From Candidatus Cloacimonadota bacterium (GTDB lineage: Bacteria; UBA4055), in NCBI GenBank assembly GCA_002742935.1, contig PDON01000060.1:1-64000 (forward strand): DNA of 64,000 nucleotides, read 5' to 3'. Position 1 is the stretch's first letter. Each line of letters begins with the position of its first letter. The notes under the pieces are model-generated. The model had not been told where the DNA came from. It saw only the letters and a list, made by a program, of their open reading frames with translations, and made no database searches. A program made the position numbers and the translations under genes. Below are positions 1 through 64,000 of the stretch, piece after piece.

Positions 1-99
1 GTAGTGCTAGACCTTGAAAATTATAGTAGTGGTGTTTACTACTCAAAATTGACAGTAAACAATAAAGTTGTTACGGCTAAACATGTTTATATAAGGTAG
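1..99 (+). CDS. 3' end of a CDS truncated by window start; C-terminal tail resembles a T9SS-type sorting domain
   Basis: Frame 1 reads VVLDLENYSSGVYYSKLTVNNKVVTAKHVYIR* ; the 'sGVYyxkLtvnnkvvtaKhvyiR' pattern resembles type A secretion-system C-terminal domains. Confidence 0.5.
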   Translation, partial: VVLDLENYSSGVYYSKLTVNNKVVTAKHVYIR

Positions 100-195
100 C
101 TCTTTCTATCCAGAGCTATAATCTTTTTAAAATAAACAGAAGGGGGCTTTTATGAAAAAGTGTAAAGCAAAGAAATTATGATAATTCACAATTCA

Positions 196-226
196 CCTGT
201 CTGCGTGCGTAACACGCACAGGTAGA
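196..226. repeat. Small hairpin repeat, copy 1 (CCTGTCTGCGTGCGT-AAC-ACGCACAGGTAGAC)
   Basis: GTGCGT/ACGCAC stem; near-identical copy at 2744-2774. Confidence 0.65.
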
Positions 227-277
227 CAATTCACCATTAAAACAATCTATTACTTTTATATCGAACTCAAGTTATCT

Positions 278-1531
278 CTAACTTTCTTGAAAGCTTTCAA
301 TCTTACCCATCTTTATAAGTAGTAGGATACCCGGAATTGCCAATATTGAACAGAGGATAAAAAACTGAAAATAGCTAATACTCTCAATCAACACTCCTGA
401 AAATCCCGAAAGAAATGTTCTTCCAAAAGAGGCTAAAGATGCAAATAGTGCGTATTGGGTAGCGGTAAATCTTCTATTTGTCATACCTGCCATAAAAGCT
501 ACCATGGCAGAAGTACCCATACCACTACTTAAATCCTCAAAAGCTATCACAGAGGTAAGAGCAAGTTTTGTAGGTAAAAGTGTCAAAATAGATAAAAATG
601 CTGTTGAGATTGCCTGTAAAAAACCAAAAGCCCAAAGAGATTTGTATATACCTATTTTAAAGATAACCCAACCCCCAATAAAGAGACCTGCCATAGAGGA
701 TAAAAAGCCGATACCTTTAGTAACCTCAGCTATTGTTTTATTATCAAATCCAACATCTACATAATAGGCTCCAAGCATAGATCCGGCTATTGAATCACCC
801 ATTTTAAAGAAGATTACAAACATAAGTATCCAAATTGCAAATGGTCTTGTTAAAAACTCCTTAAAAGGTTCAATTACAGCCTCCTCAATTGTAGAAGGAG
901 GTTTTCCTTCCATTTTAGGTTCATTACAGATATAGGTTGCAAATATACCAACAATCATTAAAGCTGCCATTAAAAGGAACATTTGGTTAAATGAAAAATC
1001 CAAAGTTTTAGGATCAACTGCCCAGAGACCAAATCCGGAAGCCATCAACATACCCACCCTGTAACCGTAAACACCTATACTGGCACCAATACCAAGCTCA
1101 CTATCAGGTAAAATTTCCCTTCTGTAGGCATCAACAGCTATATCTTGAGTAGCACTAAATATACAGAGAATAGTTCCCATTAGTACCAGATATGGAACAG
1201 AAACAACAGGATCTCCTAAACTTATGAGAATAAGGGAAATTACCAATCCAAGTTGGGTTATAATGAGCCAAGATCTTCTTCTACCCATTTTAAAAGGGAT
1301 AAATCTATCCAAGAGGAAAGACCACATAAAGTTAAAAGTATACGGTATTGTAATCCAGGAGAAGTATCCAATTGTGGAGAGATCAACACCCTCTCTTCTC
1401 ATCCATATTTTTAGAGTTGAGTAGAGAAGCATTATGGGAAGACCACTACTAAACCCAAGCAAAAAAACTATAATCATTCTCTTACTTCTAAGAGATTTTA
1501 TTAAATCGATAAAATTTGTACTACCGGACAT
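278..1531 (-). CDS. ampG: MFS transporter, AmpG (muropeptide permease)-like
   Basis: 417 aa, multi-TM, 'GFSSGLPIMLLYSTLKIWMRREGVDLSTIG' typical of AmpG. Confidence 0.8.
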   Translation of the reverse strand: MSGSTNFIDLIKSLRSKRMIIVFLLGFSSGLPIMLLYSTLKIWMRREGVDLSTIGYFSWITIPYTFNFMWSFLLDRFIPFKMGRRRSWLIITQLGLVISLILISLGDPVVSVPYLVLMGTILCIFSATQDIAVDAYRREILPDSELGIGASIGVYGYRVGMLMASGFGLWAVDPKTLDFSFNQMFLLMAALMIVGIFATYICNEPKMEGKPPSTIEEAVIEPFKEFLTRPFAIWILMFVIFFKMGDSIAGSMLGAYYVDVGFDNKTIAEVTKGIGFLSSMAGLFIGGWVIFKIGIYKSLWAFGFLQAISTAFLSILTLLPTKLALTSVIAFEDLSSGMGTSAMVAFMAGMTNRRFTATQYALFASLASFGRTFLSGFSGVLIESISYFQFFILCSILAIPGILLLIKMGKIESFQES

Positions 1532-1544
1532 ACAACACCTTCTA

Positions 1545-2186
1545 TTATTCTCTAACCTTCTTTAAGATAAACAGAACCTCTTTATCTCCATAAAAACCTT
1601 CAATCTTCTCAATACCTCTACTAGATATATAGTAATTTAGGTCTCTGCTCTCCTCACTATAGTACTCACTCTCCCCAATGTAAGATGAGATAAAAACCCT
1701 TATAACATCTACCTCTTTTCCCTCGACATCTAAAAGTTCATAACTGTGGGAATAAACAGTTACACTGTTCAAATCTGTGATATATCCAATTAGAGGATTA
1801 TCGTAATCTGTCATAATAATAGGAGTAGGATATTCATGAAAAGAGTTGTTTGAAATACCCTCAGAGTAACCCCACTCAATAAGCTTACTATTATCTACAC
1901 TCCAATATCTCATAGTTTCAAAATCCGGATCTTCCGTAAAAAGTTTAAAATCAGAGATCTTTGTAAGGAGCATACCGTTATTAAATTCACTACCCATATT
2001 AACTAGAGAATCAAGAGTTGTATAGCCATCTACCGTAACCTCATAGATCCAAGCTTTATGCTCTAGAGGAAACTCTCCAATTGCTATAACTCTACCATCT
2101 GTTGGAGAACTGCAAGAGATGAGAATGGAGAAAATAACAATTGATATAAATATTTTTAATCTATTAAATTTCATATAAAACCCCAT
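1545..2186 (-). CDS. Putative lipoprotein
   Basis: N-terminal hydrophobic stretch followed by 'SILISCSSPTDG' lipobox. Confidence 0.6.
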   Translation of the reverse strand: MGFYMKFNRLKIFISIVIFSILISCSSPTDGRVIAIGEFPLEHKAWIYEVTVDGYTTLDSLVNMGSEFNNGMLLTKISDFKLFTEDPDFETMRYWSVDNSKLIEWGYSEGISNNSFHEYPTPIIMTDYDNPLIGYITDLNSVTVYSHSYELLDVEGKEVDVIRVFISSYIGESEYYSEESRDLNYYISSRGIEKIEGFYGDKEVLFILKKVRE

Positions 2187-2280
2187 TTTTATGTAAAAAA
2201 GTTATACAGAACAAATTAAATTTAAGCAAAAAATCTTACAATTTGTAAATAAATTACAGAAAATTTGATTTCCCCATTAA

Positions 2281-2650
2281 TCCTAGCTTCTCGAAGAATA
2301 CAACACTTTTGACAAGTTTGGAAAAAGTTTTAAGATTTTTTTCAAAATCTATAAACTTTTTATTGGCACTTCTTTTGTAGCCAAAAGAAACAAAAGCTCT
2401 TCTTTTTCTTATCAAAAAGAAGCAAAAACATAATTGGGGCATAAAGCCCTGAGTTACTTACCATTATTGATGATGAAGGCTCAAACCCTTGTCGGGTTTG
2501 CCGATTCCACCGCTATATCGGAAACTGTTATTTGGAATGGGATATTAGTTGTTTCCGATCTAGAGGATACATCGGTAATGGAGGTTTGCTCTACATCCTT
2601 CTTTTGGTAAGATTCCAAGTTTACCTGTTTCGACAGAGTTAACCGATATA
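2281..2650 (-). repeat. ~370-bp dispersed repeat, copy 1
   Basis: Highly similar by eye to the reverse complement of 52517-52884; includes conserved CAAACCC-TTGTC-GGGTTTG hairpin. Confidence 0.85.
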
Positions 2651-2743
2651 GCTATTTAGGCTATCTAGGTTTCTTATTTTTTAATAAAAGAAGCAAAATA
2701 ATAAGGAGATCAAACTCCCACCTCCGTCCTCGGTCTCCGGTCT

Positions 2744-2774
2744 CCTGTCTGCGTGCGTGGCACGCACAGGCAGA
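2744..2774. repeat. Small hairpin repeat, copy 2 (CCTGTCTGCGTGCGT-GGC-ACGCACAGGCAGA)
   Basis: Near-identical to 196-226. Confidence 0.65.
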
Positions 2775-2976
2775 TCCCTCTTCTGCCTTTCACTTTCTTG
2801 CTCTTTTACCTAAAAGCTTAATTCAACAGAATTGCTTTATACCTGCTCTTTTTTATATCCTCAAAAATATCTTATGGTGTATTGATATCCCCCTCAATAA
2901 AATTATATGATGTGATGGATGTTCATCATCAATAGAATGTATGAATAGAAAAAGGACAGATAGAAGATCTGCCCCC

Positions 2977-3392
2977 AGACTGTCAATAAACTTCCCATTA
3001 CTGCATCATCAATTTTTTCTGCAATGGATTACCTAGTATTTCTAGGCTAAAATACCATAAAAAAATGAACATAAAACTTTATCAGAATCCTTTAAACATC
3101 TCCCCTACAAGATTAGCCAAAATAAAGAGTTTCGAGAAGCGAGTAGTACAAGGCGAGTTAAATTTGAGTAGCGGAGCTTACAATTAGTAAGTGAGACTGT
3201 CAATAAACTTCCCATTACTGCATCATCAATTTTTTTCTGCAATGGATCCCATAAAAAAAATGAACATAAAACTTTATCAGAATCCTTTAAACATCTCCCC
3301 TAAAAGATTAACCAAAAATAAAGAGTTTCGAGAAGCGAGTAGTACAAGGCGAGTTAAATTTGAGTAGCGGAGCTTACGATTAAGTAAGTGAG
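2977..3392. repeat. Two tandem ~200-bp repeat units (about 2977-3194 and 3195-3392)
   Basis: Both contain GACTGTCAATAAACTTCCCATTACTGCATCATCAATTTTTT ... AGAGTTTCGAGAAGCGAGTAGTACAAGGCGAGTTAAATTTGAGTAGCGGAGCTTAC; unit 1 carries an extra segment with CCTAG-TATTT-CTAGG. Confidence 0.85.
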
Positions 3393-3444
3393 CAACGGAA
3401 AATTTAACTCAACGCAGTAATACGAAGCTTATCGAGACTCTTTA
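3319..3444. repeat. Long imperfect inverted repeat overlapping the 3' end of ispG
   Basis: Outer arms TAAAGAGTTTCGA (3319-3331) and TCGAGACTCTTTA (3432-3444), inner GTTAAATTT/AAATTTAAC; ispG stop at 3429-3431. Confidence 0.7.
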
Positions 3445-4517
3445 GACATTTTTTTTATTTCTTGAACAAGAACATCCGCAGCCTCACTCTCCTTTATCTT
3501 CTTGACAACCTTACCCTTAACAAAGAGAAGAGCTTCCTTTCTTCCACATGCAATTCCGAGATCTGCCTCTTTAGATTCTCCAGGACCGTTTACTGCACAA
3601 CCCATTATAGCTATGTTTAAATTTGGATCCAGCTTCTCTTTTTCCAACCTTTTTTCAACCTTATCTACAATAGAGGCTAGATCAACATCAGTCCTGCCAC
3701 AGGTTGGACATGATATAATATTAACACCACCTGATTTAAGGTGTAGGGATTTTAAGATCTGTTTAGCAACCTTTATTTCCTGATTTACATCTCCTGTTAA
3801 AGAAACCCTGATGGTATCCCCTATACCCTCGGCAAGTAGAGTACCTATACCAATACTGGATTTTATTGAACCAATGTTGTAAGCTCCCGCTTCTGTTACA
3901 CCTAAGTGAAGAGGATAATCAAATATTTTTGCAACCTCTCTGTAAACTTGAATCATAAATAAAACATCTGAAGATTTAAGGGAAAGGATTAGATCCTCAA
4001 AACCCTCCTTATCAAAATAGCCGAGAGATCTTTTCATACTCTCAACCATCCCTTTAGGAGTTACACCTCCATACTTGTCAACAAGATCCCTTTCTAAAGA
4101 TCCTGAATTAACACCAACCCTTATGGAAACACCATTCTGTTTACAAGCCCTAATAACCTCTTTGGTTTTAGCCTCTCCCCCAATGTTGCCGGGATTGATT
4201 CTAATCTTGTCAATACCGTTATCAATAGCGGCTAAAGCCATTCTATAATCAAAATGGATATCCCCTACCAGAGGTATATTTATCCTTCTTTTTATCTCCT
4301 TGACAGCTTTGGCAGCTTCAAGAGTTGGAATAGTTACTCTAACAAGCTGACAACCAACCTCTTCAAGACCTAAAATCTGCTCTACAGTCCTTTCAATATT
4401 TTCAGTTTTAGTATTACACATTGACTGGATAACAATATCATGTTCTGAACCTACCCAAATATCTCCAACCTTAACAGATCTTGTTTTTCTTCGTGGTATT
4501 ACCAAATGGGAACTCAT
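3429..4517 (-). CDS. ispG: 4-hydroxy-3-methylbut-2-en-1-yl diphosphate synthase (flavodoxin)
   Basis: GcpE motifs: 'RRKTRSVKVGDIWVGSEHDIVIQSMCNTKT', 'NIAIMGCAVNGPGESKEADLGIACG'. Confidence 0.95.
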   Translation of the reverse strand: MSSHLVIPRRKTRSVKVGDIWVGSEHDIVIQSMCNTKTENIERTVEQILGLEEVGCQLVRVTIPTLEAAKAVKEIKRRINIPLVGDIHFDYRMALAAIDNGIDKIRINPGNIGGEAKTKEVIRACKQNGVSIRVGVNSGSLERDLVDKYGGVTPKGMVESMKRSLGYFDKEGFEDLILSLKSSDVLFMIQVYREVAKIFDYPLHLGVTEAGAYNIGSIKSSIGIGTLLAEGIGDTIRVSLTGDVNQEIKVAKQILKSLHLKSGGVNIISCPTCGRTDVDLASIVDKVEKRLEKEKLDPNLNIAIMGCAVNGPGESKEADLGIACGRKEALLFVKGKVVKKIKESEAADVLVQEIKKMSKESR

Positions 4518-4686
4518 ATATCAACTCCAAATTACTACTATAATAGTTTTATATTTTAAACACTTCAATATAATAAAATTTATCGATTATTTTAGAGTAA
4601 AATTCTTTACTTATCACTATAATAATATTAACTTTCAACGAATTTGTTTCCAATCTATGTAAAATTTTAAATTTATGAGGTTATAA

Positions 4687-5628
4687 ATGAAAAAGTATCC
4701 TATAATATTTAAGCCATACCTTGTGGAAAAAGTCTGGGGTGGAGAAAAATTAAAAGAGTTTGGTAAAAAAGTTGATAAAAACATTGGTGAAAGTTGGGAG
4801 ATCTCCTGCCGTAAAGAGTGGAACTCCACAATACTAAACGGAGAGTATAAGGGTAAAAATATATCATATTTAATGGAAAATTACCAAATGGAGTTTTTTG
4901 GTTACAGCTTTGATAAATTTCCTCTACTTATAAAATTTTTAGATATAAATGATAAACTTTCGGTTCAGGTACACCCTGATGATAAATATGCTCAGGAAAA
5001 AGAGAATGATTTTGGAAAGTTTGAAACATGGTATATAATGGATGCAAGTGAAGATGCAACCATCATTGCCGGTCTTTCAGATAAATTTAAAAATATTAAA
5101 GATCTAAAGAACAAGCTTAAAAAAGGTGATGATTCTCCTCTTAAAAAGGTTAAAGTTAAAAAGGGTGATTTCCTCACAATTGAACCGGGTTTAGTCCATG
5201 CGACTATTGAGGGATTTATCCTAATATCTGAAATCCAACAAAACTCTGATACAACTTATAGGTTGTATGATTTTAATAGAGTTGATTCAGAAGGTAAAAA
5301 GAGAGAGCTACATTTGACAAAAGCCGGAGAGGTTATAAATCCAAGCCTATCCTCCACAATTCTCAGTACTGAAGATATTGAAATTGAGAACGGTATCTTA
5401 GAGCTTTCATCATCGGAGTTTTTCAGGGTATCAAAGATTAAACTAAACAATACTCTTGAGCTTTTTGATGATAAATTCTCAATAATGATGATAATTTCAG
5501 GAGATTTGGAGCTTAAAGACTCATTAAATAGTTTCAGATTTAAAAAAGGTGATACCTTTATGCTCCCGGCTAATTACAGCTACTCAATCAGTTCTGATAA
5601 TTGTGAAATTATATATGTAACTCTTTAA
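4687..5628 (+). CDS. manA: Mannose-6-phosphate isomerase, class I
   Basis: 'YLVEKVWGGEKLKEFGK', 'LSVQVHPDDKYAQEKENDFGKFETWYI', 'VHATIEGFILISEIQQNSDTTYRLYDF'. Confidence 0.9.
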   Translation: MKKYPIIFKPYLVEKVWGGEKLKEFGKKVDKNIGESWEISCRKEWNSTILNGEYKGKNISYLMENYQMEFFGYSFDKFPLLIKFLDINDKLSVQVHPDDKYAQEKENDFGKFETWYIMDASEDATIIAGLSDKFKNIKDLKNKLKKGDDSPLKKVKVKKGDFLTIEPGLVHATIEGFILISEIQQNSDTTYRLYDFNRVDSEGKKRELHLTKAGEVINPSLSSTILSTEDIEIENGILELSSSEFFRVSKIKLNNTLELFDDKFSIMMIISGDLELKDSLNSFRFKKGDTFMLPANYSYSISSDNCEIIYVTL

Positions 5629-5725
5629 ATTATATTTTTTTGAATTTTGGGATTATTCTCACTAACTTACCTATGTGGAAAAGGTGTTTGGGAAATACCG
5701 AATTTATTAGTTTGGAAAAGAGACC
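5568..5725 (+). repeat. Copy A of a ~157-bp direct repeat (manA 3' end plus downstream)
   Basis: GGCTAATTACAGCTACTCAAT...TTATATTTTTTTGAATTTTGGGATTATT..ACTAACTTACCTATGTG; matches 8133-8288. Confidence 0.85.
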
Positions 5726-5786
5726 AAAGAGGTTGGAATAAATATCTTGAAAAAAGTTTTGTATGAAAGGTTGAGTAAATAATAAT

Positions 5787-6071
5787 ATGATATTAGTTTT
5801 AGTAGAACATTACCTTGACAAATCAGGCAAAGAATATTTTGACAAGTGGATAAATGAAGTCAGAATAATTTTGAATAAATTCAAAGGATTCCAATCCATT
5901 GAAAAATTAGAAGATCTAGAAGATAAGGAAAGAACTCTTCTGCTATTAAAATTTGAAAACATTGAATTATTGAGAGAATGGTCAAGCAGTCAGGAACATA
6001 ATAATATGCTAAAACTTCTTGAAAAACATATGGTAAAAAAACAAAAATCTCAAATTCTAAGAAAATTGTGA
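5787..6071 (+). CDS. Antibiotic biosynthesis monooxygenase (ABM)-like small protein
   Basis: 'MILVLVEHYLDKSGKEYFDKWINEVRIILNKFKGFQSIE...LLRFENIELLREWSSSQEHNNML' ABM fold pattern. Confidence 0.6.
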   Translation: MILVLVEHYLDKSGKEYFDKWINEVRIILNKFKGFQSIEKLEDLEDKERTLLLLKFENIELLREWSSSQEHNNMLKLLEKHMVKKQKSQILRKL

Positions 6072-6271
6072 TCTATTAAAAGGAAGCCTGCCACTAATAA
6101 AGTGCATAAATAATAGCGGTTCAATCGCATAATCCAATGTTAAGGCATTCTAAACCACTAAACCTTATTTATAATTTTTTTTGCGTAAATTAAAAAAATT
6201 AAAACAAGTCTGAATTATTTTTAATCCCCTACTAATCACAGTAGACCGTTAGCCATAAGAAAAGAGAAATA

Positions 6272-6997
6272 ATGAGTAAGGAAAAAACCAGAATATCAAG
6301 ATTGATTTCGATTTTAACACAATTACAATCCAAACGAATGATAACAGCAAGGGAAATTGCCGAAAAACATAAGGTAAGTATAAGGACTGTTTATCGTGAT
6401 ATTCGAACACTCGAACAAGCAGGAGTTCCAATCGGAACGGAAGAAGGGAAAGGGTACTTTTTAGTGGAAGGCTATCGTATTCCCCCTGTTATGTTTACCG
6501 AAACAGAAGCTAATGCCTTAATAACTGCCGAGAAACTGATATTAAAGAATAAAGACCACTCTTTTACTTCAGAATATCAAAATGCAATTGCCAAAATAAA
6601 ATCCGTTTTACCTTATTCCCAAAAAGGGAAAATAGAGTTTTTAACTGAAAGAATCCATTTTAGAAATAATATTGAAAATCTCAAAACAAGTGATTACTTA
6701 ATGGTTATTCAATCTGCAATCTCTAACTTTAATGTTATTGAAATTGAATACCACTCTTTGCAAGGGGATAATACCAAACGCACCATAGAACCTTTTGCAC
6801 TTTACAGCACACAAGATAATTGGCTATTAATTGCAATGTGCAGACTAAGAAATGATTTTAGGGTATTTCGGTTAGACCATATCCAAAAATTGGTTGTTCA
6901 TAACCAACACTTTGAACCTCAAAAAATAACATTGCAGGAGTATTTTGAACTATGTAGAAAAAAATGTTTAACCACCCCTGACATACCTTTGTCATAA
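6272..6997 (+). CDS. YafY-like HTH + WYL domain transcriptional regulator
   Basis: 'SRLISILTQLQSKRMITAREIAEKHKVSIRTVYRDIRTLEQAGVPI' HTH_11; WYL region 'IEPFALYSTQDNWLLIAMCRLRNDFRVFRLDHI'. Confidence 0.9.
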   Translation: MSKEKTRISRLISILTQLQSKRMITAREIAEKHKVSIRTVYRDIRTLEQAGVPIGTEEGKGYFLVEGYRIPPVMFTETEANALITAEKLILKNKDHSFTSEYQNAIAKIKSVLPYSQKGKIEFLTERIHFRNNIENLKTSDYLMVIQSAISNFNVIEIEYHSLQGDNTKRTIEPFALYSTQDNWLLIAMCRLRNDFRVFRLDHIQKLVVHNQHFEPQKITLQEYFELCRKKCLTTPDIPLS

Positions 6998-7043
6998 GCA
7001 AGGTCTATCTTTGTAATATCAATAATAAAAAAATGGATTTAAG

Positions 7044-7502
7044 ATGGAGAAAATAAACATTGAAACATTTACCGTAATCGGTATTTCTGTAAGAACGACT
7101 AATGAAAATGGGCAATCAGCCAAAGATATTGGAGCCCTGTGGAATAAATTTATGTCAGAAGGTATTTTGAACCAAATTCCAAACAAAATAGATAATACCA
7201 TTTATTCTATTTACACCGAATATCAAGGCGATTATACTCAACCTTATACTGCAATTTTGGGTTGCAGAGTTAAAAGTACAGATCTTATCCCCAATGGAAT
7301 GGTTGCAAAAACCATTAAGGGAGGTAATTATGCAAAATTTGTTGCCAAAGGTGATTTAACCAAAGGTGCTATTTATGAAGAATGGTCTAAGATTTGGAAT
7401 ACTGACTTAGACAGATTATACACGGAAGATTTTGAAATATATGGCGAAAAAGCACAAAATCCGACAGATGCAGAAGTAGAAATTTTAGTTGCTGTTAAAT
7501 GA
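7044..7502 (+). CDS. GyrI-like / AraC effector-binding domain protein
   Basis: 'VIGISVRTTNENGQSAKDIGALWNKFMSEGI...YTAILGCRVKSTDLIPNGMVAKTIKGGNYAKF'. Confidence 0.8.
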   Translation: MEKINIETFTVIGISVRTTNENGQSAKDIGALWNKFMSEGILNQIPNKIDNTIYSIYTEYQGDYTQPYTAILGCRVKSTDLIPNGMVAKTIKGGNYAKFVAKGDLTKGAIYEEWSKIWNTDLDRLYTEDFEIYGEKAQNPTDAEVEILVAVK

Positions 7503-7936
7503 GAAAAATGAGAAAATTGAAAATAACAACAAATCCTCAATTTGAGGAAAAGTTAGAAACCTATCCTGATTTTGTTAGAGATAAATTGAAAGATTTAAGG
7601 GCATTAGTAATTGAAACTGCCGAAGAAATTCCGGAGATTACAGATTTGGAAGAGACTTTAAAATGGGGAGAACCGAGTTTCTTAACAAAAACAGGAAGTA
7701 CTTTGCGAATGGATTGGAAAAAAAAGACCCCAAACCAATATCAAATCTATTTTAAATGCACAAGTAGGTTGGTGGAAACTTTTAAATTGGTGTTTGGAGA
7801 GTTATTTGAATATGAAAAAAACAGAGCTATAATTTTTCAGCTAGACCAAGAGATACCTGTTACAGAACTGAAAAAATGTATAAGAGCAACTTTAATGTAT
7901 CATAAAGTAAAAGATGATTTAACATTGGGTCTCTAA
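7499..7936 (+). CDS. DUF1801-family protein
   Basis: 'LRALVIETAEEIPEITDLEETLKWGEPSFLTKTGSTLRMDWKKKTPNQYQIYFKCTSRLVETFK'. Confidence 0.65.
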   Translation: MRKMRKLKITTNPQFEEKLETYPDFVRDKLKDLRALVIETAEEIPEITDLEETLKWGEPSFLTKTGSTLRMDWKKKTPNQYQIYFKCTSRLVETFKLVFGELFEYEKNRAIIFQLDQEIPVTELKKCIRATLMYHKVKDDLTLGL

Positions 7937-8132
7937 GTTGCCGGTGGATGAGATTGTATATACTCCTTTTGAGTTACCTCATACTTACCTATATAAAAAT
8001 CATCAACAATAGTATAAGTAATCTTTTTTGATTATTCAACTTATATATAATCTCATTTGAGGGTGGAATATCAATAACCTCTGTCCTCTACCCTAAGTTT
8101 CTCGAAGAGCTCAATTGTATAGATCAGATCAC

Positions 8133-8288
8133 GGCTAATTACAGCTACTCAATAGCTTCATCTGATTGTGAGACTATATATATCTTCAAATTATATTTTT
8201 TTGAATTTTGGGATTATTTTTACTAACTTACCTATGTGAGAAAGGGGTATGAAAAGTATCGAAATTTATTAATTCAGAAAAGATATAG
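8133..8288 (+). repeat. Copy B of the manA 3'-end direct repeat (non-coding remnant)
   Basis: GGCTAATTACAGCTACTCAAT...AAATTATATTTTTTTGAATTTTGGGATTATTTTTACTAACTTACCTATGTG; matches 5568-5725. Confidence 0.85.
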
Positions 8289-8385
8289 TAGTAGTACTGT
8301 AAAAGATTATTGTACTTGTTTTTTGGATAGTATGTGAAGAGGGGGATTAACATTTAAATGTTCTCTAGAACAACTCAAAATTAAA

Positions 8386-8416
8386 TTGAAATTTTAAAAT
8401 AATTTAGGTATCTTTG
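8386..8416 (+). promoter_or_regulatory. Bacteroidota-type promoter (TTG-N20-TATCTTTG) upstream of the C5-MTase
   Basis: TTG 8386-8388, TAnnTTTG 8409-8416, ATG at 8422, no Shine-Dalgarno. Confidence 0.5.
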
Positions 8417-8421
8417 TATTT

Positions 8422-9438
8422 ATGAGAATAGTATCTTTTTTTGCAGGAGCAGGTGGACTTGACCTTGGTTTTGAAAAAGCAGGGTTTGATGTTGTGTGGG
8501 CAAATGAATATGACAAAGAAATTTGGGAAACTTATGAAAAAAACCACCCAAACACTATTTTAGATAGAAGAAGTATTGTTAATATTCACGATAATGAAGT
8601 TCCTGAATGCGATGGGATTATTGGAGGACCACCCTGTCAAAGTTGGAGCGAGGCAGGATCATTACGAGGCATTAAAGATAAAAGAGGACAATTATTTTTT
8701 GATTTTATTAGGATTTTAAAAGCGAAACAACCAAAGTTTTTTTTTGCTGAAAATGTCAGTGGTATGCTTTTAGCTAGACATAGCGAAGCATTAGAAAGCA
8801 TAAAAAAAATGTTTGAAAATGCAGGTTACAATTTATCGTTTCAATTATTAAATGCATCAGATTACAATGTACCACAAGATAGAAAACGAGTATTTTTTAT
8901 TGGCATTCGCAAAGATTTAGGATTTAAATTTCAATTTCCAAAAATAACTTACCCTAAAGTTACATTAGAAAAAGCAATTAAGGATTTAGAAAGTGGGGTA
9001 TTACCTGCATTAGAAAAAAATAAAACGAATGGAAAAAACTGTATTATTCCAAATCATGAGTATATGATTGGTGGATTTTCTACCATTTTTATGTCAAGAA
9101 ATAGAGTGCGAAGTTGGGACGAACAATCTTTTACCATTCAAGCAGGAGGGCGACATGCTCCTTTGCACCCACAAGCACCCAAAATGCAATTTATAGAACA
9201 AAATAAACGAATCTTTGTTCCGAGTAAGGAGCATTTATACAGAAGATTAAGCGTACGAGAATGTGCGAGAATACAAACATTTCCTGATGATTTTATTTTT
9301 TATTATAATAAGGTATCAGTGGGATATAAAATGATTGGAAATGCTGTCCCTGTTAATTTGGCAGCTTTTTTGGCAGAAAGTATAAAACAGCAATTATCTA
9401 CAAACGAAAAAAAAGAAAAAATAGCTATTGCCGTATGA
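8422..9438 (+). CDS. DNA (cytosine-5-)-methyltransferase, M.HaeIII-like (predicted GGCC)
   Basis: '[17 protein letters not shown]', '[22 protein letters not shown]', 'ENVSGML', '[18 protein letters not shown]', '[14 protein letters not shown]'. Confidence 0.95.
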
Positions 9439-10298
9439 CAAATATTTTAGAAGCTATATACAATATTGTAAATCAAAAACATTTTCAGATAAAAGAGTTC
9501 TATTCAAGTTCAAATAGAGCTAATAATATGGGTGAAGCACTTGAAAATTATATCAAAGATGCTTTTGCAGGAACATTTTATACACAAGATAAAATCAAAA
9601 GGTTGGAAATTTTCGAAAAAAAATTTTCGTGGTTAGGTTCTCAAAATAACCCTCCTGATATTATGATAAAAGGTGGTGATGCTATTGAGGTAAAAAAAAT
9701 ACAAGGAAATGGAAGTAGTTTAGCCTTAAATAGTAGCTATCCAAAAGCAGATTTACAAAGTTCAAGTCCAATGATTACAAAAGAATGTAAATCTTGTGAA
9801 GATTGGGATGTTAAAGATATGATTTATTGTGTAGGAAATGTAGATGATACAAAACTAAAATCATTGTGGTTAGTTTATGGCAGTATTTATTGTGCAAAGC
9901 ACGAAACTTATCAACGAATAAAAAACACTATTTCAGAAGGAATAAAGGCAATTCATAATGTTGTTTTTTCTGAAACAAAAGAATTGGGAAGAGTAAATCA
10001 AGTTGACCCTTTGGGAATCACAAATTTAAGAATTAGAGGAATGTGGCAAATTGAGCACCCAAAAAAAGTGTATAACTATTTGCATGCATCGGGTAATCAA
10101 GATTTTGAGTTGGTTTGTATTATTCCTAATGAAAAATATAAAAGCTTCCCAAAAGAAAGTCGTTTCAAAATTGAAAACATGAAAGAGCAAGGATTTAGCA
10201 TTGAAAATAGTAAAGTGAAAAATCCGAACAACCCAGCAAAACTAATAGATTGTAAATTGATAAAATTTATAAGTAAATGCAAAGAACACATTGTATAA
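9435..10298 (+). CDS. Type II restriction endonuclease, NgoPII-like family
   Basis: Overlaps the MTase by 4 nt; '[16 protein letters not shown]', '[46 protein letters not shown]'. Confidence 0.8.
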
Positions 10299-10372
10299 GC
10301 TACACCAGTTAAATACTAAAATTAAACCTTCAACTCTACTAAAAAATCAAAATTGATAGAAACAAATAATAA

Positions 10373-10418
10373 AAGGGATTGATAGTTTTCCATAAGTCTG
10401 GTATTAAAACAATCCCTT
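10373..10418. terminator. Hairpin between convergent REase (+) and trmB (-) genes
   Basis: AAGGGATTG (10373-10381) / CAATCCCTT (10410-10418). Confidence 0.5.
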
Positions 10419-10425
10419 GTTATAT

Positions 10426-11094
10426 CTACTTTTCAACCTTCCTATACTTCATATGATGAATCTCCCAACCCTCTCTGGTTTTATGCTTCTCAAATTGAGT
10501 CATAATTCTATCCTCAATTTCACTTTTATAATCGAGAGGAGCATAAAGATTTTCAAAAAGATCGCTTTCCTTAAAAAGTTCAATAACCTCATTTGAATAT
10601 TCGGGGTGATCTGAAGAGAATCTAAAAACACCATCTTTTTTTAGAAGAGAGTGGAGTACTTTTATAAAACTAGGGTTAACCGTTCTCTTTTTATGATGTC
10701 TCTTTTTAGGCCAAGGATCAGGGAAGTTCATTATAATTTCATCAAAAGATTCTCTATTTATCATCTCATTTAAATAGTCCGTTCCCGTTCTGGCAATTAA
10801 AAGATTAGGGAGCTTTGATCTATTAACCTTTGAAAGAGCAGTTCTTATCCTATCCATCTTTCTATCTATACCAAAATAGTTTATGTGAGGATTTCTCCTC
10901 GCAAGTTCAATTAGAGAATCCCCATTACCAAAACCTATTTCAAACTTTAAGATCTTATTATCATTTTTAAATAGAGAATTAAAATCGAGAGGCATCATAT
11001 CAGCGGTTAACTTAATATGAAAATCGCTATAATCGTAATACTTCTCATTATCTTGGTCTATTTTTTCTAAATACTGCTCAAGGTTAAGCCACAT
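10426..11094 (-). CDS. trmB: tRNA (guanine-N7-)-methyltransferase
   Basis: 'LKFEIGFGNGDSLIELARRNPHINYFGIDR', 'FPDPWPKKRHHKKRTV'. Confidence 0.93.
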   Translation of the reverse strand: MWLNLEQYLEKIDQDNEKYYDYSDFHIKLTADMMPLDFNSLFKNDNKILKFEIGFGNGDSLIELARRNPHINYFGIDRKMDRIRTALSKVNRSKLPNLLIARTGTDYLNEMINRESFDEIIMNFPDPWPKKRHHKKRTVNPSFIKVLHSLLKKDGVFRFSSDHPEYSNEVIELFKESDLFENLYAPLDYKSEIEDRIMTQFEKHKTREGWEIHHMKYRKVEK

Positions 11095-11129
11095 AGTAAA
11101 TACTCCCTTTAAAAGATCATATTAAAACT

Positions 11130-12203
11130 CTACTCATTTTCAGATTGTTGCAATCTTTCTGTTCTGTCTGCCAGTATAAGAGCCTCAATAATATCTTCAA
11201 CATCACCATTCATAATGGAATCAAGCTTGTATAGAGTCAAGCCTATTCTATGATCTGTTACCCTACCTTGAGGATAGTTGTAAGTTCTAATCTTACCGGA
11301 TCTATCCCCTGTTCCTACAAGTAACTTTCTTGCAGAAGATTCACTCTCCTTAACCTTTTGATTTTCAACCTCTTGAAGCTTTGTAGCAAGCATTTTCATA
11401 GCAGTTTCTTTATTTTTATGCTGAGATCTTTGGGTTTGACACTGAACAACAGTATTGGTTGGAAGGTGGGTAATCCTAATTGCAGAATCTGTTTTATTAA
11501 CATGCTGACCACCGGCTCCCGATGCTCTATAAGTATCAATTTTCAGATCTTTTGTATTTATAGTAATATCTTCCGTTGAGAACTCAGGAAGAACAGCTAC
11601 AGTTGCCGCACTTGTGTGAACTCTACCTTGAGTTTCAGTTTGAGGAACCCTTTGAACTCTATGAACACCGGATTCAAATTTAAGTTTACCAAAAACCTCA
11701 TCACCCTTTATCTCAACAACAACCTCTTTAATACCACCAATTCCCGTTTCACTTAGATCTGCAATATCAAAGCTCCACTTATTTATCTCGGCATATTTTT
11801 GGTACATCCTCAAAAGATCTTGAGCAAAAAGACCGGCCTCATCACCACCTGTTCCAGCCCTTATTTCAAGATAAACATCTTTAGAGTCGTTAGGATCTTT
11901 TGGAATAAGAAGGAGTTTTAGCTCTTCGGAAAGTTTTTCAAGTTCAGGCATAAGCTGATCAATCTCCTCTTTTGCCATCTCTTTAAGCTCAGGATCATCT
12001 TCAAGATCAAAAACCTCCTTTGCCTCTTCAAGATCAGAGCTTGCTTTTTTATACTCCTTAAACTTCTCAACAATAGGTTCAAGCTGAGATCTCTCTTTAC
12101 CAATGGCCCTGAACTTATCCATATTTGATATAATATCAGGATCAGATAAACTTTCGGTAAGATCATTAAACTTTTCAACTATATGTTCCAACTTATCCAA
12201 CAT
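11130..12203 (-). CDS. prfA: Peptide chain release factor 1
   Basis: GGQ motif 'YRASGAGGQHVNKTDSAIRITHLPTN', 'DRSGKIRTYNYPQGRVTDHRIG'. Confidence 0.97.
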   Translation of the reverse strand: MLDKLEHIVEKFNDLTESLSDPDIISNMDKFRAIGKERSQLEPIVEKFKEYKKASSDLEEAKEVFDLEDDPELKEMAKEEIDQLMPELEKLSEELKLLLIPKDPNDSKDVYLEIRAGTGGDEAGLFAQDLLRMYQKYAEINKWSFDIADLSETGIGGIKEVVVEIKGDEVFGKLKFESGVHRVQRVPQTETQGRVHTSAATVAVLPEFSTEDITINTKDLKIDTYRASGAGGQHVNKTDSAIRITHLPTNTVVQCQTQRSQHKNKETAMKMLATKLQEVENQKVKESESSARKLLVGTGDRSGKIRTYNYPQGRVTDHRIGLTLYKLDSIMNGDVEDIIEALILADRTERLQQSENE

Positions 12204-12365
12204 TTTATTATGCCCTACAATTTAATTTCTTTAACAAACGGATTAAAATATAGATACCATATGAGTCTAATAGATATATTATTAACAGCCCGTTATAACA
12301 ATACTTCTATAATCTCATTTTAAAAGATTATAGGCTATGATTTTAATCTTCTATCTTAGAAAAAT

Positions 12366-13277
12366 CTACTTAACAAAGATACCTAAATCATCTTCAACTT
12401 TTGCATGAAAAAAGATTTTACCTTTCTTAACATAAGGAGTTCCACACTCCTCTTCATCAATAATTATGTTAAGATTATTCTTACCACCAAATCCAATAAC
12501 ACTATTTTCATCCTTAAAAGCACGACAGTACAGCTTTCCATTCTCTACAAAGAAAGAACCTACAGGGTAGGAATAATCATGTTCAATAAAATCACCATAC
12601 TCACCCGAATTAAGATTAAAGTTATTATCTACAAAGTAGTTTTTTCCATTATACTTTCTATAGAAGAAAACAGGTTTTTCCATTGAAATAGGGGTTTCAC
12701 TACCTGAATATAAATTGTATCTAATCAAAGAAAGATCTTCATCCTTATCGTAAACACTTTTAATCTCATCATTTCTGTTACTTATGTAATAGAAACAATT
12801 ATCTCCAATAGTAACATTGTAATCGTCTGCTCCTCTTACTCCAACCCTAACTTCAGATTTAAGCTTAGTATCATAAATAATAATATCTCTATTCTCTTTG
12901 AGAGAATCTTCATAAGTTGAGCATATCAAATACCTTCCACCAAATTCAATTTTTGGATCAAAAAGATCAAAGTTTTCCTCATAAAAAGGAGTGCTTTTCA
13001 TACTCTTAAAACTATAAGAATATATAGACCACTTACTATCGCCTGTTCTTCTCTGATAGATAATGGTTGAATCATTTAACATACAAGGGTTTGCCTCATC
13101 TGTCCCTTTTTCATCAACAAGAATATAAAACTCTTCATTACTTGATTTGGGAAGTAGACTAAAATTATCTAAACTAAGACCCTTTTTTTTCAACAATAAC
13201 AACTCTTCATTTTTAAGATCTCTTTCCGTAGCACATGAAACTAACAGAATAAACAGAAAAAATAGAGCGATTCTCAT
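12366..13277 (-). CDS. Lipoprotein with TolB/WD-like repeats
   Basis: 'LFILLVSCATERD' lipobox; repeated 'DSTIIYQRRTGDSKWSIYSYSF'-type strands. Confidence 0.5.
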   Translation of the reverse strand: MRIALFFLFILLVSCATERDLKNEELLLLKKKGLSLDNFSLLPKSSNEEFYILVDEKGTDEANPCMLNDSTIIYQRRTGDSKWSIYSYSFKSMKSTPFYEENFDLFDPKIEFGGRYLICSTYEDSLKENRDIIIYDTKLKSEVRVGVRGADDYNVTIGDNCFYYISNRNDEIKSVYDKDEDLSLIRYNLYSGSETPISMEKPVFFYRKYNGKNYFVDNNFNLNSGEYGDFIEHDYSYPVGSFFVENGKLYCRAFKDENSVIGFGGKNNLNIIIDEEECGTPYVKKGKIFFHAKVEDDLGIFVK

Positions 13278-13286
13278 AACAGACTC

Positions 13287-14606
13287 CTATTCAAACTCTT
13301 TTGCAAATTTTTTGCAATTTTGGATAATATCTTCAATATCCAACTCTACCAACTTAAAATCTTTCATTAGTATCTTTCCGTTAACAATTGTGGTATCAAC
13401 TCTAGAATGCATAATACCATAGATAAGATTAGTATAAAGATTCTCAGAGGTTATCTCCAATTCAGGAACATAATCAACAGCAATTAAATCTGCTGCTGCA
13501 CCTGCTCTAATCTCACCAACTCTTCTGGAAACAAATTTATTCGCAATTCTTGATCCTGAATTAATAATAATATTTCCAATCTCTTTATTTCCATTCTCAA
13601 AGGATCTAAACTTCTTCTTAAACAATCTGTTGGCAAAGCTAGCTTCCCCTGAAATTGAAGGAGCTATACCATCAGAACCAAAACCCAACGGTATATTTTT
13701 TTGAGTGTAAAGATCAATAGGAGGGAATTGGAACCCTTTGTAGAATGATGAAGATGGTGTTAGAACAACATTTGCATCTGTTCTAAGAAGAACATCTGCT
13801 TCAAACTCATCAAGATTGTTAGCTCCAACAATAAGCGTTTTAGCATTTAACAAACCATGATCATTCAATCTATCAATAGTATACTTCCTAAAATGTTCTA
13901 TTGAATACTCATCATCATCACCCGTTTCAGCAAGATGAAGCATGATTCCACAACCTGTTCTTTTATTAAATCCTGCAATCTTACTTAAAAGCTGATCAGA
14001 AACCTCATTAACACTGTATAAACCTATCATACCATTAACTAAAGGGTGAGAGCCATTTTCCTCAACAAACTCCATGTTTGTTTCAAACATCTTTTCAGCT
14101 TTTCCATCACCTTGTCTGTTGCTAATCTCATAGGCAACAACACCTCTCATACCTGTATCAATGAATGCATCTGCAACATCATTTAGGGAATCTTCCACAC
14201 AATTTGGACTTGAATGAAGGTTGAAGATTGTAGTAGTACCGGATTTTATAGCATTTGTTATACCTTTAACAGCTGAATAAAATATCCCGTCAGAACTAAG
14301 TTTATCAGTTAACTTCCACCAATAGTTGGTCATAAAATCACTATAATTTTTTACACTTCCAAGTTTAATAGGTACATTTTGAAAAAAACCACTGTATAGA
14401 TGATTGTGAAAATCAATAAAACCCGGCATAACAATTTTACCACCCATATCAAGAGTCTTCATTCCAGGATTTTTAACCTCCATCTCTTTTCTCTTTCCAT
14501 ACTCCAATATTACTCCACGAGCAACATGAATTGCACCATCTTCAATGTATTTATCTGTAATACCAAAAGTAAGTATATTTGCATTAACTATAAGATATTC
14601 TTCCAC
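13287..14606 (-). CDS. ssnA: SsnA-like amidohydrolase (chlorohydrolase family)
   Basis: 'MPGFIDFHNHLYSGFFQNVPI', 'AIKSGTTTIFNLHSSPNCVEDSL', 'GFGSDGIAPS'. Confidence 0.75.
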   Translation of the reverse strand: MEEYLIVNANILTFGITDKYIEDGAIHVARGVILEYGKRKEMEVKNPGMKTLDMGGKIVMPGFIDFHNHLYSGFFQNVPIKLGSVKNYSDFMTNYWWKLTDKLSSDGIFYSAVKGITNAIKSGTTTIFNLHSSPNCVEDSLNDVADAFIDTGMRGVVAYEISNRQGDGKAEKMFETNMEFVEENGSHPLVNGMIGLYSVNEVSDQLLSKIAGFNKRTGCGIMLHLAETGDDDEYSIEHFRKYTIDRLNDHGLLNAKTLIVGANNLDEFEADVLLRTDANVVLTPSSSFYKGFQFPPIDLYTQKNIPLGFGSDGIAPSISGEASFANRLFKKKFRSFENGNKEIGNIIINSGSRIANKFVSRRVGEIRAGAAADLIAVDYVPELEITSENLYTNLIYGIMHSRVDTTIVNGKILMKDFKLVELDIEDIIQNCKKFAKEFE

Positions 14607-15026
14607 TAGAACCTCCGGCTTCTTTACTTAAAAACTCTGCGAAAGAACTATTTTAAGGTATAGAACTTCACAGCGAACATAAAATATATTTATAATATAA
14701 TATCTATGCAAGACAAATATTATTTTAGGATACAAAAGAGAGTGTAAATAGAGATTTACTTTAGATCCTTCTTTGGTGGGAAGATATATATTTTAGCGGT
14801 TATGACAAAACTGACTACTATCGTAATATTATAATTGAATACCCAGATTTAATTATTACATAAGGTAGATTATTATTTTTATATCTAACTCAGGTTAAAT
14901 ATAAATTTACAGATAAAAAATTGCTGCCATTAAGAAAGAGTTTTATTAAATGCAGATAACAAATGATAAAAACTTTTTCTAATTTACAATTAATGTAGTT
15001 ATCTTTACACCTCTAGGAGGTGAGGT

Positions 15027-15935
15027 ATTAACAAAAAAAAGATATTAATATTGGGGAAACTAAGTATAACTTTCATAATTATACTCCTACTGGTCAATAA
15101 TGTTGATTTTGAGAAAATTGTTAAAAGCTTCGAACTATCCAATCAAAAATATATGATTTTAGCTATTCTTTTACTTCCTCTTAATATTTCCACACAAATT
15201 CTAAAATGGAAAACTGTAGTAAATTCAGTAGATAACACTATAAGTTTTAAAAAGATTATTTCATCATCGTTTATAGGTATAGCTCTTGGTTTCATAACAC
15301 CCGGAAAAACCGGAGAAATGGCTAAGTTTCTTCTTATAAACTCCCCCAAAAGAGTGGAAATTGCAGGAGGAACATTCTATGAGAAACTTTTGGATATGAT
15401 ATGGATCCCTCTGTTTGGGATAATCTCCTTGATTACAATTATTCCAAGAATAAGTAGTAACGAACTCTATGGAAGAGTAGTCTTACCACTGTTAATACTT
15501 ATTTCCATACCATTTTTAGGTTTAATAATATACAATATATTTAAATCAAAGATAAAAGAGAGTTATAGATTAACCTTAAATAAACTACTTGGCTTTTATA
15601 AAATAGCCGGAAGAAAACAGTTTTTTAAACTATCCCTTCTCTCCCTAATGCTGTATTTAATTTATACTCTCCAACTATCGTTGATTATAAAATCTATGAG
15701 TGAGACTACCATATTAACCGCTATAAATATATCAATCTTTTCCATTTTAATAAAATCACTCTTACCTATAAGTTTTGGAGATATTGGAGTAAGGGAGGGA
15801 GCAACAGCTTTTACAATGACACTTTTTAACCTACCTTTCGAAATAGGAGTTTTAGCAGGATTTTTACTTTTTACCACAAATGTTATTATACCGTCAACTA
15901 TTGGGGTTATAATACTCTTAAAAGGGAAAAATTGA
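15027..15935 (+). CDS. Lysylphosphatidylglycerol synthase TM region / UPF0104-like membrane protein
   Basis: TM-rich, 'ITPGKTGEMAKFLLI', 'PISFGDIGVREGATAFTMTLF'; AGGAGG at 15014-15019 suggests an ATT start at 15027 rather than TTG at 15051. Confidence 0.7.
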   Translation: MNKKKILILGKLSITFIIILLLVNNVDFEKIVKSFELSNQKYMILAILLLPLNISTQILKWKTVVNSVDNTISFKKIISSSFIGIALGFITPGKTGEMAKFLLINSPKRVEIAGGTFYEKLLDMIWIPLFGIISLITIIPRISSNELYGRVVLPLLILISIPFLGLIIYNIFKSKIKESYRLTLNKLLGFYKIAGRKQFFKLSLLSLMLYLIYTLQLSLIIKSMSETTILTAINISIFSILIKSLLPISFGDIGVREGATAFTMTLFNLPFEIGVLAGFLLFTTNVIIPSTIGVIILLKGKN

Positions 15936-17077
15936 TGAATGAACCAATAGTCCATATAGCTATACCCGCAATGAATGAATATAACTATATATTTAACACC
16001 ATTAAATCCATATCAAAAAATAGCAACTTTAAACTCTATATCCTTATAAACCAACCGGAAAAATATTGGAATGATAACAGAATAGATATATGCCTAAACA
16101 ATCAAAAAACTTATGAAGAGATAAGAAAAAAATTTCCTTGGGTGATAGTTTTAGATAAGTTCTCAAAAGGTAAAGGATGGGAAAAAGGCGGAGTTGGAGA
16201 AGCAAGATCATATCTTTTTGATTACATTTTAAAAAACTGTTCTAAGAATGATATTATAGCCAGTTTAGATGCAGATACAACTGTTGAAGAGAACTATTGT
16301 AGTGAGATAATTAAAGGTTTAAAAAACAGTAAAATATCGGCAATATCAATACCCTACTACCATAGACTGACCAAAGATACTATTCTAAATAAGAAACTCC
16401 TTTATTACGAAATATATATGAGAACTTACAGCATAAATCTTTCTAGAATTGGATCTATTTATAACTTCACGGCTTTAGGGTCTGCAATTGCTGTTAAACC
16501 CGAAAAGTATAAAAAAGTTGGTGGGTACCTAAAGAGAGAAGCAGGAGAAGATTACTACTTATTACAATCTCTGGTAAAAAATTTTAAGATCTCAAACTAT
16601 ATAAATACAATAGTTTATCCTTCAACAAGAGAATCAAAACGAGTTCCGTTTGGAACCGGACCTGCAATATCCTTCTCTTTTGAAAAACTTATTGAAAATT
16701 ATCCCATTTTCAATCCTAAACTTTTTGATGATATAAAGGAGTTTTACAATAATGTTCACTCATTTTTAGATGGAAAAAGTTCAAACAGATTTTCAACTTT
16801 TATACTCTCAAACAGAAAAAATGTTACAGCAATCTCAAAAATAAGAGAAAACTTTAAAAATGAACCCCTATTCAAAAGAGGAGTTGAAAGATATATTGAT
16901 GGTGTTAAGATATTGCAGTTTCTGAAATACTTTAATAATAATTCTCTAGAAAACTTAAACAATCTTTACAAATTACTAAACATTGACTTCGAACTTAAAT
17001 CAGTTGAAAACGAATCACAATTAGAAAAGGCAAGAAAAATCTTAACTAAAATAGATTTAAGATTAAAAAAGATATAG
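15932..17077 (+). CDS. Glycosyltransferase family 2-like protein
   Basis: 'HIAIPAMNEYNYIFNTIKSI', 'NDIIASLDADTTVEENYCSEII', 'GEDYYLLQSL'. Confidence 0.75.
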   Translation: MMNEPIVHIAIPAMNEYNYIFNTIKSISKNSNFKLYILINQPEKYWNDNRIDICLNNQKTYEEIRKKFPWVIVLDKFSKGKGWEKGGVGEARSYLFDYILKNCSKNDIIASLDADTTVEENYCSEIIKGLKNSKISAISIPYYHRLTKDTILNKKLLYYEIYMRTYSINLSRIGSIYNFTALGSAIAVKPEKYKKVGGYLKREAGEDYYLLQSLVKNFKISNYINTIVYPSTRESKRVPFGTGPAISFSFEKLIENYPIFNPKLFDDIKEFYNNVHSFLDGKSSNRFSTFILSNRKNVTAISKIRENFKNEPLFKRGVERYIDGVKILQFLKYFNNNSLENLNNLYKLLNIDFELKSVENESQLEKARKILTKIDLRLKKI

Positions 17078-17364
17078 CTTTTATCACTTTTTATTATTAA
17101 TGTATTATTAGTTTTGCTAGTTCGTAAATAAACTGGCAAAACTGCAATAAAAAAGCTTTAGCAAGCTTAGGTTCTCTGCGAGAGAGACTTTATAAAGGCA
17201 GATTTTAAATGCTATATTTTAGAAAACCTACAATCTATTATGAACAACAAATCTCGCAGAATATTTAATATAGGGAAATAGAAATAGAGTTATAAACAGA
17301 AATAGTTTATTTTCTGTTTATTTTAGTTAAAGAAATATTTTAAGTATTAAGAGTAAAGTCCTAC

Positions 17365-20300
17365 ATGAAAAGAGTTAGTTTTGTAAATTATTTAAGATTT
17401 AGAATCTTCATATTTTCCCTTTCGGCTGCTACTTTATTGATAGCTCTATATTTTGGATTATCAATTCTTGAACTGAATAATAGACCTCAAAAAATAAAAG
17501 AAAATTCTCATGAATTTCAAAGAGCAAAGAACTATTTAGTTTTCCAAGCCGAGGAGATTAGAAATAGTTTTGATGAAAGATATGAAAAAGCTAAAAAACT
17601 ATCAAAAGATAGGGCAAAACAGGGCTATCTTATTGCAAAAAGCATATATAATTCAGGTAAAGACAACTTTTCAAATAAAGATATATCACAAAAAATTAAG
17701 GAAACTATTAAGCATATAAACATCCCTTACAATAAAGAAAACATATTCATAATAGATATGAAAGATGTTTACTCTTTATTACACAACAACCCTGAAACAA
17801 AGGTAAGAAACCTACTGGACTTAAACCATAAAAACAGCGTTAAATTTGCCAGAGATATATTTGAGATTAGTAAAAATCCCGGTGAAGATTTATATGAACA
17901 TACTTGGAATAAAGTCAATAGAAATGGAACAAAATCTAAAAAACTATACTATCTAAAATATTTTAAACATCTTGATTCCTTCATTGGTTCAGGAATAGAT
18001 ATAGAAGATATTAAAAATAGTATAAAAAAAGATATTTTAAAAAGTATTACCCAAAAAAAGGATAGATTCAGTAATTCTATTTTCATAAGTACACTGGATG
18101 GAGATGCTCTCATTTTTAAGGGAAGATTTTTAGAAAAGGGAAAGAAAATATGGGATCTGTTTAAAAGTGGCAAGGATAGTTCTAATAGCAGTAGTAACAA
18201 TTTTCACAACCTATGTTTAAATGCTTCAGAAAATAGTGAGGGAGAATTTATAAGATATGAAGTAAAGAAGAGTTTAAATCAGAACTTATTTATATATGGC
18301 TTAAAGGATTTCAACTGGTATCTTGGTAGTGTTATAGGATCAGAAAAAGTAAAGAAAGGATTCCCAATTTACAATACTGATCTGTTCATATCAAAGAAAC
18401 TAATAATAATATTTTCAGCTTCAATAATCCTGTTTATTCTTTTTTTGTTTCTTTTTGAAAAGATATTGAAAAAGATAAAGAATGAAGTTAGAACATTTAC
18501 AAATGTTTTAAATGAAACTTCTGAAGATAAAAAAAGAATAAACTTCAACAATGTTAAATTTGAAGAGTTTTATGAGCTGGGAGCTAAAACAAATGTTATA
18601 AAAAAAGAGCTAATAGAAACTAAGAAAACATTCAATAAAATATCAGAAAATCTTAAAAATGTTCTCTTTAGAACCAGAAATTTTGATGGAGATTATGAGT
18701 ATATTAGAAATTCAAATAAAGATCTCCATAATGAAAAACCTTTATTTTATAAAATAACCACACCAAACTCATTAGAAAAATTAGATAAAACATGGAAAGA
18801 TTCAAAAAGCATATCTCAAGTTGAAGATTTTGACTTTTCTGTGTTACATAAAAATGGACAACTTAAACATTTTAACCAAAAAAGGAATGTTATTTTTGAT
18901 GAAGATGATAATATAGTTACAATTGAAGAGATAATCAAAGATACAAATCTGTTTTGTAGTAAATTTAATGAAGCTGAAAACAGTCAGAAAAAGTATAAAT
19001 ATCTATTTTTAAATAATCCTACTGCAATGGTTGAGTTTGATTTCTCTGAAATTAAAAAATATATAGATACAACAATTCGTTTAGGAAGTAATTTTGAAAA
19101 AATTATTAAGAAGAAAGATTTTATAGAAAAATGTTTGGAAAGATTAAAGTTTGTCAGATACAACCAATCTTTACTGGATGTTTTTAATTTTAAATCCGAA
19201 GCAGAGATGTTAAGAGAGGTTAAAAAATCCATTTTAACAGAAAGAACTGATAATTTTAGAAATCTATTACTATTCTTATTTAAAAACAAAAAGAAAAGTG
19301 TGGAAGAGTTTGAAACATTAGACACTAAAGGGAGAAAAAAATATCTAATAGCCCAATATTTTTCCAATGACAACTATGACAGAGTTATAATGTCCATAAT
19401 TGACATAACCCTCCAAAAAGAACATGAAAAAGCATTAAATATAAGTGAAAAAAACTTTAGAACTTTAATGGAAGAATCACCTCTTGCAATAAAAATTTTC
19501 AATAAAGAGGGTAAACTGACAAAGGTTAACAAAGCATGGCAAAACCTCTGGGGAATATATGACACCAAAGATATATTTGAGAAGTATAACTTTAGAAATG
19601 ATCCTCAATTTGAAAAACTGGGTCTTTTAGAAGAGATGGATAGAGTATTAAAAGGGGAGACTATTTTTATTCCAAGAGTAGAATTTGATCCTAAAGAATC
19701 AGGATATATAGGAAGAAAAAGAGTTATTAATATTATAGGCTATCCACTATTGAACGATAATGAAGAGTTGAATAAGATTGTTTTGATATACAGAGATATA
19801 ACATCTGATTTAGAAATTGAAAAAAAATTACAGAAAGTCCACACTCTTGAAAGAATTGGAAATCTTGCAGCCGGTATTGCACACGACTTCAACAATATTT
19901 TAACAAGTGTTTATGGAAATATCTCTTTAAGTAAGCTAAATCTTGATCCGGATAATAAGTCTCGCTACTATCTTGAACAATCAGAAGAATCTTTAGAAAG
20001 AGCAAGAAAATTAACATCTCAGCTTTTAACATTTTCAAAGGGAGGAGCTCCCATAAAAGAGAGTACATCTATTGTTTCTTTAGTTGAGGATGTTGTAAGA
20101 TTTGACCTTTCAGGAAGTAGCATAAAACTAAATATAAGTAAGGAGAATGATGATATGCTATGGCCTATTAAAATTGATGTTAGTCAAATTCAACAAGTAT
20201 TTTCAAATCTAACAATAAATGCCCAAAATGCTATGAAAAATGAAGGAAATATAGATATCAGCTTTAAAAATATTGAGATAAAAAATCATAAGGCTCTTAA

Positions 20301-20646
20301 GAATGGTAGATATATTAGAATAATTTTTAAAGATAACGGAAAAGGTATAGAAAAAAAGATATTAAACAGCATCTTTGACCCTTATTTTACTACTAAAAAT
20401 GATGGTCACGGCTTAGGACTTGCAATAGTTCAATCGGTTATAGTAAAGCATTCAGGATACATAAAGGTAGATTCTAAAACTGGACTTGGAACTACATTTA
20501 CCATATATCTTCCTGCCGATAACAGTAATAACAGTAATAACAGTAATAACAGTAATAACAGTAATAACAGTAATAACAGTAATAACAGTAATAACAGTAA
20601 TAACAGTAATAACAGAGTAATAACAGTAATAAGAAAAAAATCTTGA
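17365..20646 (+). CDS. Cache-domain/PAS sensor histidine kinase
   Basis: N-terminal TM and Cache-like region, PAS, HisKA 'LAAGIAHDFNNILTSVYGNISL', HATPase 'DNGKGIEKKILNSIFDPYFTTK..GHGLGLAIV'; ends in (NNS)n. Confidence 0.93.
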   Translation: MKRVSFVNYLRFRIFIFSLSAATLLIALYFGLSILELNNRPQKIKENSHEFQRAKNYLVFQAEEIRNSFDERYEKAKKLSKDRAKQGYLIAKSIYNSGKDNFSNKDISQKIKETIKHINIPYNKENIFIIDMKDVYSLLHNNPETKVRNLLDLNHKNSVKFARDIFEISKNPGEDLYEHTWNKVNRNGTKSKKLYYLKYFKHLDSFIGSGIDIEDIKNSIKKDILKSITQKKDRFSNSIFISTLDGDALIFKGRFLEKGKKIWDLFKSGKDSSNSSSNNFHNLCLNASENSEGEFIRYEVKKSLNQNLFIYGLKDFNWYLGSVIGSEKVKKGFPIYNTDLFISKKLIIIFSASIILFILFLFLFEKILKKIKNEVRTFTNVLNETSEDKKRINFNNVKFEEFYELGAKTNVIKKELIETKKTFNKISENLKNVLFRTRNFDGDYEYIRNSNKDLHNEKPLFYKITTPNSLEKLDKTWKDSKSISQVEDFDFSVLHKNGQLKHFNQKRNVIFDEDDNIVTIEEIIKDTNLFCSKFNEAENSQKKYKYLFLNNPTAMVEFDFSEIKKYIDTTIRLGSNFEKIIKKKDFIEKCLERLKFVRYNQSLLDVFNFKSEAEMLREVKKSILTERTDNFRNLLLFLFKNKKKSVEEFETLDTKGRKKYLIAQYFSNDNYDRVIMSIIDITLQKEHEKALNISEKNFRTLMEESPLAIKIFNKEGKLTKVNKAWQNLWGIYDTKDIFEKYNFRNDPQFEKLGLLEEMDRVLKGETIFIPRVEFDPKESGYIGRKRVINIIGYPLLNDNEELNKIVLIYRDITSDLEIEKKLQKVHTLERIGNLAAGIAHDFNNILTSVYGNISLSKLNLDPDNKSRYYLEQSEESLERARKLTSQLLTFSKGGAPIKESTSIVSLVEDVVRFDLSGSSIKLNISKENDDMLWPIKIDVSQIQQVFSNLTINAQNAMKNEGNIDISFKNIEIKNHKALKNGRYIRIIFKDNGKGIEKKILNSIFDPYFTTKNDGHGLGLAIVQSVIVKHSGYIKVDSKTGLGTTFTIYLPADNSNNSNNSNNSNNSNNSNNSNNSNNSNNSNNRVITVIRKKS
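20521..20630 (+). repeat. 9-bp tandem repeat (AACAGTAAT): 10 perfect units, one 11-nt unit (AACAGAGTAAT), one perfect unit
   Basis: Read directly from sequence; encodes the (NSN)n linker. Confidence 0.97.
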
Positions 20647-21002
20647 TAATGGATGATAATGATTTAATCTGCAAGATGCTATCCATGATACTAGAGGAGC
20701 TTGGATACAGTTCAACAATAGTAAACGATGGAAAGGATGCAATTGAGGAGTATAAAAAGCAGTATGAAAAGAAAGATCCTTACGATCTGGTAATTATGGA
20801 TCTAATAATCCCTGGTGGTATGGGTGGTAAAGAGGCTATAAAAGATTTATTAAAGATAGACAAAAACATCAAAGCTATTGCCTCAAGCGGATACTCAGAT
20901 TCGGATGTAATCTCCTCCTATGAAGATTATGGTTTTATAGGCAGAATCCCAAAACCATACACTCTGGATATAGTTAAAAACTGTATAGAAAAGCTTATAT
21001 AG
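20643..21002 (+). CDS. Receiver (REC) domain, apparently the detached C-terminus of the upstream hybrid kinase
   Basis: Frame extended upstream reads KKILIMDDNDLICKMLSMIL...DLVIMDLIIPGGMGGKEA...; phosphoacceptor D in 'VIMDL'. Confidence 0.9.
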   Translation: MIMDDNDLICKMLSMILEELGYSSTIVNDGKDAIEEYKKQYEKKDPYDLVIMDLIIPGGMGGKEAIKDLLKIDKNIKAIASSGYSDSDVISSYEDYGFIGRIPKPYTLDIVKNCIEKLI

Positions 21003-21013
21003 AAGAATAGAAG

Positions 21014-22372
21014 CTAGATCAGTATAGTTCCATTATCTATTAGTTTAAGAGTATTTAATAAAACCTCTCTGCTATTTTCAATCTCTCCGACAACAACCTT
21101 ATCGGTAATATATTTTTTTACTTTTCCTATAATAGGACCTTTATAAACACCTATGGTATCCATTATATCTTTACCATCTATTGCAAGATTAAACTCTCTT
21201 AAACCGTGCTTCTCTTCAAGCTCTAATAATCTCTTTGAAAGCTTATTATAGTTTTCATAATATCTTTTATGGTTAACATCATCTAGCGTACTGATATAGG
21301 CTTTACAAAAAACCATTAAGTCTTCAATAAAATCTCCTCCTTCAAAAAGTAGTTTTCTAACTTTATAATCTGTAATACAATTTGTAGATAAATCTACTAC
21401 CCTCTTATAAAGTTTAACTATTTTGGAAATATAATTTATATTTGACCTAGGCCATTTCATTCTGTAACCAATAGTGTTAATAAGCTTTATTGCTACATCT
21501 TCATTACTCTCTTTACTATCATAGTTTTCTACTTTATGGAAAAGAGCAGAAATTCTAAGCTCTCTCTTGTTTGAAATTTCTGAAATTTTTTTGGCTACTT
21601 CCAGGGAGTGAATAAAACTATCTTTATTGAAAAGTTTTGTTTCAGCACCCTTTAACCTACTTAATTCAGGAAAAATGATATTTAGTAGCCCTGACCTATC
21701 AAGAAGCTCGACACCCTCAACAAACCTATCTGAATCAACAATTTTAAAAAACTCATCACTTATCCTTTCAGCAGAAACAATGGAAAGCCTCGATAAATTT
21801 TCCCTTATTGCATCAAACGATTCTTTCTCAATCTTATATCCAAACTTTGATGAGAACCTAATAGCTCTTAGCATTCGGAGAGGGTCCTCACTATAAGTTA
21901 TAAATGGATCTAAAGGTGTTCTAATAACTCCCTTTTTAAGATCTTCCAATCCTCCCAGATAATCTATAACTTCGGATTTAGTATTTAAAGAAACTCTTGC
22001 AGCGAGAGTATTTATCGTAAAATCTCTTCTCAATATATCTGTTTTAAGAGTTGTCTTTTTAACCCTTGGCTTTCGAGAATTTTTCTCATAAAGCTCCTCT
22101 CTTGCTGAAACAAACTCTATTTCACTACCTTTAAAAGGAACCTTTGCGGTCTCAAATCTTTTATATTTAATTACTTTTTTTATTTTGTAGAATGAAGCAA
22201 CCTCCTCTGCGAACTTTATACCGTCCCCCACAACTACAAAATCAATATCTTTTGGAGTTTTACCTAAAACCTTATCCCTAACAAAGCCACCAACCAGATA
22301 CACCTCTGCATTGGCAAAATCAACAACTTTTGCAATATCTCTAATAATTTTTTCGCTGCAATCTATATACAT
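21014..22372 (-). CDS. cca: CCA tRNA nucleotidyltransferase / poly(A) polymerase family
   Basis: 'VYLVGGFVRDKVLGKTPKDIDFVVVGDG', 'RRDFTINTLAARV', 'EDPLRMLRAIRFSSKFGYKI'. Confidence 0.9.
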   Translation of the reverse strand: MYIDCSEKIIRDIAKVVDFANAEVYLVGGFVRDKVLGKTPKDIDFVVVGDGIKFAEEVASFYKIKKVIKYKRFETAKVPFKGSEIEFVSAREELYEKNSRKPRVKKTTLKTDILRRDFTINTLAARVSLNTKSEVIDYLGGLEDLKKGVIRTPLDPFITYSEDPLRMLRAIRFSSKFGYKIEKESFDAIRENLSRLSIVSAERISDEFFKIVDSDRFVEGVELLDRSGLLNIIFPELSRLKGAETKLFNKDSFIHSLEVAKKISEISNKRELRISALFHKVENYDSKESNEDVAIKLINTIGYRMKWPRSNINYISKIVKLYKRVVDLSTNCITDYKVRKLLFEGGDFIEDLMVFCKAYISTLDDVNHKRYYENYNKLSKRLLELEEKHGLREFNLAIDGKDIMDTIGVYKGPIIGKVKKYITDKVVVGEIENSREVLLNTLKLIDNGTILI

Positions 22373-22718
22373 AAAAAATAACCTTTAATAAAAATAATAT
22401 TAACAGAATAGTAGAGACTTTAAATAATTTTTTTTAAACACTCCACACTAAAATTAAAGATAATCATTTAAAACCTTTTACTGAATCTATAATTTTATTA
22501 TTATTGATTTAATATAATATTTTTGTTATCTATTAACCATCTGTAAAATAGATAGGAAGTATAATAACAGGGTATCTACTTAGGAGCTACTTAAAACAGT
22601 AACAAATATTATTTTTTAAGAAGTTATTAGTTGCAATAATGAAAAATTCTCAAAAAATTGCTATCAAAAATTTTGCAATTAATATGGGAAAAAGAAACAA
22701 TAAGTTAAGAGGGTTATT

Positions 22719-23621
22719 ATGGAAAAGATATACTATAAAGAAAGATTTACAGGTAAAAAAATATTGGAAAATCCTCCGGGAAAAGGATTTATAAACTTTA
22801 TATACAACAGCTCTTTGGGAAAATTAACGCTTGAAGCCATGGTTAAGAGAAAGGTTGTTTCATATCTTTACGGAAAGTATATGGATTCAAAAAGATCTAG
22901 AAAAATGATTCCTGATTTTATAAAAAAGAACAATATCAATATTGAAGAAGCAAAATTAGCTCCTGATAAATATAAAACATTTAATCAATTTTTTTATAGA
23001 AATTTAAAAGATAAAGCAAGAAAACTGGGAAGAGGTTTGATATCTCCTGCAGATGGTAAGATATTGGTTTTTAATGAGATTGATGACAATAGAAACTTTT
23101 TTATTAAGGGTGAAGAGTTTACGCTTTCCCAATTTATAGGAGATGATGGTCTGGTAAAAAAATATTACAAAGGCTCTATGGCAATAATAAGATTAGCTCC
23201 TGCTGACTACCATAGATTTCACTTTCCTGCTACAGGAGTAGTTTCTAAATCAAAAAAAATTGATGGCAACTACTACTCTGTTTCACCTTTAGCAATGAAA
23301 AAAAGCTTACAATTTTTTCTAAAAAACAAAAGGGAGTATTCAATTTTAGAGAGTGAAAAATTTGGGGAAATATTATACTCTGAAATAGGTGCAACCATGG
23401 TTGGTTCTATTATTCAGACCTACAAACCAGATACAAAAGTAGAAAAAGGTGATGAAAAAGGATATTTTGCATTTGGAGGGTCATCACTCCTTCTATTATT
23501 TGAAAAAGATAAAGTTAAATTTTCAGAAGATTTACTCAAAAACACCAATGAGGGGTTTGAGACAAAGATAAATATGGGAGAAACTATTGGCAATTCAACA
23601 ATTGACAATGGTATAGTTTAG
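22719..23621 (+). CDS. psd: Phosphatidylserine decarboxylase
   Basis: 'FNQFFYRNLK', 'ISPADGKIL', 'RLAPADYHRFHFPATG', 'KGYFAFGGSSLLLLF' (GSS processing site). Confidence 0.93.
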   Translation: MEKIYYKERFTGKKILENPPGKGFINFIYNSSLGKLTLEAMVKRKVVSYLYGKYMDSKRSRKMIPDFIKKNNINIEEAKLAPDKYKTFNQFFYRNLKDKARKLGRGLISPADGKILVFNEIDDNRNFFIKGEEFTLSQFIGDDGLVKKYYKGSMAIIRLAPADYHRFHFPATGVVSKSKKIDGNYYSVSPLAMKKSLQFFLKNKREYSILESEKFGEILYSEIGATMVGSIIQTYKPDTKVEKGDEKGYFAFGGSSLLLLFEKDKVKFSEDLLKNTNEGFETKINMGETIGNSTIDNGIV

Positions 23622-23769
23622 AGCAATTTCTCTTCTTATGGTTGATTGTAAAATTGATACTGACTATTGACATATTGGTTTAATTAAGTTATCTTCAGTT
23701 TGATTTTGTTCTCGGAATAGATAAAAGATTTATTCTGGGCTATGATCTTAATAAAAAATGGAGTAAAAA

Positions 23770-24078
23770 ATGATTACAAAAGAGAAAACATTAGAGCTTG
23801 TAAAAAAGTATGGAGAAACTGAGGGTGATACAGGAAATCCTAAGGTACAGATAGCAATTCTTACTGAAAGAATTAAAAACCTTACAGCTCACCTAAAAGA
23901 TCACAAACATGACTCTCACTCAAGAAGAGGTATGAGAATTATGCTTGGGAAAAGAAGTTCTCTACTTAAATATTTTAAAAGAGAGTGCCTGAGAAGAGAG
24001 AGAAGCAATCCTGAGTCTGGAGCTTTGGAAGGTTTTAAATCTTATCTTGGAGAGCTCGGTCTTAAAGATCGTTATTAA
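23770..24078 (+). CDS. rpsO: 30S ribosomal protein S15
   Basis: '[53 protein letters not shown]'. Confidence 0.97.
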
Positions 24079-24104
24079 AGATCAGTAGATCTTTTTTGGG
24101 AAGG

Positions 24105-24130
24105 GGCAGATATTTTTATCTGCCTTTTTT
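24105..24130 (+). terminator. Rho-independent terminator after rpsO
   Basis: GGCAGATA-tttt-TATCTGCC-TTTTTT. Confidence 0.85.
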
Positions 24131-24258
24131 ATATCAAAATTATTAAAAATTTCCATTATTAAAAAAGTTGATAATATTAAAAAGCTATATTATATTTTAA
24201 TTATATTTGGGCTGTAAACTATAATATTTATCTTTATGGAATCGTAAATGGGGAATCT

Positions 24259-25077
24259 ATGATTATAGCAAAAAAATCTTTAGGGCAGAATTTTCTTAAA
24301 GATAGATATTATAAGAAAAAAATTGTTGAAAGTTGCAATATAAAAAAGGGTGATTTTGTAGTTGAAATTGGTCCGGGAATGGGGGATTTAACAGAGATTC
24401 TTCTAAACTCTGAAGCCGATTTAGTTACCGCTATAGAGATTGATAAAAGACTTCAAGAACATCTTGAGGAAAAGTTTAAAGGAACAAAATTAAATCTAAT
24501 AAAAAATGACTTTATAAAGACCAATCCCGATCTTTACATTCCTAAAAATAATTCTGTAAAAGTTGTGGGGAATCTTCCCTACCACATAACATCAAAAATT
24601 ATTTTTAAGATAATGGATATTATAAAGGAGGATATTGAATCTGAGAAAATAGACAGTCTAACCATAATGATACAAAAAGAGGTTGCTTTAAGGTTATGTG
24701 CAAAACATAATAATAAAGCATATGGAGGGATAACAATTTTAACAGATCTGTTCTGTAAAAAAGAGATCCTTTTTGATGTTCCTCCGGAAGCATTTGTTCC
24801 AAAGCCCAAAGTTGTATCAACTGTAATGCAATTTAAGGTATTAAAAAACAATCCTTACTTTAGAAGATTAAAGGATTACAAAACTCTTAAAACTTTGGTA
24901 AAAACAGTATTTCTCAATAGAAGGAAAATGCTTAGAAACACACTGAAGGCTTTTGTTGATCCTCATTTGATAAAAACCGTGGATATAACCAGAAGACCGG
25001 AAACCCTAACCATAGGTGAGTTTATAGATTTAGCTAACGAGATTTTTATATTTATGAAAAGTGGTGGTGATTCTTAG
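24259..25077 (+). CDS. rsmA: 16S rRNA (adenine1518-N6/1519-N6)-dimethyltransferase
   Basis: 'KKSLGQNFLKDRYYKKKIVE', 'VVEIGPGMGDLTEILL', 'NLPYHITSKIIFKI'. Confidence 0.95.
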   Translation: MIIAKKSLGQNFLKDRYYKKKIVESCNIKKGDFVVEIGPGMGDLTEILLNSEADLVTAIEIDKRLQEHLEEKFKGTKLNLIKNDFIKTNPDLYIPKNNSVKVVGNLPYHITSKIIFKIMDIIKEDIESEKIDSLTIMIQKEVALRLCAKHNNKAYGGITILTDLFCKKEILFDVPPEAFVPKPKVVSTVMQFKVLKNNPYFRRLKDYKTLKTLVKTVFLNRRKMLRNTLKAFVDPHLIKTVDITRRPETLTIGEFIDLANEIFIFMKSGGDS

Positions 25078-25563
25078 ATGAAAATAGCAGTTTATCCGGG
25101 ATCTTTTGATCCTATAACATTAGGGCATTATGATCTTATTGAAAGAGCAAGTAAAATATTTGATAAAGTTGTTGTACTAATTGGAAAAAACAGTTCAAAA
25201 TCTCCACTTTTTAGTGTAGAAGAGAGAATGTCAATGATTGAGATGACAGTAAAAGATCTTCCAAATGTTAGCGTAGATTCTAATGACAACCTTACTGTTG
25301 AATATGCTAGAGAGATAGGAGCATCAGCCTTACTTAGAGGAGTTAGAGCTTTTTCAGATTTTGAGTATGAGTTGCAGATGGCACTTATGAATAGAAGGCT
25401 TGACAGTAAGATTGAAACAGTATTTTTGATGCCCAAGAATGAGTTATCTTTTATAAATTCATCTCTTCTTAAAGGTGTTGCTCAATTTGGTGGCTCAATA
25501 TCAGATTTCGTTCCAAAAGGAATAGAACAAATTGTAAAGAAAAAATTTGAAGTATTAAAATAG
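25078..25563 (+). CDS. coaD: Phosphopantetheine adenylyltransferase
   Basis: 'AVYPGSFDPITLGHYDLIERA', 'ALLRGVRAFSDFEYELQMALMNR'. Confidence 0.97.
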   Translation: MKIAVYPGSFDPITLGHYDLIERASKIFDKVVVLIGKNSSKSPLFSVEERMSMIEMTVKDLPNVSVDSNDNLTVEYAREIGASALLRGVRAFSDFEYELQMALMNRRLDSKIETVFLMPKNELSFINSSLLKGVAQFGGSISDFVPKGIEQIVKKKFEVLK

Positions 25564-25613
25564 GAACATAACAATATTAGCTGTGTATAAGCTATAATTT
25601 TTTAAGGAAAACT

Positions 25614-26360
25614 ATGAGTAAAAAGGGTTTAAAATATCAAATCAAGTCTTTGGCATGGCTTATAATATCTCTATATTTTATTATGAATTTTTTTGTATCA
25701 GCATATAAAATACCTACAGGATCAATGGAAAGATCGTTGAGGGTTGGAGATATGCTTTTGGTTAATAAATTTGTTTACGGATTTAGAACACCAGACTGGT
25801 TTGGAATTCCTTTTACTCAAATTGGATTCGATATACCATGGGTTAAACTGCCAATGTTTAAAGAGCCTAAGAAGGGTGATGTTGTTGTATTTAAACCTCC
25901 TCACGAACCTGAGCTTTACTACGTAAAAAGATGTGTTGGAACTTCAGGAGATGTAATAGAGATTAAGGATAAGGTTCTTTTTGTTAACGGAAAACCTTTT
26001 GATGATTTTTATAAAACTTTAGAAAATGATGAATCAAATCCTGCTGAATCCCCAAACTCAATGTTTGTTGATAAGTATATATATCCCAAAGGGGGGATTC
26101 CTAGATTTGGACCAAGAATTTACAAAGATTTTACGGGGAATAGAGATAATTTTGGACCTGTTACAGTTCCCGAAGGAAAATATTTTATGATGGGTGATAA
26201 CAGAGACAATAGTTCTGATAGTAGATATTGGGGGTTTGTTCCGGAGGACAATATTGTAGGAAAGCCCATAATGGTGTATTTCTCTCTTGACCCAGAAGTT
26301 CCCATGACAAACTTGTTTCAGAAGATAGTTTGGGACAGAATTGGATTCTTTATAAGGTAA
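25614..26360 (+). CDS. lepB: Signal peptidase I
   Basis: 'YKIPTGSMERSLRVGDMLLVNKF', 'YYVKRCVGTSGDVIEI', 'MMGDNRDNSSDSRYWGFVPEDNI'. Confidence 0.96.
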   Translation: MSKKGLKYQIKSLAWLIISLYFIMNFFVSAYKIPTGSMERSLRVGDMLLVNKFVYGFRTPDWFGIPFTQIGFDIPWVKLPMFKEPKKGDVVVFKPPHEPELYYVKRCVGTSGDVIEIKDKVLFVNGKPFDDFYKTLENDESNPAESPNSMFVDKYIYPKGGIPRFGPRIYKDFTGNRDNFGPVTVPEGKYFMMGDNRDNSSDSRYWGFVPEDNIVGKPIMVYFSLDPEVPMTNLFQKIVWDRIGFFIR

Positions 26361-26668
26361 ATTTTACTGCCTTTTGAAAATAACATACTTTTAAGGGTTC
26401 TTAACTCTAAATTTTTCATTATTCCTTAAGAAAAATGGTATTTTGAAGTGAGATTTAGAGGAGGTTTTTCTTTTTTCATTATTTTTTTTTACTGTTTTAA
26501 AGACCTCTACAACAAGAATCCAAATATTAAAATAAACACTATTTAAATATAGAGGAAGTGCTTCTTTACCCTAATGTTTTACTGGGTCTAATCTAAAATT
26601 ATATTGCCGTATATATATATATACATTACATTTTAGTGTTGGGGTTAGAAAACATTAAGGAGGTCTTA

Positions 26669-27322
26669 ATGAGGAAATTGGGTACAATTATTACGCTCAT
26701 AGTTATGGGCTTACTCTACTCAAATGAGTATAACTTGGGTGTAAAATTTGGAACAAAAGGAATCGGAATAGACGGAGGAATGGAGATAAGCGAGCAGTTT
26801 AAAGGTAGAGTTTCTATTGACTACTCCTCTTTCTATTCATCAAAAGGACAATCTAACAATACTAATGGTTTTAGATATGATGCAGATCTATACCAACTAT
26901 CGCTTGGAGCTTTAGCAGATTGGCACCCTTTTGAGAACGGATTTAGGGTTACGGGTGGCGTATACTACTTGGACCACATAATAGAAGGTGTTTGTGAAGC
27001 CAGAAAGAGTTACTCTGTAGGAACCGGAGCTTGTCAACTTAACTACTTACCTGAAGATTTAGGAAAAGTGTATGTTGATGCTACTCTAAATCATGTTGCC
27101 CCATATTTTGGTATTGGCTACAATTCCAATTTCTACTCCTCAAGTAGATGGTCCATAAGTGTTGACTTTGGAGTTCTATATTCAGGATCACCAAAATTTG
27201 AAGTGGAATCAGATGGAGTAATTAAACACACAAAAGATGAGTTAGAACCACTGCTTAATGATGATTTTGAGGAGTTTAGATTTTTTCCGGAGCTATCATT
27301 AGGTATATCTTATAAAATTTAG
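26669..27322 (+). CDS. Putative outer-membrane beta-barrel-like protein
   Basis: AGGAGG directly upstream of ATG 26669; signal peptide; alternating aromatic strands (ORF track start 26636 is likely too long). Confidence 0.5.
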   Translation: MRKLGTIITLIVMGLLYSNEYNLGVKFGTKGIGIDGGMEISEQFKGRVSIDYSSFYSSKGQSNNTNGFRYDADLYQLSLGALADWHPFENGFRVTGGVYYLDHIIEGVCEARKSYSVGTGACQLNYLPEDLGKVYVDATLNHVAPYFGIGYNSNFYSSSRWSISVDFGVLYSGSPKFEVESDGVIKHTKDELEPLLNDDFEEFRFFPELSLGISYKI

Positions 27323-27330
27323 GAGGAAAA

Positions 27331-29082
27331 ATGAGGAAAATATTATTTGTACCTTTTTTAGTTTTACTTTTTTTATCTTGTGAAACAACTACTGTTGAGG
27401 ATGCTAAAATCGCAGTTTCAACAGAAGAATTTAAGACTATGCTTATTGTGGACATAATTAACCCCTACACAGACAAAAATATAACCACAGATACTGTTGA
27501 GGATCTTACTAATATAAAACTAACATTAGCTTCTGACAAAAGTGTTGAGATAGATGGAACCTCCTATCTTCACTCTGAAATTTGGTCAGATTTAACCTAT
27601 AAAGCAAAATCTGTTTATGATAGCGAATTGGGAACTTTTGTTGTTGCTCTCTCATTAAATGCTCCTGATCCTGAAGAAAACGAATATGATTTAGATTTAA
27701 AGGTTGATTTTGAAGGTGCTGATAAAATGTTTGCACCTACATTTAAGAAACTTAAGATTAACAGATCAGGGATATACAAAATAGATATATATGGTGTTCT
27801 TCTTGGTGGAGCCGGAAATAACGGCATTACTTGTGCTCATAATGAATTAGAGCTACAAAATGGAATAACTCAAGAAGAACAGGTTCTACAAGCTGATGAT
27901 CATGAAGGTTTTGGAAGTGTAAGACTTACCATGCCCGAAGGTACAGAACTAGTTGATATAAATGGTAGTAGCTTGAGTGGCACTATTACTACACATGTTG
28001 GTTTTTTCAACAACCAAGATGATGAAAGTATGACTAAGGGGGATGGTTCGCTCAACTCAATTCCGGGAGGATTTAAAGGAAAGTTAAACGGAGAAGATGT
28101 TCACCTTATTTTGGCTGGAACCTCTATAGTATCAATTGTTGATGAAAATAATAAGCATGCAGATAAAATAAACTCTTCAAAAAGTTCTACTCAGATGATT
28201 ATGATAGTGCCTCCAAATACATATAACCCAAATACCCAAAAAAATATAGCTGATGGAGATGTAATATCTATATTTAGCTTAACTCCCGGATCAGAATCTT
28301 GGGAATATGTAGAGGACCAAGTAGTTTTCAAAGAAGAGTATAGTGAGATGTTATTTGTAAAATTTGAAATTAATAATGCAGGATATTGGACAGCTGCATT
28401 TAATATACCGGATTATACACCGGAGAGTGCAAAACCATCTATAAAAGTTAATGGTTCATTAGGTCAGCAAAATACACAACAACTTGATTATGTATTTTCA
28501 TCTCCTGGATATCTATATGAGTTTACCTATGAAACAACAGCAGGAGTTCCTTTTGAGATACCGCAAGCTATTCCGGCAAACCTACCTTTAAATATAACTA
28601 TCTCCGAACAAGGAAGTGATGAAAATATACAGAGTAAAAATCTACCTAATGGTGTTACTTCTGAAACAGAAATAGTATTTGATGATGTTAATTTAGAAGA
28701 TCATCAAACTTGGGAATTTATAGCTACAGGTATTTGTGAAGAATCTCAGGTAGCAATTAAACCTTCAGGTGTACCAATATACTATTCTAAGTATGAAATA
28801 TATGATAATGAAAATCCCTCTTTAAATGTTCTAGAAGAGAATAAACATTATGCTGGAGTAACTGCAAATGGAACAATCTCAATCAATGGTATTGATAGAA
28901 ATGACACACATTACAGGTTTTATGTTGACTATGAAAATATTCACGAATACTTAGATATGCACTTTACAGATAGTACAGCTGCTTTTCTTGATAAAACTGA
29001 GTATATATCAAACTTAAACGTATCAGGAACAACTGTAGAAGTAGAAGTTAAAGCTCCTGATAAAATTTGTAAAGAGTTTTAA
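27331..29082 (+). CDS. Putative surface lipoprotein
   Basis: 'VPFLVLLFLSCETTTVEDAK' lipobox; RBS AGGAGG. Confidence 0.6.
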   Translation: MRKILFVPFLVLLFLSCETTTVEDAKIAVSTEEFKTMLIVDIINPYTDKNITTDTVEDLTNIKLTLASDKSVEIDGTSYLHSEIWSDLTYKAKSVYDSELGTFVVALSLNAPDPEENEYDLDLKVDFEGADKMFAPTFKKLKINRSGIYKIDIYGVLLGGAGNNGITCAHNELELQNGITQEEQVLQADDHEGFGSVRLTMPEGTELVDINGSSLSGTITTHVGFFNNQDDESMTKGDGSLNSIPGGFKGKLNGEDVHLILAGTSIVSIVDENNKHADKINSSKSSTQMIMIVPPNTYNPNTQKNIADGDVISIFSLTPGSESWEYVEDQVVFKEEYSEMLFVKFEINNAGYWTAAFNIPDYTPESAKPSIKVNGSLGQQNTQQLDYVFSSPGYLYEFTYETTAGVPFEIPQAIPANLPLNITISEQGSDENIQSKNLPNGVTSETEIVFDDVNLEDHQTWEFIATGICEESQVAIKPSGVPIYYSKYEIYDNENPSLNVLEENKHYAGVTANGTISINGIDRNDTHYRFYVDYENIHEYLDMHFTDSTAAFLDKTEYISNLNVSGTTVEVEVKAPDKICKEF

Positions 29083-29104
29083 TTTTATAAACTTTAAATT
29101 CTAT

Positions 29105-29133
29105 AAAAAAGCTCCTAATTTAGGAGCTTTTTT
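29105..29133 (+). terminator. Rho-independent terminator
   Basis: AAAAAAGCTCCTAATTTAGGAGCTTTTTT. Confidence 0.9.
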
Positions 29134-29182
29134 ATTTAGTATAAATAGGAAAAAATGACTAAATTTACTTTGGTAAATAACA

Positions 29183-29749
29183 TTGGATATTTTTATTATG
29201 TGTGATATAAGAAAGAAAAAAAAAGATTTAAGAAAAAAAATTAAAAAACTAAAAAAAGATATAACAGATCAAAAAAGGGAAGTTTTATCAAATAGTTTAA
29301 TGGAAAAAATAGAGAATCTTGATCAATTTAAAAAGAGTAAAACTATTTTTATCTTTTGGTCTATGGATGATGAAGTAGATACCAGAGGTTTTATAAAAAA
29401 ACACCTTGGGAAAAAGAGATTTATTCTACCCTCAATAAAAGGTAATGATCTAATTCTCAAACCCTTGGATAGTTTAGATCAACTTATAGATGGAGAACAG
29501 TTTAATATTCCTGAACCCAATAGTGAACCTTTAAAAAATTTAGATGCAATTGATCTTGCAATTATACCGGGAGTAGCATTTGATATTAAAGGAAATAGAA
29601 TGGGAAGAGGAAGAGGTTTTTATGACAGAATCCTAAATTTACTACCAAAAACCACAGAAAAGATTGGGATATGCTACCAATGTCAGATTGTAGAAGATCT
29701 TCCCGTAGAAAGTTTTGACATCCCGATGGATACAGTCATTTACAGCTAA
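29183..29749 (+). CDS. 5-formyltetrahydrofolate cyclo-ligase
   Basis: 'KKDLRKKIKKLKKDITDQKRE', 'DLAIIPGVAFDIKGNRMGRGRGFYDRIL'. Confidence 0.92.
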   Translation: MDIFIMCDIRKKKKDLRKKIKKLKKDITDQKREVLSNSLMEKIENLDQFKKSKTIFIFWSMDDEVDTRGFIKKHLGKKRFILPSIKGNDLILKPLDSLDQLIDGEQFNIPEPNSEPLKNLDAIDLAIIPGVAFDIKGNRMGRGRGFYDRILNLLPKTTEKIGICYQCQIVEDLPVESFDIPMDTVIYS

Positions 29750-29754
29750 CTTTT

Positions 29755-29787
29755 AAAGAGGGAATCTCTGTGTAAAATTCCCTCTTT
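29755..29787. terminator. Bidirectional hairpin between convergent genes
   Basis: AAAGAGGGAAT / ATTCCCTCTTT, 11-bp perfect stem. Confidence 0.75.
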
Positions 29788-29815
29788 AAGAAGAGTTCTT
29801 AATTCTATAATTTTA

Positions 29816-30481
29816 CTAACTGTTTTCTGCTATATGATTAATGAGAAGTTCTATACCTGTATATACGGTAAATATAGATGCATCATTCATATAAGCAGGG
29901 GTTGTAACAATCCTATTTGGAGCATCAATACAGATCTCAGAGGACTCTTTTGCCACGGCTTCTCCACCGAGCTTTTCAACATGATCAAATACCGATCTAT
30001 TTGCTGTAGTACCAACAGTAATCTTAATCTTTATACCACTATCCTTAAAAGCAAAAGCAAGAAGAACAGGGGATATACATATAGCTCCTATATATTTTTT
30101 ACTCTTGTGAAAATCTAGGATAATAGCCTTTATATCATCTCTGATTGTACCATTAACTCCATCAAAAGCATAGCTCATATAGTTTTTGGCAACACCAAAC
30201 CCACCCGGAAGTACAAGAGCATCAAAATCTTGAACATTAAGCTCATTAAGAGGTTTAATATCCCCTCTTGCTATCCTTGCGGCTTCAGTTAAAAGATTCC
30301 TAACATCTCCATCGCTCTCGTCGGTAATATGGTTAACATAATCTTTAGCCAAACAATCAACAGAAAAGCATTGATATTCAATACCAGCTTTACTCATAGC
30401 CAAAAGGGCTGAAACTGTTTCCTGAATCTCACTACCATCTTTGTGACCACAACCGCCTATAACAACTGCAAATTTTTTCAT
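29816..30481 (-). CDS. elbB: ElbB-like DJ-1/PfpI glyoxalase
   Basis: 'KKFAVVIGGCGHKDGSEIQETVSALLAMSKAGIEYQCFSVD', 'DALVLPGGFGVAKNYMSYAFDG'. Confidence 0.9.
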   Translation of the reverse strand: MKKFAVVIGGCGHKDGSEIQETVSALLAMSKAGIEYQCFSVDCLAKDYVNHITDESDGDVRNLLTEAARIARGDIKPLNELNVQDFDALVLPGGFGVAKNYMSYAFDGVNGTIRDDIKAIILDFHKSKKYIGAICISPVLLAFAFKDSGIKIKITVGTTANRSVFDHVEKLGGEAVAKESSEICIDAPNRIVTTPAYMNDASIFTVYTGIELLINHIAENS

Positions 30482-30683
30482 AGCTTCTCCATATTTAAAT
30501 TTAATCCTATATATTTATATATGAAAAAATATCAGTAAAGTAAAGAGATATAATAAGGAAGTTAAGGTAAAACAAAAAATTTGTAATATTTACTTTTGGA
30601 GATAATTTTTTTGTTATATAATATCATAGAGAGCTATTTTTATTGTTTAATTTTATAGTCTTGGTATAATTTTTTTATAAAAA

Positions 30684-30713
30684 GTGTCAACCTTATAAAT
30701 TTTTATTCTATAT
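30684..30713 (+). promoter_or_regulatory. Island promoter-like motif, site 1 (GTGTCAAC-N16-CTATAT)
   Basis: AAAAAGTGTCAACCTTATAAATTTTTATTCTATAT upstream of the CARF gene; matches sites at 32276 and 41294. Confidence 0.7.
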
Positions 30714-30760
30714 CATGAATGTGTAATAAAAATGTTTAAAAAATCAATTTGAGGCTTAAA

Positions 30761-31375
30761 ATGAAGATAGTTTTTACGACAATACCAATGAAAGAATCTT
30801 TAACAGCTATGAAATATCCCGTTGTAGGGAATAGAAATTTAGAATATGACAGAGAGGTGCTTTTTCCTGTAAACTCCGTATTAGCTAAGAGTTTAAAAGA
30901 GAATGAAAGAGTTAAAATAGTTATGATACTTAATAATAATGGGTTTAGTGAGCAAAATGCAAAGAAATTTGAAATGGAACTTAAAGAGATAAATAAAAAT
31001 ATAAATGCAGATCTATCTTTTCATTATGCAATAGAAAATTTTGAAGAATCCAAGCAAACTCATGAAGCTCGTTTTAGGAAAATAATTGAGTTTTTAGAAG
31101 AGGATGCAGAAATTATTGCAGATATTACCTATGGACAAAAAACACTCCCATTAATACTATTTTCTGTTATGAATTTTGCAGAGAAATTTTTCAATAATGA
31201 TATACTGTATATTGTCTATGGAAAAGTTGAGTTTGAAAACAATAATATTTTAAAAAACAGTCAAAAATTGTACGATTTAACACCTCTTTATTACTTAAAT
31301 GCCTTAACATCTGCAATGGAAGCCCCAGATGGCAAGTCCGCCATAAAAATAGTTGATAATTTTTTTTCATTATAG
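30761..31375 (+). CDS. Stand-alone CARF-domain protein (TM1812-like)
   Basis: 'MKIVFTTIPM...', 'IIADITYGQKTLPLILFSVMNFAEKFFNNDILYIVYGKVEF', 'LYDLTPLYYLNAL'; GAGG precedes ATG 30761 (track start 30749 is TTG). Confidence 0.8.
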   Translation: MKIVFTTIPMKESLTAMKYPVVGNRNLEYDREVLFPVNSVLAKSLKENERVKIVMILNNNGFSEQNAKKFEMELKEINKNINADLSFHYAIENFEESKQTHEARFRKIIEFLEEDAEIIADITYGQKTLPLILFSVMNFAEKFFNNDILYIVYGKVEFENNNILKNSQKLYDLTPLYYLNALTSAMEAPDGKSAIKIVDNFFSL

Positions 31376-31395
31376 ATATATAGGTAAATAGTTTT

Positions 31396-32295
31396 ATGAT
31401 AAAAAAAGAGAGATATGAAGAAGAGATAGAAGAATTATCGGTTTTATTTTTCTCTTTTGATAAAATAGATAAGGGATTATCAAGAGAGCGGGAAAAAGTA
31501 AAACTAAAACTTTGGATTGTATTGTGGAACTACTATAAATCAATTTATACCGATAAAAAAATTGAGTTATACAGTGGAGTTATAAACGAAACTATAGCAA
31601 ACTGTTTTATCTCTTATAAAATAGATTCAGAAACACCGTTTTTATATTATACGAACTCCGCTATAAAAAAAGAGATAGAAAGAGAAAGCCAAAAGGATAG
31701 TTATAAAGGTATTAAAATCCCTCAAAAAACAGAAAAAAATGGAAGAAGATTAAAGAAATTAGCAAAACAAAAAGGATTAACAGAAGATTATCAAATAGTT
31801 GACTTAGGTAAGAGTTTAGGCTTAGAAATAGATGATATTCAAGAAGCAATTGATTTTAACAAAACCAAATCAAACTTAACTATTTCTGATAATTATAAGA
31901 GTGATAAATGTGAAGAAATTTCAATAATTGATAAAGTAGCATATGAAAAGTATACACCTGAAAATATTTTTGAAAATAGGGAAAATTGTTTAAATATATT
32001 GGAAGTTATTGAAAGCACTTTCTTGAAGAAACAACATAGGGTACAAAAATACTTATCAGCTTTATTAACTTTCTATTTTTTTGATGACTTGATCTCTTTA
32101 GAAAATAAAGAGATAGAGCTTACTTATAAGTTTATTGATAAAGTTCTATTTAATGAACTTAATAGTTTAAGCTATAACCATTCTCTTCCAAATCAAAAAG
32201 ATATAGCAAAAAGATTTGGGAAGGATAAAACAGATGCAAGTAGAACATTAAGAAAATTTTTAAATGAGATAAAAAGTGTCAACTCATTAGGTTAA
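31396..32295 (+). CDS. Divergent sigma-70-like transcription factor
   Basis: Region-2-like 'FLYYTNSAIKKEIERE', region-3-like 'GIKIPQKTEKNGRRLKKLAKQKG..DLGKSLGLEIDDIQEAI..LTISDNYKSDKCEEISIIDKV', region-4-like HTH 'LPNQKDIAKRFGKDKTDASRTLRKFL'. Confidence 0.65.
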   Translation: MIKKERYEEEIEELSVLFFSFDKIDKGLSREREKVKLKLWIVLWNYYKSIYTDKKIELYSGVINETIANCFISYKIDSETPFLYYTNSAIKKEIERESQKDSYKGIKIPQKTEKNGRRLKKLAKQKGLTEDYQIVDLGKSLGLEIDDIQEAIDFNKTKSNLTISDNYKSDKCEEISIIDKVAYEKYTPENIFENRENCLNILEVIESTFLKKQHRVQKYLSALLTFYFFDDLISLENKEIELTYKFIDKVLFNELNSLSYNHSLPNQKDIAKRFGKDKTDASRTLRKFLNEIKSVNSLG

Positions 32296-32306
32296 TTATA
32301 GTATAT
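32276..32306 (+). promoter_or_regulatory. Island promoter-like motif, site 2 (GTGTCAAC-N17-GTATAT)
   Basis: AAAAAGTGTCAACTCATTAGGTTAATTATAGTATATG overlapping the end of the sigma-like ORF, upstream of the vWA gene. Confidence 0.6.
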
Positions 32307-32343
32307 GAAAAGTAAGAGTAAAACTTAAGATTGGGAGAAAATT

Positions 32344-33048
32344 ATGTTTGATATTTCAAAGTTTACAGTAGAGAAGGCAAGACCAATCCCCGTTATTTTA
32401 TTGCTTGATGTTAGTGGAAGTATGAGTGGGGAAAAAATAGCACAGCTCAACAAAGCTGTTGCAGATATGCTTCAAGAATTTAAAACAGGGGGTGCACTAG
32501 AAACTGAAATTCAAATGTCAGTCATTACTTTCGGAGGTGATGTAAAACTTGCTTTACCACTAATCTCAGCATCAAATATCTCTACTATTCATCCTCTTAT
32601 AGCTAATGGAGGAACCCCTATGGGAACTGCTTTAAGGATGGCAAAAGAAATGATTGAAGATAAAGAAATCATTCCTTCAAAAGGATATAGACCAACAGTT
32701 GTGCTTATTTCAGATGGAGCTCCTACTGATAATTGGAAAGAACCTATGAATGCTTTTATCTCTTCAGGTCGTTCTTCAAAGTGCGATAGAATGGCAATGT
32801 CAATAGGAACAAGTCAAGATGATCCTGTGTTAAATCAATTTGTTACTGGGACAGAAAATAAAGTCTTCCTAGCTGAATATGCAAAAAATATCCCTCAATT
32901 CTTTAGAATGGTAACAATGAGTGTTAGTGTCCGTTCTCGTTCGCAAAATCCTAATAAATTAATTCCATTCAATGAAGTAAAAAAACTTACTGCTAAAACA
33001 AATTTAACAGAAGAAATTAAAGCTCTAAATGATTTTAGTGATTTTTAA
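32344..33048 (+). CDS. vWA domain protein, TerY-like
   Basis: MIDAS 'LLDVSGSMSGEKI', 'GGTPMGTAL', 'LISDGAPTDNW'. Confidence 0.9.
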   Translation: MFDISKFTVEKARPIPVILLLDVSGSMSGEKIAQLNKAVADMLQEFKTGGALETEIQMSVITFGGDVKLALPLISASNISTIHPLIANGGTPMGTALRMAKEMIEDKEIIPSKGYRPTVVLISDGAPTDNWKEPMNAFISSGRSSKCDRMAMSIGTSQDDPVLNQFVTGTENKVFLAEYAKNIPQFFRMVTMSVSVRSRSQNPNKLIPFNEVKKLTAKTNLTEEIKALNDFSDF

Positions 33049-33068
33049 AGTATTCTAAAAGAGTTATC

Positions 33069-33098
33069 CATAGAGATGGAAAACATTCTTTCTCTATG
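33069..33098 (+). other. Intra-operon stem-loop
   Basis: CATAGAGA (33069-33076) / TCTCTATG (33091-33098). Confidence 0.5.
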
Positions 33099-33159
33099 AT
33101 TGATTCTCAAGTTCTCAACGATATATACTTTAACTAGTAAGCTTAATATGGAATAACAA

Positions 33160-33549
33160 ATGAAAATACATTTAATTATCGATAAATCTGATAGTATGAA
33201 AACTTTAGGAAAAGTTTCAATCGTAAAAAACCTCATTCGGACTATAAAAATTCTAAAAGAGACCAGATCTGTATATGAAACTTATAAGTTTTCTAAAATA
33301 GATTGGAATGGAAAGTTGGAAGATTTAGAAAAAATTGTTCTATCTGAGTCAATTGATAATGCTTTGATTTTTACAGATGGTTATATATGCAAACCTAAGA
33401 AACTCAGAGAGTTTATCGACAATAATAGAAAGAAAAAGTATATAATTGTATATTGTGGATGCGATGCTAGATATTCAAATAAGTTTGGATACCAATCTCA
33501 AGATATATTATTAGCTTTAAATACTGTGACTGATATATATGAAATATAG
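33160..33549 (+). CDS. Minimal vWA-like protein
   Basis: MIDAS-like 'LIIDKSDSMKTLGK', 'NALIFTDGYI', 129 aa. Confidence 0.65.
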   Translation: MKIHLIIDKSDSMKTLGKVSIVKNLIRTIKILKETRSVYETYKFSKIDWNGKLEDLEKIVLSESIDNALIFTDGYICKPKKLREFIDNNRKKKYIIVYCGCDARYSNKFGYQSQDILLALNTVTDIYEI

Positions 33550-34264
33550 ATCAAAAAAAAATTGGGGAGCATCTATCAAAGGTCCTTCTCATATTTTAAA
33601 TAATTTACCTAATCAAGATAGCTTTATAATTTCTAAAAGCTACAAAGGTGTAGTTGCTGTTGTTGCTGATGGTTTAGGAAGCAAGAGGCATTCAGAGAAA
33701 GGCTCAAAGCAAGCATGCATAGCTGTTCTTAAAGCAATAAAATGTTTAGAAAAAATTAGTAAGAAAAATAAACACACAAAAATACTAGATATTTTTCCTT
33801 TAATACATAAATATTGGGAAAAACCTTTAAAGCGTTATGGTGTGAAAAATTGTGCCTCTACTTGTCTTTTTACCTACATAACAACAAAACACATCTTGAC
33901 AGCAAGACTTGGTGACGGCATGATTTATCTATTAGGCAAACAAGGAAATAAAGACATTGTGATAAGCGATGATAAAGAAGAAAGTTTTTCTAATACTACT
34001 ATTAGTTTAGCCAGTAACAATGCCTTTAGTAGGTGGGATATCAAGATTTTAAGAACAAATCAAACGGAATCTATTATACTTTGCTCTGATGGGATTTCAA
34101 ACGATATAAAAGAAAATGCTTGGACTAATTTTGTAAAAGAACTTAGAAAAAAATCTTTAAAAAATAGCAGGAAAAAAAATATTAAGAATATTAAAGAGGT
34201 TTTGTTACAGTGGCCTGTAAAAGGTCATAGTGATGACAAAACTATTGTGTTTATAGAGGTGTAA
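33539..34264 (+). CDS. PP2C-family Ser/Thr protein phosphatase
   Basis: 'VVAVVADGLGSKRHSEKGSKQACIAVL', 'LTARLGDGMIYLL', 'IILCSDGISNDIKE', 'GHSDDKTIVFIEV'. Confidence 0.9.
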   Translation: MKYRSKKNWGASIKGPSHILNNLPNQDSFIISKSYKGVVAVVADGLGSKRHSEKGSKQACIAVLKAIKCLEKISKKNKHTKILDIFPLIHKYWEKPLKRYGVKNCASTCLFTYITTKHILTARLGDGMIYLLGKQGNKDIVISDDKEESFSNTTISLASNNAFSRWDIKILRTNQTESIILCSDGISNDIKENAWTNFVKELRKKSLKNSRKKNIKNIKEVLLQWPVKGHSDDKTIVFIEV

Positions 34265-34266
34265 CT

Positions 34267-35781
34267 ATGGAAGGTATAAGAGAGAATAGTATTAATTTAC
34301 CAAATATTGTAGAAGATGAATATTTGTATGAACATAGATTGAGTAAAAAGCTTGGAGAAGGAGGGCAAGGTTTAGTTTGTGCTACAGAGAATCCACTCAT
34401 TGTTGTCAAATTTGTTACAGATAGAAATGGGAATTTAATAAGTAAAACAAAAAACAAAGAACTTTTTGATAAATATAACACGAGATTTAATAATATTCGT
34501 TTGTTACCAGTTGATAGAAATATAGCAAAGCCAATAGCCTTGCTAAATGATTATGCAGGTTATATAATGCAATTTATGGAAGATATGATGCCTCTTAGTG
34601 TGTTAGAGATTCTAGACACTAATGAAAAAGCTCCAGCTTGGCTTGTTGGAAAAAATCCTTCGACAGAAAAACTTTCTACAGCACAACAAAGATTATTTGC
34701 TTATTGCAAAAACGGAGGACTACGACATAGGTTAGAAATATTAGGAAAAACTGCAAAGGTTTTATCTCAATTACATACTCAGGGTTTAGTATATTGTGAT
34801 ATTTCTCCAAATAATATTTTTATAACAAATGATATTGACTTTGAAAATCCTAATGTTTGGTTTATTGATGCAGATAATATTTCCTTTTCATCAGAAGATA
34901 TAACAAAAGGGAATACTGTTTTTACTCCTAGATATGTTGCTCCAGAAGTTTATACACAAAAAACTGTTTGTACTCAAGACTCTGATATTTATGCTTTTGC
35001 TTTAACTGCATTTGAAAAAATATCCCTTGTATATCCTTTCTCTGGAGAAATGACAAATTCAGATGATGACTGGGACGATTGGGATGAATCAACAAGCATA
35101 AATAACGCAGAAGATGATTTTATGGATCCTATGGAAAAAGCTTATAGAGGAGAGTTGGATTGGATTTGGCAAAAAGAATCAAACAATAAAAGTTCTGACG
35201 GATTACCTAAAGGATTAGTATTGACACCATCATTATACCAATTATTTAACTTGTGTTTTAGTAAAGGAAGACAACAAATAGAATTTAGACCTCCTATGAT
35301 TCTATGGCATAAAACTTTATTAGAGGCTAAAGATTTAACGATAAAATGCTCAAACTGTAAGATGTCGTGGTATTTCCCACAGCAAAAATCAATTTGTCCT
35401 TACTGCGATAATAAAGTAAAGAAAGTATTACTTATAAAAGAAATAGACAGAAATAAAGAAGAAAATCTTATTTTTGCACACGAAATAGAAGCTAATCAAA
35501 ATATTTTAATATCTAAACAGAGACTGGGATTTCCAAAATTTGATAAAACTGAAAATAGTTTATTGCAGATTAAATATCAAAATTCTGAAAAGGGAACTGA
35601 GATAGATTCATTTTTATTAAATCTAAGATTAGATGAAAAAGAAAAATGCAAAATTTCACAAAATAGGGAAGAACAAAGTATTACTCATCAAATAGAAATT
35701 TTAGCTAACGATTTTCTACTTGAAATTGAATTAAACAATAAAAAGAGAAAATTCAAATTTGAGGTAATAAAGGAGAATTAG
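34267..35781 (+). CDS. Ser/Thr protein kinase with C-terminal zinc ribbon
   Basis: 'KLGEGGQGLV', 'LHTQGLVYCDISPNNIFI', 'WFIDADNISF', 'YVAPEVYTQ', zinc ribbon 'CSNCKMSWYFPQQKSICPYCDNK'. Confidence 0.9.
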   Translation: MEGIRENSINLPNIVEDEYLYEHRLSKKLGEGGQGLVCATENPLIVVKFVTDRNGNLISKTKNKELFDKYNTRFNNIRLLPVDRNIAKPIALLNDYAGYIMQFMEDMMPLSVLEILDTNEKAPAWLVGKNPSTEKLSTAQQRLFAYCKNGGLRHRLEILGKTAKVLSQLHTQGLVYCDISPNNIFITNDIDFENPNVWFIDADNISFSSEDITKGNTVFTPRYVAPEVYTQKTVCTQDSDIYAFALTAFEKISLVYPFSGEMTNSDDDWDDWDESTSINNAEDDFMDPMEKAYRGELDWIWQKESNNKSSDGLPKGLVLTPSLYQLFNLCFSKGRQQIEFRPPMILWHKTLLEAKDLTIKCSNCKMSWYFPQQKSICPYCDNKVKKVLLIKEIDRNKEENLIFAHEIEANQNILISKQRLGFPKFDKTENSLLQIKYQNSEKGTEIDSFLLNLRLDEKEKCKISQNREEQSITHQIEILANDFLLEIELNNKKRKFKFEVIKEN

Positions 35782-35784
35782 ATA

Positions 35785-38700
35785 ATGGAATTAAAAGATA
35801 TCAATATTCAAGATACTCTTATGGTAGAATGTAAGATTTTAAATAATTCAAAACTTTCAAAAGGAATAGGGAAAATTATACCAAATGATAGAACTTATAT
35901 ATTTAAAGGTGTTGAACTTTCTATATCTGATACTGCTAAAAAAAGAGATTTAGACTTTTATTTAAGCCGAGGAATAGCTCATTTAGCAGAAGTAGAAACT
36001 ATGTATAAAAATACCATAATTTTACGCTGTTGTTTTTTTGCAAATGAAATTATTGTTTTAAATGAAGATACTCATATTTATATAAATCCCGATAAAATTA
36101 AAAATAAGAAAGCAAAAAAAGATGATAAAAACTTAAACCAATATTTTGAAGAACTTGCAAAAAAATGTCATCTAATCTACTCATATAAAGATAATAAAGA
36201 AACATATTTTATTTTACAAGCTAACCCAGATATTTTTATTCCTGATGATGAAATAAATGAAGAGCTAAAACAGATTCAAGATGAAAACAATTTAGAAATT
36301 ACAAGTGAAAATGATGATAAAGCTACAAAAAAAAATGCAAAATTAAAATCAAAAATTCGTTCTGAAATGGAAAATGAAAATAAGCAAAAAATTGCCTTTT
36401 CAGTTTATGGAACAAATATTCGTATTGATGTAGAAAAATGGAAAACTGGTATAGGGTTTTCAGCGACTCGATTTGTTACAAGGAAGAATAAAAAGCAAGA
36501 ACCAAACTATATTTTAATAAAAGGGTGTTTAAAGTTTTCAAATGAAAAAACAGCAATTTCTGATTTTACCAAAAAAAAACTAGAAGAAATTAAAAAACAA
36601 TCTGGATCTTATCTTGATGCTTGGGATAAGTATGCAAATGAAAGGGGAGAAAATCTTTTAAAAAATGCACGAAATTTTGGGACTTTTAAAATAGAAAATA
36701 TAGAAATTGTATCTGAGACAAAAGATTCGTATAAATTATTTTTAAAAGAGTTTGATAAGCAAAAGCTTATTAATCATATGACTATTGATATTACTGATGA
36801 AGAGCCTCTTTTCCTTCGTAAAGAAGATTTGTCATGGTCTGAGTATTTAAATGAAAAACTCATAGAGGATAAGGATAAAAATAAAATATTGAAGGATATT
36901 TCAAAAGAAAAACAAGATGAAATAAAAAAGACTAAAAATTGTAAAATACAAACAAGTGATGGTAATTCAATTACGATTGAGTGTAAATATAATTTGTTGA
37001 AATTAAAGATTAAAAATTTATTAATCCACTTTTCTACATTTGGAGAAGAGGTGCAACTTAAAAGACAAAAAATAGCAAGAGAAGCTATTAATCAAGGAAG
37101 ATCAGGAATTCCATATCTTTCAATGTTACTCGAAGAAAAAGGTCAAATATTTCAATATCAAAAAATAGAAAATAAAAGGTTTAAAATTTCTACTAAAACT
37201 TTTGATAAAATTTTTAAGAATCCCCCTACTGATACACAAAGAGATGCTATTAAAATGGCTTTACAAACTCCTGATATAGCTTTAATCCAAGGACCTCCAG
37301 GGACAGGGAAAACCACTGTTATTAACGCTATTGTTGAAGAGTTAAATAATAGATATGATAAAAAAAATAATACAACAGGAGCAATTCTTTTATCTTCATA
37401 TCAACATGCCGCAGTTGAAAATATTATTGAAAGAGTACGCATAAACTCTCTTCCAACTCCAAAATTTGGTAAAAAGATAGATGGTGAAGAATATAGGGGT
37501 CATATTGAAAAGTGGACAAATGAACTTATAAATACAGTAAGAAAACAAAATCCTGAATTGAAATTTTCAGCTTATGATTTAGAGTTAAAATCTGCTTATG
37601 CAAAGTATAAAGTTGTTCCATCTCCAGCAAATAAAATTAGATTTTTAGATAAACTACTTCAAGAAATTTCATTGTCTAATGACTTAAGAAAAAAAATAGA
37701 TAAAGCACGAGAAGAGAGTCTGGAGCTCTCTTATTCTACAGATCAACTTTTATTACAAAAAATAAGAGCTTTACGAACTAATGAAGTTTCTTTTGCAGAT
37801 GACGGAAAAGAACGATGTAAAGATCTATTGTATGATTTGGAAAATGAAGAAAATAAAAAAGTTTTAGAGAAATATGCTTATTCTTCGGAACTTCCAAGTA
37901 ATAATGACCTACAAGCTTTACGAGGTTTAAAACAAGAACTATTGCATCAAGTTTTACCAAAACCTATGTATCTAAAGTTTGAAGTAGATAAAAATATTCA
38001 AGACCTATATGCTTTAGCACAAAAAGAAATTAAAATGAATAAGAGCAAACAGGATAAGACTCTTTTAACTCAATATGAATATTTGGAACATTTAGAATCA
38101 AACCCTATGGGGCTTAATACTGCAATTAATGATTGTTCTTTTGCTATTTCTGCAACAGCACAACAAGCTGAAGGAGGAGATCTTAAGAAATTTAAAAATC
38201 CTTTTTTCATAGATGATAAGACTTTAGAACTTTTTGACACTGTGATTATTGATGAAGCCGCTAGAGCTACCCCTCCGGATTTACTTATTCCTATGGCAAA
38301 AGCTCGTAAAAAAATTCTTTTGGTAGGAGATCATAGACAGTTGCCTCATTTAATAGATGAAGAGCTTGAAGAAAAAGTAATTGAAAGTGAGAAGAGGAGT
38401 AGTAAATCAGATGATTCAAACATAAAAGAGTACTATAATCTGAGTATGTTTGAACATATGTTTAAGCGTTTAAAGGAATTGGAAAAGAGCGATGGAATTA
38501 GACGAACTATAACACTTGATGCTCAATATCGTACGCATCCGTTATTGGGTAAATTTGCAAGTGATAACTTCTATGCAAAAAACAACGAAGCATTCAAGTC
38601 TCCAAGGCCTGCCGAAGATTTTTTTCACAATTTAGATCAGATTGAAAACAAAGCTTGTATATGGCTTGATGTATCTAAAAATTACGGCTTGGAAAGTCGT

Positions 38701-39138
38701 AGTGGTACCAGTTGGATTCGTAATGCAGAAATAATTAAAATAGTAGATTATCTTGAAAAATGGAAAAAATCTGAACAAGGCAAGAATTTAAGCTATGGTA
38801 TTATTACCTTTTATAAAGCTCAAAGTGATAAAATAAAAAAAGAGATTAAAAATCGGAAAATTGCAGAAAAAAATATAAAAGTTGGTACTGTTGACGCTTT
38901 CCAGGGTATGGAGTTTGATATAGTTTTTCTGTCGGCTGTTCGTTGTAACAAAAAGAAGCATTATGGATTTTTAACAATGGAAAACCGATTAAATGTTGCT
39001 GTTACAAGGCAGAAAAAAGCATTGGTTTTTGTAGGGGATTCAGAATTCTTAACAAGTGAAGATGCTCGTTTAGAAAGTAATATTCCTGCTATTGGAAATT
39101 TTTATGACTTGTGTAAAGAAAACGGGGTTATTTTATAG
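35785..39138 (+). CDS. UPF1/DNA2-like SF1 helicase with long N-terminal region
   Basis: Walker A 'IQGPPGTGKTTVINAI', motif II 'VIIDEAARATPPDLLIP', 'LVGDHRQLPHLI', 'LDAQYRTHPLLGKFASDNFY', 'GTVDAFQGMEFDIVFLSAVR', 'LNVAVTRQKKALVFVGD'. Confidence 0.92.
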   Translation: MELKDINIQDTLMVECKILNNSKLSKGIGKIIPNDRTYIFKGVELSISDTAKKRDLDFYLSRGIAHLAEVETMYKNTIILRCCFFANEIIVLNEDTHIYINPDKIKNKKAKKDDKNLNQYFEELAKKCHLIYSYKDNKETYFILQANPDIFIPDDEINEELKQIQDENNLEITSENDDKATKKNAKLKSKIRSEMENENKQKIAFSVYGTNIRIDVEKWKTGIGFSATRFVTRKNKKQEPNYILIKGCLKFSNEKTAISDFTKKKLEEIKKQSGSYLDAWDKYANERGENLLKNARNFGTFKIENIEIVSETKDSYKLFLKEFDKQKLINHMTIDITDEEPLFLRKEDLSWSEYLNEKLIEDKDKNKILKDISKEKQDEIKKTKNCKIQTSDGNSITIECKYNLLKLKIKNLLIHFSTFGEEVQLKRQKIAREAINQGRSGIPYLSMLLEEKGQIFQYQKIENKRFKISTKTFDKIFKNPPTDTQRDAIKMALQTPDIALIQGPPGTGKTTVINAIVEELNNRYDKKNNTTGAILLSSYQHAAVENIIERVRINSLPTPKFGKKIDGEEYRGHIEKWTNELINTVRKQNPELKFSAYDLELKSAYAKYKVVPSPANKIRFLDKLLQEISLSNDLRKKIDKAREESLELSYSTDQLLLQKIRALRTNEVSFADDGKERCKDLLYDLENEENKKVLEKYAYSSELPSNNDLQALRGLKQELLHQVLPKPMYLKFEVDKNIQDLYALAQKEIKMNKSKQDKTLLTQYEYLEHLESNPMGLNTAINDCSFAISATAQQAEGGDLKKFKNPFFIDDKTLELFDTVIIDEAARATPPDLLIPMAKARKKILLVGDHRQLPHLIDEELEEKVIESEKRSSKSDDSNIKEYYNLSMFEHMFKRLKELEKSDGIRRTITLDAQYRTHPLLGKFASDNFYAKNNEAFKSPRPAEDFFHNLDQIENKACIWLDVSKNYGLESRSGTSWIRNAEIIKIVDYLEKWKKSEQGKNLSYGIITFYKAQSDKIKKEIKNRKIAEKNIKVGTVDAFQGMEFDIVFLSAVRCNKKKHYGFLTMENRLNVAVTRQKKALVFVGDSEFLTSEDARLESNIPAIGNFYDLCKENGVIL

Positions 39139-39149
39139 GAGAAATTATA

Positions 39150-41291
39150 ATGGATAACAAAATTAAAGAAGCAGAAGATTTTATCATTTATGATTATAAA
39201 ATTCCATTTTCAACACGATTGCAAAAACAGTTTTTTTGGCCTGTATATCGATACAAGGTTTCTATCAGTGGATTTAGCTTTGGAGTCTTAAATTTATTTG
39301 AATATTTCATGTTAAAATTTATTGCATCTGCAGGCAAGGATAAGTTAAAGTTGAAAAGTTTGACAGGAATGCAGGAAGATTTAATTGACTTTTTGCAACA
39401 AAAACTTACAAATAAAGGATATTTAGATGATAATTTTTATATAAATAAAAAAGGTTTGAGTATTCTATCTGAAATCGATGAAAAAGAAAATGAAGAAAAT
39501 TTAGATCGAGAACCTTATTTTTTCTATATTTATATTGATTCTTTTACAAAAAATATTTTACCAGTTATAATACCTATTGAAGAAGAGAAGGTTATTCAAT
39601 CAACTATTACGCAAGAAGGTAAGAGTTTAATTGTTTTTGAAAAACAGAGTTCTGTAGGAAAGCAAAACGAGAATGATACTAAAAAGATTTGGGCCTTTGA
39701 TTTTCCACAAAATTATAACTCCGATATAAATAAAGAAGAGGTTGAGCAACTTGTTATAAAGTCAATGAAAGATGGAAAGATTCCATATCAAGAGAACTTT
39801 AAAGTAGAAACAATAGAAGAAAGTGCTGAAAAAGTATATCTTGCAGTTCACTTTATTTTACAAGAAGGAAATACTAAGAAATGGTTGATAACAGAAGGTT
39901 TTTCTAGTGATTTTAGTACGATTTTTAACCCTGAATATTTAAATGATGCCGGTAAAGAAGAAGTTACAAAGTCTAGAGACTATATGATTCATAAGTCACT
40001 GAATATTCCTGATAAAATACAGGAAACAATGCCAAATGATATTGTAGAGAAATTAACTCCTTACTATCAATACCCACAAATTTTTGAAAAATTAAAACAA
40101 ATTGAAATATCCAAAGCTGGACTTGATAAAATTGGTAAAATCGATACAAGTGATAAACAGGAAGAATCTAAAAATAAAAAGAAAGATTTAATTAGTAATT
40201 TGTATCAGGTTATGGAATGGTCTTTTTTTCATTCTGCAAAAAATATTCAAGGGAAAAATAGTATCTTAAAAGAACTTAAAAATAAATCACCACTTGAAAT
40301 TAAAGATAAATCTTTAAAAATAATGAAAAAGCACAAACTTGATATTATAGAAAAATATAAAAACAATCTTAAAGTTAAATATGGGAGTATAGAGTATAGT
40401 TTAAAGGAGGATAGTGATAAACAACTAATACCTTTATTAGTATTTCATATTATAGCTGAATCTGAAAGATTTATAATACTGATGAATAAAAATCCTCAAC
40501 TAATAAATGACTTTATTCTTTTTACATATTTAAGAAATCCAGCCGAGCACAATGAGAATATAAATATAAAACAAGAACAAATTGATTTGTATTATGATAC
40601 TTGTTACAGTGTTTTAGAGTTTCTATTTCCTACCTTAAAAAGCAGTAAGGATATTATAAGTAAAAATTTTTATTTCTTTACAGAAACCGAAAGCCAAATT
40701 CATAAAAAGAGGTTCATGGCTCAAAAAGTTGTTGAAGAAAAATTAGGTTTCGGTTTGCAAAATAAATTAGCTCCTGATATATATCAGGATATGGTAAATA
40801 TAGAAAAATTTTTTATTAATTCAGATCAGAATAATATCAATCCAAATATAATAAAAAATCTATATAATATCTTTGATAAGATATTTATGCATATAAATCA
40901 AAATATATCAACTCCACAAAAAATTATAAAGGTTAATGAATGTCTTGAAAAAGCAAATAGTGTTGGATTTGATGTGGATAGAAATGAACTTAAATCATTT
41001 GAAAGGATAAATAAAGAGCGGTTACAAAAGGCTGTTGAAAATAAGCCTGTAAGTTTACAATCTTCATTCTTGGTGTTTTTATTCAAGATAGACAAAAAGA
41101 TTCTTAGAAAAATCTCAAAAGAAATGTCAAATTTATTATTTATCATAAATAATATTTCAAACCTACGAGGGCATGGAGATATTTTAATAATAAAGCAAAA
41201 AAAAGGAGCATTACTTCAAAACACAATTAGGGATGCTCATATTTTATTATATGATTTTACTAAGAAAGCATACAATTTAAATATAATATAA
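39150..41291 (+). CDS. 713-aa uncharacterised protein; possible N-terminal wHTH and a HEPN-like RNxxxH motif
   Basis: 'LRNPAEHNENINI' (R462-N-P-A-E-H467) in a helical context; N-terminal 'FGVLNLFEYFMLKFIAS...LIDFLQQKLTNKGYLDDNFYINKKGLSIL'. Confidence 0.5.
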   Translation: MDNKIKEAEDFIIYDYKIPFSTRLQKQFFWPVYRYKVSISGFSFGVLNLFEYFMLKFIASAGKDKLKLKSLTGMQEDLIDFLQQKLTNKGYLDDNFYINKKGLSILSEIDEKENEENLDREPYFFYIYIDSFTKNILPVIIPIEEEKVIQSTITQEGKSLIVFEKQSSVGKQNENDTKKIWAFDFPQNYNSDINKEEVEQLVIKSMKDGKIPYQENFKVETIEESAEKVYLAVHFILQEGNTKKWLITEGFSSDFSTIFNPEYLNDAGKEEVTKSRDYMIHKSLNIPDKIQETMPNDIVEKLTPYYQYPQIFEKLKQIEISKAGLDKIGKIDTSDKQEESKNKKKDLISNLYQVMEWSFFHSAKNIQGKNSILKELKNKSPLEIKDKSLKIMKKHKLDIIEKYKNNLKVKYGSIEYSLKEDSDKQLIPLLVFHIIAESERFIILMNKNPQLINDFILFTYLRNPAEHNENINIKQEQIDLYYDTCYSVLEFLFPTLKSSKDIISKNFYFFTETESQIHKKRFMAQKVVEEKLGFGLQNKLAPDIYQDMVNIEKFFINSDQNNINPNIIKNLYNIFDKIFMHINQNISTPQKIIKVNECLEKANSVGFDVDRNELKSFERINKERLQKAVENKPVSLQSSFLVFLFKIDKKILRKISKEMSNLLFIINNISNLRGHGDILIIKQKKGALLQNTIRDAHILLYDFTKKAYNLNII

Positions 41292-41293
41292 AA

Positions 41294-41323
41294 GTGTCAA
41301 CAATTATGAATCTTATCCTATAT
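41294..41323 (+). promoter_or_regulatory. Island promoter-like motif, site 3 (GTGTCAAC-N16-CTATAT)
   Basis: AAAAGTGTCAACAATTATGAATCTTATCCTATATG upstream of the AAA+ gene. Confidence 0.7.
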
Positions 41324-41355
41324 GTAATTGTAATCTAACAAAGAAGGAGAATAGT

Positions 41356-44079
41356 ATGAGTTTTAATCTTTTTACTAATATTGCTAAAAAACGGGAAGCA
41401 GTAGCTGAACTTGAAAAACAAAGTCAGGAAACAATGAAGGAACTGCAAAATTTCTTTAATGAGAATTTACAAAATTATAAAAATAAAGTTCAGGCAGAAA
41501 TTGAACAAATGCACAGACTGGATACTCAAAAGATATCCGATTTCAATGAAATGATAGAACATTATAATAATAATATTCAAGAACTAATTTCTGAGAGAAT
41601 GAAGAACTTTGATAAAGTTCTTTTAAACTACAACAAACAAATAGAGCAGTTAAGTCAAGAAATAGAGATATTGCAGAGTGATAAAGTAAATATCATTAAG
41701 CAAAGTCAAGAAGAAATTCACAAATTACGCAATGATACATTAGCTCAAACAGAAGCTCGTCTAAAAGAGGAATATGAGAATCTTCATAAGCAACAAGATG
41801 AATTAGCTAGATTACAGAGTGAATATAAAGTAATGAAACAAAACTTTGATCTAGAGCAACAAAAGTTGCAGGCAGACCAAAAAAGATTGGAAGATTATTC
41901 TGAGAAGCTAAATCAAGAACGATTAGATATTGATAAAACAGTATTGGAAAAAATTAAAACAGAGAAACAGAATTTACTTGACTATGAAAAAAGAGTTCGA
42001 GATAAAGAGGCTGATATCCAAAATCAAGTTCTTAAAGAAACAAAGCTCGAAAGAGAAAGACTTTCAGATTATGAAAAGACACTTAATGAAAAAGAGAGTA
42101 TTATAAATGAGCAAGTTTTAGCTGCAACTGATACGGAAAGAAGAAGACTTTCAGAATATTTAAAAGAATTAGTCAATAAAGAAAATGCTATAAACCAAAC
42201 AGTACTGACTGAAACAGATCTTGAACGAAAACGACTTGAGCAATATTCTAAGGAATTAATTGAAAAGGAAGCTAATATCAAAAATACCATAGATAAAGAA
42301 ACTGAGTTTGAAAAGCAAAGACTATCAGATCTTGAAGAGAAGTTAAACAGTCGCGAAGAGTATCTAAATGATAGAGAAACCAATCTTGAAGAGATTATTG
42401 AAGAAAAGACTCAAGAAAGGGTGGAAAATAGAAAAAATGAAATGGAAGCAACTCTTAATAGGGCTAAAGAGGATATAAAATATTTTTCAGAAAAGACTCA
42501 AGGTTATGAAAAATTGGAGCAGCTATATCAAGAAATGTATAATACTGTTGGAAAAGATCCTGCTTCTATTATGAAACAATTGGCAGAAAAAAACGAAACC
42601 ATTCGTCAATTGAGAGAGGAATTAATTAATCGCCCAACAAAAGAGATGGAAGAGGAATATAGAAGATTAACCGATAAGAAAGAGAAAATAAATGAGATAC
42701 ATAAAAGAGTGAAGGAAAAAGAAGGAGAGTATAACTTTACTTTTTCAGAAAATGCCGATTTGAAAACTCAGATTGAACCGTTAAAAAGTCAAATTGATAG
42801 CCTTGAAAAAGAACTTGCAAGATACAGAGATATACACCAAACTGAGGCAAATCGTGATGAAAGAATAAAAGAGATAGAAAAACCTTTAGTTAATTTTTCT
42901 AATAAAATAATAGATAATGAAGAAGATGTTTGTGAAATGGATTGGTTAAATGATATAGATAGCGGTATAAGAAAATTTGGATTGATTTTCCCAAAGCGTA
43001 TTTTATATGCATTTCATACAGCACTTAAATGTGGAGAAATCTCTCCTCTTACGGTCTTAGCTGGTGTAAGTGGCACAGGGAAATCAGAATTACCTAGATT
43101 GTATTCACATTTTGGAGGTTTAAATTTTTTAAGTTTACCTGTTCAGCCTAACTGGGATAGTCAAGAATCAATGCTTGGATATTTTAATTCCATTGACAAT
43201 CGTTTTGATGCACAAGATATTTTACGCTTATTAGTTCAGACCCAAAAAGATGACAATCTAAAAGAAGCTATAACGCTTATCTTGCTTGATGAGATGAATT
43301 TAGCAAATGTAGAATTATACTTTTCTGATTTTTTAAGTAAATTAGAAACTCGTCGTGGAATTTCTGATGATAAACTTCCTTCAATAGCAGTAAAGCTTGG
43401 TTCTGGATTAGATGATTATCAAATTCCACTTGGAAGAAATGTTCTATGGACAGGAACAATGAATCAAGACGAAACAACAAAAACTCTTTCTGATAAGGTG
43501 TTAGATCGTGGAATTGTTATAAATTTTCCAAGCCCTAATAACTTGAGAAGTAGGAAGATAACTAATACCTTACCTAAAGATAGATCCTTATTACGCCGTA
43601 GTGTATGGAACAGGTGGATAAAGAAGTCTACACCAGAAAATATTAGTAAAAGTATGGATTCGTATAGAAATATTATTGAAGGTATAAACTCTGACATAGG
43701 AAAAGCTGGACGAGCTATAGGTCACCGAGTATGGCAATCTATCGAAAGCTACATTAATAACTATCCTACAGTAATTTCCAATTTAGAAAATGAAGAAGAT
43801 TTGAAAAAAGCAATGGATAATGCTTTTGCAGATCAATTAGTTCAAAAAATAATGCCTAAATTACGCGGTTTAGAAGTTGAAGGTATACAGGGTGATTGCC
43901 TAAAATCTGTTCAATCAAAAATTTCAAATTATGGTTTAGACGAAGACTTTAAAAATGCAATGGAATTAGGCTATGGACAATTTATGTGGAATACATCTAA
44001 CTATGCTTTAGACTCCAATAATCAAGATTCAGAAGTAAATAAAACTGAAACCTCTGAACAATTAACAAATGAAGAATAG
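41356..44079 (+). CDS. Long coiled-coil protein with C-terminal McrB-like AAA+ ATPase
   Basis: Extended heptad region; Walker A 'LAGVSGTGKSELPRLYSHFGG', Walker B 'LILLDEMNLANVELYFSDFLSKLE', 'GTMNQDETTKTLSDKVLDR'. Confidence 0.88.
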   Translation: MSFNLFTNIAKKREAVAELEKQSQETMKELQNFFNENLQNYKNKVQAEIEQMHRLDTQKISDFNEMIEHYNNNIQELISERMKNFDKVLLNYNKQIEQLSQEIEILQSDKVNIIKQSQEEIHKLRNDTLAQTEARLKEEYENLHKQQDELARLQSEYKVMKQNFDLEQQKLQADQKRLEDYSEKLNQERLDIDKTVLEKIKTEKQNLLDYEKRVRDKEADIQNQVLKETKLERERLSDYEKTLNEKESIINEQVLAATDTERRRLSEYLKELVNKENAINQTVLTETDLERKRLEQYSKELIEKEANIKNTIDKETEFEKQRLSDLEEKLNSREEYLNDRETNLEEIIEEKTQERVENRKNEMEATLNRAKEDIKYFSEKTQGYEKLEQLYQEMYNTVGKDPASIMKQLAEKNETIRQLREELINRPTKEMEEEYRRLTDKKEKINEIHKRVKEKEGEYNFTFSENADLKTQIEPLKSQIDSLEKELARYRDIHQTEANRDERIKEIEKPLVNFSNKIIDNEEDVCEMDWLNDIDSGIRKFGLIFPKRILYAFHTALKCGEISPLTVLAGVSGTGKSELPRLYSHFGGLNFLSLPVQPNWDSQESMLGYFNSIDNRFDAQDILRLLVQTQKDDNLKEAITLILLDEMNLANVELYFSDFLSKLETRRGISDDKLPSIAVKLGSGLDDYQIPLGRNVLWTGTMNQDETTKTLSDKVLDRGIVINFPSPNNLRSRKITNTLPKDRSLLRRSVWNRWIKKSTPENISKSMDSYRNIIEGINSDIGKAGRAIGHRVWQSIESYINNYPTVISNLENEEDLKKAMDNAFADQLVQKIMPKLRGLEVEGIQGDCLKSVQSKISNYGLDEDFKNAMELGYGQFMWNTSNYALDSNNQDSEVNKTETSEQLTNEE

Positions 44080-44089
44080 ATAAAGATAA

Positions 44090-44118
44090 ACCTGCAAGTT
44101 TATTTTATGCTTGCAGGT
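44090..44118 (+). terminator. Intra-operon hairpin (terminator or attenuator) between the AAA+ and DUF2357-like genes
   Basis: ACCTGCAAG (44090-44098) / CTTGCAGGT (44110-44118), 9-bp perfect stem followed by ATATTTTTAAT. Confidence 0.6.
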
Positions 44119-44143
44119 ATATTTTTAATATTAGAGCAATAAT

Positions 44144-47100
44144 ATGATTGAAATTAAAACAATAAAAGAATTTTATAAAGCTATAAGTGAGAAGAATGAA
44201 ATAGCTACTAATTTGCTTAGTTTACAAAACCAATATAATTATTTATTTAACTTTGATCCAATTAGTTTCAAAAATTTAGATTCAGATTTAGATACAATTA
44301 TTTATAAGAATATATTATTTCATCAACAAGGTTTGAATTCAGACAATATTGAAATACAAGATTATCTTTATAGACTATTTTTATTTGTCGAACCAGCATT
44401 AAAACACATTTTTAATATTATGCACCAAAAAATTTTACGAGAGCATTCTATGCAACATATTGGAAGAGTTCGTGAAATTGATGGGAAGTCAATTAGTTGG
44501 CTAAATAAACAACCAGGAAGAACTATAAAACAGAAAGCAAGTTTAACAGGTAGGATACTTGCTCCTCGCAGAATAATCAGTATAGATACAGCAGAAAATA
44601 GGTTGTTAAAAGCTTTTGTTTACAAACTTGATATGCTTTTGAGTATTCAGCAAAAAGCAACAAATAGTTATTCTCCAAAAACTAAATTTATTCGTAGATG
44701 GTTACAATCATCTGATGCTGAATTTATAGGGAAATGGAATAATACACCTCCAAACAACTCTCTTCTTTCTGATAAAAACTATAAAAGAATTTGGAAGGGG
44801 TGGATAGAACTACAACATATTGATAGAAGAATAAAAAATGATTTTGAAAATTTGGAAGAGATAAGAACGGCCATAGAATATATTGATTTTACTACAAAAA
44901 AGTATCAGTCAGAAAGATATAAGATAATTCAAAGACCTCTTCTAGGTGATAGAGATTTTAATTTTATAACACCGTTTGAAGATAATGACTTTAATTTAAA
45001 GAAAGAAATAACTATAAATAAAAAAGAAATAAACCCTGAAACAGAAAATAATACCTTAAAAACAGATTTATGTACAATTGATTTTGATAGTATAAAACCA
45101 AATATCTCTTTTTTATTAGATGATAGTTTAGAAGATATAAAAATACAAAAATTACCATTTATTTTATTGCAACAAATATGGAGATGGAAAGATAAAAATA
45201 ATAACAAAGATAAGGTTCAATATATTGACTGTGCTAATTCTCAAGGAATTCTTTTAAATGATGTAGAAAACAGTTTCCAAATTGAAAATTTTTCTATTCA
45301 TGATGCTTTAAACACAGAAAGGAAAGAAAATAAAAATCACATAACAGGAGTTTTAATAAAGAAATTATCTAAATATTTGCAGTGTTCAAAACTGATATAT
45401 TTCTTGCCATCTGAATTAGATGAATTTTCAAGTCAAATAATTAGAACAAATTTAAATCTTTATTTTTTTAATGCAGAACAAATTCCTAAAAGTATTGCTC
45501 AAATTATATTTATATTTGATGATGCAAAAGCAGAAGAGATCGAAGATAATATATTTTTTATTTTAAAAGAAGAAACTGACAGTAAAATCATATACACTCC
45601 AATAAAAGCTATAAAAAATAAAAAATATAGCTTAGATTTAAAAAAAATACTACAAAAACATAATGGTATTGTATGGGAAAGGCATCCAAATATTATAATC
45701 AATAAAAAAACTAATAAAAAAAAGAGTATTCAAAATAGATCTAAAATTTTAGATGAATTTATTAAAAGCATACCTGAAAAGGATTATCAATTCTTACCTA
45801 GAATAAAAGAGAGTTCAAATTTTCATAAAATAAAATCAAAAAATATTATAAAGCAAACAGAAAATACTAACTCTGAATTATTAAAAGACTTTCCAAAAGA
45901 ATTGGATAAGTATCAATACAAAAAAATAATTGAGATAAATGAAAATGATATTATGAAAGGTGGAATTCTCTTTGCAAAATATCAAAAAAAATTAGAAGAG
46001 TTAAAGTGCGATGCTCCATTATGGAAAGATCATTTACCTCCTTTAAAATTAAAAACTTTTGATTCAGAAATTCAACTTGTTGGAAATAAAACTTCAATTA
46101 TTCCAAAAAGAGGCATTGCAATACCTATTCCTATTGAAAGAGACTTCACCTTACCAGAAAAAAGTCCTTTTATAGAATTTGAACTTGAAAGAGGTGATGG
46201 AACACAAGAAGATCAATTTTTCGCTTACATTAAAGATGATAACTTTCCACTAGAAGAGGATATTGATTGTAAATTAAAGCTTACATATACTTATGGAGAT
46301 AGCAGTCCTTATAAGCTAGTTTTTATTCCAAGTAAACCTCAGCAAGAAAAAAAGTATGGAGTTTTTACTGTAGAATGGACAAAAAAAAGTCATATTGATT
46401 TAAGCTCTTTTCCTATTCCTAACTACCCTCCTATATATCAATGGAAAGATTTTTTTAACTATCCTGACTCTAATAAAGAGAAGGATTCTAATATTATTGA
46501 ATGGTTAGAAGCTGAATTTCTTAAGATTCAGAATGTTGTTGATTATGGTTGGAATATGTATAAAGTCTATAATAAAGGATCTAAAAAATTTATAAATATA
46601 AATCAAGAGTTTATATTTAATAATAGTCCTGAAGATGAAGCTATTATTTTTGATAAAGAAAACAGAATTCAATCAGGAGATTTAATAAAATGCTTTATTA
46701 TTGAAAATACTAAAAGAATATCGAGGCATCACAGTAAATTTATTGCACAAAATTTTTATAAGATAGATTCTGAAGAAGAATCTTACAAATGTTTTCTAAA
46801 AAGATCTTTAAGATTCCCAATATTTATATTATGGAATAATACTTTTAGTATTGATAATGAAGATGTTTCTCTAGAATTTAAAGAAAAATGTCTTACTGCT
46901 ATTGAAAATGCAGAAAATATTATAAGTGATGATAGTATGCCCAATTTTATGAAAGATGAAATGAGAATGTTTTTAAGTGCTTTGCATAAAGATACGCCTC
47001 AATCAAATATTCAATTTTTAAATTCTTGTATTGATGATGATAAACTTTTTATAGAATATTATAGAAGAATTGCATTTGCAGTAAGCGATTGTTCTGAAAA

Positions 47101-47611
47101 CTGGCAAGAAGAACTTTTAGAAAAAGTTTTAGTAAAATTAGAAGAAGTAACATTTGAAAATAAACAGATAGTTGAATATACAATGCGTATTTTAACAATT
47201 TCGGTATGGAGATATGAAAAATTTATTAATAAATTCCATCTTGAAGAAATAGACCTTTTATTAAAAAATATTTCTATTAGTTGGAATGAATTCATCAATA
47301 ATCAATCACGAAATAAAAAAGATTTAGGACAACAAAGATTAAGTGCATCTCTTTTTATTGAATTACTTATAGCTTTATTAAGACTTAGAACCAAAAAGGA
47401 ATTCCAAAATATTTTTTCACCTTATTCCAATCAAATAAAAAAGTTATATAGTCAATTAAATAAAATAAAAGAAAAAGAAATAACGCTAAATACAAGAATT
47501 AAGTTTAAAAATGATAAAAATGAAGAGATAGATATCCTAGATTATACAATGGAGTATTTACTGGGTGTAGTAAAAGATACTTCTATAAAGATATCTTCTG
47601 TATCAGAATAA
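44144..47611 (+). CDS. 1155-aa protein with DUF2357-like N-terminal region, likely partner of the McrB-like ATPase
   Basis: 'RGRILAPRRIISIDTAENRLLKAFVYKLDMLL'-type signature ('TGRILAPRRIISIDTAENRLLKAFVYKL'). Confidence 0.55.
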   Translation: MIEIKTIKEFYKAISEKNEIATNLLSLQNQYNYLFNFDPISFKNLDSDLDTIIYKNILFHQQGLNSDNIEIQDYLYRLFLFVEPALKHIFNIMHQKILREHSMQHIGRVREIDGKSISWLNKQPGRTIKQKASLTGRILAPRRIISIDTAENRLLKAFVYKLDMLLSIQQKATNSYSPKTKFIRRWLQSSDAEFIGKWNNTPPNNSLLSDKNYKRIWKGWIELQHIDRRIKNDFENLEEIRTAIEYIDFTTKKYQSERYKIIQRPLLGDRDFNFITPFEDNDFNLKKEITINKKEINPETENNTLKTDLCTIDFDSIKPNISFLLDDSLEDIKIQKLPFILLQQIWRWKDKNNNKDKVQYIDCANSQGILLNDVENSFQIENFSIHDALNTERKENKNHITGVLIKKLSKYLQCSKLIYFLPSELDEFSSQIIRTNLNLYFFNAEQIPKSIAQIIFIFDDAKAEEIEDNIFFILKEETDSKIIYTPIKAIKNKKYSLDLKKILQKHNGIVWERHPNIIINKKTNKKKSIQNRSKILDEFIKSIPEKDYQFLPRIKESSNFHKIKSKNIIKQTENTNSELLKDFPKELDKYQYKKIIEINENDIMKGGILFAKYQKKLEELKCDAPLWKDHLPPLKLKTFDSEIQLVGNKTSIIPKRGIAIPIPIERDFTLPEKSPFIEFELERGDGTQEDQFFAYIKDDNFPLEEDIDCKLKLTYTYGDSSPYKLVFIPSKPQQEKKYGVFTVEWTKKSHIDLSSFPIPNYPPIYQWKDFFNYPDSNKEKDSNIIEWLEAEFLKIQNVVDYGWNMYKVYNKGSKKFININQEFIFNNSPEDEAIIFDKENRIQSGDLIKCFIIENTKRISRHHSKFIAQNFYKIDSEEESYKCFLKRSLRFPIFILWNNTFSIDNEDVSLEFKEKCLTAIENAENIISDDSMPNFMKDEMRMFLSALHKDTPQSNIQFLNSCIDDDKLFIEYYRRIAFAVSDCSENWQEELLEKVLVKLEEVTFENKQIVEYTMRILTISVWRYEKFINKFHLEEIDLLLKNISISWNEFINNQSRNKKDLGQQRLSASLFIELLIALLRLRTKKEFQNIFSPYSNQIKKLYSQLNKIKEKEITLNTRIKFKNDKNEEIDILDYTMEYLLGVVKDTSIKISSVSE

Positions 47612-47627
47612 AACAAAGGAGAAAGTT

Positions 47628-48761
47628 ATGAGTAGAACCCCAAAACTTATTATTTGTACCGTAGGAACTTCAATTGCTAATGGTTGTCCAACTCAAAAAG
47701 ACCTATTTGAATCTCAAGCAGATTGGGATGATGATGATTCTATAATAAAAAAAGAGTTAAAAATCAAAATAGATAAAGAACTTCCTAAATTAAATATAGA
47801 AACAAAAGAATTTAGAAAATTAAGTGCAGAATTAAATACTTTAGATAGATTAAAATTAACTGAAAATGATAGAGTTGAGCTTATAAGTAGTGATAACTTA
47901 CTTGGAAAGGTTTGCAGTGAAAAGTTAAAAGAAATTATTAGTGTAGCTTATAATATGAATTCTACTCAAATAAATATTCATAAAATAGAAAAATTACAAA
48001 TCAAGAATATACAAGAATTACGAAAAACGGGAATAAAAAATCTAATTTCTACAGTTATAAATATATTAGAGGATAGTATGTATTCTCATGATATTATTTT
48101 TAATCCTGTTGGAGGTTATAAATTTATAAATCCTTTTATGACTATATTAGCTATGCTTTATGGAAAACGGAGTATTTATTTATTTGAATATTCTCAAGAA
48201 TTATTAAGTATCCCTGCTTTACCTATTACTTTTGATTTAAAAGTTTTTGAAAGAGCAAAGCCTGTTTTGGATAAGATAAAAAAAGATACAGCTATAAAAA
48301 AAGAAGAATATTTAAGTTTAATTCCTAATCTATCAGAATCTGAAAAAAATCTATTCTTATCATTTACAGAGTCTTGTGAATATAATTTCGTAACTTTATC
48401 TCCATTAGCTTTTGTATTCTTAGAATTAGAAAAATCAAAAAAAATACTAAAAATAAATTCTAAAGCTAAAAAACAACTTGAAGAATTGAAAAAAAATGAA
48501 AAAGCCCAATCAATTATCAATATATTGCAAAAAGCTCAAAATCCAATTTGGCTACATAACAACTTAGATAGTTGGAGTACAACAGATATTTTAAATCTAA
48601 AATGTAAGGATACAGGACAAAGAATATTTTGTTTTCTAGAAAATAAATCTCTAAGAATAATTTATATATGCAAGAATCATAAAGAATATGAAAGAATTGG
48701 AAATGAATTCAAAAAAATAAATTTTAAAAATGAAGAGTTTGAAGATTTAACAATTCCCTAA
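47628..48761 (+). CDS. Csm6/Csx1-like CARF protein with RelE-like C-terminal domain
   Basis: CARF: 'PKLIICTVGTSIANGC', 'RVELISSDNLLGKVCSEKLKEII', 'DIIFNPVGGYKFINPFMTILAMLYGKRSIYLFEYSQELLSIPALPI'; C-term 'KAQNPIWLHNNLDSWSTTDILNLKCKDTGQRIFCFLENKSLRIIYICKNHKEYERI'. Confidence 0.75.
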   Translation: MSRTPKLIICTVGTSIANGCPTQKDLFESQADWDDDDSIIKKELKIKIDKELPKLNIETKEFRKLSAELNTLDRLKLTENDRVELISSDNLLGKVCSEKLKEIISVAYNMNSTQINIHKIEKLQIKNIQELRKTGIKNLISTVINILEDSMYSHDIIFNPVGGYKFINPFMTILAMLYGKRSIYLFEYSQELLSIPALPITFDLKVFERAKPVLDKIKKDTAIKKEEYLSLIPNLSESEKNLFLSFTESCEYNFVTLSPLAFVFLELEKSKKILKINSKAKKQLEELKKNEKAQSIINILQKAQNPIWLHNNLDSWSTTDILNLKCKDTGQRIFCFLENKSLRIIYICKNHKEYERIGNEFKKINFKNEEFEDLTIP

Positions 48762-48930
48762 AAGAGTTAGTTAAGCAATTGGATATAATCAGAAAAAGGA
48801 AGACTAAAAGTTTATCGCTTACCTAAAACAGATATAAATATATATTTCTAATATTTTGTTTAAAAATGAATTTCTAGATTTTTACTATACATCTTTATAT
48901 AAATTGTATATAAAAATAACTCTATACAAA

Positions 48931-48958
48931 AAAAGGGTTAGAAAACTCTAACCCTTTT
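48931..48958 (-). terminator. Terminator downstream of tRNA-Phe (minus strand)
   Basis: AAAAGGGTTAGA-AAAC-TCTAACCCTTTT, 12-bp perfect stem, flanked by an A/T run. Confidence 0.9.
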
Positions 48959-48961
48959 CAT

Positions 48962-49033
48962 GCCTTCTCGCGGAATTGAACCACGGACACAGGGATTTTC
49001 AGTCCCTTGCTCTACCGACTGAGCTAAGAAGGC
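48962..49033 (-). tRNA. tRNA-Phe (anticodon GAA)
   Basis: Reverse complement GCCTTCTTAGCTCAGTCGGTAGAGCAAGGGACTGAAAATCCCTGTGTCCGTGGTTCAATTCCGCGAGAAGGC folds as a cloverleaf; anticodon loop CTGAAAA. Confidence 0.96.
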
Positions 49034-49201
49034 TTACCAACGGAGAGAATATATATATGATTTTTCTAATTGTCAATAGGTAAAATTATTCTTTTCTTTA
49101 GTTTTTAGTTCAATTTATAGGAATTTAAAGAACTTTTCCTCTTTAAATATATTTTGAACTTTAAGAAGATGATTATAAAACCTACAAACTATGGAGAAAA
49201 T

Positions 49202-50071
49202 ATGTTTAGAGTTCTTTTCCTTTTAACAATTTTGATACCTCTTTTTCCAAAAGAGATAAGTGTTAGTATTCTTCCTCAAAAGTTTATTTTAGAACAGATT
49301 GTAAAAGATAAATTTAATATAAATGTAATGGTAAAACCGGGATTCTCTCCTGCAACCTATGAACCTACACCATCACAGATGAAGCATCTATCGAAATCCG
49401 ATATATTCTTCTCTATCGGAGTACCTTTTGAAAAAAATTGGGTTCCTAAAATAGAAAAAATGATAAAAGGTTTAAAAGTTGTAGATAGCTCTAAAGGTAT
49501 AGAGAGAAGAGAGATGGACTCTTTTAAACATATAGAAGAGAAAAATAATCATCATAAAGATCATGGTCATAAACATTCACATAATGGTAAAAAGGATCCT
49601 CATGTATGGCTGGATCCTATGTTGGTTAAAGTTATAGCTAAAAATATGACAGATGAGATGGTTAAAGCAGATAAGATAAATAGTAAGTTTTATCAAAAAA
49701 ATCTTGAAGAGCTGAATAGAAAAATGGATAATATCAATATAGAGATTAAAGATCTTCTTAAGGGTAAAAAATCCAATAAATTTATGGTATTTCACCCAAG
49801 CTGGGGATATTTTGGCGACAGATATGGTCTAAAACAGATCCCTGTTGAAGTTGAAGGAAAAACCCCTAGTGCAAAACAACTTAAAGAGATTGTCAAAATT
49901 GCTAAAGAGAAAAAAATAAAAATACTCTTTGTTCAACCTCAATTTGATAAAAGAGCTTTAAAAGCTATAGCAAAAGAGATAAAAGGCAAGGTTTTACCTA
50001 TAGATCCTCTTTCTTACGATTATATAAACAACTTGAAAGATGTTGCTAAAAAAGTATCGGAATCATTATAG
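49202..50071 (+). CDS. znuA: Zinc ABC transporter substrate-binding protein
   Basis: Signal peptide, His-rich 'HIEEKNNHHKDHGHKHSHNGKKDPHVWLDP', 'FHPSWGYFGDRYGL' (start 49202 preferred over track start 49154). Confidence 0.9.
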   Translation: MFRVLFLLTILIPLFPKEISVSILPQKFILEQIVKDKFNINVMVKPGFSPATYEPTPSQMKHLSKSDIFFSIGVPFEKNWVPKIEKMIKGLKVVDSSKGIERREMDSFKHIEEKNNHHKDHGHKHSHNGKKDPHVWLDPMLVKVIAKNMTDEMVKADKINSKFYQKNLEELNRKMDNINIEIKDLLKGKKSNKFMVFHPSWGYFGDRYGLKQIPVEVEGKTPSAKQLKEIVKIAKEKKIKILFVQPQFDKRALKAIAKEIKGKVLPIDPLSYDYINNLKDVAKKVSESL

Positions 50072-50802
50072 TGAATATTTTAGATTTTGATAATGTTTCA
50101 TTTTCATTTGGAAAAGAATCCATAATCAGAAATGTATCTTTTGCCATAGAGAAAGGTGATTATTGTGGAGTTGTAGGACCAAATGGAGGAGGAAAAACAA
50201 CTATTTTGAGACTTATCATTGGTTTGCTGAAACCGGATAGTGGTAAAATAACTATAAACGGCAAAAGTATAAAGGAGTCCAGGAATATTATAGGATATGT
50301 TCCCCAATATTCAAATATGGATAACAGCTTCCCCATATCTGTTGAACAGGTTGTCGCTATGGGTGTTTTAAAGAGGTTTAACCTATCCCCTTTTTTAAAA
50401 AGTGACGATAAAAGAAGGGTAGAGGAAGCTTTGGATCTTTTAAAGATTAGAAATTTGAGAGATAATAGCTTTGGTGATCTTTCAGGAGGACAGAAACAGC
50501 GAGTTCTCATAGCAAGAGCTATAGTATCAAATCCTGAGATTCTTATTTTAGATGAACCAACTGCCAGTGTTGACAGTGAGATTGAGAAGGAGATCTATAT
50601 TCTATTAAAGGAGTTTAATAAGGATAAAACCATAATCTTAGTTTCTCATGATATGGAGAAGATCTCATCCGCCTCAAATAGACTACTATGTGTTAATAGA
50701 AAGGTTATAGTCCATTCAACTGAGAATAAAGAGTTTCATGATTCTACGACGAGTATATACAATCCCGAACTTAAAATTATAAAACATAAGTGTGGTATTT
50801 AG
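50071..50802 (+). CDS. znuC: Zinc/metal ABC transporter ATP-binding protein
   Basis: Walker A 'GPNGGGKTTILRLI', signature 'LSGGQKQRVLIARAI', Walker B 'ILILDEPTASVD'. Confidence 0.92.
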   Translation: MNILDFDNVSFSFGKESIIRNVSFAIEKGDYCGVVGPNGGGKTTILRLIIGLLKPDSGKITINGKSIKESRNIIGYVPQYSNMDNSFPISVEQVVAMGVLKRFNLSPFLKSDDKRRVEEALDLLKIRNLRDNSFGDLSGGQKQRVLIARAIVSNPEILILDEPTASVDSEIEKEIYILLKEFNKDKTIILVSHDMEKISSASNRLLCVNRKVIVHSTENKEFHDSTTSIYNPELKIIKHKCGI

Positions 50803-51624
50803 ATGGATTTTTTAAGTTCTATTTTTGATTTTGATTTTCTTCTATATGCACTTATAGCCGGCATTTTATCAAGTATTGCTTGCGGTATAACAGGAACCTT
50901 TGTTGTAAAAAAAAAGATCACCTTTGTAAGTGGTGGTATAGCTCATGGTGTTTTGGGTGGTGTTGGTCTATTCTACTTTTTAGGATTGAATACCCAGATA
51001 GGAGCTGTAGTTGCTTCTTTAATATTTGCACTAATCTTAACAATCTCAAAATTTAAGTATAAGGGGAATGAGGATACCCTTGTAGCCTCTATATGGTCAG
51101 CCGGTATGAGCTTAGGTATAATTTTTATGTTTATCACCCCCGGGTATAATGTTGATCTTCTATCCTTTATCTTTGGTAATATACTAATGGTAGATCAAGA
51201 ATCTATTCTAATGCTCCTAGCCTTTGATATAATTATCATTGGATTGGTATTTTCACTCTATAAATATCTAAAATATGTAAGCTGGGACGAGGAGTATTTG
51301 GAGGTAAGGGGATTCAATGTTCCATTAATCTATTTTACTCTACTTGTTTTAGTTTCATTAACAGTTGTAATTTTATTAAATATTGTTGGACTTATTCTCA
51401 TAATTGCTCTTTTAACTTTACCATCAGCAATAGCATCACTATTTTTTAAAAGGTTTTCATATATAATGGTTGGAAGTGTAGTTATAGGTACTATTATTAC
51501 AACAATAGGGGTGTTTATCTCTTTTGAAAAGGATCTTCCTTCAGGAGCTACAATAGTACTTTTTGCCGCAACTACATATATATTATCGGTTCTTTTTAAA
51601 GGTTTAAAGAGTAAGTTCAATTAA
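50803..51624 (+). CDS. znuB: Zinc/metal ABC transporter permease
   Basis: ABC-3 family: 'GIAHGVLGGVGLFYFLG', 'LLTLPSAIASLFFKRF'. Confidence 0.92.
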   Translation: MDFLSSIFDFDFLLYALIAGILSSIACGITGTFVVKKKITFVSGGIAHGVLGGVGLFYFLGLNTQIGAVVASLIFALILTISKFKYKGNEDTLVASIWSAGMSLGIIFMFITPGYNVDLLSFIFGNILMVDQESILMLLAFDIIIIGLVFSLYKYLKYVSWDEEYLEVRGFNVPLIYFTLLVLVSLTVVILLNIVGLILIIALLTLPSAIASLFFKRFSYIMVGSVVIGTIITTIGVFISFEKDLPSGATIVLFAATTYILSVLFKGLKSKFN

Positions 51625-51708
51625 ATTTTTCTGTAAAGATTGCTATTTTAGTATCAATGATATGACCTATAGATTGATTTATATAAAATTAAATAGTTGA
51701 GGATAGAT

Positions 51709-52470
51709 ATGAAAATATGTTCATGGAATGTTAATGGTTTGAGAGCCGTTATGAAAAAAGGTTTTCTCGATTGGGTTAAGGAGTATGATCCCGATATTTT
51801 ATGTTTACAGGAAACAAAACTTCAAGATGAGAATCTCGATGATTCAATGAGAAACATAGAAGGGTATAAAAGCTATTGGTCATTTGCAGAGAAGAAGGGT
51901 TATAGTGGAACTGTTATCTATACTAAAGAGGAGCCAATCTCTATCTATCATGGATTTGGTGTAGATGAGTTTGATAGTGAAGGTAGAATTGTAAGAGTAG
52001 ATTTTAAAGAGTTTATACTTATAAATATCTATTTCCCAAACGGTCAGAGTAGTGATGAGAGACTTGACTATAAAATGAGATTCTACGATAAATTTTTAGA
52101 GTACTCAAATGAGATTGTAAAGAGTGGAAAACAGCTTATTGTCTGTGGTGATTATAATACTGCTCACAATGAGATAGATCTAAAAAACCCTAAATCCAAT
52201 GCTAAGAGATCCGGATTCTTACCAATTGAGAGGGAGTGGATAGATAAATATATATCTAATGGATATGTAGATACTTTTAGAGCTCTAAATCCTGAAGAGG
52301 TTAAATATTCCTGGTGGAGCTATAGATTTAATGCAAGAAAAAATAATGCGGGCTGGAGAATTGATTACTTTTTTGTAAATGAAAACTTTTTCTCTGAAGT
52401 TAAAACTGCTTCAATACTAAACGATGTAATGGGATCTGATCACTGCCCTATAGAGATTGTACTGAACTAG
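51709..52470 (+). CDS. Exodeoxyribonuclease III family
   Basis: '[23 protein letters not shown]', '[11 protein letters not shown]', '[11 protein letters not shown]'. Confidence 0.94.
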
Positions 52471-52516
52471 ATCTCTAAGTTCGGTATGAAAATAGAAATC
52501 TTGCTATAAGATTATG

Positions 52517-52884
52517 TATATTGGTTAACTATGCCGAAACTGTTAAACTTGGAATCTTCTAAAAGAAGGATGTAAAACAAACCTCCATTACCGATGTATC
52601 CTCTATTCGGAAACAATTAATATCCTATTCCAAATAACAGTTTCCGATATAGCGGTGGAATCGGCAAACCCGACAAGGGTTTGAGTCTCCATCATCAATA
52701 ATGTTAAAGAGTTCAGGGCTTTATGCCCCAATTATCTTTTTACTTCTTTTTGATAAGAAAAAGAAGAGATTTTGTTTCTTTTGCCTACAAAAGAAGTACC
52801 GTAAAAAGTTTATAGATTTTGATAAAAATCTTAAAACTTTTCCCAGACTGATAGATAAAGTTGTACCCTTCGAGAACCTAAGGA
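52517..52884 (+). repeat. ~370-bp dispersed repeat, copy 2 (inverted relative to 2281-2650)
   Basis: High similarity by eye to reverse complement of 2281-2650. Confidence 0.85.
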
Positions 52885-53116
52885 AACGATTTTTATATAG
52901 GTGTTTATATTTATAATACCAAATAGGATCTACTGAAAAAAGGAGAAACATTTTTTATTAAAGAATTTAACGATTATTCAGCAACCCTAAATTGCAAGGT
53001 TTTTAAACGATATTTATCAAAAATATTGTAGTTTTCTTGGGAGAAAGAAGATAACCTATCCATGAGTTTACTCTGTCCTGTTTTTTACTATTAAGAACGA
53101 TACAAGTAGATCTTAA

Positions 53117-53794
53117 TCACCTTGCCTTACTTTTTATCAACTCTCTCTGCTTTCTTAAAATATAACCCACCATCTCATCCAATTCACTTCCTTCCATAAA
53201 TAGGTGCTGTAGGTGTAAAAATATTTCATATTTAGATTTTTTATTTTCATCGGCTGAAATTCTTACAAGCTTATACCAATAACCCTTATTAGCAGTATCA
53301 AGAGTAGTAGAGATATAGATATGCTCCCCCAAACGAAATCTCTCTTTTGATGATGTAGCAACCTTAATTCCGCCGGCAGATATATTTTTAACAACTCCGG
53401 GGTCTATAGATTTAGATTCAGAAAAAAAGTTAGAAAACCTTTTTATTTTGCAATCAGCAGATATCTCAAGCCTGAAGAAATCTCTTCTCTGAACCTTTCT
53501 ATAAGAGTTCTTTACATAAAGAATCTTCATTCTCATGCTTTCACTCTTACCTGTTGAAACCACAATACCCTCAAAGATATGAATCCCATCATCTTTTATA
53601 GATATAAAATCAAGTCTAGTATTGCTCCTAAATTTAATAGAACGACTAAAAGCTATAGGAAGATCTACATAAAAATAATCATCATCAACAACTTCATCGA
53701 GACGAACGGGAAGCTCTCTACCATCTCCACCTGACAACCTAACAAAAAACTTGTCTCTTATTTTAAGGCTACTTAGCTTCACTTTCACTCTCAA
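53117..53794 (-). CDS. PilZ-domain protein with YcgR-like N-terminal domain
   Basis: 'KVQRRDFFRLEISADCKIKRF...VVKNISAGGIKVATSS' PilZ RxxxR and (D/N)xSxxG motifs. Confidence 0.85.
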   Translation of the reverse strand: MRVKVKLSSLKIRDKFFVRLSGGDGRELPVRLDEVVDDDYFYVDLPIAFSRSIKFRSNTRLDFISIKDDGIHIFEGIVVSTGKSESMRMKILYVKNSYRKVQRRDFFRLEISADCKIKRFSNFFSESKSIDPGVVKNISAGGIKVATSSKERFRLGEHIYISTTLDTANKGYWYKLVRISADENKKSKYEIFLHLQHLFMEGSELDEMVGYILRKQRELIKSKAR

Positions 53795-56015
53795 ACTCTG
53801 CTTTACACTCAGGGCAATAGAATGTTGTTCCTGATTTTCTTACTTTTTCCATTAAGATAGGGCTCTTGCAGGAAGAGCAGGATCTGTTTACAGGTTTATC
53901 CCAAGAAACAAAATCACATTTTGGATAGTTGGAACAGCCATAAAATACCTTACCTCTCTTAGATCTTTTTTGGGTAATATCACCATCACATCCATCTTTT
54001 GGACACTTAACTCCAAGATCCTCTGTCTTGATATTTTTACACTTTGGATAATTGTTACAAGCTATAAATTTACCATATCTACCCATTTTGGTGACCATAT
54101 CTCCACCACACTTTTCACACTTACCCACAACAGTAGATTCAACCTCTTTTTTCTCTCCCGAATCTCCATCTATTGAGTTTGTATATTTACATGTAGGAAA
54201 ATTATTACAAGCTATAAACTTACCATTTCTACCCCATCTGTAAACGAGTTCACCTTCATTACAAAGAGGACAATTTTGACCCGTTTTTTCTATATTACTC
54301 TTCTTAATTTCTTTACTGTTCTCCAAAGCCTCTTTTAAAGATTCACTGAAAGGGTTGTAGAAATTATGAAGAACTCCAACCCATTTTTGATCACCAAACT
54401 CTATTTTATCAAGCTCACTTTCCATTTTTTTTGTAAACTCAACATTAAGTATTTCAGGAAAACTTTTTACAAGAATACTATTAACTAAAACACCCAATTC
54501 GGTAGAGAAAAGTTTTCTTTCCTTCTTCTCAATGTATTGCTGAGAAATAAGTCTATCAATAATGGTTGCGTAGGTGGAAGGCCTTCCTATACCATCCTCT
54601 TCCAATGTTTTTGTTAGGGAAGCTTCATTAAACCTTGCCGGAGGTTTTGTAAAGTGTTGGTCAGCAGCAAGATCTTTAAGATCCACTTTATCACCCTCAC
54701 TAAAACCTTTCGGAATCATCTTATCCTCACCATCAGAAGCATCTTCTATGCTGTAAACTTTAAGAAAGCCATCAAAAACCATGACTCTGCCGGAGGTTCT
54801 AAAAGTAAACTCACCACCAACAGTATCAACAGATGTTTGGTTAAATTTAGCATCTGAGAACTGAGTTGCTAAAAATCTTTTATATATGAGATTATAGAGC
54901 TTTGATTGATCTTTGGTTAAATATTTAACAATTTTTTGAGGATCAAGAGTTATATCTGAAGGTCTAATAGCCTCATGTGCATCTTGAGTATTATTTGATT
55001 TACTCTTAAATTTTCTCACACTTTTATTTAGATAGTCATTAGGATAGTTTTCCGAAATATAGTCTCTTAAAGCCTTATTTGCATCATCTGAAATTCTTAC
55101 AGAATCGGTTCTCATATAGGTAATAAGTCCCACAAATCCATCACTACCAAGCTCAACACCCTCATACAGTTGCTGTGCTATCTGCATAGTTTTTTTGGAT
55201 GAAAACCCAAGTTTCTTAACACTCTCTTGAAGAAGAGTTGATGTTATAAAGGGTGGAGCAGGAGATTTTTTTACACTCTTTTTTGTTATTGATTTTATAT
55301 GGAAACTTTCATTTAAGATCTTATTTTTTATATCAACAGCTTCAGCTTCTGAACCAATGTTAAAATCTTTACCATCTATCTTATGAAGAGAGGCTTGATA
55401 TTCTCCATTACTATGTGTAAAAATAGAAGATAAACTCCAATACTCCTCCGGCTTGAAATCAGCTATCTCTTTATCTCTTTCGCATATAATCTTTAGAGCA
55501 ACACTTTGAACTCTTCCAGCACTCAACCCACCTGTTATAGTTTTCCATAAGAAAGGGCTTACCTTATAACCAACAAGCCTATCCATTATCCTTCTAGCCT
55601 GCTGAGCATCAACGAGATTTTGATTAATCTCACCAATATTTTCAATCCCTCTTTTTATACCATTCTTTGTTATTTCATTAAATGTAACTCTAAATATATT
55701 CTTGTTATGCTTAACTATCTTATTTGCAATATGCCAACCAATAGCTTCCCCTTCACGATCAGGGTCAGTTGCAATTAGAATCTTATCACTTGTTTTAGCT
55801 GCTTTCTCAATTCTCTTTATTGTCTTTGCTGCCTGACCGTTGCTGAGAACCTTATACTTAGGTTTAAAATCATTTTCAATATCTACTCCAATCTCCTTTT
55901 CCGGAAGATCAACCAAATGACCATTACTAGCCATAACCTCATATGTTTTTCCTAAATATTTACCTACAGCCTTTACCTTACCGGGAGACTCAAGTATAAC
56001 CAATGTTTTTCCCAT
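53769..56015 (-). CDS. topA: DNA topoisomerase I
   Basis: 'KTLVILESPGKVKAVGKYLGKTYEVMASNGHLVDLP', 'GLITYMRTDSVRIS', C-terminal zinc ribbons. Confidence 0.97.
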   Translation of the reverse strand: MGKTLVILESPGKVKAVGKYLGKTYEVMASNGHLVDLPEKEIGVDIENDFKPKYKVLSNGQAAKTIKRIEKAAKTSDKILIATDPDREGEAIGWHIANKIVKHNKNIFRVTFNEITKNGIKRGIENIGEINQNLVDAQQARRIMDRLVGYKVSPFLWKTITGGLSAGRVQSVALKIICERDKEIADFKPEEYWSLSSIFTHSNGEYQASLHKIDGKDFNIGSEAEAVDIKNKILNESFHIKSITKKSVKKSPAPPFITSTLLQESVKKLGFSSKKTMQIAQQLYEGVELGSDGFVGLITYMRTDSVRISDDANKALRDYISENYPNDYLNKSVRKFKSKSNNTQDAHEAIRPSDITLDPQKIVKYLTKDQSKLYNLIYKRFLATQFSDAKFNQTSVDTVGGEFTFRTSGRVMVFDGFLKVYSIEDASDGEDKMIPKGFSEGDKVDLKDLAADQHFTKPPARFNEASLTKTLEEDGIGRPSTYATIIDRLISQQYIEKKERKLFSTELGVLVNSILVKSFPEILNVEFTKKMESELDKIEFGDQKWVGVLHNFYNPFSESLKEALENSKEIKKSNIEKTGQNCPLCNEGELVYRWGRNGKFIACNNFPTCKYTNSIDGDSGEKKEVESTVVGKCEKCGGDMVTKMGRYGKFIACNNYPKCKNIKTEDLGVKCPKDGCDGDITQKRSKRGKVFYGCSNYPKCDFVSWDKPVNRSCSSCKSPILMEKVRKSGTTFYCPECKAEFESESEAK

Positions 56016-56035
56016 ATATCAACCTATATTAAATA

Positions 56036-58996
56036 TTACTCGTTTGCACCATGACAGCTTTTATATTTTTTACCGCTTCCACAAGGACAAGGATCATTTC
56101 TTCCCACTCTCGGACCACTTCTTAAAGGTTCCCTTTTATTAACCTTTTCCTCTTTAACGCTATTTGTCTTTGCATTTTTCATCATCTTTTTATCATCAGC
56201 TTTTCTTTTCTCATCCTCTTCTACCTCTACCTTAAATTGAGCTTTGAAAATAATCTCCAAAGCCTCCTCATTTATGGTATAGATCATCTGTTTAAAGGAT
56301 TCAAAACTCTGCTGTTTGTAAGTAATAAGAGGATCTTTTTGACTGTGAGCTACAAGACCCACACCTTTCATTAAATTCTCATTATCGTAGAGATGATCTT
56401 GCCAATTTTTATCAATGGTTCTAATAATTGCTATTTTGATGAGAATATTCATCATCTCCTCACCAATAACCTCAATCTTTTTAATAAACTTATCTTTGGC
56501 TCTTTCAACCAATAGATCTACAAGATCATTGTATGTTTTAATCTCAATTTCATCAAGATCAAAGCTTATAAAAAGAGACTTTGTTAAAGTGTCATTAATT
56601 CCATCAATATCCCAATTCTCAATAATATCAGTATTTCCGGTATGGGAGAATACAACCTCGTGTATATAATCTTGAATCATCTCAAAAACATCGTTTTCAA
56701 GCTTTTCGGTAGGATCAACCCCATACTCTTTTGCAAAAGGAACATCTTTACCCTCAAAAATAGCACCTTTAATAAGAGCTTTTCTTCTTCTATGATAGAT
56801 AACATTTCTCTGCTTATTCATCACATCATCATATTCAAGAGTATGCTTTCTTGAAGCAAAATAGTGAGCCTCAACCCTTTTTTGGGATCTTTCAATAGAT
56901 TTTGAGATCCACTTATGAGTAATAGCTTCACCCTCTTGATGACCAAACTTATCCATTACGGATGATATTTTTTCAGAACCAAAGATTCTCATTAAGTTAT
57001 CTTCAAGAGAAACATAGAATATAGAACTTCCCGGATCTCCCTGCCTTCCGGCTCTACCTCTAAGCTGTCTGTCAATACGCCTTGAGTTGTGCCTTTCACA
57101 GCCAATGATAGCCAATCCTCCGTTTGACTTAACTTCATCTGTTAACTTAATATCTGTACCACGACCTGCCATATTGGTTGCAATGGTAACTCTTCCGGCC
57201 CTACCTGCTTCAGCAACAATATGAGCCTCTTTAGCATGATTTTTAGCATTTAAAAGTTGATGTTCAATACCTTTTGCTCTCAAATATCTTGAAAGAACCT
57301 CACTTACATCAACATCAGGAGTACCCACAAGTACAGGTCTTCCCTCATCAACAAGAGCTTTTATATTTTCTACAACAGCATCATACTTCTCTTTTTTAGT
57401 CTTATAGACCATATCCTCTTGATCATTTCTAGCAATAGGAACATTGGTAGGAACAACAGAAACAGGAAGTTTATATATATCATAAAACTCATTCTCTTCA
57501 GTGATAGCGGTACCTGTCATACCACTTAAATTTTTATAAAGCCTGAAATAGTTCTGATAAGTGATAGATGCTATTGTTTGGGTATCTTGACCCACAGCAA
57601 CCCCCTCTTTAGCTTCAATACTTTGGTGCATTCCATCACTGAACCTACTATCAAGCTTTAAACGACCTGTACTTTGATCGACAATGATAACCTTACCATC
57701 CTGAACAACGTAATCAACATCTTTTTCAAATAAAGAGTAAGCTTTTAACAGTTGATGAAGTGTATGCAAAATATCACTCTTTTTGGAGTACTCATCATGA
57801 AGAGTTTGTTTTTTTATCTCTTTATCATTCTCGCTGATATCCATGCTATCAATATTTTGAAGCTCTATACCAAGATCCGGAAGAATAAACATATTCTCCT
57901 CTTCGGCAAACTTACTTAAAAGATCATGCCCTTTCTGACCCAAATCTACAGTATTTGATCTCTCATCAAGAGTGTAGTATAACCCTTCCAATACTTCATC
58001 AATTCTTTTCTCTCTCAAATAATCATTTTCAAGCTTCTGAATTGCAGTTTTTACTCCTGTTTTATTTAAAACCTTTGCCAATCTCTTATGTTTTGGTAAC
58101 GCTTTAAAGGATTGAAGAAGTTTAAAATGACCCTCTTTTTCAGTTTCAGGATTCTCAATAAGCTTCTCACCTTCGCTAACAAGATGGTTTACAAATTTTG
58201 TTTGTTCCCTAACAAGAGTTGATACTGCAGGTTTAAACTCCTCAAATCTCTGCTTAGTATCTCTGGAAACAGCACCCGAAATAATTAAAGGAACTCTTGC
58301 TTCATCAATTAATATGGAATCAACCTCATCAATGAGACAAAAGTTCCAACCTCTCTGAACCATCTCATCAATATCATGAACCATATTGTCTCTCAAATAA
58401 TCAAAACCAAACTCATGATTCACACCATAGGTTATATCTTTCTCATACTCACCTTTTCTAACATCATTACTTTTAACATCACTGTGTATCACACCAACTG
58501 AAAGGCCAAGAAGCTCATAAATAGGTGCCATCCAGTCTCTATCCCTTTTAGCCAAATAGTCGTTAACAGTAATAACATGAACACCTTTTCCAGTTAAACC
58601 ATGAAGATATGTAGGAAATATTGCAACCAAGGTTTTACCTTCTCCGGTAGCCATCTCAGCTATTCTTCCTCTGGCAAGAAGAATTCCCCCCATAATTTGA
58701 ACATCATAGGGAACCATTTTCCACTCCTGTTCCCTACCGTCAACTATCCAAGAGTTCCCACACATTTTAATACAAGCCTGTTTAACAAGACCAAATGCTT
58801 CGGGAATAATAGATTCTAAGCTCTCTCCATTTTTTATTCTATCTTTAAACTCTTGAGTTTTACTTAAAAAATCCTGCTCTTCAAAAGAGCTATACTCTTC
58901 ACAATATTGATTTACTTTTGAAACAATAGGTTTAAGCTTCTTTACCTCTCTCTCCTGCTTTGTTCCAAAAATTTTATTTAAAAAAAAGTTTATCAT
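56036..58996 (-). CDS. secA: Preprotein translocase subunit SecA
   Basis: '[35 protein letters not shown]', '[19 protein letters not shown]'. Confidence 0.98.
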
Positions 58997-59021
58997 ATAT
59001 TTCCCTAAACGATTTATTTAC

Positions 59022-59699
59022 CTATTTACCAATAAATAATCTTTCACCTAAAAAATTATCCAATTCTGATTTTTTTATCTTCATATAAACACTTTCAAGA
59101 TCATACTCAACCCTGAGAAACTGAAACTTATAAGTTTCAGTGTCAAAAATGGAAAAGCAAGCTTTTGAATTTCCATCTCTTGGTTGACCAACGGAACCTG
59201 AATTTATAATAAGTCTACCATCATGATTTCTAAAAACTTCACTTCTATGGGAATGACCAATAAAACAAATATCCTCGCTAAAACTAAGAAAATTTTCCTT
59301 TGCCGCTCCTAATGTTGTGAGATAGTTCCACTTAGAAGGATCTTTTGGTGTAGCATGTGTAAACAACATAGATTCCTTCTTTATCTGCAACGGTAAAGTT
59401 GAGAGATACTGGAGATTATCGTCTGAAAGCATCTTCCTTGTTACTTCCGTTGATTTTTTTGCATACTGATTAAAAAGAGCAGTACTTGTTTGACCCAAAA
59501 CCGCACTATCATGATTTCCCATAACCACATTATTTGAAACAGATCTTATGATATCAATACACTCATTGGGATTAGGCCCGTAACCAACAATATCACCTAA
59601 ACAGTATATCTTACTAACTTTCTCAGATTCAATCTTTTTTAATACAGCAAGTAAAGCTTCAAGATTTGAATGTATGTCAGATACTATTGCTATCTTCAT
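59022..59699 (-). CDS. Metallophosphoesterase (YfcE/MJ0936-like)
   Basis: 'IAIVSDIHSNLEALLAVL', 'CLGDIVGYGPNPNECI', 'VMGNHDSAV', 'FIGHSHRSEVF'. Confidence 0.93.
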   Translation of the reverse strand: MKIAIVSDIHSNLEALLAVLKKIESEKVSKIYCLGDIVGYGPNPNECIDIIRSVSNNVVMGNHDSAVLGQTSTALFNQYAKKSTEVTRKMLSDDNLQYLSTLPLQIKKESMLFTHATPKDPSKWNYLTTLGAAKENFLSFSEDICFIGHSHRSEVFRNHDGRLIINSGSVGQPRDGNSKACFSIFDTETYKFQFLRVEYDLESVYMKIKKSELDNFLGERLFIGK

Positions 59700-60372
59700 T
59701 TTTCATATTGTGTAATAAATTATTCAATATACCATTAATAAAGTTTCCTGATTTTGGGGTACTGAATTTTTTAGATATATCAATGACCTCATTTATAGAA
59801 ACCTTTGGAGGTATCTTAGGCATATATAAAATCTCAACAACAGCCAATCTTAAAAGAAGTTTATCCATAAGAGTAAGTCTGTTAAAATCCCAATTATCCA
59901 ATCTGTTTAAAATCTCTTCATCAATAGATTTCTTGTTTGTGTTGTAGAATCCAATAAACTCTTTTACATATTCCAAGTTCTCATTAACTTTAACCAACTC
60001 CTCTTTTGTCAACTCGCCAAAAGAGATCTCCTCAACAGGAATATTTTCAGATATTTTATCTGCAAAAGAGTAAAAGTAATCTTTTTTCTTCTCTTCAATA
60101 AGGGTACTTAGACTCAAAGAAAGCTCCTCATCCATACCTGAAACTTTAAGAACTATTTTCTCTTCCTTATTTAGTCTCTCAAGTAAAATCTCATCGTAAG
60201 CCGAACTTAAAGTATCAACAATCTCATCCCAAGGGGTTTCAGTACAAGATTCTTCGAACCAACGCCAGTATTCAACCGGATCATTGTAAAAATCTTTGAG
60301 ATCAAAATCATAGTACTCCATTGTATATATTATTGAAAGAACTACTTCTCTTGTTTTTCTTCTTGTAATCAT
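59677..60372 (-). CDS. nusB: Transcription antitermination factor NusB
   Basis: 'RRKTREVVLSIIYTMEYYD', 'NRLTLMDKLLLRLAVVEILYMPKIPPKVSINEVIDISKKFSTPKSGNFINGILNNL'. Confidence 0.92.
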   Translation of the reverse strand: MITRRKTREVVLSIIYTMEYYDFDLKDFYNDPVEYWRWFEESCTETPWDEIVDTLSSAYDEILLERLNKEEKIVLKVSGMDEELSLSLSTLIEEKKKDYFYSFADKISENIPVEEISFGELTKEELVKVNENLEYVKEFIGFYNTNKKSIDEEILNRLDNWDFNRLTLMDKLLLRLAVVEILYMPKIPPKVSINEVIDISKKFSTPKSGNFINGILNNLLHNMKNEDSNSI

Positions 60373-60390
60373 CCCTACTATTCCTACACT

Positions 60391-60831
60391 TTACTTTTTA
60401 TTATAAACTTTAATTTGCTCTCTCGCAATAAAATCCGCTTCATTATTTAACTCATTTTCTGAATGAGCTTTTACCCAATGCCACTCTATTTCATGTAAAA
60501 GAGAGAGTTCATAGAGCTTCTTCCACAACTCCATATTCTTTACCGGCTGATTGGAGCTGGTTTTCCAACCTCTTCTTATCCAATTTGATATCCAAGAGGT
60601 AATACCTTTTTTAACATACATAGAATCTGTATATATATTTATTTGACAACACTTTTTGAGGGCTTTGAGGGCTTCTATTACTGCTGTAAGCTCCATAACA
60701 TTATTGGTTGTACTCTCTTTGTACCCTTTTACAACCTTTTTATGCTCTTTATAAAATAAAATAGAACACCAACCTCCCGGACCTGGATTATAGCTACATG
60801 CTCCATCTGTGTATATTTCAACTCTCTGCAT
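60391..60831 (-). CDS. rnhA: Ribonuclease HI
   Basis: 'VEIYTDGACSYNPGPGGWCSIL', 'TTNNVMELTAVIEALKAL', 'HWVKAHSENELNNEADFIA'. Confidence 0.96.
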   Translation of the reverse strand: MQRVEIYTDGACSYNPGPGGWCSILFYKEHKKVVKGYKESTTNNVMELTAVIEALKALKKCCQINIYTDSMYVKKGITSWISNWIRRGWKTSSNQPVKNMELWKKLYELSLLHEIEWHWVKAHSENELNNEADFIAREQIKVYNKK

Positions 60832-61309
60832 TTCACCCCTTCCTTACACAAAGAAAGAAACTATATCATTTATTCCTAATAAGCAAAACATATTTTAATG
60901 TAAGTTTAAAGGAAAAATAATAAAAACCAAGTATAATTAAGACTAAATACAACTTATTTTAAAAGATCAGTTTTTCAATTTTAATTATTTATGACCTACT
61001 GAAAAAATCATAAGAAAATAAGTTACGGCAGAGCAGATCTAAGGGAGCGAAGCTAATTCTTTATTTTGTGCTTCTTTCTCATAAGAAAACTGCAAGGTTT
61101 CTGATAGATATCACTTAAAAAGCCTACAGTTTTATTTCAAGCATATCCATAAAAACTATTAAATATCCTATTTTACCCTTTTTCAGAAGATATTATTTAT
61201 CATCAGTTTTTGAGATAGCTTAAAGTTATAAAAAACAAAAAGCTCTATAATTTCACACTTTCTATCTTTTAGAAATGGTTACTCAGAGACTAAATATTAA
61301 AACTGAAAT

Positions 61310-62296
61310 CTACTCATCACCCAAAAACTTATTAGGTATAAGATAATTTTTTACATAATCCTCAACAGATTCCTCCAGAGATCTAAACCTTGCTTTGTTT
61401 CCATCTCCCGCCATATTTATTTTTTCGTTTGATGCACAGGTATAATACTGATACTTACCTTTAAGGTTTTCAGGCATATCTATATAGTTTATATTCTCAC
61501 TTTTACCCATACTTTTAAATACCGCTTTAGCTAAATCATTCCAAGATCTAGGGGTTCCGGTACCTATGTTAAAAAGACCATTTATATTATGATTGCTCAT
61601 AATATCAGCAACAATAGAAACAACATCTTTAACATAGACAAAATCTCTTTTAGAGTCTCCGTTAGGATATTTTTCAGAATCTTCAGATTTAAATAAACTT
61701 ATATTTCCATTTTCCAAAACTTCATGATAGCTTTTAAAAATCTTACTACACATTGCACCCTTATGATACTCGTTAGGACCAAAAACATTGAAAAATTTTA
61801 GCCCCACAGATTTTTTAAACCCATCTCTCTTTTTTACATATCGATCAAAAAGATGTTTAGAGTAACCATACATATTTAAAGGTCTCAATTGATTGAGATT
61901 ATCCTCATTATCATCAAAACCTCTCTCCCCATCTCCATAAGTAGCAGCAGAAGAAGCGTATAAAAATCTAATATCCCTTTTCATTGCATAATCATAAAGC
62001 TTTTTTGAATATTTATAGTTATTCTCCATAAGAAAAGAGCTATCCTTTTCGGTTGTAACAGAGCATGCCCCAAAATGTACTATTGTTGGAATATTAAAAG
62101 CTACTCTATCATTTTCAATCATGTTAATAAACTGATCTCTGCTGTAATAATCACAATAATTTAAAGCTCTAAGGTTTTTCCATTTTTCACTACTATCAAG
62201 ATTATCAACAACTATAATCTTATCAAAACCTCTTCTGTTCAACTCCCAAACAAGTGCTGAACCTATAAATCCGGCTCCTCCGGTAATAACTATCAT
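61310..62296 (-). CDS. hldD: ADP-L-glycero-D-manno-heptose 6-epimerase
   Basis: 'MIVITGGAGFIGSALVWELNRRG', 'VDNLDSSEKWKNL', 'FNVFGPNEYHKGAMCSKIFKSYHEV'. Confidence 0.93.
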   Translation of the reverse strand: MIVITGGAGFIGSALVWELNRRGFDKIIVVDNLDSSEKWKNLRALNYCDYYSRDQFINMIENDRVAFNIPTIVHFGACSVTTEKDSSFLMENNYKYSKKLYDYAMKRDIRFLYASSAATYGDGERGFDDNEDNLNQLRPLNMYGYSKHLFDRYVKKRDGFKKSVGLKFFNVFGPNEYHKGAMCSKIFKSYHEVLENGNISLFKSEDSEKYPNGDSKRDFVYVKDVVSIVADIMSNHNINGLFNIGTGTPRSWNDLAKAVFKSMGKSENINYIDMPENLKGKYQYYTCASNEKINMAGDGNKARFRSLEESVEDYVKNYLIPNKFLGDE

Positions 62297-62298
62297 AA

Positions 62299-62517
62299 CT
62301 ACTCCTCTTCAACCGATTTTCCATTTCTTAACTTATATACTATTAGAGGTATAGAAAAAACAAATAACAATATGATGTACAATTTAAAGTTAACACCAGA
62401 GATTCCTTGTATACTGTTTTTACTATAGTTAATATCAAAAAGCATAGCCACTATAGTAGCAACAAAGAGAAATCCAAAGGTTGACCTTATGCTATTGCAA
62501 CATTTTTTAAAATTCAA
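62299..62517 (-). CDS. Small membrane protein of unknown function
   Basis: 72 aa, two hydrophobic segments, overlaps the next ORF. Confidence 0.4.
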   Translation of the reverse strand: MNFKKCCNSIRSTFGFLFVATIVAMLFDINYSKNSIQGISGVNFKLYIILLFVFSIPLIVYKLRNGKSVEEE

Positions 62518-62911
62518 GTTTATCTCCTACCAGTACATCATTCTCTTCAAACCAACCTCTCTTCATTTCCAGTGCATAAATTGCAGGTTTTGACGAGATT
62601 ACTTCATCAAGAGACAGAGGTTCCATATCTCTAATATCTACAATAATTCCCTCTCTGTCAATAAAAGCAATAGATAGAGGTATATATGTATCTTTCATCC
62701 AAAAATTGAGATAATCTGTTTTCTCAAAAATAAAGAGCATTCCACTATTTTTTGGAAGAGAATCAAGCTCCATTAAACCTCTGGCTCTCTTATAGTTATT
62801 ATCTGCGATCTCAATATGTATCTCTTTCCCGTTTATAGTTAAAAGATCTTTCCACTCATAACCAAAACAAAGTGAAAATAAAATAGAAATTATTGTAAAA
62901 TATTTTAACAT
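62507..62911 (-). CDS. DUF192-family protein
   Basis: 'IEIADNNYKRARGLMELDSLPKNSGMLFIFEKTDYLNFWMKDTYIPLSIAFIDREGII'. Confidence 0.9.
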   Translation of the reverse strand: MLKYFTIISILFSLCFGYEWKDLLTINGKEIHIEIADNNYKRARGLMELDSLPKNSGMLFIFEKTDYLNFWMKDTYIPLSIAFIDREGIIVDIRDMEPLSLDEVISSKPAIYALEMKRGWFEENDVLVGDKLEF

Positions 62912-63388
62912 ATCTCAAATCCTCAAAATCTCTTTTCCATATTTTTTCTATATTTTTCCAACTTCTCCTCCCTACTCTTATTACTCTTTTTCACCTTGTA
63001 TAATACAACTACAACAGATAAAACTACAGCTAAAAAAACAACAATATATTGAAAAAGGTTCATATCTCTCCTTTATATTTTTCCTGTTCACAATATAGTA
63101 CAAGTTTTATACTATTAGAAAGTGTTAATTTAGTACATACTAAAAAAGTCATAAACAAGTCAAGATAAAGTAAATTTTAGTAGTGTAGCCTACAAGTTTA
63201 GGTAAACCCAGGTAAATTAATTTTAATCCCGAAATCATAACTTATGGTTTCTTTTATATTAACTGAGCTAGAAAATAAGTATTTATATAAATGTCATGTA
63301 ATAAATAGAATATTCTATAAGTTTTTCTACTTTAAAGTTACCCAAATGTTATACTGTGTCGATAAATCTGGGAAAAGTTTATAGATTT

Positions 63389-64000
63389 TTAATCAATAAA
63401 CTTTATTTGAGGAATTTTTTCTATAAATCCGTTTTCAAAACTCTTTTTATAAAAAAGATTAAGACCTTTTAACCTTTCACTGGTTAGATCATATTTTATA
63501 ATATTTTCAAGATAATTAATATTAAAACTTGTTTTTTCATCATTATTCAAAAGAGTTGAAATATTATCTATATTTTTTAAATATTGATCTTTAAAATGAT
63601 TAGGATCAACCTCTAAATCTTTTTTACAAACCCATAGAGCATAAACAAAGGGTAAACCTGTTATCCTGTTCCATAGCTCTCCAAGGTCATACTTATACTT
63701 TGAAGGATAATCTCTATTTTTAAGAGCATTATCGCCAATAAGTAGAACAGAATCGTAGATCCTTAAAAGTTTTTCCAGATTATTACCCTCCTCCTCATAC
63801 TTTACCACCTTATTCATCTCTTTCATAATAATTTTAAGAAGAGTTATTGATGACCTTGTTGATCTGTCGTAACCTACGGTTTTAATATTTCCTATTTTGA
63901 GATTTGAAAAAAGCGTAATGGAGCAAACTTTTTTATCAGATCCAATACATAGATCTTTAATAATTGTATAATCTTTAAATCTTTTTGCATACTCAATTGA
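63389..64000 (-). CDS. mqnA: Chorismate dehydratase-like (MqnA), 5' end beyond window
   Basis: 'RIYDSVLLIGDNALKN...YDLGELWNRITGLPFVYALWVCKKD'; frame stays open to 64000 ('SIEYAKRFKDYTIIKDLCIGSDKKVCSITLFSNLKIGNIKTVGYDRSTRSSITLLKII'). Confidence 0.8.
   Translation of the reverse strand, partial: SIEYAKRFKDYTIIKDLCIGSDKKVCSITLFSNLKIGNIKTVGYDRSTRSSITLLKIIMKEMNKVVKYEEEGNNLEKLLRIYDSVLLIGDNALKNRDYPSKYKYDLGELWNRITGLPFVYALWVCKKDLEVDPNHFKDQYLKNIDNISTLLNNDEKTSFNINYLENIIKYDLTSERLKGLNLFYKKSFENGFIEKIPQIKFID

Follow-up and report, generated by a model that had tools for sequence, protein, structure and literature searches.

A type III-A CoCoNuT operon of a Candidatus Cloacimonadota bacterium that closes with a gene for a Cami1-type CARF-RelE protein

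A CoCoNuT operon beside a tRNA gene

The stretch of DNA that we analysed (hereafter the window; 64,000 nucleotides, positions 1 to 64,000 of contig PDON01000060.1) contains an island with an operon of eleven plus-strand genes that starts at position 30749 and spans 18 kb. Its gene order is CARF, sigma-like, VWA, VWA, PP2C, kinase, CnuH, CnuE, CnuB, CnuC and, as the last gene, one encoding a CARF domain joined to a RelE-like domain (CARF-RelE). The genes of the operon and the tRNA gene that follows it are:

30749..31375, + strand: stand-alone CARF2 protein (TM1812-type), 208 aa, first gene of the operon (PADLOC CARF2--CARF, 2.7e-75)
31396..32295, + strand: divergent sigma-70-like protein, a weak assignment (NCBIfam SigBFG, 9.8e-7, far below the cut-off of that model)
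32344..33048, + strand: TerY-like VWA protein with the motif DVSGS (Pfam VWA)
33160..33549, + strand: shorter second VWA-like protein with the motif DKSDS, in the position of VWA2 of plasmid III-A CoCoNuTs
33539..34264, + strand: PP2C phosphatase of the TerY-P triad (Pfam PP2C_2, 2.5e-38)
34267..35781, + strand: Ser/Thr kinase of the TerY-P triad, with two C-terminal CxxC pairs (361, 377)
35785..39138, + strand: cnuH, UPF1-like SF1 helicase, 1117 aa (Pfam AAA_11/AAA_12)
39150..41291, + strand: cnuE, effector, 713 aa, with HEPN motifs RNPAEH (462) and RGH (673)
41356..44079, + strand: cnuB, McrB-like GTPase, 907 aa, with Walker A GVSGTGKS (570) and NxD motif MNQDE (702)
44144..47611, + strand: cnuC, DUF2357 McrC-like protein, 1155 aa (Pfam DUF2357, 2.8e-14)
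47628..48761, + strand: CARF-(wHTH-like)-RelE protein of the Cami1 type, 377 aa, ATG start
48961..49033, - strand: tRNA-Phe, the right border of the island (ARAGORN), 200 bp downstream of the CARF-RelE gene

Intergenic gaps within the operon range from -11 to 111 nt, the gap from cnuC to the CARF-RelE gene being 16 nt, and the next gene follows after 392 nt; the CARF-RelE gene would thus probably be transcribed together with the genes before it. An earlier note on this DNA had placed this gene at the end of an island and outside a CRISPR locus, and both statements are borne out. The tRNA-Phe gene closes the island on the right, and the G+C content is 24-32% in the island vs 31-34% in the flanks. 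No cas genes were seen in the window between about 17.4 and 56 kb, and a direct-repeat search of the whole window revealed no CRISPR array. An att-site repeat derived from tRNA-Phe was considered and rejected, as the left border is without any repeat of 12 bp or more. Repeats of other kinds lie elsewhere in the window: a run of 9-bp ATAACAGTA repeats at 20510-20635, which is 3'-terminal in a large sensor-kinase-like ORF and encodes N/S repeats, and two adjacent near-identical blocks of 64 and 68 nt at 3059-3382, with a repeat spacing of 195-196 bp.

Based on the sequences of its genes, we assign the operon to the type III-A CoCoNuTs, most of whose tested hallmarks it carries. A TerY-P triad with a duplicated VWA gene is present, the UPF1-like CnuH lies upstream of CnuE, and the RNPAEH and RGH motifs of CnuE correspond, at the motif level, to the type III-A pattern (RxxxxH with a C-terminal RxH). 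CnuB has a long N-terminus rich in E, K, Q and L, read as a coiled coil from SMC-like matches and composition. CnuC was found to have no CxxC zinc ribbon and no match to a nuclease family; the CoCoNuT survey describes type III-A CnuC as a DUF2357 protein without PD-(D/E)xK or a zinc ribbon, but with Hsp70-like and cold-shock domains (PMC11090510).

Plasmid CoCoNuTs of Klebsiella michiganensis, Caballeronia and Photobacterium damselae share the core order of the window operon, which begins with the VWA genes and closes with the DUF2357 gene. The CnuH proteins of the window and Klebsiella are 34% identical over their full length, the window CnuB is 42-45% identical to CnuB of plasmid CoCoNuTs, the first VWA protein is 55-60% identical to VWA1 of plasmid III-A CoCoNuTs, and CnuC aligns piecewise with CnuC of plasmid CoCoNuTs. 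Twelve other genomes of the phylum were also searched for CnuE, and all of them were without it.

The two genes at the start of the operon (30749-32295) may constitute a CARF-controlled sigma module. The identification of the second of these (31396-32295) as a sigma factor is weak, and when it was combined with its Treponema relative in a profile, no PDB sigma factor was matched. The same pair is adjacent on plasmid pTS2 of Treponema saccharophilum, where it lies ahead of other genes and its members are 45% (CARF2) and 26% (sigma-like) identical to those in the window.

The CARF-RelE protein and its conserved residues

The reading frame of the CARF-RelE gene lies exactly where the earlier note had put it, the motifs quoted there (CTVGTSIANG, SSDNLLGK, NPVGGYKFINPFMTIL, EYSQELLSIPALPI and QRIFCFLENKSLRIIYICKNHKEYERI) all occur in the translation, and the reverse strand of 47628-48761 has stops throughout. 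The protein comprises a CARF domain (residues ~1-200), a linker (~204-276) and a RelE domain (~278-363). The assignment of the N-terminal ~200 residues to CARF, also made in the note, agrees with Pfam (Cas_APE2256, 74 bits vs a cut-off of 24.8) and with the PADLOC model CARF7--CARF_RelE, which matched residues 6-363 with an E value of 5.2e-46. In a sequence comparison with the PDB, residues 8-361 matched Cami1 (8phb, 1.8e-28), to which the window protein is 26% identical. Based on these three scores the match is far beyond chance, and by sequence and predicted fold we assign the gene to the known Cami1/CARF-RelE family. Its CARF domain is of the APE2256/Crn1 type (CARF7), not of the RtcR type.

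An AF2 model built from an alignment of 24 sequences (pLDDT 86.8, pTM 0.79) had as its four best structural matches apo and ribosome-bound Cami1, all over the full length (E values of 4.1e-21 to 9.1e-20). Crn1-type ring nucleases were the next matches, and RelE/YoeB toxins matched the C-terminus of the model more weakly (Foldseek probability 1.00, E values of 4e-3 and above, TMt ~0.5-0.77). Searched alone as a profile of eight sequences, with Cami1-like relatives among the eight, the C-terminal ~85 residues had Cami1 as their only PDB match (4e-17). The proposal that the C-terminus is RelE-like rather than HEPN was tested by these fold and profile comparisons and by its conserved residues, and the fold is indeed RelE-like; the HEPN C-terminus of Csm6/Csx1 is thereby ruled out. 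A RelE toxin-antitoxin module was also rejected as there is no partner antitoxin gene, the neighbors being cnuC and a predicted metal-transport gene 392 nt downstream. Between the CARF and RelE domains, residues 204-276 have in the AF2 model the predicted order of helices and strands of a winged helix-turn-helix. This middle segment had not been described in the earlier note. Nor had that note recognized that CARF-RelE proteins are a known family, that the gene belongs to a CoCoNuT operon, or that its genome bin contains a Csm module (below).

Four residues, S15, E68, K165 and R332, are invariant in the 24 aligned family members; H351 is kept in 22 of these, and the position of K325 is occupied by K or R in nearly all. 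The first three align with S12, E70 and K167 of SyCsm6, a CARF-RelE protein in which they are named for ring-nuclease activity and ligand binding and in which the K167A change left cA4 activity no longer removed (PMC9676260). Judged by this alignment, the ring-nuclease and ligand-binding residues of the window protein are fully kept. The PDB entry 8phj contains Cami1 with cA4 and the 70S ribosome, and its chain differs from that of 8phb at the counterparts of S15 and H351, both of which are alanine; this we read as a deliberate double mutant for trapping the state bound to cA4 and the ribosome. Cami1 is reportedly a cA4-activated mRNA interferase that acts in the A site. The window protein is likewise predicted to cut mRNA on ribosomes upon sensing a cyclic nucleotide alarm of the CRISPR kind, and the earlier reading of it as a nucleotide-gated mRNA interferase is supported by its predicted fold and residues.

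The intact ring-nuclease residues would also fit a quite different role, in which the protein removes cyclic oligoadenylate so that signaling by the host Csm system spares the island, or is reset by it, with a RelE domain that is weak or inactive. Crn1-type ring nucleases being the next structural matches is consistent with such a role. RelE enzymes need ribosomes, however, and for this reason a negative assay on naked RNA says little about the toxin domain. It is in this light that we view the finding that SyCsm6 degraded cA4 but, assayed in vitro with ribosomes absent, did not act as an RNase (PMC9676260). Since almost every relative retains R332 and H351, and since the nearest protein of solved structure was captured in its ribosome-bound state, we regard a role mainly in damping the signal as very improbable.

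Relatives of the window protein and their gene neighborhoods

A scan with the family alignment, using one genome per species, identified 80 CARF-RelE loci, whereas a scan of genome contigs with the single protein had found no relative. A type III core gene or Cas6 gene was detected nearby in 61 of the 80 loci with a limited BLAST panel; the remaining 19 include short contigs and cases missed by the panel. One such case is a Verrucomicrobia MAG (L014), in which ORFs read by eye as Cas10 and RAMP proteins directly precede the CARF-RelE gene and the contig has a match to the Cas10 palm ~7 kb from that gene. The family is therefore mainly CRISPR-linked in this sample, and the two relatives considered next need not be its sole exceptions.

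In a tree of 28 rows the window protein, which has a long end branch, groups with proteins of a Planctomycetota MAG (L012) and a Dysgonomonadaceae MAG (L013) at 97/95 support, and with L014 added at 100/99. Neither L012 nor L013 has visible cas genes nearby. In L012 (a 6-kb contig), the CARF-RelE gene adjoins genes for a CARF-D-ExK protein and an RtcR-type regulator. In L013 (a 10-kb contig), it is followed by a short VWA gene, PP2C and kinase, and upstream of it lie pieces with 27-48% identity to the EssC/FtsK-type extension found in the Caballeronia CoCoNuT. From these matching neighbors, the L013 gene sits where Caballeronia has its DUF1887 CARF nuclease, the CARF-nuclease effector position of extended III-A CoCoNuTs. 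A full CoCoNuT beside the L013 copy is likely; the window CnuH used as a query had no match in the genomes of L012, L013, L014 or L120.

Further sampling of 396 Bacteroidota genomes (weaker matches left out), 392 Planctomycetota genomes and 388 Verrucomicrobiota genomes found no additional CoCoNuT-linked CARF-RelE gene among the matches inspected. The Verrucomicrobiota sample yielded L120 and L121 and the Planctomycetota sample L112, all three beside type III genes, and a single group of L120, L121 and the window clade was neither favored nor rejected at a p-AU of 0.298. L120 has kinase, VWA, PP2C, CARF-RelE, Cas10 and RAMP genes in a row (~1751-15640), so that the TerY-P triad adjoins Cas10 and RAMP genes of a type III-D-like kind. 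A coiled-coil-like C-terminal extension of ~100 residues was observed on the CARF-RelE proteins of L012, L013, L014 and L120, while the window protein is without it. Viral contigs scanned with the CARF-RelE clade, CnuH, CARF2 and the sigma-like protein gave no matches. The arrangement of a complete CoCoNuT with CARF-RelE was found in one genome only.

Alternatively, the gene might be a passenger, or a Csm effector that was inserted by chance behind the CoCoNuT, and not be functionally linked to this operon. Its terminal position next to a tRNA gene, a potential insertion site, would fit this, as would the type III-A system and CARF effectors of the host and the usual role of family members as CRISPR accessories. 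Nevertheless, we consider this reading quite unlikely, based on its common strand with and 16-nt spacing from cnuC, on the L013 relative holding a slot normally filled by the CARF nuclease of III-A CoCoNuTs, and on the known occurrence of CARF effectors in CoCoNuTs of this type (PMC11090510).

Source of the signal and comparison with known systems

The genome bin of the window is a MAG that is 94.2% complete with 0.34% contamination, and a different contig of this MAG (C80, 541-14029) carries a type III-A Csm locus. Its Cas10 has an HD motif and an intact cyclase motif, FAGGDDLAL. The locus also encodes Csm2-Csm5, Cas6, an RT-Cas1 fusion and Cas2, along with Csx20, a Can2-like CARF nuclease and a CARF-adenosine deaminase; Csm2-5, Cas6 and Cas2 were assigned by ORF order and sequence, and the others also by PADLOC. 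A 204-aa protein of this locus resembles, by eye, a NUDIX hydrolase. Neither end of the contig showed a CRISPR array. Cas10 occurs in 4 of 13 genomes of the phylum and, among the clade relatives, Cas10 matches were found in the MAGs of L012 and L014. The L013 MAG had no Cas10 match, which is weak evidence as its completeness is unreported; that copy would have no Cas10-made ligand unless the MAG is incomplete.

Because the bin encodes a complete Csm module, whose Cas10 retains its cyclase motif, together with two further CARF effectors, cA4 could reach the window protein in trans, and we infer that a trans-acting Csm alarm is the simplest source of its ligand. A CBASS cyclase was rejected as the source based on the lack of a SMODS match in this genome, SMODS being the only cyclase family searched.

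The alternative is a ligand made independently of Cas10, either of the sort proposed for the CoCoNuT-linked RtcR-type CARF or a cyclic nucleotide from an unrecognized synthase. The location of the gene in a CoCoNuT operon, the two clade relatives outside visible cas genes and the L013 MAG without a Cas10 match are all consistent with this, as is the proposal of the survey that RtcR-like CARF proteins of CoCoNuTs sense RNA with cyclic ends (PMC11090510). However, the residues tied to binding and cutting of cyclic oligoadenylate are fully kept, the CARF domain is not of the RtcR type, a Cas10 is encoded in the genome itself, L014 as the next member of the clade directly follows type III genes, and no cyclase or other candidate synthase was recognized in the operon. 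We therefore think a Cas10-independent ligand unlikely. More specifically, the clade may have left type III CRISPR loci to become an exchangeable effector of type III-A CoCoNuTs that is triggered without Cas10, with the 3' end as its position in the window and the CARF-nuclease slot as its position in L013. We view this scenario as rather doubtful; if true, a Cas10-independent trigger would mean that CoCoNuTs have their own route of cyclic-nucleotide signaling.

Read from the sequence, the domain architecture, fold, conserved residues, operon position and Csm module in the bin point to an explanation that we favor with moderate confidence, namely that a Cami1-type effector was taken up by a CoCoNuT as its growth-arresting arm, with cA4 most likely supplied by the Csm system elsewhere in the genome. 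The CARF dimer would bind a cyclic oligoadenylate, most likely cA4, and binding would release the C-terminal RelE domain or position it on the ribosome, where it would cut mRNA in the A site and arrest translation. Slow cleavage of the ligand by the CARF domain would then reset the switch. CARF-RelE would in this way serve as a fail-safe of the type III-A CoCoNuT superoperon, with a type III-A Csm complex from another part of the genome as the likeliest maker of its cA4.

Since the CARF-RelE family is well established and its member Cami1 has been solved in complex with the ribosome, there is no novelty in the fusion as such. The novel element is its location, which is the 3' end of a type III-A CoCoNuT in the window and, for a sister copy, the effector slot of what is probably a second one. 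The survey likened CoCoNuTs to type III CRISPR on the grounds that some carry CARF proteins (PMC11090510). Two kinds of defense that had until now been compared only by analogy are linked here, as the CoCoNuT in the window carries a relative of a type III effector solved on the ribosome. The question of the CoCoNuT signal thereby becomes testable, since cA4 binding and growth arrest provide readouts for what a Cami1-type protein senses. The Csm module and two more CARF effectors in the same genome suggest that one alarm may be common to separate systems, and such cross-talk would alter how accessory effectors are assigned to loci.

Of the known systems, Cami1 (8phb, 8phj) is the closest to the window protein, with the same domain order over the full length and the same S15/E68/K165 and RelE R/H residues. 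It is usually found beside type III genes, whereas the window gene lies at the end of a CoCoNuT operon, and the cA4 activation and ribosome action of the window protein are predictions made at 26% identity. SyCsm6 (Sll7062) of Synechocystis has the same CARF7-RelE architecture with aligned ring-nuclease residues but, unlike the window gene, is encoded in a type III-D operon (PMC9676260). The type III-A CoCoNuTs, as described in the survey (Bell et al. 2024, PMC11090510), share with the window operon the NxD coiled-coil McrB, the UPF1-like helicase, the CnuE with RxxxxH and RxH, the DUF2357 protein and TerY-P with two VWA genes. The CARF effectors in the main text of the survey are either CARF-D-ExK proteins (Can1/Can2-like) or RtcR-like, and this main text makes no mention of CARF-RelE (PMC11090510). 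The window operon thus differs from the CoCoNuTs described there in that its effector is a RelE at the 3' end and in that a stand-alone CARF gene and a sigma-like gene stand at the 5' end in place of RtcR. The CARF-HEPN proteins Csm6 and Csx1 have the CARF sensor in common with the window protein, but its effector is RelE-like, not HEPN. Finally, the free RelE, YoeB and HigB toxins have the same C-terminal fold and are under antitoxin control, whereas the toxin domain in the window is fused to a CARF sensor.
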